64,000 nucleotides of DNA, taken from NCBI RefSeq assembly GCF_011046895.1, contig NZ_CP049249.1:1088501-1152500 (forward strand). The letters are read 5' to 3'. A program made the position numbers and the translations under genes. The notes beneath the pieces are model-generated. The model had not been told where the DNA came from, made no database searches, and saw only the letters and a program-made list of their open reading frames with translations. Below, in pieces: positions 1 to 64,000 of this stretch (its first letter is position 1; every line of letters begins with the position of its first letter). This stretch comes from Rhizobium rhizoryzae (GTDB taxonomy: Bacteria > Pseudomonadota > Alphaproteobacteria > Rhizobiales > Rhizobiaceae).

Positions 1-644
1 AAGAGGCGCGGCTGCGGGACGATATATGCCGCATGGCCAGATCGCTGTTCGAGCGAGGTCTGACAGGCGGTTCTTCCGGCAATATCTCGGCAAGGCTTTC
101 TGATGGTCGGCTTCTGGTCACGCCGACCGGCAGTTCTTTCGGTAGCCTGGATCCGGGCAGGCTTTCGCTGTTCGATGCGGATGGACGTCTGATCGGTGGC
201 GACAAGCCCACAAAGGAAATGCCGCTTCATTCGGCCTTCTACGAGACGCGCCCGACGCGAACCGGCGCTGTGGTTCATCTGCATTCCTGCCATTCTGTGG
301 CGCTTTCAATGCTGCCGGATGTCGACCCGGAAAACATGCTGCCGCCGCTGACGGCCTATTCGATCATGAAGCTCGGCAAGGTGAAGCTCCTGCCGTATTT
401 CATTCCTGGCGATCCCGCCATGGGTGATGCGATCCGCGGACTGGCGGGCAAGCGCAGTGCGGTCATGCTGGCCAACCACGGGCCAGTTGTTGCCGGCAAG
501 GATCTGGAGGCGGCAGTCTATGCGGTGGAAGAGCTGGAAGAGACCGCGAAGCTCGCGCTGCTCACCCATGGGCTGAAGCCGCGCATGCTGACACCGGAGC
601 AGATCGCAAAGGTTGTCACGACATTCGATGTGGAGTGGGACTGA
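1..644 (+). CDS. otnC: 3-oxo-tetronate 4-phosphate decarboxylase (class II aldolase family), 5' end cut by window
   Basis: This is a class II aldolase/adducin-family protein that would decarboxylate 3-oxo-tetronate 4-phosphate to dihydroxyacetone phosphate, the last step of D-erythronate or threonate breakdown. The reading frame is open to the first base (codons begin at base 3), and the residues before the internal ATG at 33 still look like family sequence, so the true start lies outside the window; 213 residues are visible. Family marks are the GGSSGNIS loop, the zinc-binding HLHSCHS pair and a later ANHGPVV histidine. The stop codon overlaps the ATG of otnI, and denD follows, which identifies the pathway. 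The matching kinase otnK is not in the window and is probably upstream. Confidence 0.85.
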   Translation, partial: EARLRDDICRMARSLFERGLTGGSSGNISARLSDGRLLVTPTGSSFGSLDPGRLSLFDADGRLIGGDKPTKEMPLHSAFYETRPTRTGAVVHLHSCHSVALSMLPDVDPENMLPPLTAYSIMKLGKVKLLPYFIPGDPAMGDAIRGLAGKRSAVMLANHGPVVAGKDLEAAVYAVEELEETAKLALLTHGLKPRMLTPEQIAKVVTTFDVEWD

Positions 645-1420
645 TGGCGACACGCTTTTCCGCCAATCTGGGATTTCTATGGCAGGAGTTATCTCTTCCC
701 GACGCAATTCGTGCTGCAAAGTCCGCTGGTTTCGATGCCGTGGAATGTCACTGGCCGTATAATGAGAGTGTCGATCGGCTGAAAGCGGCGCTGGATGAGA
801 CCGGTCTTGCGATGCTTGGTCTCAACACGGTTCGGGGACGCGTAGAGGCAGGCGAAAACGGTCTGGCCGCGCTTCCCGGTCGGGAACTGGAGGCGCAGAC
901 AGCAATTCGCCAGGCGCTGGATTATGCGGTGGCGCTCGATGTACCGAACATTCACGTCATGGCGGGTAAGGCGTCTGGTGAGGTGGCTCATGCCACTTAT
1001 GTCGCCAATCTGACCATTGCCTGCGAACTGGCTGCGGCCCACGGCAAGACCATTCTCATTGAGCCGCTCAACAGCCGCGATGCGCCGGATTACTTCCTGA
1101 GCACCACCGCGCAGGCTGTTTCGGTGATCGAGAAGGTTGGGCACGCCAATCTGAAGATCATGTTCGACTGCTACCATGTGCAGATCATGGAAGGCGATCT
1201 GTGCCGGCGTTTTGAACGCCTGATGCCGCATGTCGGACATGTTCAGATCGCTGCCGTGCCTGATCGCGGTGAGCCGGATTCCGGCGAAATCGACTACCCT
1301 TATGTTCTGTCTCGTCTGGCATTCCTTGGTTGGGATCGTCCTATCGGCGCAGAGTATCGTCCGCGTGCCACAACGGATGCCGGCTTGGGTTGGATGTCCA
1401 GATTCGAAGGGAGAAAATGA
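644..1420 (+). CDS. otnI: 2-oxo-tetronate isomerase (hydroxypyruvate isomerase family)
   Basis: This 258-residue TIM-barrel protein of the AP-endonuclease-2/hydroxypyruvate isomerase family should isomerise 2-oxo-tetronate to 3-oxo-tetronate between the DenD and OtnK steps. The N-terminus ANLGFLWQELSLPDAI and the segments ILIEPLNSRD, MFDCYHVQ and IGAEYRP carry the acidic and histidine metal ligands usual for the family. I chose ATG 644, which overlaps the otnC stop (TGATG). A GTG nine bases upstream is in frame but has less to support it. Tight coupling to otnC and the nearby denD favour OtnI over a true hydroxypyruvate isomerase (Hyi). Confidence 0.85.
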   Translation: MATRFSANLGFLWQELSLPDAIRAAKSAGFDAVECHWPYNESVDRLKAALDETGLAMLGLNTVRGRVEAGENGLAALPGRELEAQTAIRQALDYAVALDVPNIHVMAGKASGEVAHATYVANLTIACELAAAHGKTILIEPLNSRDAPDYFLSTTAQAVSVIEKVGHANLKIMFDCYHVQIMEGDLCRRFERLMPHVGHVQIAAVPDRGEPDSGEIDYPYVLSRLAFLGWDRPIGAEYRPRATTDAGLGWMSRFEGRK

Positions 1421-1454
1421 CGCAGAATTGCCGCGATGCAGCAACGAATTTGCA

Positions 1455-1482
1455 TTGACGCTAACGCAACCTTAAATACAGT
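1455..1482 (+). promoter_or_regulatory. candidate promoter before the GntR gene
   Basis: TTGACG at 1455-1460 is followed after 16 bases by TACAGT at 1477-1482, a plausible sigma-70-like pair in the 131-base gap after otnI. A loose inverted repeat TGGTC...GACCA (1493-1511) just downstream resembles FadR-type GntR half-sites. Both are weak by-eye matches. If real, the regulator and everything downstream could be transcribed apart from otnC and otnI. Confidence 0.3.
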
Positions 1483-1551
1483 GCATATCCGGTGGTCCGG
1501 CCAGTAGACCAGTATCAGGCTGATCGACGAGGGCGGACGGAGGAAGCGGCA

Positions 1552-2289
1552 ATGAAGGCGGATGCCATACTGCATCAGGTTCCCATGGTCGGCGGGTCCG
1601 TGACCCGGCAGACTGCACGGGATGTGGTTGCAGACAAGCTGACGACCTTGATTGCGACCGGCATGTTGAAAGCAGGGGACGAACTGCCTGGAGAGCGTGA
1701 ACTCGCGACCGTACTGCATGTCAGCCGGGAGACTGTTCGGGGCGCCATTCAGATCCTCGCGGGCAAAGGGTTTATCGAGGTATCGCAGGGAAGTCGCAGT
1801 CGCGTTGCGGATGTCGATCTCAGCCATCTGCCGATCACCCTGGCATCGAAAAGCGTGATCGACCGGTATGACCTTGAAGCCGTTCATGCGGCAAGACTGC
1901 TCGTAGAACTGGATGTCGTGCGTCAGGCCGCCCGAAACATGGACGGTGAAACGATTGCGAAATTGGAAAACCTGCTGGAGACCCAGCGGGAAGCAGGTCG
2001 GGATACGATGCGTTTTCTGATCTGCGACCGGGAGTTTCATCTGGCGATCTATCGGGTGTGCGGCAATCCATTGCTGACCGACATCGTGACGGACCTCTAC
2101 GGTTATCTGATGGACTATCGCCGTCAGGCCATGGCGAAGCCGGGTGCCACGGAGAACAGCTACGAAGACCATGTGGAAATCGTGGAGGCGCTGAAGCGTA
2201 AGGATGATGATGCCGTGGTGGATGCTTTTCGAAGGCATCTGACCCGCATTTACGAGACCACGAAGGCGCTGCGCGCCGTTGCCGTCTGA
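1552..2289 (+). CDS. GntR-family transcriptional regulator (FadR/FCD subfamily)
   Basis: This is a 245-residue DNA-binding regulator. The N-terminal winged helix is recognisable from GMLKAGDELPGERELATVL followed by HVSRETVRGAIQILAGKGFIEV, and the all-helical FCD ligand domain follows, with DREFHLAIYRVCGNP near its middle. ATG 1552 was chosen because GGAGGA lies seven bases upstream; an in-frame GTG at 1492 has no ribosome site. It lies between otnI and denD in the same direction, so it most likely senses a tetronate or pathway intermediate and controls this cluster. The ligand is inferred from context only. Confidence 0.85.
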   Translation: MKADAILHQVPMVGGSVTRQTARDVVADKLTTLIATGMLKAGDELPGERELATVLHVSRETVRGAIQILAGKGFIEVSQGSRSRVADVDLSHLPITLASKSVIDRYDLEAVHAARLLVELDVVRQAARNMDGETIAKLENLLETQREAGRDTMRFLICDREFHLAIYRVCGNPLLTDIVTDLYGYLMDYRRQAMAKPGATENSYEDHVEIVEALKRKDDDAVVDAFRRHLTRIYETTKALRAVAV

Positions 2290-2331
2290 AGGCAAGTATA
2301 AAATGAAATACGGCAGGGAGGAGCGCCGCAC

Positions 2332-3318
2332 ATGAAAGTTCTGGTCATTGGGTCTGCCGGGATGGTAGGCCGGAAACTGGTGGAAAGGCTCGGTCGTGAA
2401 CCGGATTGCCTCGGCGCCAGCATCGATCAGTTGATACTGGCGGACGCTTTTCCGTCGCCGGTGCCGCAAAGCCTTGCTTCCGTCTCGTCGGTTCTGACGC
2501 TTGATTTTGCTGCGCAGGGATCCGCTGAAAAGCTTATCGAACAGCGACCGGATCTGATTTTCCATCTTGCGGCCATCGTTTCCGGCGAGGCCGAAGCCGA
2601 TTTCGACAAGGGCTATACCATCAATCTCGATGGCACGCGGTTGCTGTTCGAAGCCATCAGGCAGGCAGGTTTGAAAGAGCCTTACGTGCCGCGTGTGATC
2701 TTTGCCTCCTCCATTGCGGTCTTCGGCGCACCCTTCCCGGATGTGATCGGCGGCGAGTTCTTCACGACGCCATTGACCAGTTACGGCACACAGAAGGCTA
2801 TCGCGGAACTGCTGCTGGCGGATTATTCGCGGCGCGGGATTTTTGACGGTCTTGGCATTCGCCTGCCGACGATCTGCATTCGACCGGGCACACCCAACAA
2901 GGCGGCATCCGGCTTCTTCTCCAACATTCTGCGCGAACCGCTTTCCGGCAAGGAAGCCGTGCTTCCGGTGGATGAAAATGTCCGCCATTGGTTTGCGAGC
3001 CCGCGCTCGGCGGTTGGCTTCTTCGTGCATGGTGCGACGCTTGATCTCTCCAAGGTCGGTCCGCGCCGCAATCTCACCATGCCCGGTCTCTCTGCCCTGG
3101 TCGGCGAGGAAATCGAGGCACTGCGCCGTGTGGCAGGCGAAAAAGCAGTCTCGCTGATCCGCAAGGAGCCGGATCCGGTTATCGCCAAGATCGTGGCCGG
3201 TTGGCCAACGAACTTCGATGCAAGCCGGGCAGTTGGTCTTGGTTTCAGAGCCGAGTCTACCTTCGATGAGATCATCCGCATTCATATCGAGGACGAATTG
3301 GGAGGTCATCTGGGATGA
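2332..3318 (+). CDS. denD: D-erythronate dehydrogenase (extended SDR/epimerase family)
   Basis: This 328-residue NAD-dependent epimerase/dehydratase-fold enzyme would oxidise D-erythronate to 2-oxo-D-erythronate, the entry step of the otn pathway. The Rossmann motif is GSAGMVG near the N-terminus. The segment [22 protein letters not shown] and the catalytic SYGTQK (Tyr-x3-Lys) resemble the DenD family closely. A ribosome site GGGAGGAG precedes ATG 2332. Its stop overlaps the ATG of the next dehydrogenase by four bases, so the two are translationally coupled. A generic sugar epimerase is unlikely given otnI and otnC beside it. Confidence 0.85.
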
Positions 3319-4091
3319 GTGAGGATACGAACCGGATGACAGGAAAGATCGCTCTTGTAACGGGCGGCGGTACGGGCGTTGGGCGGGCTATTGCTCGAGG
3401 CCTTGCCAAGGCTGGTTATGTGGTGGTGATCACGGGCCGCAGACTGGACGTGCTGGAAACCGCTGCGCGTGAACTTCGCGACGAAACCGGAGCAGCGGTG
3501 CATGCGATCAGCGCCGATATTGGCAACCCCGATGCGGTGAAGGCGCTATACGACCAGATCTCCGAGACATTCGGTCGTCTGGACGTGCTGGTCAACAATG
3601 CAGGCATGAGCGCACCTGGCGTTCCGCTCGAAGAGATCAGTTTCGAACAATGGAGCAATGTGGTTTCGGCTAACCTGACGGGTGCATTTCTGTGCACGCA
3701 AGGGGCGTTCAGGCTCATGAAGGCGCAGAACCCGCGCGGCGGCCGCATCATCAACAACGGTTCCATTTCCGCCACCACGCCGAGGCCGAATTCGTCGCCC
3801 TATACCGCAACCAAGCATGCGATTACCGGTTTGACGAAATCAACAGCACTGGATGGCCGCGATTTCGATATCGCCTGTGGCCAGATCGATATCGGCAATG
3901 CGGCGACCGACATGACGAAGAAGATCGCTGCGGGTGTGATCCAGGCAAACGGCAGCATGGCGGCCGAACCGACGATCGACTCGCGCCATATCGCGGACGC
4001 GGTGGTCTACATGGCGGGCCTGCCGCTCGACGCCAATGTTCTGACGATGACCGTGATGGCAACAAAAATGCCGTTCGTGGGACGCGGATAA
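3315..4091 (+). CDS. SDR-family oxidoreductase
   Basis: This classical short-chain dehydrogenase of 258 residues has the NAD(P)-binding TGGGTGVG motif, NNAG, an active-site serine region ([12 protein letters not shown]) and YTATK. It overlaps denD by ATGA and comes just before the ABC importer, so it probably oxidises a sugar or sugar acid that enters the D-erythronate route. The substrate cannot be read from the sequence. A second SDR closes the operon at 8681-9427, so two dehydrogenations beyond DenD seem to be needed for the imported compound. Confidence 0.8.
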
Positions 4092-4178
4092 CAGCGAGGC
4101 GAAGCGGCGAGGCTGGAGGAGCCTGCCGTTTGCGCCAACAGACGACGAAATTTGACATCGCACTCTGGGAGGAGACGC

Positions 4179-5246
4179 ATGGCTACCGTTCAATTTGCCG
4201 AGGTGAAAAAATCCTTTGGCGCCTTCCCCGTCATCAAGGGGGTCAATATCGATATCGAGGATGGCGAGTTCGTCATTCTTGTCGGGCCGTCCGGTTGTGG
4301 AAAATCCACACTGCTGCGCATGCTGGCTGGGCTTGAGAATATTTCCGGTGGCGAAATCCGCATTGGTGGCCGGCAGGTCAACAACCTGCCGCCAAAGGAA
4401 CGCGACATCGCAATGGTGTTCCAGAACTACGCGCTCTATCCCCACATGACCGTTGCCAAGAACATGGCGTTTTCGCTGATGCTGAATTCGGCACCGCAGG
4501 CGGAAATCGACAAGCGTGTCAACTACGCGGCCGGTATCCTGGGCCTTACCAATCTGCTCGACCGCTATCCACGGCAGCTCTCCGGTGGACAGCGTCAGCG
4601 GGTGGCCATGGGGCGCGCCATCGTGCGCGATCCCCAGGTCTTCCTTTTCGATGAGCCGCTTTCCAACCTTGACGCCAAGCTGCGTGTTGCCATGCGTGCC
4701 GAGATCAAGGAATTGCATCAGCGGCTCAAGACAACGACGGTCTATGTGACGCATGACCAGATCGAAGCCATGACCATGGCCGACAAGATCGTGGTCATGC
4801 ATGACGGGCGTGTGGAGCAGATCGGTTCGCCGCTGGAACTCTATGACCGGCCGAACAACCTGTTCGTCGCGGGCTTCATCGGTTCCCCGGCCATGAACAT
4901 GATCAAGGGCAGGCTGGACCCGCAGGATCCCATGCATTTCGTGGCCAAGGACGGCACCCGGCTGCCGCTGACGCGAGCCTATGCGAATGCAGCCGGTCGC
5001 GATCTCGTCTACGGTTTGCGGCCCGAATATATTCGTCTCGATCCCAATGGCTATTCTGTTCCCGTCGTGGTGACGGAGCCGACCGGCTACGAGACGCAGA
5101 TGGTCGTGCAGTTCGGTGGCGCGGAAGTGAGTTGCGTTTTCCGCGAACGTATCCCGGCCCGTCCGGGCGAGAACATCTCGATCAATATCGATGCGGAGCA
5201 TGTTCATCTTTTCGATGAGCAGACAGGAATGCGGTTGACCGCGTGA
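4179..5246 (+). CDS. sugar ABC transporter ATP-binding protein (UgpC/MalK type)
   Basis: This 355-residue ATPase powers the importer encoded by the next three genes. It shows Walker A (GPSGCGKST), Q-loop (MVFQNYALYPH), signature (LSGGQRQRVAMGRA), Walker B (FLFDEPLSNLDAK) and H-loop (VTHDQIEAMT), then a C-terminal TOBE-type regulatory domain. ATG 4179 follows GGGAGGAG by a normal distance. The 87 bases before it hold no other gene. CUT1-type ATPases of this form serve carbohydrate and polyol importers. Context suggests erythronate, threonate or a glycoside of a C4 acid, but this is inference. Confidence 0.9.
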   Translation: MATVQFAEVKKSFGAFPVIKGVNIDIEDGEFVILVGPSGCGKSTLLRMLAGLENISGGEIRIGGRQVNNLPPKERDIAMVFQNYALYPHMTVAKNMAFSLMLNSAPQAEIDKRVNYAAGILGLTNLLDRYPRQLSGGQRQRVAMGRAIVRDPQVFLFDEPLSNLDAKLRVAMRAEIKELHQRLKTTTVYVTHDQIEAMTMADKIVVMHDGRVEQIGSPLELYDRPNNLFVAGFIGSPAMNMIKGRLDPQDPMHFVAKDGTRLPLTRAYANAAGRDLVYGLRPEYIRLDPNGYSVPVVVTEPTGYETQMVVQFGGAEVSCVFRERIPARPGENISINIDAEHVHLFDEQTGMRLTA

Positions 5247-5381
5247 TCAACGAGATTTGGCCGGGGAAGAGGAGCCCCGTCCAATTCTGGATCATCCGGC
5301 GCATGGTAGCGCGGCATGACCGGCAAGGGGCAGCCGGAATGTGGAACGCGACTTTGTCCCGATAACGGAGGAGGAGTAAAC

Positions 5382-6692
5382 ATGTCGATCAAGAGAAGAA
5401 CATTCCTGGCCGGAACCGCAGGTCTGGCCGGTGCTGCCGGTCTTTCCGGTTTCGGTATCAATCCTGCATTCGCGGCAGAGCCGAAATACACGCCGGAAAA
5501 GGGGGCAAGCCTTCGCCTTCTGCGCTGGACGCCCTTCGTCAAGGGCGATGAAGAGGCCTGGCTGGCAAACACCAAGAAGTTCACGGAAGCGACCGGCGTC
5601 GAAGTGCGTATCGACAAGGAAAGCTGGGAAGACATCCGCCCGAAGGCGGCCGTTGCGGCAAATGTCGGTTCCGGCCCCGATCTCGTGATGTGCTGGTTCG
5701 ACGACGCGCATCAGTACCCTGACAAGCTTCTGGATCTGACAGAGCTCGGCACCTATCTCGACGGCAAGTATGGTGGCTTCTACGATGGCGTGAAGGGCTA
5801 TGCGACGCGCGAAGGCAAGTTCATTGCCATGCCTCTGACGGCCATCGGCAACGCCGTCGTCTATCGCGACAGCCACATGAAGGCGGCGGGCTTCAGCGAA
5901 TTCCCGAAGGATACGAAGGGCTTCCTGGAACTCTGCAAGGCGATGAAGGCCAAGGGCACGCCTGCCGGCTTCCCGCATGGCAAGGCGGTTGGTGATGGCA
6001 ACAACTACGCTCACTGGCTGCTGTGGAGCCATGGCGCCAAGATGGTGGACGAAAGCGGCAAGGTGACGATCAACTCACCGGAAACGCTGGCCGCCATCAA
6101 ATATGCCAAGGAACTCTATTCCACCTTCATTCCGGGCACGGAAAGCTGGCTCGACATCAACAATAACCGTGCCTTCCTGGCCGGTCAGGTGTCGCTCACG
6201 GCAAACGGCGTTTCCATCTACTACGCTGCCAAGAACGATCCGAAGCTGGCGGAAATTGCTGCCGACATGCGCAGCACCAACTTCCCGGTCGGCCCGGTTG
6301 GCAAGAGCATCGAGCTTCACCAGACGAGTTCCCTGCTGCTCTTCAAGCACACCAAGTATCCGGAAGCCGCAAAGGCCTACATCAAGTTCATGATGGAAGC
6401 TGACCAGATGAATGCCTGGATCAAGGGCTCCAGCGCCTATTGCTGCCAGCCGCTGAAGGCGTTCGCCAGCAACCCGGTCTGGACGGAAAACCCGATCCAC
6501 GCGCCCTATGCCAAGGCCTCGGAAACACTGCGTCCGAACGGCTATGCCGGCCCGCTGGGCTACGCTTCGGCTGCCGTGATGGCCGACTATGTTCTGGTCG
6601 ACATGTTCGCCGCCGCCGTGACGGGTGCTTCCACGCCGGAAGATGCCATGGCGCAGGCGGAGAAGCGCGCCAACCGCTACTACCGCGTCTAA
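5382..6692 (+). CDS. extracellular sugar-binding protein, Tat-type signal
   Basis: This 436-residue family-1 solute-binding protein delivers substrate to the permeases downstream. The N-terminus MSIKRRTFLAGTAGLAGAAG is a twin-arginine signal, probably cleaved near AFAA-EP, so it would be exported folded. ATG 5382 lies behind GGAGGAGGAG. The mature part begins ASLRLLRWTPFVKGDEEAWL, typical of CUT1 binding proteins. A stem-loop follows the stop, as often seen between highly expressed binding proteins and weakly expressed permeases. The ligand is unknown; linkage to denD and otn suggests a sugar acid or its precursor. Confidence 0.88.
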   Translation: MSIKRRTFLAGTAGLAGAAGLSGFGINPAFAAEPKYTPEKGASLRLLRWTPFVKGDEEAWLANTKKFTEATGVEVRIDKESWEDIRPKAAVAANVGSGPDLVMCWFDDAHQYPDKLLDLTELGTYLDGKYGGFYDGVKGYATREGKFIAMPLTAIGNAVVYRDSHMKAAGFSEFPKDTKGFLELCKAMKAKGTPAGFPHGKAVGDGNNYAHWLLWSHGAKMVDESGKVTINSPETLAAIKYAKELYSTFIPGTESWLDINNNRAFLAGQVSLTANGVSIYYAAKNDPKLAEIAADMRSTNFPVGPVGKSIELHQTSSLLLFKHTKYPEAAKAYIKFMMEADQMNAWIKGSSAYCCQPLKAFASNPVWTENPIHAPYAKASETLRPNGYAGPLGYASAAVMADYVLVDMFAAAVTGASTPEDAMAQAEKRANRYYRV

Positions 6693-6705
6693 CAGGATGA
6701 TAGCC

Positions 6706-6730
6706 GGAGGGGCGCGCTTGTCGCCCCTCC
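6706..6730 (+). terminator. stem-loop between binding-protein and permease genes
   Basis: GGAGGGGCG (6706-6714) and CGCCCCTCC (6722-6730) form a perfect nine-pair stem with a seven-base loop, followed by GATTTT. The T run is short, so this looks like a partial terminator or a 3' stabiliser that lets the binding protein outnumber the permeases. Confidence 0.6.
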
Positions 6731-6758
6731 GATTTTCAGCGCTTTGGAGTAAACCGTC

Positions 6759-7703
6759 ATGACGATGCCCTCATCGGCCGGTCAGAATGCGCCGCAGCGT
6801 TCGCTCGGTGCCCGTCTCGGCAACAACCGCGATTTTCTCGGCTTTCTTTTCATGCTTCCCGCGGCAGTGTTCCTGCTGTGCTTTCTCACCTATCCGCTTG
6901 GGTTAGGCGTGTGGCTCGGGTTCACCGATACGAAGATCGGCCGGGACGGCATATTTATCGGGCTCGAGAACTATCAGTTCCTCTGGAGCGATAGCGTGTT
7001 CTGGATGTCGGTGTTCAATACCGTCCTCTATACGACGGTTGCCTCCGTCCTGAAATTTGCCCTCGGTCTGTGGTTGGCGCTTTTGTTGAACGAGCACCTG
7101 CCGTTCAAATCCTTTTTCCGCGCCATCGTGCTGCTGCCCTGGGTCGTGCCCACTGTTCTTTCGGCGCTGGCCTTCTGGTGGATCTATGACGCTCAGTTCT
7201 CGATCGTCTCCTGGTCGTTGATGAAAATGGGACTGATCGATGCGCCGATCAACTTCCTGGGCGATCCGACCAATGCACGTGCCTCGGTCATTGCAGCCAA
7301 TGTCTGGCGCGGCATTCCGTTCGTCGCCATCTCGCTGCTTGCCGGCCTGCAGACCATACCAGCATCGCTTCAGGAAGCCGCTTCCCTGGACGGCGCTTCA
7401 AGCTGGCAGCGTTTCCGGCATGTGACCCTGCCGATGCTGACGCCGATCATTGCCGTGGTGATGACCTTCTCGGTGCTGTTCACCTTCACGGATTTCCAGT
7501 TGATCTACGTCCTGACCAAGGGCGGTCCAGTGAATGCCACGCATCTGATGGCAACGCTTTCCTTCCAGCGCGCCATTCCGGGCGGACAGCTGGGCGAGGG
7601 CGCTGCCATTGCGGTTGCCATGGTGCCCTTCCTGCTGGCTGCCATCATGTTTTCCTTCTTCGGCCTGCAGCGACGCAAGTGGCAGCAGGGCGGCGGCGAT
7701 TGA
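6759..7703 (+). CDS. sugar ABC transporter permease (MalF/UgpA type)
   Basis: This is a 314-residue inner-membrane permease with about six membrane segments; the first follows a charged N-terminus (LGFLFMLPAAVFLLCFLTYP). The EAA loop that docks the ATPase is visible as LQEAASLDGASSWQRFRHVTLPML. It pairs with the permease at 7778-8677. A GGAG lies a few bases before ATG 6759. Order and direction put it in the same operon as the ATPase and binding protein. Confidence 0.9.
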   Translation: MTMPSSAGQNAPQRSLGARLGNNRDFLGFLFMLPAAVFLLCFLTYPLGLGVWLGFTDTKIGRDGIFIGLENYQFLWSDSVFWMSVFNTVLYTTVASVLKFALGLWLALLLNEHLPFKSFFRAIVLLPWVVPTVLSALAFWWIYDAQFSIVSWSLMKMGLIDAPINFLGDPTNARASVIAANVWRGIPFVAISLLAGLQTIPASLQEAASLDGASSWQRFRHVTLPMLTPIIAVVMTFSVLFTFTDFQLIYVLTKGGPVNATHLMATLSFQRAIPGGQLGEGAAIAVAMVPFLLAAIMFSFFGLQRRKWQQGGGD

Positions 7704-7777
7704 GAGAGTTTGACGCATTTCCGGATAGGGAACCGGCTCGGTTCTTTCTGCAAATGCTCTGATTGAGGATCTGGTCA

Positions 7778-8677
7778 ATGAATACCAAGGTACAGGCCGC
7801 CGATGGGGCGCTCACCGACGACAGCCAGGGCATGTCCTATCTCAACAGGCTGCCGCGCCGTATCGTTACCATTTATATTCCGATGGCGCTCTTCGTCTTC
7901 GTGCTGCTGTTTCCGTTCTACTGGATGGCGATTACAGCGGTGAAGCCGAATTCGCAGCTGACGGATTATGACAACTACAGCCCGTTCTGGGTGGTCGGCG
8001 CAACACTTGATCACATCAAGTATCTGCTGTTCGAAACCTCCTATCCCGGCTGGCTGTGGAACACGATGGTCGTGGCCTTTGCCTCTACCTTCCTGTCGCT
8101 TCTGGCGTCCGTATTCGGCGCTTACGCGATTGAGCGGATCCGCTTTACCGGATCGCGGTCCATCGGCCTGTTCATCTTCCTGGCCTATCTGGTGCCGCCA
8201 TCCATCCTCTTCATTCCGCTTGCCTTCATCGTCTTCAAGATCGGCATTTATGACTCGCGTCTGGCGCTGATCTTCACCTATCCAACCTTCCTCATTCCTT
8301 TCTGCACCTGGCTGCTGATGGGCTATTTCCGGTCGATTCCGTTCGAACTGGAAGAAAGCGCCTTGGTGGACGGGGCAAGTCGCTGGCAGATCCTCTCCAA
8401 GATCATTCTGCCGCTCGCGGTGCCGGGACTGATTTCGGCAGGCATCTTTGCCTTCACGCTGTCGTGGAACGAGTTCATCTATGCGCTGACCTTTATCCAG
8501 TCTTCTGAAAACAAGACTGTGCCGGTGGGCGTTCTGACCGAACTGGTGCGAGGCGATATCTTCGAATGGGGTTCGCTGATGGCCGGTGCGCTGTTTGGTT
8601 CTCTGCCAGTCGTCATCCTCTACTCGTTCTTCGTGGACTACTACGTTTCGTCGATGACCGGTGCGGTCAAGGAATAA
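7778..8677 (+). CDS. sugar ABC transporter permease (MalG/UgpE type)
   Basis: This 299-residue second permease has about six membrane helices (IPMALFVFVLLFPFYWMAIT first) and an EAA loop, FELEESALVDGASRWQILSK. ATG 7778 was chosen over a TTG fifteen bases upstream because GAGGA sits about eight bases ahead of it. The WNEFIYAL segment is typical of MalG-like partners. The next gene starts three bases after its stop. Confidence 0.88.
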   Translation: MNTKVQAADGALTDDSQGMSYLNRLPRRIVTIYIPMALFVFVLLFPFYWMAITAVKPNSQLTDYDNYSPFWVVGATLDHIKYLLFETSYPGWLWNTMVVAFASTFLSLLASVFGAYAIERIRFTGSRSIGLFIFLAYLVPPSILFIPLAFIVFKIGIYDSRLALIFTYPTFLIPFCTWLLMGYFRSIPFELEESALVDGASRWQILSKIILPLAVPGLISAGIFAFTLSWNEFIYALTFIQSSENKTVPVGVLTELVRGDIFEWGSLMAGALFGSLPVVILYSFFVDYYVSSMTGAVKE

Positions 8678-8680
8678 CAT

Positions 8681-9427
8681 ATGAACAGTTATGATCTTTC
8701 AGGCCAGCACGCTGTCGTGACTGGCGGGGCTCAAGGTTTGGGCTTCGCCATGGCCAAACGCTTCGTGGAATCGGGCGCCAAGGTTACCCTGTGGGACGTG
8801 AACGAAGCACTGCTGTCGGAGGCGGTTTCAGCTCTTGGTGCCAATGCCCGAAGCGTGGCTGTCGATATCACGGACTATCCAGCTGTCGAGGCTGCGCATC
8901 GGGAGAGCGAGGAGAGGCAGGGTCCTGTCTCCATCCTCGTCAATTCGGCAGGCATTGCCGGACCCGCAGCGCCGCTCGATGTCTACGATGTCGAGATGTT
9001 CAAGAAAATCATCGATATCAACGTGCATGGTACATTCCACGTCAACCGCGTCTGTGTGCCAGGAATGAAAGCGCGCAATTACGGACGCATCGTCAACATC
9101 GCTTCCATCGCGGGCAAGGAAGGCAATCCAAATGCGTCCGCCTATTCCGCCTCAAAAGCGGCGGTGATCGGCATGACGAAATCGCTCGGCAAGGAACTGG
9201 CGGGCTTCGATATTGCCGTGAACTGCATTACGCCCGCGACGGCGCAGACGCGCATCCTCGAACAGTTGAGCGACGAATTCATCGAATATATGCGATCGAA
9301 AATTCCGCGTGGTCGCTTCCTGAAGGTAGAAGAGGCGGCTGCCATGGTGACATGGCTGGTTTCCGCCGAGAACAGCTTCACGACGGGTGCGGTGTTCGAT
9401 CTTTCCGGCGGGCGGGCAACTTACTGA
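8681..9427 (+). CDS. SDR-family oxidoreductase
   Basis: This 248-residue classical short-chain dehydrogenase has TGGAQGLG cofactor binding, NSAG, a serine in VNIASIAGKEG and YSASK, and ends in the usual DLSGGRATY. Start ATG 8681 lies three bases after the permease stop, so it is the last gene of this operon. Its general layout resembles sugar and sugar-acid dehydrogenases such as 2-keto-3-deoxy-fuconate dehydrogenases, but no specific substrate can be claimed. It converges with the minus-strand operon, leaving only six bases between stops. Confidence 0.8.
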   Translation: MNSYDLSGQHAVVTGGAQGLGFAMAKRFVESGAKVTLWDVNEALLSEAVSALGANARSVAVDITDYPAVEAAHRESEERQGPVSILVNSAGIAGPAAPLDVYDVEMFKKIIDINVHGTFHVNRVCVPGMKARNYGRIVNIASIAGKEGNPNASAYSASKAAVIGMTKSLGKELAGFDIAVNCITPATAQTRILEQLSDEFIEYMRSKIPRGRFLKVEEAAAMVTWLVSAENSFTTGAVFDLSGGRATY

Positions 9428-9433
9428 CGCCCT

Positions 9434-9949
9434 TCATTCAAGGACATGGCGGTAAACGATCTGCCAGTCCTTGATGGGGATGGATTGAGCCGAAGCTGTG
9501 ACCACAACTTCCGTGAAGCGGATCACTTTGCCGGTCAGGCGGGTACTGAGATCCGCGATCGGTGCCGCTTTCTGCTCTTCGGTCACGCCGTAAGCGAGCG
9601 AAATATGTGGCATGAAGCTTTCCACTTCGCCGCGCTCAAAGGCTTTCACCGCCCGCGTCTTCAGGCCGATAAGAGGACCGGCAGCGTCAAAACCTGCAAA
9701 GAGCGAGCGGAAAAACAGCGGCAAACCGTCGACGCGATTGATCTTCGCCTCAAACGAAGTCTGTCCGGCGAAATGATGGCTCAGCACCGCCGCCAGATCA
9801 TCCCGCGACCGCGGCATGTCTTCCATAAGGGTCAGATGAGGGCAGAATGATTCAGTATCGAAGCGCTCAGACAGATCATCGACGATCGCTTGAAAGAATT
9901 GCAGGTCGTCTGCGGCAGGCATCAGCCAGATCGAGTGCCATTCGCTCAT
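9434..9949 (-). CDS. 2H phosphoesterase, cyclic-phosphodiesterase-like
   Basis: This 171-residue protein carries the two catalytic histidine tetrapeptides of the 2H superfamily: H38-L-T near CPHLTL and H115-I-S in FMPHISLAYG. The spacing, the central VDGLPLFFRSLFAGFD segment and the tail ending in DWQIVYRHVLE resemble plant and yeast cyclic phosphodiesterases, which open 1'',2''- or 2',3'-cyclic phosphates, more than the RNA-ligase branch (LigT). Its start overlaps the stop of the LacI gene by four bases, making it the last gene of an ABC importer operon. A role in opening an imported cyclic phosphate is inferred. Confidence 0.75.
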   Translation of the reverse strand: MSEWHSIWLMPAADDLQFFQAIVDDLSERFDTESFCPHLTLMEDMPRSRDDLAAVLSHHFAGQTSFEAKINRVDGLPLFFRSLFAGFDAAGPLIGLKTRAVKAFERGEVESFMPHISLAYGVTEEQKAAPIADLSTRLTGKVIRFTEVVVTASAQSIPIKDWQIVYRHVLE

Positions 9950-11016
9950 TCGGCTTCGTTTCCTTTTGAAGGTTCTGGTTTTTTCCCGGGCAAGGGTCGG
10001 ACCGTCTCGCGGACGACCAGTGGCAGATCGAGTTGCGAGACGATCGGCGCCGCGGTCGGTTCCTTCAGCCGTTGCTCCAGAACCTGCAAGATCTCCCGCG
10101 CCTGCCGCTCCGCATTCTGCTGGAAGGTGGTCAGCCGGTAGGCGCCCCAGCGGGCCTGCGGTACGTCATCGAGACCGATGACCGACAGATCGGCCGGGAT
10201 CGAGAGCCCCAGCATGTCGCGGGCATAATCCATTAGTCCGAACGCCATGAGGTCGTTGACGCAGAAAACGCCTTCGATCTTGCGTTCCTTGGTCAGAAGC
10301 AGTGATGCTGCCAGCGTTCCACCATCGTAATTGGTTCGCTCGGCCCGCTCTACATGAACTTCGAGTCCGAGGTCCCTTGCCTTGCGCGTGTAAGCCTCTT
10401 CGCGTTCCACAAGGTTGGGGCTGCCAACGGCGGACGTTACAAGGCCGATGCGCCGCATGCCTCGCGCGGCGAAAAGGTCCACCGCCGTTTCTGCTGCCAG
10501 CGCGTTGTTGATGCGGATGTGGTCCGGCCCAACTTCGCTTCGGCCAACGGCGATCAGCGGCTGACCGTTGCGTTGTGCGAGATCGACAAACGCCTTGGAT
10601 GGCATGCCGGAAAGAATGATCGTGGCTTCCGCCCGGTAGCGCAGGAGGGTTGCATGCGAGGCGCGGCCTGCTTCTGTCTGATCGGTTGTGATCAGCACCG
10701 GAACCCTGCCGCTTTCGATCAGGAGGCGCGAAAGGGCAGCGATCTGCTGCGAACGGAACGGCGTTTCCGCATCGGAGGCGATCATACCGATCAATTGGCT
10801 GCGGTTGGCCAGCAGTCCGCGCGCCAGATCATTGACCTGATAGCCAAGCTCTTCAGCTGCCCGGAGCACCTTCTCTCGCGTCGCAGGCGAGACGCTGGCT
10901 CCGTGCGTGAAGGTGCGGGAAACGGCAGAGCGCGAGACACCTGCACGTTGTGCGACTTCATGCGCACTGATGAAGCGCGGCAACTCCATTTCATCTGTGC
11001 CGTTTTTCTCTGCCAT
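9946..11016 (-). CDS. LacI-family transcriptional regulator
   Basis: This 356-residue repressor has an N-terminal helix-turn-helix (SAHEVAQRAGVSRSAVSRTF), a hinge helix near VNDLARGLLANRS, and a periplasmic-binding-protein-like sensor domain. It lies inside the ABC operon: its start shares a base with the stop of the permease gene and its stop overlaps the phosphoesterase start. It is therefore made together with the transporter. It is my preferred candidate to bind the TGCACAGCTGTGCA operators at 15099 and 15996, because the other LacI gene nearby has its own adjacent operator. Confidence 0.85.
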   Translation of the reverse strand: MAEKNGTDEMELPRFISAHEVAQRAGVSRSAVSRTFTHGASVSPATREKVLRAAEELGYQVNDLARGLLANRSQLIGMIASDAETPFRSQQIAALSRLLIESGRVPVLITTDQTEAGRASHATLLRYRAEATIILSGMPSKAFVDLAQRNGQPLIAVGRSEVGPDHIRINNALAAETAVDLFAARGMRRIGLVTSAVGSPNLVEREEAYTRKARDLGLEVHVERAERTNYDGGTLAASLLLTKERKIEGVFCVNDLMAFGLMDYARDMLGLSIPADLSVIGLDDVPQARWGAYRLTTFQQNAERQAREILQVLEQRLKEPTAAPIVSQLDLPLVVRETVRPLPGKKPEPSKGNEAE

Positions 11017-11831
11017 TACCGGCCCACCTTGGAAAGCACATCCGCCCGCAGGAAGCGTTCAATGACCAGCATGAACGCAATCGACGGAATAAGTAGGATG
11101 AGAGCGGTGATAGAAGCAATCTGATAGTTACCGCCGGAGCTTGCCGTATAGAGCAGGAGCGGCAGGGTGGAGATATCCGGCGCGCCCACGAAATAGGTGC
11201 CGGTAAACTCGTCGAGCGATTCCAGAAACACGAAGACGGCGCTGGCGAGAAGGCCGGGTGCCGCAATCGGCAAGGTGACATCCCGAAAAGTACGCATCGC
11301 CGAGGCGCCCATGGAGCGAGCAGCTTCTTCCAACTCGCGGTCGATGGCGGAAAATGCAGCTGTTGCGATCCAAACCGCATAGACCAGCCCGTGGGTGACA
11401 TGCACCAGCACGACGCCGATGACTGTTCCATTCAAACCAAACTGGTAGAAAATACGGGCAATATTTACGTAGACCGGCAGGTTAGGGAAGGCTTGCGGTA
11501 TAAGGAGGATAAGCAGGATAAGACCGCGTAGCGGCAACTTCAGGCGCGCCAGGGCATAACCCGCCGGTATCGCGAGACCGATGGAGAGCACCACGGTCAG
11601 GCTGGCGATGAGAATGCTCATCAACAGGGAGCCCGTTGCGTTACCGCGCGGTGAGAATACGTTCACCCAATAGGAAAATCCGTATTGCAGCGGCAGCGCA
11701 TGGGGGAAATACCACTTCTCTGCGATAGCCCAAAGCAGCAGGTTCGTCAGCGGCCCGAAGATCGCGAAGGCGAGAAGGCCAAGGCCCAGCGCACGCGGTA
11801 TCCACTTCAGATCGATCATGAGCGTTTTCAT
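11016..11831 (-). CDS. ABC transporter permease (PotC-like)
   Basis: This 271-residue inner-membrane permease has about six helices and the EAA loop DRELEEAARSMGASAMRTFRD. It resembles the spermidine/putrescine and iron/2-aminoethylphosphonate group of permeases rather than CUT1 sugar permeases. The start overlaps the upstream permease stop by four bases (ATGA). It works with the permease at 11828-12649, the ATPase at 13994 and the binding protein at 12740. Confidence 0.85.
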   Translation of the reverse strand: MKTLMIDLKWIPRALGLGLLAFAIFGPLTNLLLWAIAEKWYFPHALPLQYGFSYWVNVFSPRGNATGSLLMSILIASLTVVLSIGLAIPAGYALARLKLPLRGLILLILLIPQAFPNLPVYVNIARIFYQFGLNGTVIGVVLVHVTHGLVYAVWIATAAFSAIDRELEEAARSMGASAMRTFRDVTLPIAAPGLLASAVFVFLESLDEFTGTYFVGAPDISTLPLLLYTASSGGNYQIASITALILLIPSIAFMLVIERFLRADVLSKVGR

Positions 11832-12649
11832 CTGTGTTCCCTCATGGTTTGCCGCAGATAGATCCAGGCCACAAGACTGGTGGTGAGCAGCGAGATCACG
11901 CCAAGCGCGTTGGCCACGCCATAATCACCATAGGCATTGATGCGGAAAGCCATGCTTGCGGTTATCATTGTCGGGGACTGTGCGTTGATCATCAACGGTA
12001 CCGAAAGCACCGACATCATCGTGACGAAGCTGAGAATGAGCCCGACCATAAGCGTTGGCAAAACCTGTGGCAGGATGATTTCGATGAGAATTCGCAGGCG
12101 TCCTGCACCCAGATTACGCGCAGACTCGATCATTGAACGATCCAGCGAGGCCATGGCACCCGCCAGCAGCAGCGTGACGAATGGCGTCTGTTTCCAGACG
12201 AAGGCGATCACAATGCCGCGCCAGTCCAGAAAGCTCATGGTTTGCAGTGGTGTCACCAGACCGGTTTCGATCAGCATGCTGTTCATCAGGCCGTTCTTCG
12301 CGAGAAAGGTTCGCAGGATCTGGCCGACCACGATGAAAGGCACGAAAAGCGGCCAGCGATAGAGCCAGCGCAGGATGGCAACAGCCTTCGGATTGGAGCC
12401 CAGCGTCAGGTATCCGCCAATCGCCACAGAGCAGAGGCCGATCAACGCCGCCGAAAGCGAAACGATGACGATCGTGAACAGGATATCGCTGCTGTAAAGC
12501 TCGAAGGCTTTGTAGAAATTGGCGAAGCCGAAGCTCCCGTCCGCGTTGAACGCGCCCGTGACCGAGCTTGCAAGCGGCACGATGAACAGAAGCAACACGA
12601 TGATGAGGGCGGGCGTGACCAGCAGCAGCCCGATCAATGGTAATGGCAT
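11828..12649 (-). CDS. ABC transporter permease (PotB-like)
   Basis: This 273-residue permease begins with a strongly hydrophobic segment (LIGLLLVTPALIIVLLLFIV) and carries an EAA loop, SMIESARNLGAGRLRILIEI. About six membrane helices are expected. A 90-base gap with a perfect hairpin separates it from the binding-protein gene upstream. Translational overlap with the next permease shows they are made as a pair. Confidence 0.85.
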   Translation of the reverse strand: MPLPLIGLLLVTPALIIVLLLFIVPLASSVTGAFNADGSFGFANFYKAFELYSSDILFTIVIVSLSAALIGLCSVAIGGYLTLGSNPKAVAILRWLYRWPLFVPFIVVGQILRTFLAKNGLMNSMLIETGLVTPLQTMSFLDWRGIVIAFVWKQTPFVTLLLAGAMASLDRSMIESARNLGAGRLRILIEIILPQVLPTLMVGLILSFVTMMSVLSVPLMINAQSPTMITASMAFRINAYGDYGVANALGVISLLTTSLVAWIYLRQTMREHR

Positions 12650-12700
12650 GAGGGATCACCCGGCATGGAGAGGTGAGCGAGTTTTGTCGCCTGGAAAAGT

Positions 12701-12728
12701 GAGGATGCGGGACTGAACCCGCATCCTC
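12701..12728 (-). terminator. stem-loop between binding-protein and permease genes
   Basis: GAGGATGCGGG (12701-12711) pairs perfectly with CCCGCATCCTC (12718-12728) around a six-base loop. On the minus strand it follows the binding-protein stop and precedes the permease start; after the stem comes ACTTTTCC, a weak T run. It probably stabilises the upstream message or partly terminates. Confidence 0.6.
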
Positions 12729-12739
12729 CTAAGGATTGG

Positions 12740-13873
12740 TCAGTTTCCGACCTGACGCTCGTAGGCTTCGAGGATCGCCTTGTTATAGGGAGCAATCGGG
12801 AAAGCCTTGCCGTTCTTGGCGAGATCATCCGGGGAAATATCAGTGAAGAGCTTTTCCCAGGTTGCCTTGTCGAGCTTGGCCTGCACGTGCTGCGCATCAA
12901 TGCCCGGATACCAGTTGAAGCGTTCCACGATACCCTTGGCCTGGACTTCCGGGCTGGTGGCAAGGTTGACGAACTTCTCGGCCAGATCCTTGTGCGGGGC
13001 CTTGGCAGGAATGGTGTAATGCATGGGCTGGCCCGGCATGCCCGGCGCAGGCAGCACGAGTTTCATGTCCGGCGGCAACTGGCCCTTGGCCTTCCAGGAA
13101 TAGAACATGTCGACCCAAACCGGACCAATGGCGATTTCGCCACGGCTCAGCATGTCCAGAGTGCCGGCATTACCGGGCGTCAGGGTCGCGTTCGTCGTGA
13201 AATCCTTCAGCTTGTTGAAGGAATCGTTCCATTTTGCAGCCTGTGCCGCATCGAACGGGCCGTTCTGAAGTTTGTCGGCATCGCCGCCGAAAGCGTAGAT
13301 CCAGCCCATGACGAAGCTCACGCCCGATGCGCCGCCCTTGATGCCGTTATAGCCAAACTGCTTGGGGTTCTTCTTGGCCCAGGCAACAAGCTCTTCGTAG
13401 CTCTTTGGCGGATTTGGAACGAGGACGGGGTTATAAGCAAGTGCGGTCTGGCTGTTGAACATCGGCATGACATAGCCGTCAACATTGGTGCCGAGCGCCA
13501 TCTTGGCATTGGCGCGCGTCACAAGAGCACCGCTTTCGATCTTACCACGGTACTTTTCCAGATAGCTCTTTTCGACCATCGGGCCGACGAACTTCTCATG
13601 CACCACGGCAACGTCTGCATCCCATGTCTGTACATTAGCCTGCGCCTGCGCATCGAAACGCTCAAGGATCTTCTGCGAGCCTGCATCGCCGGGGCCGGTT
13701 CCGACAGCGCGAACCTTGACGCCCGGGTTCTGCTTTTCGAACATTGGTCCGAGAAACTCGTTGATGTAATCAACCATGTTCTGGTCACCCGCCGTCATGA
13801 CAGTCAGTTCCTGCGCCATGAGCGGCGAGGTGCTGAGGCCGAGCGCCAGGATTGAATACGCTACTTTCTTCAT
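12740..13873 (-). CDS. periplasmic solute-binding protein of ABC importer
   Basis: This 377-residue binding protein starts MKKVAYSILALGLSTSPLMAQ, a Sec signal peptide with cleavage after MAQ or nearby. ATG at 13873 has GGGAGG upstream on the minus strand; longer in-frame starts would lose the signal peptide. The mature part (ELTVMTAGDQNMVDYINEFL) fits the extracellular solute-binding family 1/8 group used with PotB/PotC-type permeases. The ligand is unknown; the flanking phosphatase and phosphodiesterase point to a phosphate ester. Confidence 0.85.
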   Translation of the reverse strand: MKKVAYSILALGLSTSPLMAQELTVMTAGDQNMVDYINEFLGPMFEKQNPGVKVRAVGTGPGDAGSQKILERFDAQAQANVQTWDADVAVVHEKFVGPMVEKSYLEKYRGKIESGALVTRANAKMALGTNVDGYVMPMFNSQTALAYNPVLVPNPPKSYEELVAWAKKNPKQFGYNGIKGGASGVSFVMGWIYAFGGDADKLQNGPFDAAQAAKWNDSFNKLKDFTTNATLTPGNAGTLDMLSRGEIAIGPVWVDMFYSWKAKGQLPPDMKLVLPAPGMPGQPMHYTIPAKAPHKDLAEKFVNLATSPEVQAKGIVERFNWYPGIDAQHVQAKLDKATWEKLFTDISPDDLAKNGKAFPIAPYNKAILEAYERQVGN

Positions 13874-13946
13874 TGCAACCTCCCTTTGGGGTTTTGTTGT
13901 CCAAGGCAATGCAGGCCCGTTCATGTACGCCGGAGCCCGGGTTGAA

Positions 13947-13984
13947 CGGCGGATAGGCATCCGCCGGTCGGAGCGTTCGCTCCG
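13947..13984 (-). repeat. two adjacent hairpins between ATPase and binding-protein genes
   Basis: CGGCGGAT (13947-13954) pairs with ATCCGCCG (13959-13966), and CGGAGCG (13969-13975) with CGCTCCG (13978-13984). They lie in the 120-base gap between the ATPase stop and the binding-protein start. They may set relative expression of the two genes or stabilise mRNA ends. Confidence 0.4.
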
Positions 13985-13993
13985 TCTTCCCCT

Positions 13994-15073
13994 TCAGTTG
14001 GGGGGAAAGATGTAAAGCCGATCTTCCGGAATGCGCATTTCGACCTCCGCTCCGTCTTCGAAGCGGGTGTGCGAATCCACGATCACGGTACGGTCGCCGA
14101 TATGGATGACATGCCGCCAGATGCCGCCCGGATAGCTGACTTGCTCGACATGTCCGTGAAGCAGAAGGTGAGGCTGCCCGGATGTATGGCTGTGATCCCC
14201 TTTGGCAGAAAGCGTGATGGCCTCGCTGCGGAACCTGGCGATTGCTGCACCCGTGGAAAGCTCTCTGCCGGCTTTCGAAAATGAGGCGGGACCATTGTAG
14301 TGGCCTTCCTTCACATCCACCGCTTCGCCGTGCACCACGATATCGAGATCGATCAGGTTCTCGGCGCCCATGAAGGCTGCAACGAAGGCTGAATTCGGCC
14401 TGTTGTAAACCTCGAGCGGTGAGCCAACCTGCGCGATTTCCCCGGCATTCAGGATGACGATCCTGTCGGCCATCACCATGGCTTCCTCACGATCATGCGT
14501 CACGTGGACGGCTGTGATCCCGAGGCGACGCTGGAGGGCGCTGATCTCGTGGCGAACTGTCAGTCGAATGCGGGCATCAAGGTTGGAAAGCGGTTCATCC
14601 AGCAACAGAATTTCCGGATTGATTGCTAAGGCCCGCCCCAGCGCCACGCGCTGACGCTGTCCCCCGGAAAGCTCTCCCGGCTTGCGATGGCCAAGTGCAT
14701 CAAGGCCCAGAAGCCCCTTCATCTCATCGATGCGTTTTTTCGCGATGCTGGTTTCGGTGCGCCGGAGTTTTAGGCCATAGCCGATGTTCTGGTCCACTGT
14801 CATATGTGGCCAGAGAGCGTAGGACTGGAACACCAGCGCCATGCCCCGCTTGTCAGGCGGAAGGCGGGTGACATCCTTGCCGTCGATGGAAATCGTGCCA
14901 TGCGTTGGCGTGTTGAAACCCGCAACCGTTCGCAGCAATGTTGTTTTGCCGCAGCCCGACGAGCCCAACAGCGCAACGAATTCGCCCTTATTGACGGACA
15001 AATCAACCCCTTTGAGGATCTCTGTCTCGCCATAGCGAACGCGCGTCTGTGATATGTTCAAATAACCGCTCAT
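13994..15073 (-). CDS. ABC transporter ATP-binding protein (PotA/UgpC type)
   Basis: This 359-residue ATPase has Walker A (GSSGCGKTT), Q-loop (VFQSYALWPH), signature (LSGGQRQRVALGRA), Walker B (ILLLDEPLSNLDA) and H-loop (VTHDREEAM), then a TOBE-type C-terminal domain. The start at 15073 has AAGGAGG upstream; a longer frame begins 30 bases earlier without support. A palindromic operator lies 26 bases upstream of the start, so this is the first gene of the transporter operon running down to 9434. Confidence 0.88.
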   Translation of the reverse strand: MSGYLNISQTRVRYGETEILKGVDLSVNKGEFVALLGSSGCGKTTLLRTVAGFNTPTHGTISIDGKDVTRLPPDKRGMALVFQSYALWPHMTVDQNIGYGLKLRRTETSIAKKRIDEMKGLLGLDALGHRKPGELSGGQRQRVALGRALAINPEILLLDEPLSNLDARIRLTVRHEISALQRRLGITAVHVTHDREEAMVMADRIVILNAGEIAQVGSPLEVYNRPNSAFVAAFMGAENLIDLDIVVHGEAVDVKEGHYNGPASFSKAGRELSTGAAIARFRSEAITLSAKGDHSHTSGQPHLLLHGHVEQVSYPGGIWRHVIHIGDRTVIVDSHTRFEDGAEVEMRIPEDRLYIFPPN

Positions 15074-15098
15074 CCGTGCCTCCTTGTCACAGATAATA

Positions 15099-15112
15099 TG
15101 CACAGCTGTGCA
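15099..15112. promoter_or_regulatory. palindromic operator TGCACAGCTGTGCA before the ABC operon
   Basis: A perfect 14-bp palindrome lies in the 108-base gap between the phosphatase stop and the ATPase start. The same core recurs inside a longer perfect palindrome at 15996-16019 in front of the phosphatase gene. The size and symmetry fit a LacI-family operator. It predicts common control of phosphatase and importer. Confidence 0.65.
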
Positions 15113-15181
15113 ACAGTTTTGTGAATGCGCCGCGTAATTAGTGATGTCAGGCGATCCTCCTCGATTGCCCGATATCGGCGG

Positions 15182-15964
15182 CTATCCAGCTTTCAATGCG
15201 ATGCCGGTGGCCCGGCAAACAGCTTCAGCGAGGCGCGGGGTAACCGCCAGAACGGGACCACCGCGCAGGATCTTTTCAGGTCCTTCGAAAGAGCAGACGA
15301 GGCCGCCTGCTTCCTCGACCATCAGCAAGCCAGCAAGACAATCCCATGAGTTCATGTGCGCTTCAGCATAAGCGTCGTTGCGACCATCCGCGACGTAGGC
15401 GATGCCCAGCGCGCCGGAGCCGGCGCGGCGAACGTTGAAGCCCGCATCGATGAGATCTTCAAGCGATGAGAGATAGTCGCTTTTGGCGATTCTCGTGGAC
15501 CAGCCCAGCTCTACCGTCGCAGAACTTGCCTCGGAACGATCGGAAACCCAGATCGAAACGCCGTTGCATGTGGCACCGCGTCCGCGCTGTGCGAAATGGA
15601 GCTCTTTGAGAACCGGATTATAAATCGCGCCGATCTCGGTCACGCCGTCGACCACGTAGGCGATGGCAATACAGAAATGCGGAATGTTACGAGCGAAATT
15701 GGCCGTCCCGTCGATGGGGTCGACGACCCAAAGCTTTTCCCCGGAGGTGCCACCGCTTTCCTCACCGAAAAAGCCATCGTCCGGAAAGGCTTCCAGCAGT
15801 TGTTGCCGAAGGAACTCCTCGCAGCGACCATCTGTTTCGGTCAGATAATCCTGAGGCCCCTTCATCTGCGTCTGTCGCGCCTTGCCGTAACCGGCCAGTG
15901 CAATAGTGCCAGCCTCGACGATGATGCGACGGCAGAAGTCTGCCTTGTGGTCCAAGCTATCCAA
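15182..15964 (-). CDS. inositol-monophosphatase-family phosphatase
   Basis: This roughly 260-residue Mg2+-dependent phosphatase has the family motifs in order: GEESG, WVVDPIDGTANF (metal-binding aspartates) and NSWDCLAG near the C-terminus. It should release phosphate from a small alcohol phosphate such as inositol phosphate, but related members act on other sugars and nucleotides. I place the start at TTG 15964 because GGGAGG lies seven bases upstream. ATG codons at 15994 and 16024 are in frame, but the palindromic operator spans the first residues of the longest version. It sits between a LacI gene and the ABC operon. Confidence 0.8.
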   Translation of the reverse strand: MDSLDHKADFCRRIIVEAGTIALAGYGKARQTQMKGPQDYLTETDGRCEEFLRQQLLEAFPDDGFFGEESGGTSGEKLWVVDPIDGTANFARNIPHFCIAIAYVVDGVTEIGAIYNPVLKELHFAQRGRGATCNGVSIWVSDRSEASSATVELGWSTRIAKSDYLSSLEDLIDAGFNVRRAGSGALGIAYVADGRNDAYAEAHMNSWDCLAGLLMVEEAGGLVCSFEGPEKILRGGPVLAVTPRLAEAVCRATGIALKAG

Positions 15965-15995
15965 GTTTCGCCCTCCCAAGCGTCTCGGCCCCATG

Positions 15996-16019
15996 ATGCT
16001 TGCACAGCTGTGCAAGCAT
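15996..16019. promoter_or_regulatory. 24-bp perfect palindrome, operator of the phosphatase gene
   Basis: ATGCTTGCACAG is followed directly by its exact reverse complement, giving a perfect 24-bp palindrome in the gap between the LacI gene (stop 16050) and the phosphatase start (15964). Its centre TGCACAGCTGTGCA is identical to the site at 15099-15112. LacI-type regulators bind such sites. The likely partner is the LacI protein at 9946-11016. Confidence 0.7.
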
Positions 16020-16049
16020 GTCAATTGTTACGTAAGGATATTTGCAACT

Positions 16050-17072
16050 TCATCGCAAGGACGCGGAAAGCGGCTCACTGACGGAGCCCCGAACGATAAG
16101 ATCGGGAATAATCAGATGCTCGGTTGGCTCCTGCTCCGGCGTCTCGAGCATTGTCAGAAGCGATGCCATGGCTTGTTTGCCAATGGCTGAACGGGGCTGG
16201 CGGATGGTTGTCAGCGCCGGCTTGACATAGGTTGCCTGCGGTACATCGTCGAAACCGATGACCGAAAACTCCCTTGGAATGTCATAGCCGCGCGCCGCCA
16301 GGCCATTCATCACGCCCAGCGCCGTGGCATCGTTCACGCACATGAACGCGGTAGGCAGAGTGTCTCGCATGAAAAGCTGCTCGACTCCCAGTCGTCCGCT
16401 TTCGATTGTGCCATCGCCATCCAGAACCAGTCGGTTTTCCGGCGCAATGCGTGCCGCGTTCATCGCATCGTCAAAGCCCTGGCGGCGGCGCTGCTGGCCA
16501 AGGCGGGTCTTGCTGTCGCCAATGAAGGCAATGCGGCGGTGTCCAGCGGAAAGCAGATGTTCCGCAGCTTTGCGACCGCCTGCCTTGTCGTCCACACCAA
16601 CATAGGGGATCTTGCTGTCAAAAACCGGCTCGAAAACGGCGACTGAAGGCGGCAGTCGCTCCGCAAGTGCCTGATGACCAAACGGCTGGTGACCGGTAAA
16701 GAGCACAAGTCCCGCGGCCTGCCCGGAACTGACGAACTTCAGATACTCCAGCCCTCTTTCCGCATCGTTCTGGGTATGCCCGATGAGCACGCCATATCCG
16801 CTGGCTCTTGCCTCGTTTTCCAGTCCGATCAGGATCGAGGAGAAATTCGGATCGGCAATATCTGGCGCCAGCACCAGGATCATATTCGAGCGGCCCATTC
16901 GAAGCGACCGCGCCATGGCGTTTGTCGTGTAGCCGGTGATCGCAATAGCCTGGTTCACGCGCTGGCGGGTCGTCTTGGCAACTTTCTCCGGGGTGTGAAT
17001 GGCCCGGCTGACCGTCGCGATGGAAACATCCGCAAGCCGGGCGACATCCTCGATTGTTGCCGGATTGCTCAT
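16050..17072 (-). CDS. LacI-family transcriptional regulator
   Basis: This 340-residue repressor begins MSNPATIEDVARLADVSIATVSRAI, the canonical LacI helix-turn-helix, with a hinge around TTNAMARSLRMGRS and a ribose-binding-protein-like sensor domain. It is transcribed divergently from the CUT2 sugar ABC operon starting at 17246. The 173-base gap between them contains a double operator of LacI type (17167-17205). It most likely represses that operon and itself until the sugar binds. The phosphatase gene downstream is separated by its own operator. Confidence 0.88.
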   Translation of the reverse strand: MSNPATIEDVARLADVSIATVSRAIHTPEKVAKTTRQRVNQAIAITGYTTNAMARSLRMGRSNMILVLAPDIADPNFSSILIGLENEARASGYGVLIGHTQNDAERGLEYLKFVSSGQAAGLVLFTGHQPFGHQALAERLPPSVAVFEPVFDSKIPYVGVDDKAGGRKAAEHLLSAGHRRIAFIGDSKTRLGQQRRRQGFDDAMNAARIAPENRLVLDGDGTIESGRLGVEQLFMRDTLPTAFMCVNDATALGVMNGLAARGYDIPREFSVIGFDDVPQATYVKPALTTIRQPRSAIGKQAMASLLTMLETPEQEPTEHLIIPDLIVRGSVSEPLSASLR

Positions 17073-17166
17073 CGTTGCGGTACCCCATCACGCGTTAAAG
17101 CTCGACGTTACAGGTCTGTTCGCAAATGCGAAATGCTGAGATAGGTGAAATCCCCTGATATTGTGC

Positions 17167-17205
17167 GATGTAAACCTTTACATGATCGATGTAAAGGTTT
17201 ACATC
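17167..17205. promoter_or_regulatory. double LacI-type operator, nested palindrome
   Basis: Two 14-bp sites, TGTAAACCTTTACA (17169-17182) and TGTAAAGGTTTACA (17190-17203), lie 21 bp apart, two helical turns. Each is palindromic apart from its central CC or GG, and together they form one larger inverted repeat with 17-base arms around GATCG. They sit between the divergent LacI gene and the sugar ABC operon, about 40 bases before the ATPase start. Confidence 0.75.
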
Positions 17206-17245
17206 ATGGGTATATTAGCAGTTGAGGAGCTGCTGGGAGGGATGA

Positions 17246-18769
17246 ATGGCGGTTCTGGGCGAGGGGTCGCAGCCTGTTGTGCTGGCGGCTGAACGAGTCT
17301 CAAAATCCTTCGGGGAAATACAAGTTCTTTTCAGCGTCGACTTCGATGTCAGGCGCGGCGAGGTTCATGCCCTCATGGGTGAGAATGGCGCCGGCAAATC
17401 GACTCTTGTGAAGATTCTTTCCGGCTTCGAGCAGCCCACCTCCGGCAAGATCCTGCTGGACGGGCAACCGGTCGCCTTGCCTGCAAATGGCTCGGCCGAA
17501 TCGCTCGGCATTGTTCTGATCCATCAGGAATTCAATCTCGCGGAACATTTGACGGTCTCGGAAAGTCTTTTCCTCGGGCGAGAGGTCACGCGCTTTGGTG
17601 TCTTGAACAAGGCGTTCATGCGCGAGCGCACCCGCCATTATCTGGACCAGCTTGGTACCCGCATTCACGAAGATGCGCTGATTGGATCGCTTTCAGTGGC
17701 GGAAAAGCAGATGGTCGAGATTGCCAAGGCAATTTCGCGCGACGCTCGCGTCATTTTCATGGATGAGCCGACCGCTGTCCTCTCGCGAGAAGAGACCGGC
17801 CTATTGTTTGAGCAGGTGCGCCGTCTTCGCGCTGAGGGAACGAGTTTCGTTTTCGTGTCGCACAAGCTTGAAGAGGTCATGGAATTGACCGACCGGGTCA
17901 CCGTCCTCCGGGATGGGCAATGGGTAAAAACCGCACCAACCAAGCTGCTGGATGGCGAGGCCATTGCGCAACTGATGGTTGGCCGCGAGCTCTCAACGCT
18001 TTACCCGGCAAAGCATGAACCCGATGTCGACGAAGAGGTTGTGCTTTCGGTGCAAGGCTTGACCACCGGCTATGTCAAGGACGCCAGCTTCGATCTGCGA
18101 AGGGGGGAAATTCTCGGCTTTTCGGGCCTGATCGGCTCTGGTCGAACGGAACTCATGGAGGCGGTTGCCGGTCTTCGCAGCCGCCAGTCCGGCACCGTGG
18201 AAATACATGGCCAAGCCATGGCGTCGTCGGACTTCCGGGCCGCCAATGCTGCAGGCCTCGCCTACATGACCAAGGATCGCAAGGGCCACGGGCTTCTCCT
18301 TGGTGAAAGCATGGCCGTGAACCTGACGCTGCAATCGCTCGATCGCCATGTGAAGGGTGGCTATCTGGATCCGGTCAGCGAAAGCAAGGCGCTCGTCCGT
18401 GCAAAGCGCCGCTTCGATATCCGTGTGCGCGACGAGAATGTCCGCGTCGGCCGCATGTCGGGCGGCAACCAGCAGAAGTTGTTGCTCGCCAAGATCATGG
18501 AGGTCGAGCCGAAAATCATCATCATCGATGAGCCAACGCGCGGCATTGACGTCGGCACCAAGCAACAGATTTACCACTTCATTGCGGCGCTCGCCCGCGA
18601 AGGTCGCTCCATCATCGTCATTTCCTCGGAAATGCCGGAGGTGATCGGGCTCTGTACGCGCGTCGCGGTCATGCGCGAGGGGCGTATCGTCGGCATGCTC
18701 GAAGGAGAAGACGTCTCCGAGCAGATGATCATGCGCTATGCGGCCGGCTTGCGTCGGCAGGCAGGTTGA
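17246..18769 (+). CDS. sugar ABC transporter ATP-binding protein (RbsA type)
   Basis: This 507-residue protein has two tandem nucleotide-binding domains, as in ribose and xylose importers of the CUT2 family. The first has Walker A GENGAGKST and Walker B VIFMDEPTAV. The second has a reduced Walker A region (GLIGSGRTE) but a good signature (MSGGNQQKLLLAK) and IIIDEPTRGID. GGGAGG precedes ATG 17246. It is first in a three-gene operon with a permease and a binding protein, controlled by the divergent LacI regulator. The sugar is not identifiable. Confidence 0.92.
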   Translation: MAVLGEGSQPVVLAAERVSKSFGEIQVLFSVDFDVRRGEVHALMGENGAGKSTLVKILSGFEQPTSGKILLDGQPVALPANGSAESLGIVLIHQEFNLAEHLTVSESLFLGREVTRFGVLNKAFMRERTRHYLDQLGTRIHEDALIGSLSVAEKQMVEIAKAISRDARVIFMDEPTAVLSREETGLLFEQVRRLRAEGTSFVFVSHKLEEVMELTDRVTVLRDGQWVKTAPTKLLDGEAIAQLMVGRELSTLYPAKHEPDVDEEVVLSVQGLTTGYVKDASFDLRRGEILGFSGLIGSGRTELMEAVAGLRSRQSGTVEIHGQAMASSDFRAANAAGLAYMTKDRKGHGLLLGESMAVNLTLQSLDRHVKGGYLDPVSESKALVRAKRRFDIRVRDENVRVGRMSGGNQQKLLLAKIMEVEPKIIIIDEPTRGIDVGTKQQIYHFIAALAREGRSIIVISSEMPEVIGLCTRVAVMREGRIVGMLEGEDVSEQMIMRYAAGLRRQAG

Positions 18770-18828
18770 AGTGGGTAGCAGCCAGCAATTGAGGGCCCGG
18801 CAGAGGTCCGTCGGGAGGAGTGGGGATT

Positions 18829-19839
18829 ATGTCGGTCGAAGCTGAAGGGCAGTCGGGTGCCCGTCGTCAAAGAGCATGGCGTGATATCGATCTGAGGGCG
18901 GTCGCGCCCTTTGCAGCGCTGCTGTTGCTGCTCATCATCGGTGCCCTGGTGAACCCGAACTTCATCGGCCTCACCAATCTGGCAAATGTTGCGACACGCT
19001 CAGCCTTCATTGCCATTATCGCGGTTGGCGCTACGTTCGTCATCTCTGCCGGGGACCTTGATCTCTCGGTTGGATCCATGGTCGCTTTCGTTGCCAGCCT
19101 CATGATCCTGTTCATGAATTCAGGAGCTATAGCTGATCCGGGCTTGATGATTGCCGCGGCGGTGGCGCTTGCCATCGTCATCGGATCGCTATGTGGCCTG
19201 GCAAACGGGCTCATTACGACGGTCGGAAAAATCGAACCGTTCATCGCGACCCTCGGAACCATGGGCATCTATCGCGGTCTCACGACCTGGCTGAGCCAAG
19301 GTGGCGCCATCACGCTGCGGTCGGCGGAACAGCAATCCATCTACCGTCCAGTCTATTTCGGCTCCATTCTCGGCGTGCCGGTCCCGATCCTCGTCATTCT
19401 ATTGGTCACGGTCATCGCAGCTTTCATCCTGTATCGAACGCGCTATGGCCGCCATGTGACGGCTGTAGGTTCAAGCCGGGATGTGGCGCGTTATTCCGGT
19501 ATCGCGGTGGATCGGGTGCGCACCATAGCTTTCATCATCCAGGGGCTTTGCGTCGCGATTGCCGTGCTTCTCTATGTTCCGCGTCTCGGGTCCACATCGG
19601 CCACAACCGGCATCCTGTGGGAACTCCAGGCCATCACCGCGGTCGTGGTCGGCGGTACGGCGCTCAAGGGCGGTGCGGGTCGCGTCTGGGGCACAATTTG
19701 CGGGGCCTTCATTCTCGAGCTGGTCGGCAACATCATGCTGCTGTCGAATTTCATTTCGGAATATCTGATCGGCGCCATACAGGGCACCATCATCATCGTC
19801 GCCATGCTGGTTCAGCGGTCGCTGGCCCGCAAGGGATAG
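18829..19839 (+). CDS. sugar ABC transporter permease (RbsC type)
   Basis: This 336-residue inner-membrane permease of the CUT2 family has eight to ten hydrophobic segments and the conserved ISAGDLDLSVGSMVAF region plus the VVVGGTALKGGAGRVWGT segment. ATG 18829 is preceded by GGGAGGAG at a good distance; a GTG nine bases upstream overlaps that site. It forms the channel for the importer with the flanking ATPase and binding protein. Confidence 0.9.
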   Translation: MSVEAEGQSGARRQRAWRDIDLRAVAPFAALLLLLIIGALVNPNFIGLTNLANVATRSAFIAIIAVGATFVISAGDLDLSVGSMVAFVASLMILFMNSGAIADPGLMIAAAVALAIVIGSLCGLANGLITTVGKIEPFIATLGTMGIYRGLTTWLSQGGAITLRSAEQQSIYRPVYFGSILGVPVPILVILLVTVIAAFILYRTRYGRHVTAVGSSRDVARYSGIAVDRVRTIAFIIQGLCVAIAVLLYVPRLGSTSATTGILWELQAITAVVVGGTALKGGAGRVWGTICGAFILELVGNIMLLSNFISEYLIGAIQGTIIIVAMLVQRSLARKG

Positions 19840-19923
19840 ACATAACCACACGCTTGCCTGGCCGGATCAGGGGTCGTCCGGATGAGGTGACAGAAGACCC
19901 CATCACCATCTTGGGAGGAAGAG

Positions 19924-20871
19924 ATGAAAAGAATGATTGGCCTCGCCATGGCCGTGGCGGGAATGGTAGCGGCTGCCCAGGCGGTTGCTGCTGACACGAA
20001 AACAATCGGCGTATCGATCCCGGCTGCGGATCACGGCTGGACTGCTGGCGTTGTCTATCACGCCAACCGGGTCGCGGACCTTCTTATGAAGGAACATCCG
20101 GGTCTCAAGGTCGTGGTCAAGACCTCGCCGGATCCTGCCAGCCAGGCAAATGCGCTACAGGATCTGGAGGTGCAGGGTATCGATGCGCTGGTCATTCTGC
20201 CGACGGATCCGGATCCGTTGGTCAACGCTATCAAGGAAGTGAAGAAGAAGGGCACCTTCGTTTCCATCGTCGACCGCGCTCCGTCCACCAATGACAATTC
20301 CGTCCGCGATCTTTATGTGGCGGGCAATAACCCGGCGCTGGGTCAGGTGGCAGGCGAATATATCAAGGCGAATACGCCCGAAGCGCAGGTGGTCGTAATC
20401 CGCGGTCTGCCGATCCCGATCGATCAGCAGCGTCAGGACGGTTTCGACAAGGGCATCGCCGGCTCGAAGGTCAAGATTCTGGATCGCCAGTTCGGCAACT
20501 GGAACCGCGACGATGCCTTCCGCGTCATGCAGGACTATCTCACCAAGTATCCCAAGATCGATGTGGTCTGGTGTCAGGATGACGATATGGCTGTGGGCGT
20601 CCTTCAGGCCATCGAGCAGGCAAAGCGCACCGACATCAAATACATTATCGGCGGTGCGGGTTCGAAGGACATGATCAAGAAGGTCATGGACGGCGACAAG
20701 ATGATGCCGGTGAACGTGCTGTATCCGCCGTCGATGGTTGGCACTGCGATGGAGCTGACCGCTGCCGCCATCTACGATCAGGTTCCTGTTCACGGCACCT
20801 ATACGCTGGATGCGACATTGATCACGAAGGATAACGCTAAGAACTACTACTTCCCGAATTCGCCGTTCTGA
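19924..20871 (+). CDS. periplasmic sugar-binding protein (ribose-binding type)
   Basis: This 315-residue binding protein has a Sec signal (MKRMIGLAMAVAGMVAAAQAV, cleavage near AAD). The mature fold begins KTIGVSIPAADHGWTAGVVYHA, typical of peripla_BP_4 sugar receptors. GGGAGGAAG lies upstream of ATG 19924. It is the last gene of the operon and is followed by a weak convergent terminator before oxyR. The ligand is unknown. Confidence 0.9.
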   Translation: MKRMIGLAMAVAGMVAAAQAVAADTKTIGVSIPAADHGWTAGVVYHANRVADLLMKEHPGLKVVVKTSPDPASQANALQDLEVQGIDALVILPTDPDPLVNAIKEVKKKGTFVSIVDRAPSTNDNSVRDLYVAGNNPALGQVAGEYIKANTPEAQVVVIRGLPIPIDQQRQDGFDKGIAGSKVKILDRQFGNWNRDDAFRVMQDYLTKYPKIDVVWCQDDDMAVGVLQAIEQAKRTDIKYIIGGAGSKDMIKKVMDGDKMMPVNVLYPPSMVGTAMELTAAAIYDQVPVHGTYTLDATLITKDNAKNYYFPNSPF

Positions 20872-20893
20872 TCCGGCTGCAATCGAGTGTGAG

Positions 20894-20920
20894 GTCCCGC
20901 TCCTCAGGGTGCGGGGCTTT
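20894..20920. terminator. probable terminator between sugar ABC operon and oxyR
   Basis: GTCCCGC (20894-20900) pairs with GCGGGGC (20911-20917), allowing a G-T pair, and is followed by TTT. It lies in the 48-base gap between convergent genes. The T run is short, so termination may be partial. Confidence 0.4.
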
Positions 20921-21843
20921 CACGCGCTGGTTAACTTCTCACTGCAGTTCTGCCTGTTGACGCCAAGATCGCGAATGATTTCGATGATCTGGCCGAACTG
21001 TGCGGCCAACGGGTTCGAATGACGCCATACGATGCCAATCGTGCGGGTCGGCTTGGGATCAGCGAGATGCGACACGGCGACGTTTGCCCGATGCGCCTCG
21101 ATATCGATGGCCATGCGAGGGATCAGGGTTACGCCTATTCCCGCTCCAACCATTTGCACGAGGGTGGAAAGCGAGCTCCCTTCCATCAGGTCGCGCGGCG
21201 GCGCACTTGATATGTTGCAGAAGGAGAGGGCCTGCTCGCGGAAGCAATGTCCTTCCTCAAGCAGCAGCAGCCGCATCTGCTTCAGCATGTCGGGACTTGG
21301 TACCGGCTTCCCGGCATCTTCTATCGGTCTCACCAGAACGAACTCCTCTTCGAACAGAGGAACTTCCTCAAGCGAGGGTTCGGAAACAGGCAGGGCGACG
21401 ATGGCCACGTCCAGCTTGCCGTCGACCAGATCCTCGATCAGCTTTTGCGTAATCGCTTCCCTTGGCCGCGCATCCACCAGAGGATAGCGGGCAGCAATGG
21501 ACTTCATCAGTTCCGGCAAAAGATACGGCGCGACAGTCGGTATGACGCCAATCCGCAGCCGTCCGCTCAAGGGTCCCTTGGTCGAACGGGCAAGATCTGC
21601 AAGTTCATCCACAGACCGCAAGATCTCGCTTGCCCGCTCGGCAAAAACTTCGCCCAAACCTGTCAGATGGATCTGGCGTCGCCCGCGTTCCACCAGAGGT
21701 GCTCCGATTAGTTCCTCCAACTCCTTGATCTGCACGGAAAGCGCCGGTTGGGAGATTGAACAATCTTCCGCCGCCCGACCAAAGTGACGGTGTCGAGCGA
21801 GCGATTCAAAATATCGCAAATGCTTCATCGAGAGGCCATTCAT
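20920..21843 (-). CDS. oxyR: hydrogen peroxide sensor, LysR family
   Basis: This 307-residue LysR-type regulator has the N-terminal helix-turn-helix (FGRAAEDCSISQPALSVQIKELEE) and the redox pair of OxyR: Cys200 in EEGHCFRE and Cys209 in LSFCN, spaced nine apart as in E. coli Cys199/Cys208. Oxidation to a disulfide would switch it to activate catalase. It is divergent from katG with a 166-base shared promoter region, the usual rhizobial arrangement. The first ATG is kept because GAGG precedes it. Confidence 0.92.
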   Translation of the reverse strand: MNGLSMKHLRYFESLARHRHFGRAAEDCSISQPALSVQIKELEELIGAPLVERGRRQIHLTGLGEVFAERASEILRSVDELADLARSTKGPLSGRLRIGVIPTVAPYLLPELMKSIAARYPLVDARPREAITQKLIEDLVDGKLDVAIVALPVSEPSLEEVPLFEEEFVLVRPIEDAGKPVPSPDMLKQMRLLLLEEGHCFREQALSFCNISSAPPRDLMEGSSLSTLVQMVGAGIGVTLIPRMAIDIEAHRANVAVSHLADPKPTRTIGIVWRHSNPLAAQFGQIIEIIRDLGVNRQNCSEKLTSA

Positions 21844-21851
21844 AACCTCAG

Positions 21852-21886
21852 CATATCGAACCGTTAGGAATATACAATTGGAAACT
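21852..21886. promoter_or_regulatory. candidate OxyR-binding region between oxyR and katG
   Basis: The 166-base divergent region contains spaced AT-rich elements (ATAT, AATATA, CTAT) with helical-turn spacing loosely like the OxyR pattern of four short blocks. The match is weak and by eye only; placement comes mainly from the divergent gene order. Confidence 0.3.
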
Positions 21887-21979
21887 ATGGAACTCGTCTG
21901 CTAGGCCTCTGCCGTGATGAATTGAAACGAAGAACAAGTTATTTTCACACTGCATTGATATCACCTGCCAGTTTACTGA

Positions 21980-24187
<2,208 letters not shown>

Positions 24188-24208
24188 TTGAACCAGCCTC
24201 CCTAAACG

Positions 24209-24239
24209 AAGGGGCTCGCTGAAAGGCGGGCCCCTTTTT
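24209..24239 (+). terminator. rho-independent terminator of katG
   Basis: GGGGCTCGC (24211-24219) pairs with GCGGGCCCC (24226-24234) with one G-T pair, followed by TTTTT, just 24 bases after the katG stop. Confidence 0.85.
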
Positions 24240-24243
24240 GTTC

Positions 24244-24347
24244 TAGAGCGTGTCGCGATCTTTCAGATACGCTCCTGGCGCTCTATTTCTCTACTTTTCG
24301 CATGTCGTTATCGCAAAACCGCTGCACACTTTTGCGCGACATGCTTT
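24244..24347. repeat. rhizobial intergenic palindromic repeat
   Basis: About 100 bases with a layout I recognise from Rhizobiaceae intergenic repeats: GAGCGTGTCGCGATC at the left, then a hairpin whose arms are GCATGTCG (24300-24307) and CGACATGC (24337-24344), with inner pairing of CGCAAAA and TTTTGCG. It lies between katG and the convergent GntR gene and reaches the GntR stop codon. No second copy was seen in the window. Confidence 0.6.
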
Positions 24348-25083
24348 AAAGATTGCGTAGATTGAGCCGCCGGATCAAAGGGATGAGTTGATCCTTCGCC
24401 TTCTGTCGGTGCAGTCGCGCTGCAGTACTTGCAGCTTCCACGTCACCCTGTTGAATAGCGGTGATGATCAATGCGTGCTCGTCTGCGGAACTGGCTGGCA
24501 GTGGACGAAGGTTGAGGGTCAACATGCGCGTTCGGTGCAATTGATCGGCCACGGTTCCGGCCATGCGGATCAGCCGTTTGTTCCGGCTGCCCAGCAGCAG
24601 TTGCTCATGGAATGTCTCGTCTGCGGAGGCCCACGCCACGAGATCCTTTGCACTGATCGCGACGCCCATTGCGTTTGTGGACGCGGTGAGGGCCGCAACG
24701 CATGCCTGGCGATCCTCGTCCGCAAGACTTGCAATCTTTCCTGCTGCAGCACCTTCCAGCGCCATCGTGATCTCATAGATCTCTTCGATGTCTTCCGGTG
24801 CAAGCGGGCAAATGAGAATTCCCTTGCGGGCCAGGATCTTCACGAGGCCATCTTCCTGCAGGCGTGCCATTGCCTCATGAACTGGCGTGCGGCTCATCCC
24901 AAGCTGGCGCGCAATTTCAATCTCCGCCGCCTGATAGCCAGGTGGGAATGTGTTGTTCCGGATGGCGGATTTGATTGCCTGGTAAGCCGCGTCCACTCGG
25001 CCTTGCGGAGCCGATTCCAGGTCTGGTTCTGTACCTTCGGTCTCTCGGGGATTGATCCGGGGATGCTGTTCGCTCTGTGCCAT
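24346..25083 (-). CDS. GntR-family transcriptional regulator (FCD subfamily)
   Basis: This 245-residue regulator has a winged helix seen in NNTFPPGYQAAEIEIARQLGMSRTPVHEAM and an FCD ligand domain. I placed the start at ATG 25083 (MAQSEQH) with GGCAGG upstream; a longer frame to 25179 would run through the operator. It is divergent from a tricarboxylate-type receptor and tartrate dehydrogenase. A GntR-like palindrome (25161-25180) lies in the shared gap. It probably senses tartrate, malate or a related dicarboxylate. Confidence 0.85.
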   Translation of the reverse strand: MAQSEQHPRINPRETEGTEPDLESAPQGRVDAAYQAIKSAIRNNTFPPGYQAAEIEIARQLGMSRTPVHEAMARLQEDGLVKILARKGILICPLAPEDIEEIYEITMALEGAAAGKIASLADEDRQACVAALTASTNAMGVAISAKDLVAWASADETFHEQLLLGSRNKRLIRMAGTVADQLHRTRMLTLNLRPLPASSADEHALIITAIQQGDVEAASTAARLHRQKAKDQLIPLIRRLNLRNL

Positions 25084-25160
25084 GTGCCGCCTGCCAAGAT
25101 TGTTGAAGCTATAGCGCAGCCAGCCCCCGTTGACAAACGCAGCGCAAGCTGGAATTCTAA

Positions 25161-25180
25161 CTTGCATGCAAGATTGCATG
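25161..25180. promoter_or_regulatory. GntR-type operator between regulator and receptor gene
   Basis: CTTGCATGCAAG (25161-25172) is a perfect 12-bp palindrome, overlapping a second inverted repeat CATGCAA-GA-TTGCATG (25165-25180). It lies 78 bases upstream of the GntR start and 47 upstream of the receptor start, so it could control both. Confidence 0.65.
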
Positions 25181-25226
25181 GTACAGCCGGTGTGGAGGCG
25201 CCGGTTGGTTTCGGGAGGAAACCATC

Positions 25227-26195
25227 ATGAAAACAGCACAGACTATATTTGCGACATTGACCCTGTTGGCAGGATTGACCGGGCAGGCGGTTGCGCAGGA
25301 CAAGTACCCGTCCAAAGCCATTACGCTCATGGTCCCTGCAGCAGCCGGCGGGCCGAGCGACACGGTGGCAAGGCTTGTGGCTCAGTCCATGTCGAAGACG
25401 CTTGGACAACAGATCATCATAGAGAATATGGGCGGGGCCGGTGGATCTCTTGGGACGGCTTCCGTGGCGCAATCGGAACCGGATGGCTACCGCCTCGTGC
25501 TTTATCACATCGGCGTTGCGACGTTCTCAGCACTCTACCCCAATCTGCCCTTCAAGCCGGAAGAGCTGACGAGTGTCGGCCTTGTGACAGAGGTGCCCAT
25601 GACGGTCGTCGCCCGTAAGGATTATCCGGCGAAGACCCTTGCCGAGCTGCTTGCCGGGTTGAAGAAGGATGCGGAAGCAGTAACATTCGGCACTGCCGGA
25701 ACAGGCGCGGTATCTGATCTCTGTGGTCGCCTGATCCAGGATGCCGTTGGGGCAAAAATGACGGTCGTTCCCTATAAGGGCATGGGGCCGGCCATGACAG
25801 ACCTGATCGGAGGTCGTATCGATCTTGCCTGCGATCAGACCACGAATACGGCGACGCAGATCAAGGCCAATGAAATCAAGGCTTTCGCCGTGACCACAGC
25901 GAAACGGATATCGTTGTTCCCGGATCTGCCCACCGTGAGTGAAAGCGGTATACAGGGGTTCGAACTGAGTGCGTGGCATGCGATCTGGGCACCTAAGGGA
26001 ACGCCGGAACCCATCCGAAAGACATTGTCAGATGCGTTGAAGACCGCGCTCAAGGATCCCGTTGTCATCGAGCGCTTTGCCACATTGGGCACAGCGCCCG
26101 TGGCGGAAGATCAGGCAACACCATCGGCACTCGACGCCAAGTTCAAGTCTGAGATCCAGAGATTGAGTGCCTTGATTGCAAAGTCATCCAAATAA
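25227..26195 (+). CDS. tripartite tricarboxylate transporter receptor (TctC/Bug family)
   Basis: This 322-residue periplasmic binding protein has a Sec signal (cleaved near AVAQ-DK) and the Bug-family start of the mature protein, YPSKAITLMVPAAAGGPSDTVARL. Such receptors bind carboxylic acids and feed a TctAB membrane pair. No TctA or TctB gene is present in the window, so this is an orphan receptor that must use a distant membrane component or act in sensing. GGGAGGAAACC precedes ATG 25227. The dehydrogenase that follows suggests tartrate or D-malate as ligand. Confidence 0.88.
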   Translation: MKTAQTIFATLTLLAGLTGQAVAQDKYPSKAITLMVPAAAGGPSDTVARLVAQSMSKTLGQQIIIENMGGAGGSLGTASVAQSEPDGYRLVLYHIGVATFSALYPNLPFKPEELTSVGLVTEVPMTVVARKDYPAKTLAELLAGLKKDAEAVTFGTAGTGAVSDLCGRLIQDAVGAKMTVVPYKGMGPAMTDLIGGRIDLACDQTTNTATQIKANEIKAFAVTTAKRISLFPDLPTVSESGIQGFELSAWHAIWAPKGTPEPIRKTLSDALKTALKDPVVIERFATLGTAPVAEDQATPSALDAKFKSEIQRLSALIAKSSK

Positions 26196-26281
26196 ACGCG
26201 AGAGCCGGGATATAGTTTGTCCCGGCATCGCTGATCTTCACGCGGCGGGATCTGCCGTAAACACTGCTGAACGAGACGCAC

Positions 26282-27358
26282 ATGAGAGACTACAAGATTG
26301 CCGCCATTCCGGCGGATGGAATTGGCCCCGAGGTCATTGCGGCCGGACTGCAGGTTCTGGAGGCGCTGGAAAAACGCAGCGGTGATTTTCGCATCCATGC
26401 GCAGAGCTTCGAATGGGGTTCCGACTATTACAAGCGCCACGGCGTCATGATGCCAGCGGACGGCCTTGAAACGCTGAAGGGATTCGATGCCATATTCTTC
26501 GGAGCCGTCGGCGCGCCGGACGTGCCGGATCACGTAACCCTCTGGGGCTTACGTCTGCCGATTTGTCAGGGTTTCGACCAATATGCCAATGTGCGGCCGA
26601 CAAAAATTCTCCCTGGCATAACGCCACCCTTGCGCAATTGCGGTCCCGGAGACCTTGACTGGGTGATCGTGCGCGAGAATTCGGAAGGGGAATATTCCGG
26701 CCATGGCGGCCGCGCCCATCGCGGCCTGCCGGAAGAGGTCGGAACGGAAGTCGCCATCTTCACCCGCGTCGGCGTTACCCGCATCATGCGCTATGCGTTC
26801 AAACTGGCGCAGGCGCGACCGCGCAAGCTTCTGACCGTCGTGACCAAATCCAATGCCCAGCGGCATGGCATGGTGATGTGGGATGAAATCGCAGCCGAGG
26901 TTTCCAAGGAATTTCCTGATGTGACCTGGGACAAGATGCTGGTCGATGCGATGACAGTTCGCATGACCCTCAATCCAAAAAGCCTCGACACGATCGTCGC
27001 GACCAATCTGCATGCGGATATTCTGTCGGATCTCGCAGGGGCTCTTGCGGGAAGCCTTGGCGTCGCGCCAACGGCCAATATCGATCCTGAGCGGCGCTAC
27101 CCCTCGATGTTCGAACCAATCCACGGATCTGCGTTCGACATAACGGGCAAGGGTATTGCCAATCCGGTCGCTACTTTCTGGACTGCGGCGCAAATGCTGG
27201 AGCATCTGGGAGAAAAAGAAGCCGCATCCCGGCTGATGGCAGCCGTCGAGCGGGTGACCGGTGCTGGCATCCTGACCCCGGATGTTGGTGGCACGGCCAA
27301 TACAGCCGAGGTTACCCGGGCGGTGTGCGAAGCCATCGCAGGGTCGAATATTCTTTAA
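26282..27358 (+). CDS. ttuC: tartrate dehydrogenase / D-malate dehydrogenase (decarboxylating)
   Basis: This 358-residue enzyme of the isocitrate/isopropylmalate dehydrogenase family would oxidise tartrate or D-malate with NAD. The N-terminus IAAIPADGIGPEVIAAGLQVL, the substrate region LWGLRLPICQGFDQYANVRP, VRENSEGEYSGHGG, and the metal-binding segment with LHADILSDLAG fit the TtuC/DmlA branch. EPIHGSAFDITGKGIANP near the C-terminus is the family signature. It follows the receptor gene with an 86-base gap and is probably induced through the same GntR regulator. Tartrate versus D-malate cannot be settled by reading. Confidence 0.88.
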   Translation: MRDYKIAAIPADGIGPEVIAAGLQVLEALEKRSGDFRIHAQSFEWGSDYYKRHGVMMPADGLETLKGFDAIFFGAVGAPDVPDHVTLWGLRLPICQGFDQYANVRPTKILPGITPPLRNCGPGDLDWVIVRENSEGEYSGHGGRAHRGLPEEVGTEVAIFTRVGVTRIMRYAFKLAQARPRKLLTVVTKSNAQRHGMVMWDEIAAEVSKEFPDVTWDKMLVDAMTVRMTLNPKSLDTIVATNLHADILSDLAGALAGSLGVAPTANIDPERRYPSMFEPIHGSAFDITGKGIANPVATFWTAAQMLEHLGEKEAASRLMAAVERVTGAGILTPDVGGTANTAEVTRAVCEAIAGSNIL

Positions 27359-27372
27359 AGAACTCGTCCGAA

Positions 27373-27399
27373 TATCTGGGGGTATCAAACCCCCAGATA
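27373..27399. terminator. perfect hairpin at the convergent end of ttuC and livF
   Basis: TATCTGGGGGT (27373-27383) and ACCCCCAGATA (27389-27399) form an 11-pair stem with a five-base loop. It covers the livF stop codon and last codons, and lies just after the ttuC stop. There is no T run on either side, so it may block read-through or protect 3' ends. Confidence 0.5.
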
Positions 27400-28068
27400 G
27401 CGATCCTGCAGGTCGGCGGTCAGCGCATCCGGCGCGCCTGTCCAGACCGTCTTGCCATTCTCCAGCACGATGCAACGATCAGCCACCGGAAGCAGTTCGG
27501 ACAGCGTCTTGTCGACCACGAGAATGGAAAGGCCATCTGCCTTCAATGTGCGGATGGCCCGCCAGATATCCTGCCGGATGACCGGCGCCAGACCTTCTGT
27601 CGCTTCATCGAGGATCAGCAGGCGCGGATTGGTCATCAGTGCGCGCCCAACCGCCAGCATCTGCTGTTCGCCACCGGAAAGCGACCGCGCAAGCTGGTTT
27701 TTCCGCTCTTCGAGCCGCGGAAACAGCGTCGAGATGCGCTCAAGGGTCCACGGCCCCGGGCGCGCCGCCGTAACCAGATTTTCGTAGACGGTGAGGTTGG
27801 GGAAGCAACGTCTTCCTTCCGGCACCAGGCCGATCCCCAGTCTTGCGACCTTGTGTGTCGGCATGGCGCGGGTGGTAACGCCACCAAAAGCAATAATGCC
27901 CTCGCGTGGCGGGACGAGGTTGCAGATTGCCTTTATGGTGGTGGATTTGCCCATGCCGTTGCGCCCCATGAGCGCCACCACCTCTCCCTCTGAAAGCGAA
28001 AGATTGACACCGAACAGTGCCTGGCTCGAACCGTAGAAGGCCGTAATCTCCTGAACATCCAGCAGCAT
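27385..28068 (-). CDS. livF: branched-chain amino acid-type ABC transporter ATPase LivF
   Basis: This 227-residue ATPase has Walker A GRNGMGKST, signature LSGGEQQMLAVGRAL and Walker B LLILDEATEGLAP, characteristic of LivF. It overlaps livG by one base (TAATG-type junction). As last gene of a five-gene LIV operon it pairs with LivG. The operon's promoter carries the operator shared with an aromatic-acid pathway, so the cargo may be an aromatic acid rather than an amino acid. Confidence 0.9.
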   Translation of the reverse strand: MLLDVQEITAFYGSSQALFGVNLSLSEGEVVALMGRNGMGKSTTIKAICNLVPPREGIIAFGGVTTRAMPTHKVARLGIGLVPEGRRCFPNLTVYENLVTAARPGPWTLERISTLFPRLEERKNQLARSLSGGEQQMLAVGRALMTNPRLLILDEATEGLAPVIRQDIWRAIRTLKADGLSILVVDKTLSELLPVADRCIVLENGKTVWTGAPDALTADLQDRYLGV

Positions 28069-28820
28069 CAGGCATGATCTCCCAGATAGGCGGTACGCAC
28101 GGTTGGATCGTTGCGGATCTGATCGACCGTGCCTGTCGCGATGATGCGTCCGTAGACGAGAACGGAAATCCGGTCCGCCAGCGCATAAACCGCATCCATG
28201 TCGTGCTCCACCAGAAGAATAGGGGCTTCGCGCCGCAAACCATCCAGGAAACGGGTCAGTGTCTTGGAACCTTCAGGTCCCATTCCGGCCATGGGCTCAT
28301 CCAGCAGGAAGGCGCGCACATCGAGCGCCAGCGCAACTGCGATTTCGAGTTGCCGCTTTTCCCCATGGGAAAGTTCGGCAGCCGGAACATGGGCGCGATC
28401 GGCGAGACCCACACGAGACAAGCGCTCCATTGCGGCCTCTGTCAGGGACTTGTCCTTCATCACAGGTTTGAAGAAGTGGAAGCTCGAGCCTTGCTGTGCC
28501 TGCACCGCCAGCATCACGTTGCGCAGCGTGGAAAACTCTCCCGCGAGCGACGAGATCTGAAACGTGCGCCCCAGACCGAGACGGGCGCGATCGGCCACAC
28601 TCAAACTGCTGACATCCTGACCGCCGAGATGGATCGTGCCTTTGTCCTGTCTCAGCGTGCCGCAGATCTGGTGAATGAGCGTGGATTTGCCAGCCCCGTT
28701 CGGACCGATGAGCGCATGGATCTCACCGGGTCGCAGCGTCAGGCTCACATTGTCTGTAGCCTTCAACGCACCGAAGCTTTTCTCAAGGCCGTTGATTTCA
28801 AGAACAGCATTCTCAGCCAT
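28068..28820 (-). CDS. livG: branched-chain amino acid-type ABC transporter ATPase LivG
   Basis: This 250-residue ATPase has Walker A GPNGAGKST, signature region LSHGEKRQLEIAVAL and Walker B FLLDEPMAGMGPE. It overlaps livM upstream by eight bases and livF downstream by one. It partners LivF in the HAAT-family importer. Confidence 0.9.
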   Translation of the reverse strand: MAENAVLEINGLEKSFGALKATDNVSLTLRPGEIHALIGPNGAGKSTLIHQICGTLRQDKGTIHLGGQDVSSLSVADRARLGLGRTFQISSLAGEFSTLRNVMLAVQAQQGSSFHFFKPVMKDKSLTEAAMERLSRVGLADRAHVPAAELSHGEKRQLEIAVALALDVRAFLLDEPMAGMGPEGSKTLTRFLDGLRREAPILLVEHDMDAVYALADRISVLVYGRIIATGTVDQIRNDPTVRTAYLGDHA

Positions 28821-29787
28821 GACGTGCCTTTCCGGCCAGAAGACCCATGACCCCGCCGCGCGCGAACAGGACGACGGCGAGCAGAATGAGACCGAGGAAG
28901 AACTGCCAGCGCTCGGTCATGCCGCCCAGCACGAATTCCAGGATGACATAGAGAGCGGCACCGGCAAGCGGCCCGAACAGCCGGCCCGTTCCACCCAGAA
29001 TGATCAGCACGATCAGTTCGCCGGACATGTGCCAGGAGAACATGGACGGGCTGACGAAGCGGTTGAGGTCCGCATAGAGAGCACCGGCGAGCGCGGTGAT
29101 CATGGCAGACAGCACGAAGGCCGTCAGGCGGATGGGGAAGGGCTTGATGCCGATGGAGGCAACGCGGACATCGTTCTGCCGCACGGCCTGCAAGGCTGCA
29201 CCGAAGCGGGATGAGCGCATCAATGAAAACAGGCCGAGCGTCAGCATCAGCAGACCATATGCCACCAGGAAAAACTCCATCGGGCGCATGGTATTCAAGC
29301 CGGGAAACCCGTTGCGCACGGCAATCGACAGGCCGTCTTCGCCGCCATAGGCTGGCCAGGAGATCGCGAAGTAAAAGATCATCTGCGCAAAGGCGAGCGT
29401 AATCATGATGAAGTAGACGCCGGACGTTCTGAGGCTGACGACGCCGATTCCAAGCCCTATGAGACCGGCAACGACGGCTGCGACCAGCCAGATGACCGGC
29501 ATGGATTGCGACCCCTCGAAGCCGAACATCATCGGTTCACCGGACAGCGCGTGGGCAGACAGAATGCCTGCGGCATAGCCGCCAATTCCGAAGAAGGCCG
29601 CATGCCCGAAGGAAACGAGCCCGCCGAGGCCAAGGGCAAGATTGAGCCCGGTGGCGGCGAGTGCCAGAATGGCGATGCGTGTTGCCAGCGTGATGGTGAA
29701 GGTCTGGCCCATTTGCAGCGCGATGATGGGCACGGCAAGCAGCGCCAGCGCCATGGCTGCGTTTATTGAAACCTCGCGATTCATCAA
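28813..29787 (-). CDS. livM: branched-chain amino acid-type ABC permease LivM
   Basis: This 324-residue permease has eight to ten hydrophobic segments. LGLGGLVSFGHAAFFGIGGYAAG and the later SGVYFIMITLAFAQMIFYF are LivM hallmarks. It lies nine bases downstream of livH and overlaps livG. It forms the heterodimeric channel with LivH. Confidence 0.9.
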   Translation of the reverse strand: MMNREVSINAAMALALLAVPIIALQMGQTFTITLATRIAILALAATGLNLALGLGGLVSFGHAAFFGIGGYAAGILSAHALSGEPMMFGFEGSQSMPVIWLVAAVVAGLIGLGIGVVSLRTSGVYFIMITLAFAQMIFYFAISWPAYGGEDGLSIAVRNGFPGLNTMRPMEFFLVAYGLLMLTLGLFSLMRSSRFGAALQAVRQNDVRVASIGIKPFPIRLTAFVLSAMITALAGALYADLNRFVSPSMFSWHMSGELIVLIILGGTGRLFGPLAGAALYVILEFVLGGMTERWQFFLGLILLAVVLFARGGVMGLLAGKARHG

Positions 29788-29796
29788 CTTATGTCC

Positions 29797-30717
29797 TCAC
29801 GCCTGAGCCGGAAAAAGGCCGCGCGGTTTGACTGCCAGAATGAAGGCCATGACCAGATAGATCAGCATGGATGCGATGGCCGCTCCCATGGGCTTGGCGT
29901 CGGCAGGTGATACGAAAAGGGTCAATATCTGCGGCAACAGGAAGCGCCCCATCGTATCTACAACACCGACAGTCAGCGCGCCGACGAAAGCGCCCTTGAT
30001 GGAGCCTATGCCGCCGATGATGATGACCACGAAAGCAAGGATCAGAACCGGTTCGCCCATGCCGACCTGGACCGACTGGATAGCCCCCACCATGGCACCC
30101 GCAAGTCCGGCCAGTGCCGCACCCAGTGCAAAGACCAGCGTGTAGAGCGTACGAATGTCGACACCGAGAGCCGCAATCATTTCCCTGTCGCTTTCACCGG
30201 CACGAATGCGCATTCCGAGCCGGGTGCGCGAGATCAGCAGGTAGAGACCTCCAGCCACAAGAGCGCCCGTGACGATAATGGCGAGCCGATAGAGTGGATA
30301 TTGCGCGCCGCCAGGCAGAGAAACAGCGCCTTGCAGAAGTGGTGGTATGTCGAGATAGAGCGGAAATGACCCGAACAGCCAGCGCGTTCCTTCCGAAAAG
30401 ATAAGGATGAGTGCGTAAGTCGCCAGCACCTGTTCCAGATGGTCCCGATTATAAAGCCTGCGGATGACGGTGATTTCCATCAGGGCACCAGCGCCCGCTG
30501 CAAAGGCAAGGCTTGCGGCAAGACCCAACCAGAACGAGCCGGTGGCAGCCGCCACGGCGGCGCAAGCAAATGCGCCGACCATGTAGAGCGAGCCATGGGC
30601 CAGGTTGATCAGGCCCATGACGCCGAAGACGAGAGTCAGCCCGGCCGCCATCAGAAACAGCATGAAACCGAGCTGAACGCCGTTCAGCAATTGCTCGAGG
30701 GCAAGTGCGAAGGTCAC
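29797..30717 (-). CDS. livH: branched-chain amino acid-type ABC permease LivH
   Basis: This 306-residue permease contains the LivH segment LVFGVMGLINLAHGSLYMVGAF and about eight membrane helices. I placed the start at GTG 30717, with AAGGCGG upstream and a 13-base gap after the binding-protein stop. An earlier in-frame start at 30759 would overlap the binding-protein gene by 29 bases. Start choice is uncertain. Confidence 0.85.
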   Translation of the reverse strand: MTFALALEQLLNGVQLGFMLFLMAAGLTLVFGVMGLINLAHGSLYMVGAFACAAVAAATGSFWLGLAASLAFAAGAGALMEITVIRRLYNRDHLEQVLATYALILIFSEGTRWLFGSFPLYLDIPPLLQGAVSLPGGAQYPLYRLAIIVTGALVAGGLYLLISRTRLGMRIRAGESDREMIAALGVDIRTLYTLVFALGAALAGLAGAMVGAIQSVQVGMGEPVLILAFVVIIIGGIGSIKGAFVGALTVGVVDTMGRFLLPQILTLFVSPADAKPMGAAIASMLIYLVMAFILAVKPRGLFPAQA

Positions 30718-30730
30718 AAGTCTGCCCGCC

Positions 30731-31867
30731 TTACTTCTTGCATTCCTTGGCGTAGGCATCGCCGTGATCGGTGAAGATCTTCTCGACGGTCTTGTTGGTC
30801 AGCACGCCATTTTCCTTCACCACCTCGGTCACATAGATATCCTGGATCGGGTGACGATTGGTGTTGAACTTGAAGTTGCCGCGTGGCGATTTGATATCGG
30901 CCGCATTCAGCGCTGCTGCAAACGCCTTGGCATCCTTCACGCTGGCCTTGGACGAGGCCGAGAGAATCAGCTGCGCCGCATCGAAAGCCTGCACGGCATA
31001 GATGGAGGGCAGGCGGCCATATTCCTTCTCGAAGGCTGGTACGAACGCCTTGTTCGCAGCGTTGTCCAGATCCTTAACCCACTGGCCGGACGCTTTTACG
31101 CCAAGCGCAGCATCGCCAATAGCGGGCAGCACGTCCTGGCTGAAGGAGAAGCCGGGGCCAATGATCGGTGTCTTCACGCCGGATTGCGCATACTGCTTCA
31201 TGAAGGCGATGCCCATGCCGCCGGGAAGGAAGACGAATACGCCATCGGCACCGGATGCGCGGATCTGGGCGATTTCAGCGGCGTAATCCGTCTGGCCGAC
31301 CTGAGTATAAACCTCGTTGGCAACAGTTCCCTTGTAGTAGCGCTTGAAGCCGGTCAGCGAATCCTTGCCCGCCGGATAGTTCGGCGCCATGATGAACATC
31401 TTCTTGTAGCCTTTGTTGGCATATTCGCCCATGGCTTCGTGAAGATTGTCGTTCTGGTAGGCGGCGTTGAAGTAGAGCGGATCGCACTTGGCACCGGCAA
31501 GCGCCGCAGGGGCTGCGTTGGTCGAGACGTAGAACTTGCCCTGCGCCACGACGCCCGGCTGAACGGCCATGAGAAGGTTCGACCAGACGATACCCGTCAG
31601 GACGTCAACATTTTCGCTCTGGATCATCTTGTCGGCAATCTGCACCGCAAGTTCCGGCTTCTGGGCATCATCCTCGGTGACGACGGTCACGTCCTTGCGG
31701 CCCGATTGCTTGATCGCGAGCATGAAGCCATCGCGCGTATCGACACCAAGTCCAGCGCCGCCGCCCGACAATGTCGTGATGAGGCCGATCTTGACCGGTT
31801 CAGCGGAAGCCATGCAGGCGCTGCCCAGCATCAATGCTGCAGTCGCAGCCAAAAGAGAAGTTTTCAT
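30731..31867 (-). CDS. periplasmic binding protein of LIV-type (HAAT) ABC transporter
   Basis: This 378-residue binding protein has a signal peptide (MKTSLLAATAALMLGSACMASA, cleavage before EP) and the mature start VKIGLITTLSGGGAGLGVDTRDG, typical of peripla_BP_6 receptors. ATG 31867 has GGAG eight bases upstream; a GTG three codons earlier is possible. It heads the operon. Members of this family bind branched-chain amino acids but also aromatic acids such as benzoate derivatives. The AAGCTT-centred operator at 32021-32040 ties it to the CoA-ligase and monooxygenase genes. Confidence 0.88.
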   Translation of the reverse strand: MKTSLLAATAALMLGSACMASAEPVKIGLITTLSGGGAGLGVDTRDGFMLAIKQSGRKDVTVVTEDDAQKPELAVQIADKMIQSENVDVLTGIVWSNLLMAVQPGVVAQGKFYVSTNAAPAALAGAKCDPLYFNAAYQNDNLHEAMGEYANKGYKKMFIMAPNYPAGKDSLTGFKRYYKGTVANEVYTQVGQTDYAAEIAQIRASGADGVFVFLPGGMGIAFMKQYAQSGVKTPIIGPGFSFSQDVLPAIGDAALGVKASGQWVKDLDNAANKAFVPAFEKEYGRLPSIYAVQAFDAAQLILSASSKASVKDAKAFAAALNAADIKSPRGNFKFNTNRHPIQDIYVTEVVKENGVLTNKTVEKIFTDHGDAYAKECKK

Positions 31868-32014
31868 CCGATGCACTCCGTTTTCTGTTGCTGTTCCCGA
31901 TTATTGTTGTTTTTCATTCGGTTCTTTGGAGAACCTTTATGCTCAACTGCGCTCACCAATGCAACTGCCCGGCACTTTGTTGTTTAGCAGGTTGTCACAG
32001 GTCATTTCAGACCA

Positions 32015-32047
32015 CAAGAATTATTTTAAGCTTAGAATAAATTCTTG
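32015..32047. promoter_or_regulatory. MarR-type operator, site A, before the LIV operon
   Basis: TTATTTTAAG-CTTAGAATAA (32021-32040) is a 20-bp palindrome with one mismatched pair, flanked by a second inverted repeat CAAGAAT/ATTCTTG (32015-32021 and 32041-32047). It lies in the 274-base gap between the SDR stop and the binding-protein start. No gene was found in that gap. Related sites B and C occur before the monooxygenase and ligase genes. Confidence 0.65.
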
Positions 32048-32141
32048 GGCGTTGCTTGCGCCGTTGGCGACCAAGCGCATGAAAGCTTGCCGGGCGTTCC
32101 TCCGCCCGGTCACAAATTCACGATGTTTGGCCATGCTGGCC

Positions 32142-32927
32142 TTAAAATATGCCGGTCTCGACGGCGACCCGACGATAGGCGGCACCTGCGGTAAACCCGC
32201 CATCAATGACAAAGTCTTCGCCGGTGACGAAAGCGGAGCGTGACGAGGCGAGAAACAGAACCAGTTCCGCAATCTCCTCCGGAGCGCCCGAGCGCTTCAT
32301 CGGCGTCATCTCGATCATCGGCTTCAAATGCGGGCTGCTGGCGTTGAGGCCGGTGACGACAAGGCCGGGGCAAACGGCGTTGACGCGAATGGCCTTGCCC
32401 GCCAGCTCCATGGCTGCACTCCTCGTCAGCCCACGCAGGCCCCATTTGCTGGCGGTGTAAGCCGGATCGTAATGACCGGAGAATGCGCTGTTGGAGGAAA
32501 TATTGACGATGGAGCCACCGCCATTTTCCGCCATCAGATCGGTCACGGCACGGATGCCAAGAAAGGCACCGGTGAGGTTGACCTTCAGCAAACGTTCCCA
32601 GGCTTCAAGCTCTGTAGAGGCAACCGTCGAGCGATTGATGATCCCGGCATTGTTGACGAGGATATCAAGACGGCCCTGCCATTCGCGGGCAAGGTCGACA
32701 ACCTTTGCCCAGCTTTCCGGACTTGTCACATCATGTGCCAGGAACCGCGCCTGATGACCTTCCTCGGTGAGCGTTTTCTCCAAAGCTTCACCTTCCGCCG
32801 TCAGCACATCTGCGATGATGACGGCGGCGCCGTGAGACGCGAAGAGGCGGGCTTCCGCCTCACCCTGTCCGCGCGCGCCACCGGTGACAATGGCCAATTT
32901 GCCGGCAAGTTCTCCCTGTGACGTCAT
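32142..32927 (-). CDS. SDR-family oxidoreductase
   Basis: This 261-residue short-chain dehydrogenase has TGGARGQG, NNAG, a serine region (VNISSNSAFSG) and YTASK; GEDFVIDGGFTAG marks the C-terminal loop, after which a short extra tail is present. It resembles cyclopentanol and hydroxysteroid-type dehydrogenases in outline. It starts two bases after the FAH-family gene stop and is the last gene in a run that may belong with aromatic ring catabolism. The substrate is not known. Confidence 0.8.
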   Translation of the reverse strand: MTSQGELAGKLAIVTGGARGQGEAEARLFASHGAAVIIADVLTAEGEALEKTLTEEGHQARFLAHDVTSPESWAKVVDLAREWQGRLDILVNNAGIINRSTVASTELEAWERLLKVNLTGAFLGIRAVTDLMAENGGGSIVNISSNSAFSGHYDPAYTASKWGLRGLTRSAAMELAGKAIRVNAVCPGLVVTGLNASSPHLKPMIEMTPMKRSGAPEEIAELVLFLASSRSAFVTGEDFVIDGGFTAGAAYRRVAVETGIF

Positions 32928-32929
32928 GG

Positions 32930-33778
32930 TCAGGCCCTCGCTTCGACAGTAGTCTGCTTCTGTTCGCCCAGACCCTCAATGCCAAGCGTCATGACTTGGC
33001 CGGCTCTCAGAAACACCGGTTCCGGCTTGATGCCCATGCCGACGCCGGGCGGCGTGCCGGTCGCGATGATATCGCCCGGCTCCAGTGTCATGAACTGGCT
33101 GATATAGCTGACGAGGTGGGCGACACCGAAGATCATCGTGTTGGTATTGCCGGTCTGGCGGCGCACGCCATCCACATCCAGCCACAGCGACAGGTTCTGC
33201 GGATCCGCCACCTCATCGCGCGTGACAAGCCATGGGCCGATCGGCCCGAAAGTGTCGTGGCTCTTGCCCTTGGTCCATTGCCCGCCGCGCTCTGACTGGA
33301 AAGCGCGCTCAGAAACATCATTGACGACGCAATAGCCCGCCACGTGGTTGAGCGCTTGAGACTCGGCCACGTATTTTGCACGGGTCCCGATTACGACGCC
33401 AAGTTCGACCTCCCAGTCGGTCTTCAACGACCCGCGCGGGATTTCCACATCGTCATTCGGACCGACGACGGCATTCGTCGCCTTCATGAACAGGATCGGC
33501 TCTTCCGGCGGTGCCTTTCCGGTTTCCTTTGCGTGGTCGGCATAGTTCAGGCCGACGCAGATGAACTTGCCCGGACGGACAACGCAAGCGCCAATGCGCT
33601 GCGGGTCAACCACCGGCAGGGTTGAAAGATCGGTCTGACGGAGGCGGTCGAGTGATGCGTCCGACAGCGCCTCTCCACCGAGATCGCTGAGCATGCCGGA
33701 GAGATCGCGGATCTTGCCCTCGGCGTCGAGAATGGCAGGCTTTTCGGCGCCTGCCGGTCCATGGCGAAGGAGTTTCAT
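32930..33778 (-). CDS. fumarylacetoacetate hydrolase-family protein
   Basis: This 282-residue protein has the two-part FAH layout: an N-terminal lid region, then FICVGLNYADHAKETGK, and the metal-binding acids in VELGVVIGTRA and DVSERAFQSERGGQWTKGKSHDTFGP. Such enzymes hydrolyse C-C bonds in diketo acids such as fumarylpyruvate or 2,4-diketo-3-deoxy sugar acids. Its start overlaps the cupin stop by four bases. In this setting it could cleave a ring-opened aromatic product. Automated pipelines often call such proteins ureidoglycolate lyase, which context does not support. Confidence 0.82.
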   Translation of the reverse strand: MKLLRHGPAGAEKPAILDAEGKIRDLSGMLSDLGGEALSDASLDRLRQTDLSTLPVVDPQRIGACVVRPGKFICVGLNYADHAKETGKAPPEEPILFMKATNAVVGPNDDVEIPRGSLKTDWEVELGVVIGTRAKYVAESQALNHVAGYCVVNDVSERAFQSERGGQWTKGKSHDTFGPIGPWLVTRDEVADPQNLSLWLDVDGVRRQTGNTNTMIFGVAHLVSYISQFMTLEPGDIIATGTPPGVGMGIKPEPVFLRAGQVMTLGIEGLGEQKQTTVEARA

Positions 33779-34203
33779 CAGGCCCGCCGATATCCAACCA
33801 GAACACTGTCGTCCACATCCGGAAGATTGACCACGATGTTATCCGGCGTGCGGGTTGTGAGCCACACCAGTTCCTCGGTCGTGGACATATTGACCTCGAT
33901 ATGCGGCCAGTTCGGCGGCACGAAGATGAAGTCGCCTTCTTCCATGTCGATGAATTCCTGCCAGTTCTCGCCGAAATAGATGCGGCCCTTGCCCTTCAGC
34001 ACATAGCCGCCGGTTTCGGCTTCGCCATGGTGGTGGGGATAGGAGCGATAGCCCGGTTCGTTGGAAACCTTGCCGAACCAGATCTTGGTCGCCGGGGTGT
34101 GCTGCGGGCTGACGCCGGAAATACGCACACATCCGCCGGACTGGCCGGTTCCGGTATCTTCCTGACCCTTGCGGGTCACGACGGGCATAACCTTGTTGCT
34201 CAT
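33778..34203 (-). CDS. small cupin-domain protein
   Basis: This 141-residue single-cupin protein has metal-ligand candidates H57, H58, H59 with E61 or E63 in YPHHHGEAETGGYVLKG, and H101 in WPHIEV. It is far shorter than bicupin gentisate dioxygenases (about 350 residues) but close in size to single-cupin ring-cleaving enzymes and to non-catalytic cupins. GAGGAGG lies upstream of ATG 34203. It is translationally coupled to the FAH-family gene. It may be a dioxygenase, an isomerase or a binding protein. Confidence 0.75.
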   Translation of the reverse strand: MSNKVMPVVTRKGQEDTGTGQSGGCVRISGVSPQHTPATKIWFGKVSNEPGYRSYPHHHGEAETGGYVLKGKGRIYFGENWQEFIDMEEGDFIFVPPNWPHIEVNMSTTEELVWLTTRTPDNIVVNLPDVDDSVLVGYRRA

Positions 34204-34236
34204 GAAATCCTCCTCTAGAACCTGTGTAGATGACTA

Positions 34237-34258
34237 GATGTCTAGATAACTAGACATC
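34237..34258. promoter_or_regulatory. inverted repeat upstream of the cupin gene
   Basis: GATGTCTAG (34237-34245) and CTAGACATC (34250-34258) are perfect nine-base arms around ATAA, in the 74-base gap before the cupin start. It may be an operator giving the cupin-FAH-SDR genes their own promoter, or an RNA hairpin; there is no T run. Confidence 0.45.
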
Positions 34259-34277
34259 CTCTGAATGACCTTGATGC

Positions 34278-34676
34278 TCAGTCCGGCACGACGGCCAGCG
34301 CCTGGATCTCGATCTTGGCGCGGTCTTCCATCAGCGCGACTACCTGCACGGCGGCCATGGGCGGGAAGTGGCGCCCTATGATCTCGCGATACACGGCGCC
34401 GATCTCTTTCATTCGCGTCTTGTAGGCTTCGCGATCCGTGAAATACCAGGTCATCTGGATCAGGTGTTCCGGCTTGGCATCTGCGGCCGAGAGAACGCTG
34501 ACAATATTCAACAGCGTCTGCCGCACCTGCTCGACAAAATCGTCGGAATGAAACTCACACTGCTCATCCCAGCCGATCTGCCCGCCCACCTGAACGATGC
34601 GCCCACGGGCGCTGATGCCGTTGGAATAGCCAATCGGCTTGGCCCAGCCTTCCGGCTGGATGATTTCATGCATCAT
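34278..34676 (-). CDS. Rid-family (YjgF/YER057c/UK114) protein
   Basis: This 132-residue protein has the chorismate-mutase-like trimer fold of the Rid family: SARGRIVQVGGQIGWDE, VRQTLLNIVSVLSAADAKPE, then FPPMAAVQVVAL and AKIEIQALAVV. The arginine that aligns with catalytic Arg105 of RidA appears as Met107, so it belongs to a divergent Rid subgroup and ordinary imine deaminase activity is not assured. The family also includes 2-aminomuconate deaminase, a precedent in aminoaromatic breakdown. It overlaps the thioesterase gene by eleven bases. Confidence 0.82.
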   Translation of the reverse strand: MMHEIIQPEGWAKPIGYSNGISARGRIVQVGGQIGWDEQCEFHSDDFVEQVRQTLLNIVSVLSAADAKPEHLIQMTWYFTDREAYKTRMKEIGAVYREIIGRHFPPMAAVQVVALMEDRAKIEIQALAVVPD

Positions 34677-35085
34677 GGGAAGGCTCCAGGTAACGGGTCA
34701 GTCCGGCCCTGACATCGTCGGGCCATGGATGAGATTTGTGATCTTCAAGCGAAGTCATCACGATGCGCTGACGCACCGTCCAGATGATGTCGCCGCGGAC
34801 GGTAACGATGGTTTCAAGGTCCAGCGAGGCGCGGCCAATGGCGCGGACATGCACGGCAAAATCCAGCACATCGCCATAGACGGCGGGCTTCTTGAATTCG
34901 AGGTTCAGCGTCACGGTCGGCAAGCCGAGCTTGCGCTCGAACATGATTTCTTTCCATGTCACGCCGAAGGAGGCAAACATTGCCTCGTTCACATCGACCA
35001 GCATGGAAAGATAGGCCGGATGATAGGCGATGCCGGTCAGGTCGCAGTCGCCGAACCGCATTGGCTTCGAGATTGTAAAAGGCAT
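34666..35085 (-). CDS. hotdog-fold acyl-CoA thioesterase (4-hydroxybenzoyl-CoA type)
   Basis: This 139-residue hotdog protein has the FGDCDLTGIAYHPAYLSMLVDV segment with the catalytic-type aspartate of the 4-hydroxybenzoyl-CoA thioesterase family. ATG 35085 is preceded by GGGAGGAAG; an upstream in-frame start would overlap the SDR gene. It should release CoA from an aromatic or alicyclic acyl-CoA made by the monooxygenase/reductase encoded upstream, or clear dead-end CoA esters. Confidence 0.85.
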   Translation of the reverse strand: MPFTISKPMRFGDCDLTGIAYHPAYLSMLVDVNEAMFASFGVTWKEIMFERKLGLPTVTLNLEFKKPAVYGDVLDFAVHVRAIGRASLDLETIVTVRGDIIWTVRQRIVMTSLEDHKSHPWPDDVRAGLTRYLEPSHDA

Positions 35086-35101
35086 GCTTCCTCCCTGTGG
35101 C

Positions 35102-35884
35102 TCAGCCGGACAAGACTTCGCCGCCCGCCACCGCAATGGCCTGGCCGTTGATGGATTGGGACAGGGGCAGCGCGAGCCACGCGACTGTCTCGGCCACTTC
35201 TTCCGGCGTGACCAGGCGTCCCTGCGGATTGCTCTTTGTGAACTCGGTCAGCGCCTGCTCTGGCGTGCGCCCTGTCTTGGCCACGATTTCTTCGATGGAG
35301 CGGGCAATGATGGGCGTATCGGTAAAGCCGGGGCAGACGGCGTTGACCGTGATGCCCTTCTTCGCCAGTTCCAGCGCAAGCGCCCGTGTCAGGCCCACAA
35401 CGCCGTGCTTTGCCGCGCAATAGGCCGAGACGTAAGCATAGCCAGTCAGGCCTGCAGTCGAAGCGATGTTGATGATGCGCGCGCCTGCGCCATGGGCTTT
35501 CAAATCGGGCAGGACCGCTTGCGTGACGTTGAATACGCCCGTCAGATCGACATTCAGAACCTTCGACCAAAGCTCCAGCCCCGTCTTTTCGAAGGGTGCG
35601 CTTGGGGCTTCGCCAGCATTGTTGACGAGAATGGTAACCGGCCCGAAGGCTTCACGTGCCTGCGTAAGCCCGCTTTCAATGGCCTTTGGATCGGTGACAT
35701 CGAAACCCGAGGCAACCAAAATCCGCTCGTTTCCAAGCCCTTCCGCCAGTGCCTGTAGCGGCTCCCGGCGGCGACCGGCAATCGTCAGTCTTGCGCCACC
35801 CTCATGCAGGCGGCGGACGATGGCAGCGCCTATTCCGCTTCCAGCGCCGGTGACCAATACGTGTCTGTTTTCAATGCCAGCCAT
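35102..35884 (-). CDS. SDR-family oxidoreductase
   Basis: This 260-residue short-chain dehydrogenase has TGAGSGIG, NNAG, a serine in INIASTAGLTG and YCAAK. It lies between the monooxygenase/reductase (six bases upstream) and the thioesterase, so it likely oxidises or reduces a ring hydroxyl or ketone in the CoA pathway, in the manner of 3-hydroxyacyl-CoA dehydrogenases. The exact substrate is inferred from position only. Confidence 0.82.
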   Translation of the reverse strand: MAGIENRHVLVTGAGSGIGAAIVRRLHEGGARLTIAGRRREPLQALAEGLGNERILVASGFDVTDPKAIESGLTQAREAFGPVTILVNNAGEAPSAPFEKTGLELWSKVLNVDLTGVFNVTQAVLPDLKAHGAGARIINIASTAGLTGYAYVSAYCAAKHGVVGLTRALALELAKKGITVNAVCPGFTDTPIIARSIEEIVAKTGRTPEQALTEFTKSNPQGRLVTPEEVAETVAWLALPLSQSINGQAIAVAGGEVLSG

Positions 35885-35890
35885 AGCGGA

Positions 35891-38206
35891 TCACTTCGCC
35901 GGTGCCGCAGCGCGTTCGAGGCCGGATTCGTACTGGTACTTGCCGGACATGTACTGCTTCGGCCACGGTACATTCTTCAGGCCAATCTTTGCGGCCTCGT
36001 GCAAGGCCCAGGCCGGATCAGCCAGATGTGGACGAGCCACGGCACAGAGATCGGCGCGTCCCGCGGCGATGATGGAATTGGCGTGGTCGGCTTCGGAGAT
36101 TGCGCCCACGGCGATGGTGGGTATGCCGATCTCGTTGCGGATCTTGTCGGAGAACGGCGTCTGGAACAGGCGGCCATAAACCGGCTTCTCTTCCTTCGAT
36201 ACCTGACCGGAGGAGCAATCGATGAGATCGGCACCGGCTTGCTTGAACATTTCCGCAAAAATCGCAGCATCTTCCGGCGTATTTCCACCGTCGGCCCAGT
36301 CGTGGCAGGAAAGACGGACGGAGATCGGCTTATCCTGAGGCCAGACCTCGCGAATGGCTTTGAAAACTTCCAGTGGATATCGCGCGCGGTTCTCGTGACT
36401 GCCGCCATATTCGTCTTCGCGCCGATTGGTCAGCGGCGAAAGGAACGATGACATCAGGTATCCATGGGCGGCGTGGAACTCCAACCAGTCTGCCCCGGCT
36501 TCTGCAGCCCGCTTTGTGGCGGCAACAAAGTCTTCCTTCACGCGGTCCATGTCGGCGCGATCCATCGCCTTCGGCACCTGACTGTGCTTCAGATAGGGCA
36601 GGGCGGAGGCTGACAGAAGTGGCCACGCGCCGTCTTCCAAAGGCTGATCTATGCCTTCCCAGGCCAGCTTGGTGGCACCCTTGCGGCCAGCATGGCCGAG
36701 CTGGATGCCGATCTTGGCGGCACTGTTGGTGTGCACGAAATCCACGAGGCGCTTCCAGCCAGCGGTCTGCTCATCGCTCCACAGGCCGAGGCATCCGGGC
36801 GTGATGCGGGCATCGGGCGAAACGCAGGTCATTTCTGCAAAGATGAGTCCAGCACCGCCAAGGGCGCGGCTTCCCAGGTGAACGAGATGGAAATCGTCCA
36901 GCATGCCATCCTTCGCGGAATACATGGCCATGGGCGAGACAACGATGCGGTTTGGCAAGGTCACGTCACGCAGACGGTAGGGCGTGAACATGGGCGGCAG
37001 GCAGCGTTCATCCTCCTTCACATTCAAGCCCTGCTTGGCGGCGAACCAACGCTCATAGCCTTCCAACCAGGTCTTGTCGCGCAGGCGAAGGTTCTCGTGG
37101 CTGATCCGCTGCGAACGGGTCAGCATGGAATACATGAACTGCTCCGGTTCCAGCGTATCGGCATAACGCGTTCCAACGACTTCGAACCATTCCATGGCGT
37201 TGCGGGCAGCGTTCTGAATGCGGGCAACATCAACCCGGCGAATTTCCTCATATGCTGTCAGGACGGCTGGAATGTTCTCCTTGCCATGCCCGAGCTTCTG
37301 GAACTGGTTGGTCAGCTCAATCGCATCGTCGATTGCAAGCTTGGTGCCGGAGCCGATGGCGAAATGCGCCGTATGTGCGGCGTCGCCCATCAGAACGACA
37401 TGGCTGTTGCCGTTGAAGTGGCTCCATTTGCCGCAAATCAGCCGCTGGAAGTTTAGCCATGCTGAACCCCGCATATGCCGGGCATTGGTCATCAAGGACG
37501 ACCCTTCCAGCGTTTCGGCGAAAAGGTCTTCGCAGAACCTGATCGACTCGTCCTGCGACATCTCACCAAGCTTGTGGGCCTGATAGGCTTCTTCCGTCGT
37601 CTCGATGATAAAGGTCGAGGTCTTGTCGTCGAACTTGTAGATATGCGCCTGAAACCAGCCGTGATCCGTCTTGCGGAAATCAAAGGTGAAGGCGTCGAAA
37701 AGCTTGTTGGTGCCAAGCCAGATGTAGCGATTGGGACGAACCACGAGATCTGGCTGGAAGACGTCCGAATATTTGGCTCGAATGCGCGAGTTCACGCCAT
37801 CGGAAGCAATGACGAGGTCGGCATCCGGAAAATCCAGATCGCTTTCCGCCTCGGTCTCGAATTGCAGATTGACGCCGAGCGCTTCGCAGCGAGCCTGCAG
37901 AATGTTCAAAAGCTTGCGGCGGCCAATGCCGACAAAGCCATGGCCGCTGGTGCGCTGACGCGTGCCCTTGAACAGAACCTCGATGTCGTCCCAATGGTTG
38001 AAGGCATCCTGGATTTCGCCAGCGCTTTCAGGATCCCAATGCCGCATGGACTGCATGGTCTGATCCGAAAAGACAACGCCCCAGCCGAAGGTATCATAGG
38101 GGCGGTTGCGCTCCACCACCGTCACGTCGTGTTCCGGATGGAATTTCTTCATGAGAAGGCCGAAATAGAGGCCAGCCGGACCTCCGCCGATGCAGACAAT
38201 CTTCAT
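35891..38206 (-). CDS. 2-aminobenzoyl-CoA (anthraniloyl-CoA) monooxygenase/reductase-type fusion
   Basis: This 771-residue fusion has an N-terminal FAD monooxygenase (GGGPAGLYFGLLMKKFHP, then GDAAHTAHFAIGSGTKLAIDDA) followed at roughly residue 400 by an Old-Yellow-Enzyme-type FMN reductase (FTPYRLRDVTLPNRIVVSPM, HAAHGYLMSSFLSPLTNRR). This architecture is that of Azoarcus 2-aminobenzoyl-CoA monooxygenase/reductase and of proteins annotated as salicylyl-CoA 5-hydroxylase. It would hydroxylate and partly reduce the ring of a CoA-activated acid. ATG 38206 is preferred (AAGGGA upstream). It heads a minus-strand operon behind operator site B. Confidence 0.85.
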   Translation of the reverse strand: MKIVCIGGGPAGLYFGLLMKKFHPEHDVTVVERNRPYDTFGWGVVFSDQTMQSMRHWDPESAGEIQDAFNHWDDIEVLFKGTRQRTSGHGFVGIGRRKLLNILQARCEALGVNLQFETEAESDLDFPDADLVIASDGVNSRIRAKYSDVFQPDLVVRPNRYIWLGTNKLFDAFTFDFRKTDHGWFQAHIYKFDDKTSTFIIETTEEAYQAHKLGEMSQDESIRFCEDLFAETLEGSSLMTNARHMRGSAWLNFQRLICGKWSHFNGNSHVVLMGDAAHTAHFAIGSGTKLAIDDAIELTNQFQKLGHGKENIPAVLTAYEEIRRVDVARIQNAARNAMEWFEVVGTRYADTLEPEQFMYSMLTRSQRISHENLRLRDKTWLEGYERWFAAKQGLNVKEDERCLPPMFTPYRLRDVTLPNRIVVSPMAMYSAKDGMLDDFHLVHLGSRALGGAGLIFAEMTCVSPDARITPGCLGLWSDEQTAGWKRLVDFVHTNSAAKIGIQLGHAGRKGATKLAWEGIDQPLEDGAWPLLSASALPYLKHSQVPKAMDRADMDRVKEDFVAATKRAAEAGADWLEFHAAHGYLMSSFLSPLTNRREDEYGGSHENRARYPLEVFKAIREVWPQDKPISVRLSCHDWADGGNTPEDAAIFAEMFKQAGADLIDCSSGQVSKEEKPVYGRLFQTPFSDKIRNEIGIPTIAVGAISEADHANSIIAAGRADLCAVARPHLADPAWALHEAAKIGLKNVPWPKQYMSGKYQYESGLERAAAPAK

Positions 38207-38247
38207 TGCCGTTCCCTTCATTGTTGACGCAAGTTCATGCACGCCAA

Positions 38248-38267
38248 TTATTTTAAGATTAAAGTAT
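38248..38267. promoter_or_regulatory. MarR-type operator, site B, before the monooxygenase gene
   Basis: TTATTTTAAG-ATTAAAGTAT matches site A (32021-32040) at 10 of 10 positions in the left half and is partly palindromic (7 of 10 pairs). It lies 42 bases upstream of the monooxygenase start, in the divergent region shared with the MarR gene. A smaller palindrome TCAAGCTTGA (38353-38362) lies nearer the MarR start. Confidence 0.6.
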
Positions 38268-38411
38268 TTGACATTCGTGCATTGTCAACCGGAAAAATCG
38301 GTGGCCTATCCTGCATCCTTCGGACATCCCGATATGCTTGAATCTTGAATGATCAAGCTTGACATCGGCTTCATTCATCAGCACTCCGATAGGACGGGGC
38401 AGGGGAATCGC

Positions 38412-38918
38412 ATGGTGAATGATATCGAGGCGATTGTTGCGGATACGCAGGAAGGCAAGAAGCTGGAACTGCGCTTATGGCTGCGTCTGCTTTCCACCAC
38501 CCGCCTCGTTTCGCAGGAAATTCGCCGTCGGCTCAGGCTGGAGTTCAACAGCACGCTGCCGCAGTTCGACGTGCTCTCCCAGCTTTATCGCCAACCCGAT
38601 GGCCTGCGTCTGGGCGAGCTTTCCCAACTGACCATGGTGACGAACGGCAACATCACGGCGCTTGTCGAGCGGCTTGAAGCGGATGGTATGCTGGTTCGCG
38701 AAAGGCTGGGGCAGGATCGGCGTGTGACCGTTGCGAAGCTGACGCCGCGCGGCCGTGAGATCTTCAGCCGTATGGCGCAGGCGCATGAGGCCTGGCTGAA
38801 AGAGTTGATGGTGGATGTGGACCCGATCGTTTTGGCCGGGTTGCTGACGCATGTCGGTCAGGTCAAGAATTCCACCATCCGGCACATGAGCCGTGGCGAA
38901 CTCGAAGACGCCGAGTAG
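38412..38918 (+). CDS. MarR-family transcriptional regulator
   Basis: This 168-residue winged-helix protein has the MarR core LPQFDVLSQLYRQPDGLRLGELSQL, TNGNITALVERLEADGMLVRE and the wing RRVTVAKLTPRGREIF. ATG 38412 was chosen for the AGGGGAA ribosome site upstream; a longer frame from 38349 lacks one. It is divergent from the monooxygenase operon and precedes the CoA ligase. MarR proteins of aromatic pathways commonly sense the acyl-CoA product, so it is the likely binder of sites A, B and C. Confidence 0.88.
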   Translation: MVNDIEAIVADTQEGKKLELRLWLRLLSTTRLVSQEIRRRLRLEFNSTLPQFDVLSQLYRQPDGLRLGELSQLTMVTNGNITALVERLEADGMLVRERLGQDRRVTVAKLTPRGREIFSRMAQAHEAWLKELMVDVDPIVLAGLLTHVGQVKNSTIRHMSRGELEDAE

Positions 38919-39012
38919 TTCGTCACACATCACTTGAACATGCCATCCGATCAGAGACTGCCGCGCGAAACCGCGCGTGGCGGCTTGTTCGAGACGACGC
39001 GCCACCGTTCAG

Positions 39013-39043
39013 GAAAAATCATTATAAGCTTAAAAGATTTTTC
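39013..39043. promoter_or_regulatory. MarR-type operator, site C, before the CoA ligase gene
   Basis: ATTATAAG-CTTAAAAG (39021-39036) has the same AAGCTT centre and AT-rich arms as sites A and B, with outer arms GAAAAAT/ATTTTTC (39013-39019 and 39037-39043). It lies in the 230-base gap before the ligase start, which otherwise holds no gene. Confidence 0.55.
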
Positions 39044-39148
39044 TTGCCGAGCTTTTGGACCTGTGCCAGTCTTTCCAAAAATCAAAATACGCCACCTGGA
39101 AAACCAGCAAGGCGTGCAGACCAAATGTTTGCGAATAGGGGAACTGAC

Positions 39149-40801
39149 ATGAATCTGGGTCCAACCGGACACGCGGATACCTTCGCGCGCGACCATCTTC
39201 CGCCCTTTGAAGAGTGGCCGGAAATCAATCTGCAGGGCTTTGACTACCCCGAATATCTCAACGCGGCTGTGGAACTCACCGACCGTATGGTGGAGAAAGG
39301 GTTCGGCGACCGCGTGGCGCTGATCGGCGTCGGTCGTAAACGCACTTACCGCGAACTGGCGGAATGGACCAATCAGCTGGCGCGGGCGCTGATCGAGGAT
39401 TACGGCCTCCAGCCAGGCAATCGCGTTCTCATCCGCTCCGGCAACAATCCGGCCATGATCGCCTGCTGGCTGGCGGCAACCAAGGCGGGCGCTGTGGTCG
39501 TCAATACCATGCCGATGATGCGTTCGGGCGAATTGCTGAAATATCTCGAAAAGGCGGAAATTTCGCTGGCTCTGTGCGACCATCGGCTGATGGATGAGCT
39601 GGTGGAGGCGGGTAGCCAGAGCCAGTTCCTCAAGCGCATCGTCTCCTTCGACGGAACCGACGGCCATGATGGCGAACTGGACCGGGCGGCGCTTGCCAAG
39701 TCCAGGGAATTTGCCGCCGTTGAAACAGGGCGTGATGATGTGGCCTTGCTGGGCTTCACGTCCGGTTCAACCGGCATCCCCAAGGCTACGATGCACTTTC
39801 ACCGCGATATCCTCATCATCGCAGATGCCTATGCGAAGGAAGTGCTGCAGGTTCAGCCGGAGGATGTCTTTGTCGGTTCGCCACCGATTGCCTTCACATT
39901 CGGTCTCGGTGGCCTCGTGGTCTTTCCGCTTCGTTTCGGAGCCTGCGGTGTGCTTCTTGAGAACGCCGCCCCCACCAAAATGCCGGATATCATTCAGGAA
40001 CATCAGGCCACGATCTGCTTCACGGCGCCGACGGCCTATCGCGCCATGCTGGCCGCGATGGATGGTGGGGCAGATCTCTCATCGCTGCGTATTGCAGTAT
40101 CCGCCGGGGAAACCCTGCCGGGTCCTGTGTTCGAAGAATGGACACGCAAGACCGGTAAACCGATCCTCGATGGTATCGGCGCTACCGAGATGCTGCATGT
40201 TTTCATCTCCAACCGGCTAGGAGAGGGCAGGCCTGCCTGCACCGGACGCCCGCTCAGTGGCTATGAGGCGATCATCGTCGACGACTCGATGAACGAGGTG
40301 CCGCGCGGCACGGTGGGCAAGCTCGCCGTGCGCGGGCCGATTGGTTGCCGCTATCTCGCCGATACGCGTCAGAAGGATTATGTCCGGGGCGGCTGGAATC
40401 TGACCGGCGATGCTTTCTATCAGGACGAAGAGGGCTATTTCCACTTTGCGGCCCGAGCCGACGACATGATCGTATCTGCTGGCTACAACATTGCGGGCCC
40501 AGAGGTCGAAGCAGCACTTCTCAAGCATGATGCCGTTGCCGAATGCGCGGTGATCGGCGTTCCGGACGAAACACGCGGCATGATCGTTCAGGCCCATGTC
40601 GTGCTGGCGCAGGGCTTCAGCGGTGATGACGTGTTGACGAAGCATTTGCAGGAGCATGTGAAGTCCATCATCGCCCCTTACAAATACCCTCGCTCGATCA
40701 TCTTTACGGAAGCTCTGCCCAAAACGGAGTCCGGCAAGATCCAGCGGTTCCGTTTGCGCAGTGCAGCAGCAGCGCCGCAAATATCGGCGCAAGCGGTCTG
40801 A
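39149..40801 (+). CDS. 2-aminobenzoate/benzoate-type CoA ligase
   Basis: This 550-residue ANL-family ligase would activate anthranilate or a related aromatic acid to its CoA thioester with ATP. The AMP-binding P-loop is LLGFTSGSTGIPKATMHF; later motifs are DGIGATEMLHVF, GWNLTGDAFYQDEEGYFHF and a C-terminal PKTESGKIQRF with the catalytic lysine. The N-terminus NLGPTGHADTFARDHLPP is like 2-aminobenzoate-CoA ligases. ATG 39149 follows AGGGGA. Regulation by the neighbouring MarR through site C is inferred. Confidence 0.87.
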   Translation: MNLGPTGHADTFARDHLPPFEEWPEINLQGFDYPEYLNAAVELTDRMVEKGFGDRVALIGVGRKRTYRELAEWTNQLARALIEDYGLQPGNRVLIRSGNNPAMIACWLAATKAGAVVVNTMPMMRSGELLKYLEKAEISLALCDHRLMDELVEAGSQSQFLKRIVSFDGTDGHDGELDRAALAKSREFAAVETGRDDVALLGFTSGSTGIPKATMHFHRDILIIADAYAKEVLQVQPEDVFVGSPPIAFTFGLGGLVVFPLRFGACGVLLENAAPTKMPDIIQEHQATICFTAPTAYRAMLAAMDGGADLSSLRIAVSAGETLPGPVFEEWTRKTGKPILDGIGATEMLHVFISNRLGEGRPACTGRPLSGYEAIIVDDSMNEVPRGTVGKLAVRGPIGCRYLADTRQKDYVRGGWNLTGDAFYQDEEGYFHFAARADDMIVSAGYNIAGPEVEAALLKHDAVAECAVIGVPDETRGMIVQAHVVLAQGFSGDDVLTKHLQEHVKSIIAPYKYPRSIIFTEALPKTESGKIQRFRLRSAAAAPQISAQAV

Positions 40802-40887
40802 CCTCGGCCTCGATTAACGATTGGCATTTGTCTTTTCCGCGCAAATGATCGACATCACGTCTCGATCAGAGGCAAGGAGCAGACACA

Positions 40888-42210
40888 GTGACCGACAAAA
40901 GCCAAACGGCGCGTGCTTTCACCGTGGAAAGCCGGGATGTACTGCGCATCTCGCTTCCCATGATGATCGCCTATCTATCGACGCCCTTGGCCGGGTTGAT
41001 CGCGACGGGCGTGATCGCCCAGCTTGGCGACGAAAATCTGGTTGGAGGCGTTGCCCTCGCCTCCGTCATTTTCGACGTGATGTTCACGACATTCAATTTC
41101 CTGCGCGCCGCGACGACCGGTTTCACGGCGCAGGCCGTTGGGGCTGGCAGCAAGCTTGACGAAAACCGGATGCTGGCGAGCGGCTTGATCGTTGCGCTTG
41201 TGTCCGGCCTGCTTCTTCTTCTGGTGCAAGGTCCGCTTGGAGCCTTCAGTCTTGGCGTGCTGGGTGCCGAGGGCGCTGTGGCCGAAGCTGCCGCCATCTA
41301 TTTTCACTGGCGTATATGGTCGGCACCGCTTGTGCTCTTCAATTTCGTCGCCTTCGGCTGGATCATCGGTCGTGGAGAGGCGATGTGGAGCATGATTCTG
41401 CAAACTCTCCTGAACGTCCTGAATGCGGGGATCAGCTATTACTCCGTGATGCGGCTTGGTTGGGGCGTGGAAGGCGTCGCGATTGCCGCGCTCGTGGCGG
41501 AAGGTGCAACGGCGCTTCTCGGAGGCATCCTCATTCTGGTCAAGACAGACCGGCTGGCCTGGGAGCTTCCGGGGCTGAAAAGCTTTCAGCGATCCTTCTC
41601 CGTCAATGGCGATATGATGATCCGCTCCTTTGCATTGCTGATCGGCCTGTCTTTCTTCACACGCCAGAGCGGCACGCTGGGAATCGATATTCTTGCGGCA
41701 AATACGATCCTGCTGCGCTACTATTTCTTCGGTGTCGCATTTTTGGATGGCGTGGCGACTGCAGCGGAACAACTGGCCGGCAAGGCGGTAGGCGCCCGCT
41801 ACCGCCCGGCCTTTGATCAGGTTATTCGTCTCACGACCATCTGGGGTCTCGTCTTTGCAGTGATTGTTTCTCTGGCCTTTATGCTGAGTGCAGGCTGGGT
41901 GATCGATGTGCTGGCACCCACTGGAAACGTCGCCGCCCTCGCGCACGCCTATCTTCCCTACATGCTGGCCTTGCCAATTCTCGGTGTCATCGCGTTCCAG
42001 ATGGATGGCGTCTATATCGGGGCCACATGGTCACGGCAGATGCGCAATCTCATGGTTGCCTCGCTGGCGACCTACATTCTGACCTGGGCTGTGCTGCAGC
42101 CGCTTTTCGGCAATCACGGTCTGTGGATGGCTCTTCTCGTCTTCCAAAGTGCACGAAGCATTGCCTTTCGCCTGATGCTGCCGAGGCTTGCCGATCGTAC
42201 GTTCGGCTGA
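40888..42210 (+). CDS. MATE-family efflux protein (DinF-like)
   Basis: This 440-residue membrane protein has about twelve helices in two similar halves, starting VLRISLPMMIAYLSTPLAGLIATGV, the usual MATE opening; the second half has FFTRQSGTLGIDILAANTILL. It starts with GTG 40888 behind AAGGAG. It likely exports a cationic or aromatic compound in exchange for Na+ or H+. It follows the CoA ligase in the same direction, so it may relieve toxicity in that pathway, but a separate function is equally possible. Confidence 0.88.
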   Translation: MTDKSQTARAFTVESRDVLRISLPMMIAYLSTPLAGLIATGVIAQLGDENLVGGVALASVIFDVMFTTFNFLRAATTGFTAQAVGAGSKLDENRMLASGLIVALVSGLLLLLVQGPLGAFSLGVLGAEGAVAEAAAIYFHWRIWSAPLVLFNFVAFGWIIGRGEAMWSMILQTLLNVLNAGISYYSVMRLGWGVEGVAIAALVAEGATALLGGILILVKTDRLAWELPGLKSFQRSFSVNGDMMIRSFALLIGLSFFTRQSGTLGIDILAANTILLRYYFFGVAFLDGVATAAEQLAGKAVGARYRPAFDQVIRLTTIWGLVFAVIVSLAFMLSAGWVIDVLAPTGNVAALAHAYLPYMLALPILGVIAFQMDGVYIGATWSRQMRNLMVASLATYILTWAVLQPLFGNHGLWMALLVFQSARSIAFRLMLPRLADRTFG

Positions 42211-42221
42211 TCTGGGCGGTC

Positions 42222-42238
42222 TTTATGTTTTCCTTACA
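42222..42238 (+). promoter_or_regulatory. candidate KdpE-binding box
   Basis: TTTATG-TTTTC-CTTACA matches the E. coli KdpE site layout TTTATA-N5-TTTACA at ten of twelve defined bases. It lies 78 bases before the first small gene of the kdp operon. Confidence 0.5.
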
Positions 42239-42287
42239 TGAGGCAGCATTCTTCCCAATCGAAACCTGACGGGTTCAGCGCCTAATC

Positions 42288-42311
42288 ATTCTCCTGCATC
42301 AACAGGAGAAT
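42288..42311 (+). promoter_or_regulatory. stem-loop covering the first kdp ribosome-binding site
   Basis: ATTCTCCTG (42288-42296) and CAGGAGAAT (42303-42311) form a perfect nine-pair stem with loop CATCAA. The 3' arm contains the AGGAGA ribosome site for ATG 42316, so folding would hide it. This suggests translational control of the operon leader. Confidence 0.55.
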
Positions 42312-42315
42312 AGCG

Positions 42316-42399
42316 ATGCTCGATTTCATCTTCCTCGTGCTGGGTTGCGGCACGCTTGGCGTGCTGGCGCTCTATGCCCGCGCGCTCGACCGGCTGTGA
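42316..42399 (+). CDS. 27-residue membrane microprotein preceding kdpF
   Basis: A short reading frame with start ATG 42316 and AGGAGA seven bases upstream encodes 27 residues: an acidic N-terminus (MLDF), one hydrophobic helix (IFLVLGCGTLGVLALY), and a charged end (ARALDRL). It is distinct from KdpF, which follows eleven bases later. Similar one-helix peptides ending in a charged DRL or ERL-like tail sit before kdp genes in other proteobacteria as far as I recall. It may be a small Kdp subunit or a leader peptide. Confidence 0.6.
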   Translation: MLDFIFLVLGCGTLGVLALYARALDRL

Positions 42400-42409
42400 G
42401 GTCCAACCC

Positions 42410-42496
42410 ATGCTGGAACCCCTTTTCGGCCTTCTCGTCGCTCTCGCTCTCGGCGTCTATCTCGTCGTTACGCTGCTGCGTCCCGAACGCTTCTGA
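42410..42496 (+). CDS. kdpF: potassium-transporting ATPase subunit F
   Basis: This 28-residue single-helix protein begins MLEPLFGLLVALALGVYLVV and ends LLRPERF, the characteristic KdpF ending. KdpF stabilises the KdpABC complex in the inner membrane. It is too short for most gene finders. kdpA begins 19 bases downstream. Confidence 0.88.
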   Translation: MLEPLFGLLVALALGVYLVVTLLRPERF

Positions 42497-42514
42497 TTTC
42501 CCAGGAGAAGTCTC

Positions 42515-44224
42515 ATGACAATCGTCGGGTGGCTGCAGATCAGCCTCCTTTTCCTATTCGTCGCCATCGCCATCAAGCCGCTGGGTGTCTACATGGCGCA
42601 GGTTTTCGAGGGCGAGCGTAATCTCGCGACCAAACTCGGCGGCCCTTTCGAGCGCGGTTTCTATCGTCTGGCCGGTATCAACCCGGACAAGGAGCAGGGC
42701 TGGCTGTCCTATACGCTCGCCATGCTCGCCTTCTCGCTCGCAGGCTTCGTCTCGCTCTATGCGATCCTGCGCCTGCAAGCCTATCTGCCGCTCAATCCGC
42801 AGGGTTTTCCGGCGGTTCCGGCAGATTTGGCGTTCAACACGGCTGTGTCCTTCGTGACCAACACCAACTGGCAGAACTATGCCGGTGAGGCGGTGATGAG
42901 CCATTTCAGCCAGATGGCGGGCCTTACGGTTCACAACTTCCTGTCGGCTGCCACCGGCATGGCGCTTGCGATGGCGGTGACCCGCGCGCTGGCTCGCTCC
43001 AAGGTTTCCACGCTTGGAAATTTCTGGGTCGATTTGACCCGTGCCACGCTTTACGTTCTTCTGCCCATCGCATTCACCATCGCGCTTGGCTTCGTGGCCA
43101 TGGGCCTTCCACAGACGCTGGATGCCTCTGCGACCGCAACCACTCTGGAAGGTGCCCAACAGGTCATTTCCCTCGGTCCCGTTGCGTCTCAGGAAGCCAT
43201 CAAGCAGCTTGGCACGAACGGCGGTGGCTTTTTCAATGCGAACGCTGCACATCCGTTCGAGAATCCGACGGCCTGGTCCAACTACCTCAACATTTTTTCC
43301 ATGCTCTCGTTGTCCGCCGCGATCGTCTACACGTTCGGGCGAATGGTCGGGAACAGGCGTCAGGGCTGGGCCTTGATCACGGCCATGGCGGTTCTCTTGA
43401 TCGCTGGTGTCGCCGTGACCTACTGGGCAGAAGCCGCTGGCAATCCCATCCTGACCAGTCTCGGCGTCGATGCTGCGCAAGGCAATATGGAAGGCAAGGA
43501 AGTTCGCTTTGGCCAAGCCATGACGGCGCTTTACGCGGCCGTGACCACAGGCCTGTCGGATGGTGGCGTCAACGGTATGCACGGCTCCTTCACGGGTCTC
43601 GGCGGTCTCGTACCCATGTTCCTGATCCAGCTTGGCGAAGTTCTGCCGGGCGGCGTCGGCTCCGGTCTTTATGGCATGCTCGTCTTTGCGCTTCTTTCCG
43701 TCTTCGTCGCGGGGCTGATGGTTGGCCGGACACCGGAGTTCCTGGGCAAGAAGATCGAAGGCCGCGAAATGAAATTTGCCATGCTGGCGGTTCTTATCCT
43801 GCCACTGGTGATCCTTGGCTTCACGGCGATCTCGGTCATGCTGCCGTTTGCGGTGGCAAGCATCGGAACCGCGGGCCCACACGGGCTCTCGGAAATTCTC
43901 TACGCCTACACGTCTGCTGCCGGGAACAACGGCTCTGCCTTCGGTGGCCTTTCCGGCAATACGCTCTGGTACAACTCGACGCTCGGAATCGCCATGCTGC
44001 TCGGTCGTTTCGCCTATGTCATTCCTGTCATGGCCATCGCGGGCTCGCTTGCCGCCAAGGTCAAGACACCGGCGTCCGCAGGAACTTTTCCAACCGATGG
44101 CCCGCTCTTCGTTGGCCTGCTGATCGGGATCATCCTGATCCTGGGAGGTTTGCAGTTCTTCCCGGCGCTCGCACTCGGTCCCATCGTCGAGCATTTCGCA
44201 ATGCTTGCTGGCCAAACTTTCTGA
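42515..44224 (+). CDS. kdpA: potassium-transporting ATPase subunit A
   Basis: This 569-residue channel-like subunit binds and passes K+. It has about ten membrane helices and four selectivity-filter-like segments, including [38 protein letters not shown] and [19 protein letters not shown] precedes ATG 42515. It forms the high-affinity K+ pump with KdpB, C and F, used when external K+ is low or under osmotic stress. Confidence 0.97.
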
Positions 44225-44234
44225 GGAAACAACC

Positions 44235-46271
44235 ATGTCAAAGGATCATAAGGCGCAGAGCCTTCTCGACCCTGCCATTCTTCTGCCAGCCATGCGGGAT
44301 TCCGTTTTGAAACTGAACCCGCGGCAATTGCTGCGTAACCCGGTCATCTTCGTCACTGAGGCGGTGGCTGCAGTCGTTACCATCCTGTTTCTTCGCGATC
44401 TCGTGGTTGGAAACGGGCAAGCCGGGTTCTCCGGGCAGATTGCCGCCTGGCTGTGGTTCACCGTGCTGTTTGCAACATTCGCGGAAGCCGTTGCAGAAGG
44501 CCGGGGCCGCGCCCAGGCGGAAAGTCTGAAGAAAACCAAATCCGAAATGACGGCCCGGCGCCTGACATCGAACGGTGGCGAGGAAAGCGTTGCCGCGACC
44601 AGCCTCAAGGTTGACGACATCGTGCTCGTCGCAGCGGGTGAACTCATTCCCGGCGATGGCGAGGTCATTGAAGGGGTTGCATCGGTTAACGAGAGTGCGA
44701 TCACTGGCGAATCCGCGCCCGTGATCCGCGAATCCGGTGGCGATCGTTCCGCCGTGACGGGAGGGACGCAGGTGCTTTCCGACGAGTTGCGGATCAGGAT
44801 TACCGTCGCGCCCGGTTCATCCTTCGTCGATCGCATGATTGCACTCATCGAAGGGGCGCAACGCCAGAAGACGCCGAATGAAATCGCGCTCTCGATTCTC
44901 TTGTCAGGTTTGACACTGATCTTCCTGCTTGTCTGTGTCGCGATCTGGGGGCTGGCGGGCTATTCGGCGACGATCCTCTCCATCACCGTTCTTTCGGCGC
45001 TCCTGGTGACGCTGATACCGACGACGATTGGCGGGCTTTTGTCGGCCATCGGCATTGCGGGCATGGATCGTCTGGTCCGTTTCAACGTCATTGCAACGTC
45101 CGGACGTGCGGTAGAGGCGGCGGGCGATGTCGATACGCTACTCCTGGACAAGACCGGAACCATCACCTTCGGCAATCGCATGGCCAGTGATTTTCTTGCG
45201 GCCCCCGGTGTGACACAGCAACAGCTTGCAGAAGCCGCACTGCTGGCCAGCCTTGCCGATGAAACACCTGAAGGCCGTTCCATCGTCGCGCTTGCGACGG
45301 GTGAGTTCGGGATTGCTATGCCAGAGCAGCGGTTCGACGAGATCATTGCATTTACCGCCGAAACACGGCTTTCGGGCGTTGATCGGGATGGTCGAAGACT
45401 TCGAAAGGGTGCCGTCGATTCCATCCTCAGATTCGCCGGTGTGACGGATGCCGAGGCTCCGGCAGAGTTCCGCCGCGCGGTCGACATGATTGCACGAAGC
45501 GGTGGCACGCCGCTGGCTGTTGCAGACGGCAACAGGTTGCTGGGCGCCATCCATCTGAAGGATGTCATCAAGCCTGGCATCAAGGAGCGTTTCGCAGCTC
45601 TGCGCGCCATGGGTATTCGTACGGTCATGGTCACCGGCGACAACCCTGTGACGGCTGCGGCGATCGCGTCAGAAGCAGGGGTTGATGATTACATCGCTCA
45701 GGCAACGCCGGAAGATAAGCTGAACTACATCCGACGCGAGCAGCAGGGCGGTCGTCTGATTGCCATGTGTGGCGATGGCACGAACGATGCCCCAGCGCTT
45801 GCGCAGGCCGATGTGGGTGTTGCCATGCAGACCGGGACGCAGGCTGCGCGCGAAGCCGCCAACATGGTGGATCTTGATTCAAGTCCGACCAAGCTCATCG
45901 AAATCGTGGAGATCGGCAAGCAATTGCTGATGACCCGCGGGGCGCTGACGACGTTTTCCATTGCCAATGACGTGGCGAAATACTTCGCCATCATCCCGGC
46001 GCTTTTCGTCGCAACCTATCCGGCCCTCGGCGCGCTGAATGTCATGGGGCTGGCCTCTCCGCAATCGGCCATTCTCTCCGCCGTCATCTTCAATGCGCTC
46101 ATCATCATTGCGCTGATCCCGCTCGCCCTGCGCGGTGTTACCTATCGGCCGTCCGGTGCCGCAAGTGTGCTGCGACGCAACCTGCTGGTCTACGGGCTGG
46201 GTGGGTTGATCCTGCCCTTCATCGGCATCAAGGCAATCGATGTTGCCGTCAGCGCGCTTCATCTGGTGTAA
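44235..46271 (+). CDS. kdpB: potassium-transporting P-type ATPase subunit B
   Basis: This 678-residue catalytic subunit has the phosphorylated Asp305 in [13 protein letters not shown], the TGES loop ([12 protein letters not shown]) and the hinge [19 protein letters not shown] 44235, with GAGGAAAC upstream, was chosen over an upstream overlap frame. It hydrolyses ATP to drive K+ uptake through KdpA. Confidence 0.97.
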
Positions 46272-46273
46272 AC

Positions 46274-46843
46274 ATGATCAACCATCTCAGACCTGCAATC
46301 ACTCTTCTGTTCCTCCTGACACTGGTGACGGGACTTGCCTATCCGCTGGCTGTCACCGGCATAGGTCGGGCTCTGCTTCCACAACAGGCGCAGGGGAGCC
46401 TGATCGAGCGCAACGGTCAGATCGTCGGCTCGCGGCTGATCGGTCAGAATTTCACGAGCGACCGCTATTTCTGGCCGCGTCCATCTGCCACGAGCCCGGA
46501 TCCCTATTCGGCCTCGGCGTCCGGTGGTTCGAACCTCGGTACGACCTCCGCCAAGCTGAAGGATCGTGTCGACGCGGATGTGAAGCGGCTCAGTGCGGCG
46601 GGCATTGCCTCACCGGTTCCCGCCGATGCGGTGACCACGTCCGGCTCCGGGCTCGATCCGCATATTTCCCCGGACTATGCTGCAGCGCAGGTGGCACGCG
46701 TTGCCAAGGCGCGTGGCGTCAATGAAGCCGACCTGAAGGGTCTGCTTTCGCGACTGTCCGAAGGTCGCGACCTGGGATTTGTCGGTGAACCGCGTGTCAA
46801 TGTGCTAGAGCTTAATCTGGCTCTTGATGAAATGAAGTCCTGA
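46274..46843 (+). CDS. kdpC: potassium-transporting ATPase subunit C
   Basis: This 189-residue protein has one N-terminal membrane helix ([21 protein letters not shown]) and a periplasmic domain with [21 protein letters not shown] and [21 protein letters not shown], all KdpC features. It begins two bases after kdpB and stabilises the pump. Confidence 0.95.
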
Positions 46844-46865
46844 GAATCGACAGAGACGAAGACGA

Positions 46866-49556
46866 ATGACGGACGACGATCGCGGCGATCCGCGCCGCCC
46901 TGACCCCGATGCACTGCTTGCCCTGGCGGATAAGGACCGCCGGGGCAAGCTCATCGTTTTTCTGGGGGCGGCACCCGGCGTGGGCAAGACCTATGCCATG
47001 CTTTCCAGAGCAAGAAGGCTGCGTGCCGATGGTGTCGATGTTGTCGTCGGTCTGGTGGAAACCCATGGCCGAAGCGAGACCGCAGCGCTTGTGGACGATC
47101 TGGAAGTTTTGCCCCGCCGTCGCATCAGCCATCGGGGCCGAGTATTGGAAGAGTTCGATCTCGATGCTGCGCTCGCCCGAAAGCCGGCGATCATTATCGT
47201 GGATGAGCTTGCGCATTCGAACCCGGAGGGTAGCCGCCACCCCAAGCGCTATCAGGACATAGAAGAGCTCAGGGCTGCCGGTATTGAGGTCTGGACTGCG
47301 CTGAATATCCAGCATCTGGAAAGCCTTGCGGATCTGGTGGGCCAGATTACAGGCATCGTCGTGCGCGAGCGCGTGCCTGATATCGTGCTGAAGCGGGCCG
47401 ACGATGTTCTGCTGGTAGATCTGCCGCCGACGGAGCTCATACAACGGCTGAAGGAGGGAAAGGTCTACCTGCCGGAAAGCGCAAGCCGTGCGGTTGACCG
47501 ATTTTTCCGCCTCGGCAATCTGACGGCTCTGCGCGAGCTGGCCCTGCGTCGGACCGCTGACCGTGTGGATGATCAGATGGTTGATTATCTGCGGCAGAAC
47601 GCAATCGATGGACCATGGGCCACGGGTGAGCGGCTGATTGTCTGTGTCGGAGCAGATGAGCTGTCAGCCAGGGTGGTTCGGGTCGCCAGCCGCCTTGCGT
47701 CCGGTCTGAACGCGCCGTGGATCGTCGTATCCATCGAGAGGGCCGACCGTGAACTGGAGACAGCGGATACGCTGCGCCAGTTGGAAGCGTTGTTTCGCCT
47801 GGCGGAACAACTGGGTGCGGAAACGCGCCGGGTGATCGGTCAGGATTATGTCGAAGAAATCCTGAAACTTGCCAAGCGGGAGCATGCAACGCAGATTGTT
47901 GTCGGCGTGCGCAAGCGAGGCGGCCTTTCGCGTCTTCTCAAACGCTCCTTGCCGGATGAACTTGCGAGGCGTGCAGCCGGGATCGGCGTTCATTTTGTAA
48001 CGGCCGATCGACAGGAAAAAGCGGCCAGGAAAATTCCGCTTCCTGCGCTCTCCGTGGTAGGATTGCCGCGCTCTACTATGATAGCGGCCTCGTTCGTGGC
48101 GGTCGCAACGTCAATCGGCAAGCTGATCGACACGATCATCTATCTGCCCAATATCTCGCTCGTCTTCCTGTTGGGCGTTCTTGGCTCGGCGGCAATCGGA
48201 GGCTATGTGTCAGCCCTGATCGCGGCCTCCCTTTCGACGCTCGCCTATAATTTCTTCTTCATCGACCCTCTGTATACCTTCACGATTGCAGCGCCGCATG
48301 AGGTGTTCGCTCTCTTTGTCTTCCTAGCCGTTGCCATCATCTCCGGCGGATTTGCCTCCCGGATCCGCGAACAGGCCAATGTCGCGGGAACCCGTGCGAC
48401 CGCCCTGCAATCGCTCTATGATTTTTCACGCAAGCTTGCGGGTACAGACAAGCGCGATGATGCGATCTGGCTCGCCGTGTCGCAACTTCAGGCCAGCCTC
48501 AAGCGGCCAGTTGTCTTCCTGACCTTGTCTGCGGGAGAGCTGAGCGTCACGGCGGCTTGGCCGCCCGATACAGAACTGGACGTGACCGACATGGCTGCGG
48601 CGCGTTGGGCGGAAGCGAAACGAGAGGCCGCGGGTCATGCGACCGGCACATTGCCAAACAGCCGTTTTCAGTTTCGCCCGCTTCTTGGCCCTCATGGCAT
48701 CGTGGGCGTGTGCGGCATCGCCTATGACAAGGATGATGTCGATCCGGCATCGGAGCGATCGCTGTCGGCGGTGCTGGATCAGACAGCCATCGCGCTCGAT
48801 CGCGCCCGTCTCTCCGAAGAAACAATCCAGCAGGCAGCGCAGCTTGAAGGCGAGCGCTACAGGGAAGCTCTTTTATCGTCCATTTCTCACGACCTGCGCA
48901 CGCCGCTCGCCACGATCACCGGATCAGCCAGCAGTCTGATCGAGCTGGGCGACAAAATGAATCCAGAATCGCGACGGGATCTTCTGCAATCCATAGAGGA
49001 AGAATCGCAGCGGATGAGCCGCTTTGTGGCAAACCTGCTCGACATGACCCGGATCGAGGCGGGAAGCCTGAAACCGAAGCAGGACTGGGTGGATGTGGCG
49101 GACGTCGTACATTCTACCGTGGAACGCACGCGCAGATATGCCCCCAGCCGCCAGATCGAGACACGGGTGGCGCCCACCCTTTCGCTCATCCGGGGCGACA
49201 GCGTGCTTCTGGGCCAGGTTCTTTTCAACCTGCTCGACAATGCGATCAAATATGGTGGCAACGAACCTGTTGCCGTCTATGTCCGTCAGGATGACGACGA
49301 GATCGTCATCTCTGTGACCGATCTCGGGCGCGGAATTCCCGCCGAGGAACTGGAGCGCGTCTTTGAAAAATTCTATCGCCGTGGCAAGGCCGATGGCAGG
49401 GCGCCCGGCACAGGTCTCGGTCTCTCGATTGCGCGGGGTTTCGTACACGCGATGAATGGCACGATCCATGCCGAGAGCCCGGCTATACGCAAAAGGGGAA
49501 CGCGGATCGTGATGCGGTTCCCTGTGGCGGGTAATGCAGATATGGTCGAGGCATGA
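46866..49556 (+). CDS. kdpD: sensor histidine kinase KdpD
   Basis: This 896-residue sensor has an N-terminal KdpD domain with Walker A GAAPGVGKT (residues 34-42), a universal-stress-like domain (ERLIVCVGADEL), four membrane helices around residues 400-500, a GAF-like region, then the phosphorylated His675 in SSISHDLRTPL and ATP-binding boxes NLLDNAIKYGG and GTGLGLSIARGF. It senses low K+ or high ionic strength and phosphorylates KdpE. Its stop overlaps kdpE by four bases. Confidence 0.96.
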   Translation: MTDDDRGDPRRPDPDALLALADKDRRGKLIVFLGAAPGVGKTYAMLSRARRLRADGVDVVVGLVETHGRSETAALVDDLEVLPRRRISHRGRVLEEFDLDAALARKPAIIIVDELAHSNPEGSRHPKRYQDIEELRAAGIEVWTALNIQHLESLADLVGQITGIVVRERVPDIVLKRADDVLLVDLPPTELIQRLKEGKVYLPESASRAVDRFFRLGNLTALRELALRRTADRVDDQMVDYLRQNAIDGPWATGERLIVCVGADELSARVVRVASRLASGLNAPWIVVSIERADRELETADTLRQLEALFRLAEQLGAETRRVIGQDYVEEILKLAKREHATQIVVGVRKRGGLSRLLKRSLPDELARRAAGIGVHFVTADRQEKAARKIPLPALSVVGLPRSTMIAASFVAVATSIGKLIDTIIYLPNISLVFLLGVLGSAAIGGYVSALIAASLSTLAYNFFFIDPLYTFTIAAPHEVFALFVFLAVAIISGGFASRIREQANVAGTRATALQSLYDFSRKLAGTDKRDDAIWLAVSQLQASLKRPVVFLTLSAGELSVTAAWPPDTELDVTDMAAARWAEAKREAAGHATGTLPNSRFQFRPLLGPHGIVGVCGIAYDKDDVDPASERSLSAVLDQTAIALDRARLSEETIQQAAQLEGERYREALLSSISHDLRTPLATITGSASSLIELGDKMNPESRRDLLQSIEEESQRMSRFVANLLDMTRIEAGSLKPKQDWVDVADVVHSTVERTRRYAPSRQIETRVAPTLSLIRGDSVLLGQVLFNLLDNAIKYGGNEPVAVYVRQDDDEIVISVTDLGRGIPAEELERVFEKFYRRGKADGRAPGTGLGLSIARGFVHAMNGTIHAESPAIRKRGTRIVMRFPVAGNADMVEA

Positions 49557-50242
49557 ACCTTTCGCGCATTCTTGTCGTCGACGACGAACCCCAAATCCAG
49601 CGCTTTCTGAGGCCTGCGTTGACAGCAGCCGGCTATGACGTTCTGGAGGCTGTCAATGGCACCGAGGCGCTGAAGGCCGCAGCCACGCAGGCTCCGGATC
49701 TCATAATTCTCGATCTTGGTCTTCCCGATATGGACGGCAAGGATGTTGTGACGAGCCTTCGCGGCTGGAGCGACGTTCCGATCATCATCCTGTCGGCGCG
49801 CGACAGGGAGAGCGAAAAGATTCTGGCGCTTGATCTCGGTGCCGACGATTATGTCGAGAAGCCCTTCCGCATCGGTGAACTGACGGCGCGTATTCGCACA
49901 GCGCTTCGCCACAGGAACAGGCCGGACGCAATTCCGGCCATTTTGGAGGCGGACGGACTGCGTATAGACCCTGTGCGGCGTCAGATCACGCGCGGAGAGG
50001 ACATAATCCACCTGACTCCGAAGGAATATGATCTGTTGATCCTTCTGGTGCGCCACGCAGGTAAAGTTGTGACCCATCGAACGCTTCTGACGGCGGTATG
50101 GGGGCCGGCCCATGGTGACGATCTGCATTATCTGCGCGTCTTCATCGGTCAGTTGCGGCAAAAGATCGAACGCGATCCAGCCGAACCTCGCATCGTTCAG
50201 ACGGAACCAGGCGTCGGTTACCGGTTGATCGCGGAAGGATAG
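49553..50242 (+). CDS. kdpE: response regulator KdpE
   Basis: This 229-residue OmpR-type regulator has the receiver Asp54 in IILDLGLPDMDG, a conserved lysine in VEKPFRIGEL and a C-terminal winged helix (LTPKEYDLLILLVRHAGKVVTHRTLL). Phosphorylated by KdpD, it should activate the kdp operon, probably at the TTTATG-N5-CTTACA box at 42222. Confidence 0.96.
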   Translation: MNLSRILVVDDEPQIQRFLRPALTAAGYDVLEAVNGTEALKAAATQAPDLIILDLGLPDMDGKDVVTSLRGWSDVPIIILSARDRESEKILALDLGADDYVEKPFRIGELTARIRTALRHRNRPDAIPAILEADGLRIDPVRRQITRGEDIIHLTPKEYDLLILLVRHAGKVVTHRTLLTAVWGPAHGDDLHYLRVFIGQLRQKIERDPAEPRIVQTEPGVGYRLIAEG

Positions 50243-50349
50243 GGCGCACGCATTATGGAAGACCAAAGCGTGCGACTTTGAAAAATAACAACGCGATATC
50301 AGAGACATAAAACTTATAAAGAACGAATATGGGTGCATCGCTTGACGTA

Positions 50350-50365
50350 ATGTTATCGATAACAT
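50350..50365. promoter_or_regulatory. GntR/IdnR-type LacI operator before the ABC importer
   Basis: ATGTTATCGATAACAT is a perfect 16-bp palindrome 31 bases before the ATPase start. The same 16 bases recur at 57821-57836, and a near copy lies before the LacI gene at 55214-55227. It resembles the TGTTA..TAACA operators of E. coli gluconate/idonate repressors. Confidence 0.8.
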
Positions 50366-50396
50366 AGTGTTTGAACATGAGCTTTGGGAGGAGCTG

Positions 50397-51893
50397 ATGA
50401 ACGACGAAACGCTGCTGGAATTCCGGAATGTTTCAAAGGTCTTCGGCGGGACCAAAGCGCTGACGGATGTCTCGCTGGACCTGCGCAAAGGCGAAATTCT
50501 GGCGCTTCTTGGCGAAAACGGCGCCGGCAAATCCACGCTGATCAAGACTCTGGCCGGGATTTTCAAGCCAGATGGCGGCGAGATCCTGTTTCGCGGCCAG
50601 CCCTATAGCCATCGCCCGCCCAAGCCCAATGAGCGCCAGCCGGTTGCCTTCATCCATCAGGATCTGGGTTTGATCGAATGGATGACTGTCGGCGAGAATG
50701 TGGGATTGGCCCAGGGTTTTTCGATGCGCCGAAAGCTCATCGATTGGCGCGCCACGGAGCGGCGTACCGCGGAAGCGCTTAAGCTGGTCGGCTGTGATTT
50801 CGATCCATCGACACGCGTCCAGAACCTGACCAGAACGGAAAAATCGCTCGTTGCCATTGCCCGTGCATTGGCTGTCGAGGCTGATATTCTCGTGCTCGAT
50901 GAGCCGACGGCCAGTCTGCCTGCCGACGAAGTGGAGCGGCTTTTCAACGCCATCCGTCCGCTCAAGGAACGTGGCGTTGCCATGATCTATGTTTCTCATC
51001 GTCTGGATGAAATCTTCCGTATCGCGGATCGCGTTGCCGTGTTGAGAGATGGTCGCCTTGTCGGCCAGACGCCCGTTCAGCAAACCAATCCGGACGAGTT
51101 GATCCGCATGATCGTCGGTCGCAAGGCCGACCAGCTTTTCACGAAAGCGGAGCACAAGGCGGGCAAGACGCTTGTGTATGTCCGCAACCTGATGTGCAGC
51201 GGTGCGGGACCAGTAAGCTTCGACCTTCGAGAGGGCGAATTGCTGGGTCTTGTCGGGCTTCGCGGAGCGGGGCAGGAATTGATCGGACGCGCGCTTTTCG
51301 GATGTGAGGCCTATCGCGGCGATGTCCGTATTCATGGCGAGACCCCCGATCTCTCCAGCACGGTCACGGCAATCAAGTCCGGCATCGGGCTTATTGCCAG
51401 AGACCGAACGGAAGAGTCGGTCGCATTGTCGCTGTCGCTGCGGGAAAACACCTACATCAATCCATCCGCCTCCGGACGGGGTCTCTTCACCTTCAAGACA
51501 CCTGGCGACGAGGCCCGCGAGGCGGCGACGCTGGGAGATAAGGTCGGCCTGCGGCCCAACGATCAGAGCCTTGCGATCGAAGCGCTTTCCGGGGGCAACC
51601 AGCAGAAGGTTGTCGTCGGGCGCTGGCTGGCGACAAACCGCAAGCTATTGATTGCCGAAGATCCGACAGCCGGCGTCGATGTGGGCGCCAAGGCCGATAT
51701 CTATCGCCTGATCGCCTCCGCCGTCGAGTCCGGCCTGGCGGTTCTCGTCATCTCGACGGACTTCGAAGAAATCGCCCACATTTGCCACCGTGCCCTCATC
51801 TTTTCGCGTGGACAGATCGTCCGCGAGCTGTCTGGTACCGATCTCACAACATCCGCCGTCATTGCAGCGGCATCCGCATCCGAAGCGGCCTGA
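50397..51893 (+). CDS. sugar/sugar-acid ABC transporter ATP-binding protein (RbsA type)
   Basis: This 498-residue ATPase has two tandem nucleotide-binding domains: GENGAGKST in the first, with VLDEPTASLP, and a degenerate GLRGAGQEL in the second, with LSGGNQQKVVVGRW. ATG 50397 is directly behind GGGAGGAG. It is first in a three-gene CUT2 importer operon. The operator shared with the idn/gnt genes suggests import of gluconate, L-idonate or 2-keto-L-gulonate, but this is inferred. Confidence 0.9.
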   Translation: MNDETLLEFRNVSKVFGGTKALTDVSLDLRKGEILALLGENGAGKSTLIKTLAGIFKPDGGEILFRGQPYSHRPPKPNERQPVAFIHQDLGLIEWMTVGENVGLAQGFSMRRKLIDWRATERRTAEALKLVGCDFDPSTRVQNLTRTEKSLVAIARALAVEADILVLDEPTASLPADEVERLFNAIRPLKERGVAMIYVSHRLDEIFRIADRVAVLRDGRLVGQTPVQQTNPDELIRMIVGRKADQLFTKAEHKAGKTLVYVRNLMCSGAGPVSFDLREGELLGLVGLRGAGQELIGRALFGCEAYRGDVRIHGETPDLSSTVTAIKSGIGLIARDRTEESVALSLSLRENTYINPSASGRGLFTFKTPGDEAREAATLGDKVGLRPNDQSLAIEALSGGNQQKVVVGRWLATNRKLLIAEDPTAGVDVGAKADIYRLIASAVESGLAVLVISTDFEEIAHICHRALIFSRGQIVRELSGTDLTTSAVIAAASASEAA

Positions 51894-51909
51894 AAGGGGA
51901 GGAACCGCC

Positions 51910-52971
51910 TTGAACTCCATCCAGTCGACGGCGCTTGAGCCGACCAAAACAGAACTCGCCGGGTTGAACCGTCTCGAGAAAGCACAGCGCCTTCTACCGG
52001 TTTATGGTCTGGTGATCCTGACCGCACTGCTGATCGTGCTCTTCTCGCTGCTGCTGCCGGATACGTTTCCGACAATCCTGAACCTGCGCTCGATCATTGC
52101 AGCGAAGACCATCATTGCCATTCTTTCGTTGGCCGCGATGATCCCGATGGCCTGCGGGCGCATTGATCTCACCATCGGCTACGGCATCGTGCTCTGGCAC
52201 ATTCTGGCGATCAGCCTGCAGACAATGTATGGTTTTCCATGGCCGGTCGCGGTGCTTGTCGTTCTGGCGCTTGGGGCATTCACCGGCCTTCTCAACGGTA
52301 TTCTCGTTGAAGTAGCGAAGATCGACAGCTTCATTGCGACACTCGGGACAGGCACGGTGATCTACGCGCTGGCGCTGTGGCATACGGGTGGACGTCAGAT
52401 GATCGGTGTGCTGCCAGAAGGCTTCTATGCTCTGAACAGCACGATGTTTCTCGGGCTGCCGATCACCGGTTTCTATGTGCTGGTGCTGGCCGTCGCCATG
52501 TGGATCATCCTCGAATATACGCCGGTTGGCCGCTATCTCTATGCGATTGGTGCCAACCCGAAAGCGGCGGCGCTGAACGGCATTCCGGTTCGCCGCTTCG
52601 TCATGGCCGCTTTCATCGCGTCGGGAACACTGTCGGCAATCGCAGGTGTTCTCCTGGCATCCAAGCTGCGGATCGGTCAGGCGAGCGTGGGTCTGGAATA
52701 TCTGCTGCCAGCACTGGTTGGTGCCTTCCTCGGGTCGACGACCATCAAGCCGGGCCGCGTCAATGTCTGGGGAACGATGATTGGCGTTATCATTCTGGCC
52801 GTCGGCATTGCCGGTATCCAGCAATTTGGCGGATCGTTCTTCGTGGAGCCCCTGTTCAATGGCGTCACGCTTCTCGTCGCCATCGGCATCGCAGGATATG
52901 CGCAGCGCAGGAAGGGCTTCGCCGCAAAGGCACCGCCAGCCGAGCCCGCAAAGACAACAGCATCCAATTGA
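51910..52971 (+). CDS. sugar/sugar-acid ABC transporter permease (RbsC type)
   Basis: This 353-residue CUT2 permease has eight to ten membrane helices and the IAILSLAAMIPMACGRIDLTI segment common to the family, plus YLLPALVGAFLGSTTIKPGR. No suitable ATG is present; TTG 51910 was chosen because AGGGGAGGA lies seven bases upstream and it follows the ATPase stop by 16 bases. It forms the channel for the importer. Confidence 0.87.
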   Translation: MNSIQSTALEPTKTELAGLNRLEKAQRLLPVYGLVILTALLIVLFSLLLPDTFPTILNLRSIIAAKTIIAILSLAAMIPMACGRIDLTIGYGIVLWHILAISLQTMYGFPWPVAVLVVLALGAFTGLLNGILVEVAKIDSFIATLGTGTVIYALALWHTGGRQMIGVLPEGFYALNSTMFLGLPITGFYVLVLAVAMWIILEYTPVGRYLYAIGANPKAAALNGIPVRRFVMAAFIASGTLSAIAGVLLASKLRIGQASVGLEYLLPALVGAFLGSTTIKPGRVNVWGTMIGVIILAVGIAGIQQFGGSFFVEPLFNGVTLLVAIGIAGYAQRRKGFAAKAPPAEPAKTTASN

Positions 52972-53008
52972 ATTCAACGCGTAGAGTTTCTCGTGGGAGG
53001 AGAATAAC

Positions 53009-54106
53009 ATGAAGCGCAGACATTTTCTTCAGCTGACGACTGCCCTTGGCATGGTTGTCATGGCCGGTCCCGCATTGGCCGATGCCATGGCAGATGCGAA
53101 AGCCATGGTCGCGAAATATGCGAGCAAGGTCGAGAAATGGGATGGCCCGACAACGGGGCCGAAGGCACAAGCGTCCAAGACCATCGTTATCCTCGCCGCC
53201 GATATGAAGAACGGCGGTATTCTGGGTGTTACTAACGGCATCCAGGAGGCAGCAAAGGCAATCGGCTGGAAGGTGACTGTTCTTGACGGTGCAGGCTCGA
53301 TCGACGGCCGCACCGCCGCTTTCGGTCAGGCCATGACGCTGAAGCCGGATGGCATCATTATCAACGGCTTCGATGCTGTGGAGCAGAAGCCAGCCATGGA
53401 AGCCGCCAAGAAGGCCAAACTGCCCATGGTCTCCTGGCACGCTGCATCTGCTGTCGGGCCGGTTGACGAAGTCGGTGTATTTGCCAACGTTACCACGGAC
53501 GCCATGGAAGTGTCGAAAGCGGCTGCCAACTGGGCCTTTGTTGATGCAGCCGGCAAGCCGGGCGTCGTCATCTTCACAGACTCCACCTATGCCATCGCGA
53601 TTGCCAAGGCGGACCGCATGAAGCAGGAGATCGAAAAGCTCGGCGGAACCGTTCTCGAATATGTCGATACACCCATTGCCGAAACATCCCAGCGCATGCC
53701 GCAGCTGACGACGACGCTTCTGCAGAAATACGGGGCGAAGTGGACGCATTCGCTGGCGATCAACGATATCTATTTCGACTTCATGGGCCCATCACTGGCA
53801 GCGGTCGGCATCAAGGGTGATGGCGCGCCGAAGGCGGTTGCAGCTGGCGATGGTTCGGAAGGCGCTTACCAGCGTATCCGTGCAAAGCAGTATCAGGCAG
53901 TGACCGTGGCCGAGCCGCTGAACCTCCAGGGCTGGCAGTTGGTGGACGAGTTGAACCGTGCGCTCGCAGGCGAAAAATGGTCTGGTTACGTTTCGCCGCT
54001 GCATGTGGTGACGACGCAGAATGTTGAATTCGACGGTGGCCCGAAGAATACGTTCGACCCGGATAACGGCTATCGCGACGCCTACAAGAAGATCTGGGGC
54101 AAATAA
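53009..54106 (+). CDS. periplasmic sugar-binding protein of CUT2 importer
   Basis: This 365-residue binding protein has a signal MKRRHFLQLTTALGMVVMAG with twin arginines, cleaved near ALA-DA. An extra helical stretch of about forty residues comes before the binding fold (KTIVILAADMKNGGILGVTNG). GGGAGGAG lies upstream of ATG 53009. It ends in a strong terminator. Its ligand is probably a gluconate- or idonate-like acid, judging by the shared operator. Confidence 0.88.
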   Translation: MKRRHFLQLTTALGMVVMAGPALADAMADAKAMVAKYASKVEKWDGPTTGPKAQASKTIVILAADMKNGGILGVTNGIQEAAKAIGWKVTVLDGAGSIDGRTAAFGQAMTLKPDGIIINGFDAVEQKPAMEAAKKAKLPMVSWHAASAVGPVDEVGVFANVTTDAMEVSKAAANWAFVDAAGKPGVVIFTDSTYAIAIAKADRMKQEIEKLGGTVLEYVDTPIAETSQRMPQLTTTLLQKYGAKWTHSLAINDIYFDFMGPSLAAVGIKGDGAPKAVAAGDGSEGAYQRIRAKQYQAVTVAEPLNLQGWQLVDELNRALAGEKWSGYVSPLHVVTTQNVEFDGGPKNTFDPDNGYRDAYKKIWGK

Positions 54107-54134
54107 GCAAAGCCTGCAGCCTTACCTCCTGCCT

Positions 54135-54167
54135 GGCGCGGTCCTTCAAGTGGATCGCGCCTTTTTT
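54135..54167 (+). terminator. rho-independent terminator of the ABC operon
   Basis: GGCGCGGTCC (54135-54144) pairs with GGATCGCGCC (54152-54161) with one G-T pair, followed by TTTTTT, 28 bases after the binding-protein stop and before the convergent LacI gene. Confidence 0.85.
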
Positions 54168-54189
54168 GATTTCCATAGGATTTTGTAAA

Positions 54190-55206
54190 TCAGCGGGTGC
54201 TCTCGCGAACGATCAGTTGAGGCTCGATGAGCACATCGCCCACATCCTGCCTGCCGTCGAGAATATCCAGAAGCAGGGAGCCGGTCTTGCGCCCGATATC
54301 GCGCGCGTGCGCATCGATCGTGGTGAGTGTCGGCACGCAAATGCTGCCGATTTCATAGGCGCCGAAGCCGCCGATCGAGATGTCCTCCGGCACGCGCAGG
54401 CCGCGCCGCTGACATTCGGTCAAGGCACCGAAGGCGGAGAGATCCGACACGCAGATCACGGCTTCAGTGTCGGGAAACTGTTCCAGAAGCCGCGCCATGG
54501 CATTGGCGCCTTCCCGCATGGAAATGGGCGGTGGGCCGGCTGCAATCAGCCGGGACGTATCGAGCCCGTGTTGGCGCATGGCTTCCAGAAAGCCCTGGCG
54601 TCTGTCGCTGCCGCGCGTATCGCGCCCCACATCGCCGCCGATGAAAGCGATACGGCTATAGCCTGAGCGAACGAGATGATCCACCATGCCGCGCACCACA
54701 CCGGCGTTTGAAAAGCCCACGAAGTGACCGATAGGCTCAGCGGGAACATCCCATGTTTCGATTACGGGAATGGGCGCGTTTTCCAGCAGTTTGCGGGCGC
54801 GCGCGGTGTGTTTTCCGCCCGTCACCACAATGGCTTCCGGTTTACGACGCAGCAGTTGCTCGATCAGCCGCTCTTCTTCCTGCATGTCGTAATTGGTATA
54901 ACCGAGCAGGATCTGCATGTTGCGGGCAGCAAGCGTTTCGGAAAGTCCGCCCACCGTATCGGCAAAGTTGGCATTGTTGATCGAAGGGATCGTGACGGCC
55001 ACAAAGTCGGTTTTCTGTGAGCGCAGGTTCGACGCCGTGGCATCGAACACATAGCCCAGATCTTCTGCGGCTTTCAGGATGGCGTCCCGCGTTTCCTTGC
55101 TGATGAGGCTGTCCGTCTTGAACGCACGCGAAACCGTCATCGGCGAAACGCCGGTGACGCGCGCGATGTCCGCCATGGTGGGCGGTTTACGGATCTGGCT
55201 CATCAA
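54190..55206 (-). CDS. LacI-family regulator of gluconate/idonate genes (GntR/IdnR-like)
   Basis: This 338-residue repressor begins with PPTMADIARVTGVSPMTVSRAFK, a hinge near FDATASNLRSQKT and a sensor domain resembling E. coli GntR (LacI type). A near-perfect copy of the TGTTATCGATAACA operator lies eight bases before its start, so it is probably autoregulated. Two perfect copies control the ABC importer and the divergent idn genes. The likely effector is gluconate, 6-phosphogluconate or 5-ketogluconate. Confidence 0.88.
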   Translation of the reverse strand: MMSQIRKPPTMADIARVTGVSPMTVSRAFKTDSLISKETRDAILKAAEDLGYVFDATASNLRSQKTDFVAVTIPSINNANFADTVGGLSETLAARNMQILLGYTNYDMQEEERLIEQLLRRKPEAIVVTGGKHTARARKLLENAPIPVIETWDVPAEPIGHFVGFSNAGVVRGMVDHLVRSGYSRIAFIGGDVGRDTRGSDRRQGFLEAMRQHGLDTSRLIAAGPPPISMREGANAMARLLEQFPDTEAVICVSDLSAFGALTECQRRGLRVPEDISIGGFGAYEIGSICVPTLTTIDAHARDIGRKTGSLLLDILDGRQDVGDVLIEPQLIVRESTR

Positions 55207-55213
55207 ACGCCTT

Positions 55214-55227
55214 TGTTATCGATACCA
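55214..55227. promoter_or_regulatory. LacI operator (one mismatch) before the regulator gene
   Basis: TGTTATCGATACCA differs by one base from the perfect sites at 50350 and 57821. It lies eight bases upstream of the regulator start and suggests autoregulation. Confidence 0.6.
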
Positions 55228-55294
55228 TCCAACTAGAGCCTGTTTATTGAACCGGCGCAAGTGGAGGTGGCGGGTAACACCGATGATCCGTCAA

Positions 55295-55627
55295 TCAAAG
55301 CGGAAATTCGTTGGCCAGCGTCACATGATGATGAATGCGGCCATCGAAGAAACGTGACAGCACGCTTTCAGTCGCGGCCCGCGCTTCGGTTCGCACAGGA
55401 CTTGCCAGCGCCTGTTCGACGGCTTCGATGCTGGGATAATTGACGGCAAGGATCATCGGGAATTCCGGCGCGCCATCATCTCTGGCTTCCGCGAAGGACA
55501 CCCGCACATCAAGCGCGCCTGGAAACTGCTTCCACTTCGGCAAGATTTCATCCATCACAGCGGCGCGAAAGGCTTCCGTTTGGCCCGGTTTTACAGTTCC
55601 TTCAAACAAGGCATAGCGCGTAATCAT
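55295..55627 (-). CDS. small Dabb/EthD-like protein, function unknown
   Basis: This 110-residue protein begins MITRYALFEGTVKPGQTEAF and ends with FDGRIHHHVTLANEF. Size and layout suggest a ferredoxin-like dimeric alpha/beta barrel of the Dabb/EthD group, but I do not recognise a specific family member. Its start overlaps the preceding dehydrogenase stop (ATGA), so it is co-translated as the last gene of the idnO operon. It might act as an isomerase or mutarotase-like helper; this is speculative. Confidence 0.7.
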   Translation of the reverse strand: MITRYALFEGTVKPGQTEAFRAAVMDEILPKWKQFPGALDVRVSFAEARDDGAPEFPMILAVNYPSIEAVEQALASPVRTEARAATESVLSRFFDGRIHHHVTLANEFPL

Positions 55628-56511
55628 GGCGAAATCTCCCTCTTCGCTCCCGTGAAAAATTCCATCAGCGCTGCCTGATCCTCGCCGCCAAGTCCGGCAG
55701 CCGTCAGCATGCGGTGCACCTCCGCACACACGGCGGTCAGCGGCATGGCGGTGTTGGTGCGGCGAGCGAGATCCTGCGCGCCGTTCAGATCTTTCACCAT
55801 ATTGTCGATGCGACCGGTGCGCCGATAATCCTTGGTCACGAAGCGCGGCATATATTCCTGCAGGATGGCGCTGTCAGCACGTCCGCCCTTGAGCGCCTGC
55901 GGAATCTTGGCAGCATTGACCCCGGCATCCAGCGCCAGCTGCGTGGCCTCGGCCACAGCCAGAAAGTTCAAGCCGCACAGCACCTGATTGATGAGCTTTG
56001 TTGTCTGCCCTGCCCCAACCGGCCCCATATGGGTGTAGTTGGAGGAAACATGGCAGAGAACCTTGTGGGCATCGCTCACATCCTGCTCGCTGCCGCCCGC
56101 CATCAGCGTCAACTGACCAATGAGGGCTTTCGGTGCGCCGCCGGAAAGCGGGCTATCCACCCAGCGCAAGCCCTTTTCAGCCGCCTCTGCCGCGAGTTCC
56201 TTTGTCGCGTCCGGGTCGATGGACGACATGTCGATGATAAGGGTGCCGGGAGCCGCGCCTGCCGCGACACCCTTGTCGCCAAATACCGCCAGCCGAACAA
56301 TCTTTGGCGCATTGAGGCTGAGGATGACGAAATCCGAAACGGACGCGGCTTGCGCCGCACTGGCAGCACGCTTGGCGCCAAAGGCCTCAAGTGCTGCGAT
56401 CTTGGCCGGGTCCGGGTCGAACACCGTCAAATGCTGACCCGTCTCGGCAAGGCGCTGACCGATCGCCCCACCCATTGCGCCTGCGCCGATCAGGGCGACC
56501 CGGTTGCTCAT
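55624..56511 (-). CDS. NAD(P)-dependent beta-hydroxyacid dehydrogenase (3-hydroxyisobutyrate dehydrogenase family)
   Basis: This 295-residue protein has an N-terminal Rossmann motif GAGAMGGAIG, the substrate signature DSPLSGGAPKALIGQLTLMAGG and the catalytic lysine in GAGQTTKLINQVLCG. Relatives act on 3-hydroxyisobutyrate, tartronate semialdehyde or 2-hydroxy-sugar acids. It starts two bases after the gluconokinase stop. The textbook L-idonate pathway does not need it, so it may handle an additional sugar acid. Confidence 0.85.
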   Translation of the reverse strand: MSNRVALIGAGAMGGAIGQRLAETGQHLTVFDPDPAKIAALEAFGAKRAASAAQAASVSDFVILSLNAPKIVRLAVFGDKGVAAGAAPGTLIIDMSSIDPDATKELAAEAAEKGLRWVDSPLSGGAPKALIGQLTLMAGGSEQDVSDAHKVLCHVSSNYTHMGPVGAGQTTKLINQVLCGLNFLAVAEATQLALDAGVNAAKIPQALKGGRADSAILQEYMPRFVTKDYRRTGRIDNMVKDLNGAQDLARRTNTAMPLTAVCAEVHRMLTAAGLGGEDQAALMEFFTGAKREISP

Positions 56512-56513
56512 CG

Positions 56514-57017
56514 TCAGTTCCTTCCGATCTTGTTCAGAATGTCCCGGACCACCTCATCCAGAGGTTGCCCGATATCGGCACCGACAGACAGTTCGCCTTC
56601 TCCCGGCGGTTCCAGCGTCGCGAACTGATTATCCAGCAGGGAAGTCGGCATGAAATGTCCGGGACGATGCTTCATCCGCTCGGCAATCACCTCTTTCGCG
56701 CCAGTCAAATGAATGAAGAGCACAGGCTCTCCCGCCTTCTCGCGGATCAGATCGCGATAGGAGTGCTTGAGGGCAGAGCAGCCGATGAAGATCTTCCCCT
56801 CATGACTGCCCAGCCGTTCGCCCACAGCGGCAAGCCAGGGCCAACGATCTTCATCGGTCAGCGGAATCCCCGCACTCATCTTCTCGATATTGCTTTTGGG
56901 GTGAAGGTCATCGCCATCCACATAAGGCGCGCCGGTCTTTTCCGAAAGAGCTGCACCGACCGATGACTTGCCGGAGCCGGACACACCCATGATGACGAAC
57001 TTCTGGATATCCGCCAT
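56514..57017 (-). CDS. idnK: gluconokinase
   Basis: This 167-residue kinase phosphorylates gluconate to 6-phosphogluconate. It has the P-loop GVSGSGKSS, YVDGDDLHPKSNIEKMSAGIPLTDEDRWPWL and LIGCSALK-like FIGCSALKHSYRDLIR, all classic GntK/IdnK features. Its ATG overlaps the idnO stop by four bases. The symbol idnK is chosen from context; gntK would be equally fair. Confidence 0.9.
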   Translation of the reverse strand: MADIQKFVIMGVSGSGKSSVGAALSEKTGAPYVDGDDLHPKSNIEKMSAGIPLTDEDRWPWLAAVGERLGSHEGKIFIGCSALKHSYRDLIREKAGEPVLFIHLTGAKEVIAERMKHRPGHFMPTSLLDNQFATLEPPGEGELSVGADIGQPLDEVVRDILNKIGRN

Positions 57018-57775
57018 CAGAGCGACACCGTGATGCCGCCATCCACATAGAGGATGTGGCCGTTGACGAAGGTGGAGGCGTCGGATGCCAGGAAGATGCA
57101 GGCGCCGACCAGTTCTTCTACCTTGCCCCAGCGTCCGGCAGGCGTGCGTTTTTCCAGCCAGGACGTGAAGGCCGGATCGCTGACCAGCGCTGCGTTCAGC
57201 GGGGTATCGAAATAGCCGGGTGCAATGGCATTGCACTGGAGACCATACTTCGCCCAGTCCGTCGCCATGCCCTTGGTCAAGTTGCCCACGGCACCCTTGG
57301 TGGCAGTGTAAGGCGCGATGGAGGGGCGGGCCAGCGCCGTCTGCACACTGGCAATGTTGATGATCTTGCCACGGCCGCGCTTGATCATGTGGCGGGCAAC
57401 GGCCTGGCCAACATGGAAAACGCTGGAAATATTTGTTTTCAGCAGCCGCTCGAACGCGTCTTCCGGGAAGTCTTCCAGGGGACCGCGATGTTGCATGCCC
57501 GCATTGTTGACGAGCACATCGATGGCACCATGTTCAGCCTCGAAACGATCGATTGCCTCGCGCGCTGCGCCGTGGTCCGTAACGTCAAAGTTCAGAACCT
57601 GGACCGGCTTTGAAAACTGTTTTGCGGCTTCGGCAAGCTTTGCGGGATCGCGGCCATTCAACACGAGATCGGCTCCCGCATCCGCCATTCCCTTTGCCAG
57701 GGCAAAGCCGATTCCCTGCGAAGAACCCGTGACAAGCGCCCGACGGCCCTTCAGATCAAAAAGTGCAAGCGACAT
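57017..57775 (-). CDS. idnO: gluconate 5-dehydrogenase / 5-ketogluconate reductase
   Basis: This 252-residue SDR reduces 5-keto-D-gluconate to gluconate. It has TGSSQGIG, NNAGMQHRGPLEDFP, an active serine (INIASVQTALARPSIAP) and YTATK; ending ILYVDGGITVSL. ATG 57775 has GGGAGG upstream; the longer frame lacks one. It is first in the minus-strand operon with gluconokinase, divergent from the idnD operon, with a perfect operator between. Confidence 0.88.
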   Translation of the reverse strand: MSLALFDLKGRRALVTGSSQGIGFALAKGMADAGADLVLNGRDPAKLAEAAKQFSKPVQVLNFDVTDHGAAREAIDRFEAEHGAIDVLVNNAGMQHRGPLEDFPEDAFERLLKTNISSVFHVGQAVARHMIKRGRGKIINIASVQTALARPSIAPYTATKGAVGNLTKGMATDWAKYGLQCNAIAPGYFDTPLNAALVSDPAFTSWLEKRTPAGRWGKVEELVGACIFLASDASTFVNGHILYVDGGITVSL

Positions 57776-57820
57776 GTTTTCCTCCCTCTTGCATCTCGAC
57801 AACCGTCATCTTGTGCGTTT

Positions 57821-57836
57821 ATGTTATCGATAACAT
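57821..57836. promoter_or_regulatory. LacI operator in the divergent idn promoter
   Basis: A perfect 16-bp palindrome identical to that at 50350-50365. It lies 45 bases before idnO and 37 before the 2-hydroxyacid dehydrogenase gene, so one site can control both directions. Confidence 0.85.
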
Positions 57837-57873
57837 CAAGTGTCAAGACGATTTTCGTGGAGGAATTTTAGCA

Positions 57874-58821
57874 ATGGCGAAACCGCACATCCTGCAGGTT
57901 GGACCCTATCCGCAATGGGACGAGGAGCCTTTGAATGAGGCTTTTCAGGTTCACCGCTATTTTGAGGCCGAGGATAAGCAGGCATTTCTGTCACAGGTCG
58001 GTCCGCAGGTTCGCGGCATTGCGACTCGTGGAGAACTGGGCGCCAACAGGACCATGATCGAGGCCTGCCCCAACCTCGAAGTCATCTCCGTCTATGGCGT
58101 GGGCTATGATGCTGTGGATCTGGGGGCCTGCCGTGAGCGCGGTATCCGCGTTACCAACACGCCGGATGTGCTGACCAATGACGTGGCTGATCTGGGCATT
58201 GCCATGATGCTGGTACAATCGCGCGGCATCATCGGCGCGGAAACCTGGGTGAAGGATGGAAGTTGGGCCGCCAAGGGCCTCTATCCGCTCAAGCGCCGTG
58301 TCTGGGGCCGCAAGGCGGGTGTTCTGGGCCTTGGCCGTATCGGTTTTGAGGTGGCCAAGCGTCTCAGGGGCTTCGATATGGGTATTGCCTATAGCGATGT
58401 ATCTGCCAAGCCATACGCAGAAGGCATGGAGTTTGTGAGCGATCCGGTTGAACTGGCGCGGCGATCCGATTTCCTGTTCGTCACTTTGGCGGCATCTGCC
58501 GAGACACGGCACATTGTGGGCCGCGCTGTTATTGAGGCTCTTGGACCGGAAGGCATGCTGATCAATATTTCGCGCGCCTCGAATATTGATGAAGAGGCGC
58601 TTCTGGAGGCATTGGAAAGCAGGCAACTCGGCTCGGCGGCGCTGGATGTTTTCGAGGGCGAGCCGAAGCTGAACCCGCGGTTCCTGGCACTCGATAATGT
58701 TCTGTTGCAGCCGCACCACGCATCTGGAACGGTGGAAACCCGCAAGGCCATGGGCCAGCTGGTTCGCGATAACCTGATGGCGCATTTTGATGGACGCGCC
58801 CTACTGACGCCGGTGATTTGA
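57874..58821 (+). CDS. D-isomer-specific 2-hydroxyacid dehydrogenase (2-ketoaldonate reductase-like)
   Basis: This 315-residue NAD(P)-dependent enzyme has VLGLGRIG for cofactor binding and the catalytic Arg/Glu/His in INISRASNIDEEAL, DVFEGEP and LLQPHHASGT. Relatives (GhrB/TkrA type) reduce 2-ketogluconate to gluconate or 2-keto-L-gulonate to L-idonate. ATG 57874 follows TGGAGGAA. Placement directly before idnD suggests 2-keto-L-gulonate to L-idonate, feeding the next enzyme. Confidence 0.87.
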   Translation: MAKPHILQVGPYPQWDEEPLNEAFQVHRYFEAEDKQAFLSQVGPQVRGIATRGELGANRTMIEACPNLEVISVYGVGYDAVDLGACRERGIRVTNTPDVLTNDVADLGIAMMLVQSRGIIGAETWVKDGSWAAKGLYPLKRRVWGRKAGVLGLGRIGFEVAKRLRGFDMGIAYSDVSAKPYAEGMEFVSDPVELARRSDFLFVTLAASAETRHIVGRAVIEALGPEGMLINISRASNIDEEALLEALESRQLGSAALDVFEGEPKLNPRFLALDNVLLQPHHASGTVETRKAMGQLVRDNLMAHFDGRALLTPVI

Positions 58822-58833
58822 GGAGACAGAACC

Positions 58834-59865
58834 ATGAGAGCAATTGTTGCACACGCGGCGAAGGATCTGCGCATTGAAGAACACCCGGCTGCATCGCCCG
58901 GTCGAGGTGAGGTCAAACTGCGGCTGGCGACCGGCGGCGTCTGCGGCAGCGACCTTCACTATTATAATCACGGTGGGTTCGGCACGGTTCGCCTGAAGGA
59001 GCCGATGATCCTCGGCCATGAAGTTTCCGCCTATGTCGAGGAACTGGGGGAAGGCGTGAGCGGTCTGGAGATCGGCCAATTGGTGGCGGTTTCGCCGTCC
59101 AGGCCATGCCGCACCTGCCGCTATTGCCAGCAGGGCCTGCATAACCAATGCCTGAATATGCGGTTCTACGGCAGCGCCATGCCTTTCCCGCATATTCAGG
59201 GGGCTTTCCGTGAAAGTCTGGTGGCGGATGCCATTCAGTGCGTGCCAGCAGACGGGCTTTCTGCGGGCGAGGCGGCGATGGCCGAGCCTCTGGCGGTCAC
59301 GCTGCATGCAACGCGGCGGGCGGGCGAAATGCTGGGCAAGCGGGTGCTTGTCACGGGCTGTGGCCCGATTGGCCTGCTCTCCATTCTTGCGGCCAGACGT
59401 GCAGGTGCCGCGGAAATCGTGGCGACGGATCTTTCCGATTTCACGCTTCAAATGGCAAAGGCCGCCGGTGCCGACCGGACCATCAACACAAAGGATGAGC
59501 CGGAGGCGCTCACCGCCTATTCCGCCGACAAGGGCACGTTCGATGTGCTCTACGAATGCTCGGGAGCGGCCGTTGCGCTTGCAGGCGGCATTGCAGCCCT
59601 TCGCCCGCGTGGCGTCATTGTTCAGCTGGGTCTTGGCGGCGACATGAGCCTGCCGATGATGGCGATTACCGCAAAGGAACTGGAGCTGCGCGGCTCCTTC
59701 CGCTTCCATAAGGAGTTTGCTGTGGGTGTCGGGCTGATGCAGAAGGGCCTTATCGACGTGAAGCCGCTGATCACCCATACGGTCGCGCTTGACGATGCGA
59801 TCTCGGCATTTGAGATAGCCTCGGATAGAAGCAAAGCCATGAAGGCACAGATCCGATTCTCTTGA
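58834..59865 (+). CDS. idnD: L-idonate 5-dehydrogenase (zinc-dependent)
   Basis: This 343-residue medium-chain dehydrogenase oxidises L-idonate to 5-keto-D-gluconate. The catalytic zinc site is in GVCGSDLHYYNHGG and GHEV; the structural zinc loop PCRTCRYCQQGLHNQC has four cysteines; GCGPIGLLSILAA is the NAD site. GAGGAGAC precedes ATG 58834. With idnO and gluconokinase on the other side of the operator it completes conversion of L-idonate to 6-phosphogluconate. Confidence 0.9.
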   Translation: MRAIVAHAAKDLRIEEHPAASPGRGEVKLRLATGGVCGSDLHYYNHGGFGTVRLKEPMILGHEVSAYVEELGEGVSGLEIGQLVAVSPSRPCRTCRYCQQGLHNQCLNMRFYGSAMPFPHIQGAFRESLVADAIQCVPADGLSAGEAAMAEPLAVTLHATRRAGEMLGKRVLVTGCGPIGLLSILAARRAGAAEIVATDLSDFTLQMAKAAGADRTINTKDEPEALTAYSADKGTFDVLYECSGAAVALAGGIAALRPRGVIVQLGLGGDMSLPMMAITAKELELRGSFRFHKEFAVGVGLMQKGLIDVKPLITHTVALDDAISAFEIASDRSKAMKAQIRFS

Positions 59866-59900
59866 TCGAGGTCAGATACAACGGTTGGGAGGATGAGTTC

Positions 59901-60791
59901 ATGTCGTTTTTCGAGGTCGTCGAACCGGTTTTTTCGCGCTTCGTGCTGGGGAATGCCCCGGTAAAGGAGATCGCGACCGGCTTTGACTGGGTGGAGGGAC
60001 CGGTGTGGTTCGGAGACCTGAACTGCCTGCTGTTTTCCGATATTCCGAACAACCGGATGATGCGCTGGATACCGGGCGTCGGCACCTCGGTATTCCGCGC
60101 TCCTTCCAGCTATTCGAACGGCAATACACGCGACCGGGAGGGGCGCCTGATCACCTGCGAGCACCTGACGCGACGGGTGACCCGAACCGAGCGTGACGGA
60201 TCGATCACCGTATTGGCGGACAGCTATCAGGGCAAGCGGCTGAACTCTCCCAATGATGTTATCGTCGCGTCCGATGGTGCTGTCTGGTTCACCGATCCGC
60301 ATTACGGTATTGCCATGGACTATGAGGGCGAAAAGTCGGAGCAGGAACTGGCCTGCCATGTCTATCGCATCGATCCGAACGGTGAAATCAAGGCGGTTCT
60401 GACCGACTTCAACTGCCCGAACGGGCTCGCCTTCAGTCCGGATGAGAAGCGGCTCTATGTGGCAGATACCGGCCGCATGCATTCCGGGGACGCGCAACAC
60501 ATTCGCGCCTTCGATGTGGGAGAGAACTGGTCACTTTCTGGCGGTGAGGTGCTGCACAGCATCAAGCCCGGTTGTGCCGACGGTTTTCGGCTGGATACGG
60601 ACGGCAATATCTGGTCTTCGGCGGCAGATGGGGTCCACTGCCTTTCGCCAGAAGGTCGCTTGCTCGGAAAGATCAAAATTCCGCAGGTCGTATCGAATGT
60701 CTGCTTTGGTGGCAGGCACAGGCACGTGCTGTTCATCACAGCCTCCACCAGCGTCTATTCTGTTGCGCTGAACAGGCGCGGGGTGCTGTGA
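59901..60791 (+). CDS. SMP-30/gluconolactonase-family lactonase
   Basis: This 296-residue six-bladed propeller protein has the metal-ligand segments FDWVEGPVWFGDL, LNSPNDVIVASDGAVWFTDPHYG and CPNGLAFSPDEKRLYVADTGR. It would hydrolyse a sugar lactone to its acid before the idonate/gluconate steps. ATG 59901 has GGGAGGA upstream; a longer frame begins 39 bases earlier inside the idnD end. The lactone may be gluconolactone, idonolactone or gulonolactone. No signal peptide is seen. Confidence 0.85.
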   Translation: MSFFEVVEPVFSRFVLGNAPVKEIATGFDWVEGPVWFGDLNCLLFSDIPNNRMMRWIPGVGTSVFRAPSSYSNGNTRDREGRLITCEHLTRRVTRTERDGSITVLADSYQGKRLNSPNDVIVASDGAVWFTDPHYGIAMDYEGEKSEQELACHVYRIDPNGEIKAVLTDFNCPNGLAFSPDEKRLYVADTGRMHSGDAQHIRAFDVGENWSLSGGEVLHSIKPGCADGFRLDTDGNIWSSAADGVHCLSPEGRLLGKIKIPQVVSNVCFGGRHRHVLFITASTSVYSVALNRRGVL

Positions 60792-60919
60792 GGTCGCAAC
60801 CCTATAAATGATTTGTTGACCATACATCGCTCCAATAGCGTCTCCGATCCGGCTATCATTGCGACCATTCAGGGATTGGGCCAGTTTGCTGACACGCAAT
60901 GGGACAAGGATCAGAGCAC

Positions 60920-61960
60920 ATGCAGGTTCGGGAGGCGATCGCTGGCTTACTGGCCTTAACTGTGGCGGCACCCGAGACCTTGGCGGCTGGTACTTGCCTG
61001 CGCGGCATCAATCTGGCCGGTGCCGAGTTTGGCGCGGTCGGTGGTCTGCATGGTCAGGCCTATGCCTATCCGAGCCAGCAGACGATCAGCTATTTTGCAG
61101 AGAAGGGCTTTACGTCTGTTCGCTTGCCCTTCCTTTGGGAGCGGCTTCAGCCGAAACTCGATGCTCCGTTCGATCAGGCTGAACTGGAGCGCCTGATCGA
61201 AACGGTATCCTCCATGCGGGCGCTCGGTCTGAAGGTCGTACTCGATCCGCATAACTACGCGCGCTATCGTGGGCAACTCATCGGTTCCAAGGCTGTGCCT
61301 GTCTCCAGTTTCGTGGATTTATGGGTGCGGCTGTCTGCTCTATTCAAGTCGGATCCCTCGGTGATCTTCGCGTTGATGAACGAACCGCACGGGATTTCCG
61401 CGAAGGACTGGGTGGATGCCGCCAATGCCGCCACGTCTGCCATCCGCAAGAATGCCGCGCAGAACCTCATTCTCGTCCCGGGCACGGCATGGACGGGTGC
61501 CCATAGCTGGTTTGGCGATTGGTATGGCGGCGCGAACGCCGAGGCTCTTGGCCGCTTCCAGGATCCTGGCAATCGCTACGCCATCGAAATTCACCAGTAT
61601 TCAGACAAGGATTTTTCCGGCACCAACCGGGATTGTTCCCGAGGGCCGGAGGCTGTCGCTGCTGTGGCGAAGCTTTCCCAATGGCTGAGGGACAACGGCA
61701 GAAGAGGGTTTCTGGGTGAGTACGGGGTCCCCGCCGATCCGGCCTGCATTGCTTCTGCGAAGGAAATGGTCTCGACGGTCGAGAAAAATGCGGATGTCTG
61801 GCTCGGCTGGGCCTATTGGGCCGCCGGGGACTGGTGGCCCGAAGATGAGATGCTGAACATCCAGCCACGCGGCGGCAAGGACCGGCCGCAATTTGCGGCA
61901 CTGGCAGAGGCTTTGAATGGTCCGATCGACACGAAGGCCTGCGCCAGCCTCTTCAAATAG
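60920..61960 (+). CDS. secreted GH5 endoglucanase
   Basis: This 346-residue cellulase has a signal (MQVREAIAGLLALTVAAPETLAAG before TC) and the GH5 TIM barrel with acid/base Glu in FALMNEPHG and nucleophile Glu in FLGEYGVP. CLRGINLAGAEFG opens the mature enzyme. ATG 60920 with AAGGA upstream is preferred; ATG 60899 is in frame. Rhizobial cellulose loci carry such enzymes to trim nascent cellulose. It converges with a bcsN-like gene. Confidence 0.88.
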   Translation: MQVREAIAGLLALTVAAPETLAAGTCLRGINLAGAEFGAVGGLHGQAYAYPSQQTISYFAEKGFTSVRLPFLWERLQPKLDAPFDQAELERLIETVSSMRALGLKVVLDPHNYARYRGQLIGSKAVPVSSFVDLWVRLSALFKSDPSVIFALMNEPHGISAKDWVDAANAATSAIRKNAAQNLILVPGTAWTGAHSWFGDWYGGANAEALGRFQDPGNRYAIEIHQYSDKDFSGTNRDCSRGPEAVAAVAKLSQWLRDNGRRGFLGEYGVPADPACIASAKEMVSTVEKNADVWLGWAYWAAGDWWPEDEMLNIQPRGGKDRPQFAALAEALNGPIDTKACASLFK

Positions 61961-61968
61961 AGGCTGGC
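61943..61968. terminator. bidirectional hairpin between endoglucanase and bcsN-like genes
   Basis: GCCAGCCTC (61943-61951) pairs perfectly with GAGGCTGGC (61960-61968) around an eight-base loop that includes the endoglucanase stop. No strong T run follows, so termination strength is uncertain. Confidence 0.5.
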
Positions 61969-61976
61969 CTTCCAAT

Positions 61977-62759
61977 TCAGGATGCGGGCAGTGGCACCAC
62001 TGCCGCCGCTGGTGATGGCGTCGCCTTGGTTGCCCGTTCGCTTGTGTGGACGCCTGAGGCAGCATGGGTCCGTCGAACCGGATTGACCGGCGACCCCGGT
62101 CGTTCATGCAGAATGGAATTCGATTGACCGGATGCGACTGGCAACCCATCCATCTGCCCCGTCGACGCGAGACCAATCGAAAATCCGCTGAGTAGATTGG
62201 CAAGTTGCGCCATATCCATGTTCCGATCGCAATAACGAAGACGGACCTTGGCGCTTGTGTCCTTCGCCAAACCTGGCCAGTGGTTGATCTGCTGCCAGGT
62301 ATAGACACAGTGCTCACCCTGCTGCGATGTGCCTGAGGCTGTGCCATACGGCCCAAAAGCATTGGTGCGAATAATCGGATCAACGGTCATGCGGATATCC
62401 GGAAGCGCTTGAGCTATCTCTGCCTGAAGCGCTGCGGCGGATGGTGCGCGTGAAAGACGCAGATTGGCGTTTGCGCTGCGTTCTATGGTCAGCATGTTTT
62501 CGCCCGCCAAATTGGTTTTGCCTAGATAGACGATCTGCTGAATCTCGCTCTCTTCCGCCGAGAGGAGGCGAATGCTGCTCGGGCTCTGTCCCAGTGTGGG
62601 CAGCTGCGCCCAAGCCATGTGAAGCGGAACCTCGCGGTTGAGGGCAGGTGCTGCGCCGACCGTGCTGGATGTTGCCTGATGATCGAGCCAGGCATCGGAC
62701 GTGGTGCTGCATGCGCTCAGCAATCCGAGCGCGACGAGGACGAAAGGAGAAGACTTCAT
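61977..62759 (-). CDS. bcsN: cellulose biosynthesis lipoprotein, BcsN-like
   Basis: This 260-residue protein starts MKSSPFVLVALGLLSAC, a lipoprotein signal with the lipobox LSAC. It then has VPLHMAWAQLPTLGQ, VYLGKTNLAGENMLTIERS and HCVYTWQQINHWPG, and a disordered proline/alanine-rich tail. BcsN proteins occur in alphaproteobacterial cellulose loci, but their molecular role is poorly known. ATG 62759 overlaps the upstream TPR gene stop (ATGA); an ATG two codons earlier is also in frame. Confidence 0.7.
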   Translation of the reverse strand: MKSSPFVLVALGLLSACSTTSDAWLDHQATSSTVGAAPALNREVPLHMAWAQLPTLGQSPSSIRLLSAEESEIQQIVYLGKTNLAGENMLTIERSANANLRLSRAPSAAALQAEIAQALPDIRMTVDPIIRTNAFGPYGTASGTSQQGEHCVYTWQQINHWPGLAKDTSAKVRLRYCDRNMDMAQLANLLSGFSIGLASTGQMDGLPVASGQSNSILHERPGSPVNPVRRTHAASGVHTSERATKATPSPAAAVVPLPAS

Positions 62760-64000
62760 CGCCATAGTCCCATGCGTTCTTCGATGGCCGTTATGCCGCG
62801 GGTATTACCTGCGTCGCGAACCACCTGATTGAGGGCGGTAAAGATTGCCTTCGACTGGCTGAGGTGGCCCAGATGGTAGTGAGACCATGCGCGCATCTGC
62901 GTCATGCCAACCGCTTCAGGAGCAAGCTGCAGACGCATATCGAGATTTGCGATCACCTCGGCGTAGCGCTTCTGATCGAAGGCTATGCGCGCCTTTTGCC
63001 ACAGCAGTTCGGACCGCAATTCGCGCTCGCGTGCCGGGGAGAAACCACCCCGCAGCAACAGTGTCTCGGCATCGGCAGTCAGTCTTGCCCGCAACAAGGT
63101 CAGGCCGAGACCATACAGCGCATCATCGCCTTTACCGCCACCGCCGCGCACCGCTGTTTCGAAGGCAGAGCGAGCCTCGGAAATCCGGTTGAGTGAGAGG
63201 CTGCACCAGCCACGGATCAGTTCGGCATTCGCATCGAGCCGCCCGGAAGCCGCCTTCTTCGAAAGATCGGCGAGGCAGTCTCCATATCGACGGGCCTTGA
63301 AGCTTGCGAGATATTGCGGCTGTCCCTGTTCGGATGGAGTGGCAACGGTCTGCCCTTTCTGGCCTGTGGGTGCCCGTGCGGTCTTCAGATCCGCGAAGAC
63401 CTCACGATAGTCGCCACCAAACCGCGCCTCGAGGTCACCATAGGTCGCTTTGTCCTTTCGTCGAAGGCTGGCAAGCAACTGACCCTTCAAGGCGGCTGCT
63501 GACGGTTTCCACTCGAAAGACTTGCGGAACCAGGCCTGAGCGGATTCGAACTGCAGCCCGTTATAGGCATACCAGCCGAGAAGCTCCGCATGCTCCGGCG
63601 ATTGGGCGGCCTGGATTGCATTCGCGAAGGCGTCGACAGCCTTGGAATCGGGTTTCTTTTCGCTTTTTTCCATGAAAGCCACAGCAAGCGCGGCCAGGAA
63701 GCTTTCCCAATCCTGCGATGCGAGCGCGAGATTGTCGCTGACCACCTGGAAGGCTTCCGCTCTTTTTTCGTCTTGCAAAAGTGTAAGGCTCAGGCCTTTC
63801 AAGGCTTCGGAAGAGGGGGCGGATAGAAGCGCACGTCGGAACCAGGTTTCGGCTTCCTTGCGCTGCGCGACCTTGAGATAGTACCAGCCAAGAAGGAGCT
63901 GGTCCTTGCTGCCCGTCTTCTCATCTGCGGAACGCCGCAGGGCAACCAGCATTGCAGGCAGTGGCTCAGTCGCACCTTCGATACCGGCCACATAATCGGC
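62756..64000 (-). CDS. TPR-repeat protein, probably cellulose-associated, 5' end cut by window
   Basis: At least 414 residues are visible and the frame is open to the window edge, so the true start is outside. The protein is built of helix-turn-helix TPR-like repeats (LLLGWYYLKVAQRKEAETWFRRALL, ELLGWYAYNGLQFESAQAWFRKSFE, AELIRGWCSLSLNRISEARSAFETAV). It overlaps the bcsN-like gene by four bases and so is in the same operon. TPR scaffolds such as BcsC periplasmic domains guide cellulose export, but whether this one is exported cannot be seen here. Confidence 0.75.
   Translation of the reverse strand, partial: ADYVAGIEGATEPLPAMLVALRRSADEKTGSKDQLLLGWYYLKVAQRKEAETWFRRALLSAPSSEALKGLSLTLLQDEKRAEAFQVVSDNLALASQDWESFLAALAVAFMEKSEKKPDSKAVDAFANAIQAAQSPEHAELLGWYAYNGLQFESAQAWFRKSFEWKPSAAALKGQLLASLRRKDKATYGDLEARFGGDYREVFADLKTARAPTGQKGQTVATPSEQGQPQYLASFKARRYGDCLADLSKKAASGRLDANAELIRGWCSLSLNRISEARSAFETAVRGGGGKGDDALYGLGLTLLRARLTADAETLLLRGGFSPARERELRSELLWQKARIAFDQKRYAEVIANLDMRLQLAPEAVGMTQMRAWSHYHLGHLSQSKAIFTALNQVVRDAGNTRGITAIEERMGLWR

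Follow-up and report, generated by a model that had tools for sequence, protein, structure and literature searches.

Among the closest described systems is Acc of Agrobacterium tumefaciens C58 (AccA-AccBCDE, AccF, AccG and AccR); AccBCDE is a transporter of the Opp type, and AccR is not known as a LacI-family protein. According to the available part of the published account, an ABC importer takes the phosphodiester agrocinopine into the cell whole, the cytoplasmic phosphodiesterase AccF converts it into a sugar phosphate (arabinose-2-phosphate, the effector of AccR), AccG, encoded alongside, is a putative phosphatase and the system is under repressor control (PMC4526662). In the XanT/XanP system of Xanthomonas, as far as the available text of the report goes, the macrocyclic sugar phosphodiester xanthosan is taken up and hydrolysed to Gal-1-P for nutrition by XanP, a 2H phosphoesterase with HxT/HxS motifs (PMC12807533). 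Both are precedents for a logic of import followed by cutting. Further points of comparison are Ugp/UgpQ, a Pho-regulated system that joins an ABC importer to a cytoplasmic phosphodiesterase and uses GDPD enzymes only, and PhnP, an MBL enzyme. In C-P lyase operons where a 2H protein replaces PhnP, that protein was proposed, by inference, to act on 5-phosphoribosyl 1,2-cyclic phosphate, a ring that C-P lyase forms intracellularly (PMC3840354, available part). SpdA of Sinorhizobium meliloti is a 2',3'-cNMP phosphodiesterase, slow and of low affinity on 2',3'-cAMP (Km 3.7 mM; PMC4222275, available part).

The locus described here lies in a 64,000-nt stretch of Rhizobium rhizoryzae DNA, the whole of which we call the window. 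Read on the minus strand, it consists of an inositol-monophosphatase (IMPase)-family gene and then an operon with the order ATPase, solute-binding protein (SBP), permease, permease, LacI, 2H enzyme; the perfect palindrome TGCACAGCTGTGCA precedes each of these two units. Coordinates and strands of all the genes were borne out as originally predicted, and the Pfam classes agree. The features are as follows.

9434..9949, minus strand: 2H phosphoesterase of the CPDase family (PF07823), 171 aa; last gene of the operon, assigned by Pfam and HxT/HxS motifs
9946..11016, minus strand: LacI-family regulator, within the operon (Pfam LacI and Peripla_BP_3)
11016..11831, minus strand: ABC permease 2, PotC/PhnV-like (Pfam BPD_transp_1; NCBIfam resemblance below cut-offs)
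11828..12649, minus strand: ABC permease 1, PotB/PhnU-like (Pfam BPD_transp_1; NCBIfam resemblance below cut-offs)
12740..13873, minus strand: SBP with signal-like N terminus (SBP_bac_8/SBP_bac_1; start at 13873 or 13960)
13994..15073, minus strand: ABC ATPase, PotA/UgpC/PhnT2-like (Pfam ABC_tran; best NCBIfam match PhnT2)
15099..15112, no strand: putative LacI operator copy 1, TGCACAGCTGTGCA, exact palindrome before the ATPase operon
15182..15964, minus strand: IMPase-family phosphatase (Inositol_P; start TTG at 15964 or ATG at 15994)
16001..16014, no strand: putative LacI operator copy 2, TGCACAGCTGTGCA, exact palindrome before the IMPase gene; a 16-bp site was also found

Overlaps join the LacI gene to the 2H gene (by ATGA), one permease gene to the other, and a permease gene to the LacI gene, a pattern as in a single transcript.

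As in Acc, importer, cytoplasmic phosphodiesterase, phosphatase and repressor are found in one locus. This combined make-up supports a system that works like Acc, not membership in Acc: the likeness is one of gene make-up, the regulator here is of the LacI family and the cutting enzyme of the 2H type, and the PDB matches listed for the SBP include none named as binding agrocinopine. Ugp/UgpQ has an ABC importer of the same broad class; here, in contrast, a LacI gene sits in the operon and the enzymes are exchangeable. No C-P lyase genes were present among the annotated neighbours, which are a minority of all neighbours. The XanT/XanP system differs in its uptake gene, which encodes a predicted outer-membrane TonB-dependent transporter, and in its ROK-family regulator, and the available part of the report describes neither an ABC importer nor an IMPase (PMC12807533). 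The original prediction knew of no described importer of this make-up, and we likewise did not find the gene set described in the open-access literature; its logic has the precedents named above.

We consider it quite probable that the locus encodes a repressor-controlled system for uptake and breakdown of a small phosphodiester in a soil-type bacterium. The genomic evidence gives good support to a route in which the phosphodiester would be imported intact, cut inside the cell and, in some lineages, dephosphorylated. We infer the transport, the chemistry, the LacI protein as palindrome binder and its inducer as follows. The SBP would capture the diester in the periplasm and the permease/ATPase complex would import it intact; the cytoplasmic 2H enzyme would break a single P-O bond, leaving a phosphomonoester from which the IMPase-family enzyme, in lineages having it, would free phosphate. 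The LacI protein would repress both units at the palindrome; the presumed inducer is the substrate or a sugar-like product.

The 2H enzyme passes the Pfam CPDase model PF07823 (37.5 bits, cut-off 21), and its sequence has no apparent signal peptide. The two H-x-T/S motifs reported earlier are present as H38-L-T40 and H115-I-S117, and both are unchanged across all 17 of the 2H proteins aligned from importer clusters. Its solved relative in the PDB search is cyclic phosphodiesterase 1fsi, presumably from Arabidopsis (E 5e-8 with the single sequence, 2e-22 with a profile). Assignment to the RNA 2',3'-cyclic phosphodiesterase equivalog TIGR02258 was rejected (22.1 bits, cut-off 65.7). The predicted structure, from a two-sequence alignment, is unusable (mean pLDDT 36.3).

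The IMPase-family protein passes Pfam Inositol_P (193.8 bits, cut-off 27), and its translation contains GEES as well as DPIDGT and WD, which we take to be the metal-binding motifs. Its nearest solved proteins are IMPase/SuhB, and it falls below the cut-offs of the specific equivalogs IMPase (147.7 bits, cut-off 332), HisN (142.2 bits, cut-off 275.15) and CysQ (91.5 bits, cut-off 228.8).

For the ATPase, the best NCBIfam match is PhnT2 (355.1 bits, below the cut-off of 457.7), and the UgpC model gives 335.1 bits (below 432). The earlier description of the permeases as PotB/C-like stands as a resemblance and fails as a membership, since the PotB, PotC and PhnU/V models score far below their cut-offs. 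A named polyamine (Pot) or 2-aminoethylphosphonate (Phn) importer was rejected, with ATPase, permeases and SBP all under the equivalog cut-offs. The SBP has a conserved GTGPGDAGSQK stretch (24-sequence alignment) and, among the matches listed, no close solved structure; the binding proteins listed by a profile search are all remote, of the sugar, polyamine and GABA-sensor types, with a distant likeness to MalE, and give no ligand clue. Its predicted structure is likewise unusable (mean pLDDT 40.2, two-sequence alignment).

The IMPase gene and the importer operon had been described as sharing the same operator; instead, each has its own exact copy of TGCACAGCTGTGCA, at 16001-16014 and 15099-15112. 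Two window sites match the palindrome with up to two mismatches (0.36 expected; at least two sites in 4 of 100 shuffles), and the whole genome has four sites for the 16-bp form at that threshold, each with 0 or 1 mismatch. Among relatives, the 16-bp palindrome (up to two mismatches) precedes the importer in 44 of 62 loci, where shuffles expect 0.02; it is rare elsewhere, occurring in few other places across 32 importer genomes. Most relatives also have a LacI relative within their importer cluster.

Outside the importer locus, genome G000 has two palindrome sites with one mismatch. One (L054) lies between mechanically called convergent ORFs and the other (L055) between an FAD-oxidase gene and NUDIX and PHO4 phosphate-transporter genes; we claim no regulation there. 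Extra sites in genomes G388, G063, G033 and G131 have no relatives of the phosphoesterase seeds within ∼4 kb.

At E up to 1e-60, the importer SBP recurs in 19 of 199 genomes of the family, 36 of 397 of the order and 6 of 398 of the phylum; the window's own genome is counted in, and 56 of these genomes are distinct. Left out of the counts were L125 (Klebsiella strain 176, whose SBP match extends over 59% of the query) and L010 (no importer); among plasmid records, seven of 17 were examined and six counted. A phosphodiesterase gene was found within ∼5 kb of the importer in 41 of the 56 genomes, and these enzymes belong to four unrelated folds: 2H (15 genomes), SpdA/GpdQ-like metallophosphoesterase (23), MBL (1) and GDPD (2). 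A quick SBP tree requires at least seven switches of enzyme type. This exchange is, like the gene order, the catalytic motifs and the conserved palindrome, read directly from the genomes; because relatives keep the importer and swap in unrelated phosphodiesterases, the cargo is probably a phosphodiester.

A control importer had a phosphodiesterase nearby in 0 of 20 loci (Fisher 3e-9 versus 41/56; the control is a single importer type, sampled at 20 of its 48 loci, and related genomes are not independent). PF07823 matches occur in 5 of 249 order genomes, all five at the importer. In the family, 7 of 199 genomes have the 2H enzyme and 19 the importer; six have both (P 2e-6), adjoining in all six.

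The phosphodiester reading is weakened by the 15 of 56 genomes without a phosphodiesterase within ∼5 kb (by the seeds used), by G026, where a separate search found a CPDase-family gene away from the importer, and by the IMPase gene, which lies within ∼5 kb in 17 of 63 loci only and so appears optional. In G018 a metallophosphoesterase is 8.5 kb from the importer; in G267 and G424 only an IMPase was found, 6.8 kb away, and no phosphodiesterase. The exact trio of importer, 2H enzyme and IMPase occurs in only 6 of 63 loci (the window, L009, L011, L085, L086 and L124). The original prediction would have fallen had its parts failed to co-occur in other genomes; they do co-occur, the full trio in these six loci only. 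Of the predicted course of import, ring opening and dephosphorylation, import of a phosphodiester and its cutting inside the cell are strongly supported by comparative evidence beyond that of the original prediction (enzyme swapping and the location of the PF07823 matches), the IMPase step is optional and a ring is favoured only.

Given a phosphodiester, the likeliest class of cargo, which we name tentatively, is a cyclic one (inositol 1,2-cyclic phosphate, a sugar or glycerol cyclic phosphate, or a 2',3'-cyclic nucleotide). It is favoured by the match of the 2H profile to 1fsi, by that of a metallophosphoesterase to the SpdA model, by Apyc1 as best PDB match of the MBL enzyme, and by the replacement of PhnP by a 2H protein (PMC3840354, available part). 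The metallophosphoesterase at L043 shares 44% identity with a protein of S. meliloti, taken to be SpdA, encoded beside cyaD1 and a Crp-family regulator gene; it stays below the cut-off of the SpdA model (400), and the part of S. meliloti DNA that was examined carries no annotated ABC importer. For the MBL enzyme, the RNase Z model gives 75.3 bits (cut-off 252) and the cyclic-nucleotide model a lower 45.3 bits (cut-off 400), which weakens the case for a ring, as does the poor activity of SpdA on 2',3'-cAMP (PMC4222275, available part). A family of importers dedicated to small five-membered cyclic phosphates, the ring being opened interchangeably by a 2H, an SpdA-like or an MBL enzyme, is conceivable, and we hold it more loosely still; XanP, a 2H enzyme, cuts a macrocycle, according to the available text (PMC12807533), which counts against a five-membered ring.

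The two loci with a GDPD, an enzyme type usual for linear glycerophosphodiesters, near the importer (L118, and L045, there with PhoD and HAD) point to linear esters, against a cyclic cargo. The substrate could then be a linear glycerophosphodiester, for instance a deacylated phospholipid headgroup such as glycerophosphoinositol, which intracellular cleavage would turn into a monoester, with cyclic phosphates as side substrates at most; we regard this as rather unlikely. Ugp/UgpQ shares the import and cytoplasmic cutting, and the L043 enzyme also matches 2dxl/2zo9, which we take to be GpdQ (E 5e-27). However, that enzyme scores 252.9 bits with the SpdA model and 98.3 bits with the single GpdQ sequence, values that can be compared only loosely, GDPD is the rarest of the replacements (2 of 47 diesterase-bearing loci), and the solved relative of the 2H proteins is a cyclic phosphodiesterase.

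Less probable again is a cargo like agrocinopine or xanthosan: a sugar phosphodiester produced by plants or by other microbes, whose opening would yield a sugar phosphate for the IMPase to dephosphorylate and LacI to sense. The chemistry of XanP and the Acc route argue for such a cargo, as do the distantly MalE-like SBP and the LacI family itself, in which carbohydrates are most of the assigned effectors (PMC4052901). Among the annotated neighbours (a minority of all) no sugar-catabolic genes recur, and the importer is also found outside plant-associated groups, e.g. in Klebsiella.

AfuABC imports hexose phosphates and is the model for a phosphomonoester importer beside phosphodiesterases that act on an unrelated internal compound. 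The nearby IMPase-family genes and the IMPase-only genomes G267 and G424 would fit; with four unrelated diesterase folds at the importer and monoesterases optional, we judge it improbable. A phosphate-free solute with phosphoesterases as chance neighbours, suggested by the polyamine-importer resemblance of permeases and ATPase and by the genomes lacking a nearby diesterase, was rejected on the control importer and the PF07823 locations, and gene overlaps and palindrome also oppose it.

With a small phosphodiester as the probable cargo, a conserved importer family not found described in the open-access literature gains a testable cargo class, and the repeated exchange of unrelated phosphodiesterases at a single importer points to function with a clarity unusual for genomic evidence. 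A cyclic cargo would raise the question of whether cyclic phosphates serve as a source of organic phosphorus and carbon in soil and on plants, and, should the importer prove specific for them, esters from phospholipase C or RNA decay would be nutrients shared among soil organisms.

The gene adjacent to the importer varies in identity yet mostly remains a phosphoesterase. At the R. rhizoryzae locus the enzymes are a 2H enzyme and an IMPase, encoded together with the solute-binding protein (SBP), permeases, ATPase and LacI regulator as follows.

Genes and palindromes at the importer locus
15182-15964, minus strand: IMPase-family gene, first in transcription order, ahead of the importer operon
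15073 down to 9434, minus strand: operon of ABC ATPase, SBP, permease, permease, LacI and 2H phosphoesterase
16001-16014: perfect palindrome TGCACAGCTGTGCA, before the IMPase gene
15099-15112: perfect palindrome TGCACAGCTGTGCA, before the ATPase gene

The operon is likely on one transcript because its genes overlap at three junctions: permease/permease, permease/LacI and LacI/2H, the last by ATGA. Its region has a GC content of 0.58 (0.59 for the window). With up to two mismatches allowed, TGCACAGCTGTGCA was found twice in the window vs 0.36 expected; 4 of 100 shuffles reached as many. Tail to tail with the 2H gene ends a separate plus-strand UgpC-type importer cluster (4152-9427; last gene a short-chain dehydrogenase). 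Next to the IMPase gene, on its upstream side, lies a second LacI gene (CytR-like by a match below cut-off), transcribed divergently from the genes of a ribose-type ABC importer for sugars (16050-20871). Farther on, the genes for an OxyR-like regulator and a catalase-peroxidase (KatG) diverge from each other (20920-24187), and there is a tartrate dehydrogenase gene (26282-27358; TIGR02089 above cut-off).

The last operon gene encodes a CPDase-family 2H protein (37.5 bits vs a cut-off of 21). Its sole relative in a single-sequence search of solved structures was the cyclic phosphodiesterase 1fsi, which we take to be an Arabidopsis protein; a 17-sequence 2H profile found 1fsi again (E 2e-22). 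Both H-x-T/S motifs were invariant in 17 of 17 aligned 2H proteins, in agreement with the original prediction of a 2H enzyme with two such motifs. The RNA 2′,3′-cyclic phosphodiesterase equivalog was ruled out (NCBIfam score 22.1 vs 65.7). The IMPase-family protein scored above the Pfam cut-off and below every equivalog cut-off; the SBP, permeases and ATPase resembled polyamine, aminoethylphosphonate and glycerophosphate importers, all below cut-offs. In translations read by eye, the SBP has a signal-like N-terminus. The 2H and IMPase proteins have none, and because of this the predicted diester would be cut inside the cell.

SBP orthologues (E up to 1e-60) were detected in 19 of 199 genomes of the family, 36 of 397 of the order and 6 of 398 of the phylum; each count includes the genome of the window. 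These sets gave 56 distinct genomes with the importer; with seven extra loci from named records (L009, L119-L124), 63 loci were compared. Neighbourhoods were read with seed proteins, plus Pfam for selected genes; gene calls were mechanical and most neighbours were compared to seeds only, so that other or broken enzymes may be missed.

In 41 of the 56 genomes a phosphodiesterase gene was located about 5 kb or less from the SBP gene: a 2H enzyme in 15 (on the opposite strand in four), a metallophosphoesterase related to SpdA and 2dxl/2zo9 in 23, an MBL enzyme in one and GDPD in two (one with PhoD and HAD). In G047, a genome from the same genus as the window, the importer is preceded by genes for GDPD, a PhoD-like protein and HAD in place of 2H and IMPase (L045, 10255-14422). 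The seeds found no phosphodiesterase within about 5 kb in 15 genomes (G018, G108, G037, G001, G388, G505, G341, G367, G242, G281, G267, G424, G518, G474 and G501); G018 has a metallophosphoesterase 8.5 kb from the SBP gene, while G267 and G424 have an IMPase at 6.8 kb.

Loci from Klebsiella and E. coli plasmid pEGY2 carry an MBL enzyme annotated as ribonuclease Z plus IMPase and LacI relatives; an Azospirillum locus has an MBL enzyme with the same annotation, Phyllobacterium (L122) a metallophosphoesterase, and Rhizobium FKY42 and SSA_523 a 2H enzyme. By seeds the Chelatococcus locus has no phosphodiesterase; an unclassified MBL-fold hydrolase gene lies ∼4 kb downstream, on the opposite strand. 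The conjugative plasmid pEGY2 has an IS1 transposase gene near its importer, MBL and IMPase genes (L120, 3137-11169), and a megablast search of 5426 complete E. coli genomes found its SBP gene in one. In Rhizobium lemnae (L010, 7898-9096) the LacI gene is kept (94% identity), the 2H match covers the last 32 residues only and no importer or IMPase relative of the window system was seen in the stretch; the cluster has apparently been deleted.

The expected co-occurrence of importer, 2H enzyme and IMPase in other genomes thus stood in part: pairing of importer and phosphodiesterase is common, but the complete trio was present in just 6 of 63 loci; 17 loci have an IMPase no further than about 5 kb away, and another two have one at 6.8 kb. 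A quick tree of the SBPs from the 63 loci required at least 7 changes of enzyme type with diesterase-less loci omitted and at least 13 with them included; branch support was by SH-aLRT alone, and the tree has long branches and several open forks.

As a control we used an unrelated importer (UgpE-like permease, 7763-8677), taking 20 of its 48 loci from genomes of the same family. Relatives of the phosphoesterase seeds occurred within about 8 kb in none of the 20, and LacI relatives were near in five. Fisher tests gave 3e-9 (41/56 vs 0/20) and 1.5e-7 for family genomes alone (15/19), with a single control type and with related genomes that are not independent.

Among 249 order genomes, a PF07823 search (E up to 1e-4) matched five, all at the importer; the model's sensitivity is incomplete, and known 2H genes may have been missed or not sampled. 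In the family, 2H relatives occur in 7 of 199 genomes (eight copies); six of the seven have the importer (P 2e-6), and in all six the genes are neighbours. Two copies lie away from it. One, in G026, where the importer was not found, is a counterexample to 2H occurring only at this importer: the CPDase-family gene (48.5 bits; L017, 1957-9551) neighbours a gene for shikimate kinase, and another kind of ABC importer (SBP_bac_6, two-domain permease) is encoded farther along that strand. The other, the second copy of G131, adjoins an IMPase gene, the pair being divergent from a different SBP_bac_8 ABC importer (L016, 8651-14525); the association of 2H enzyme, IMPase and importer is repeated there with another binding protein.

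In 44 of 62 loci, the 1 kb preceding the ATPase start contains the 16-bp form of the palindrome (up to two mismatches), vs 0.02 expected from mononucleotide shuffles. None of the 18 site-less loci belongs to the main group in the SBP tree, and outside that group the LacI relatives seen are more distant. Position and conservation suggest that LacI binds this site. Of the 56 importer genomes, 32 were searched with up to one mismatch; 25 of the 32 had the site, mostly at the importer alone, and the regulon is therefore probably local. Genes around the extra sites gave no substrate clue. One such site, one mismatch away from the palindrome, occurs in the genome of the window itself, flanked by an FAD-oxidase gene on one side and by NUDIX and PHO4 phosphate-transporter genes on the other (L055, 5283).

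As for the cargo, we put the chance of a cyclic phosphodiester, as originally predicted, at somewhat under one half. Kinship of the 2H enzyme to cyclic phosphodiesterase speaks for a ring, as does that of the importer-side metallophosphoesterases to SpdA. The cargo may instead be a linear or other diester rather than a small ring: GDPD is found at two importer loci, and the solved relatives of the same metallophosphoesterases are, we presume, GpdQ. The Klebsiella MBL enzyme has Apyc1 as best PDB match, in favor of a cyclic cargo; its best NCBIfam model is nonetheless RNase Z. SpdA hydrolyses 2′,3′-cNMPs, albeit with a Km of 3.7 mM, and 3′,5′-cNMPs hardly or not at all (PMC4222275). In C-P lyase operons a 2H protein was proposed to take the place of PhnP, with a 1,2-cyclic sugar phosphate as substrate (PMC3840354). 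Both again favor a ring. The macrocycle-cutting XanP (PMC12807533), also a 2H enzyme, speaks for the alternative.

The original prediction that no importer of such make-up had been described agrees with the open-access literature, where we found no description of the importer, regulator and exchangeable enzyme set. The same logic is seen in the Acc system (PMC4526662): agrocinopine is taken in by an ABC importer and cut by the phosphodiesterase AccF to arabinose-2-phosphate, the effector of repressor AccR, and a putative phosphatase, AccG, is encoded as well. In XanT/XanP, a 2H enzyme helps the cell feed on a cyclic phosphodiester that it takes up (PMC12807533). Given these precedents, the kind of system is already known, and this importer, together with its regulator and set of exchangeable enzymes, is a variant of it.
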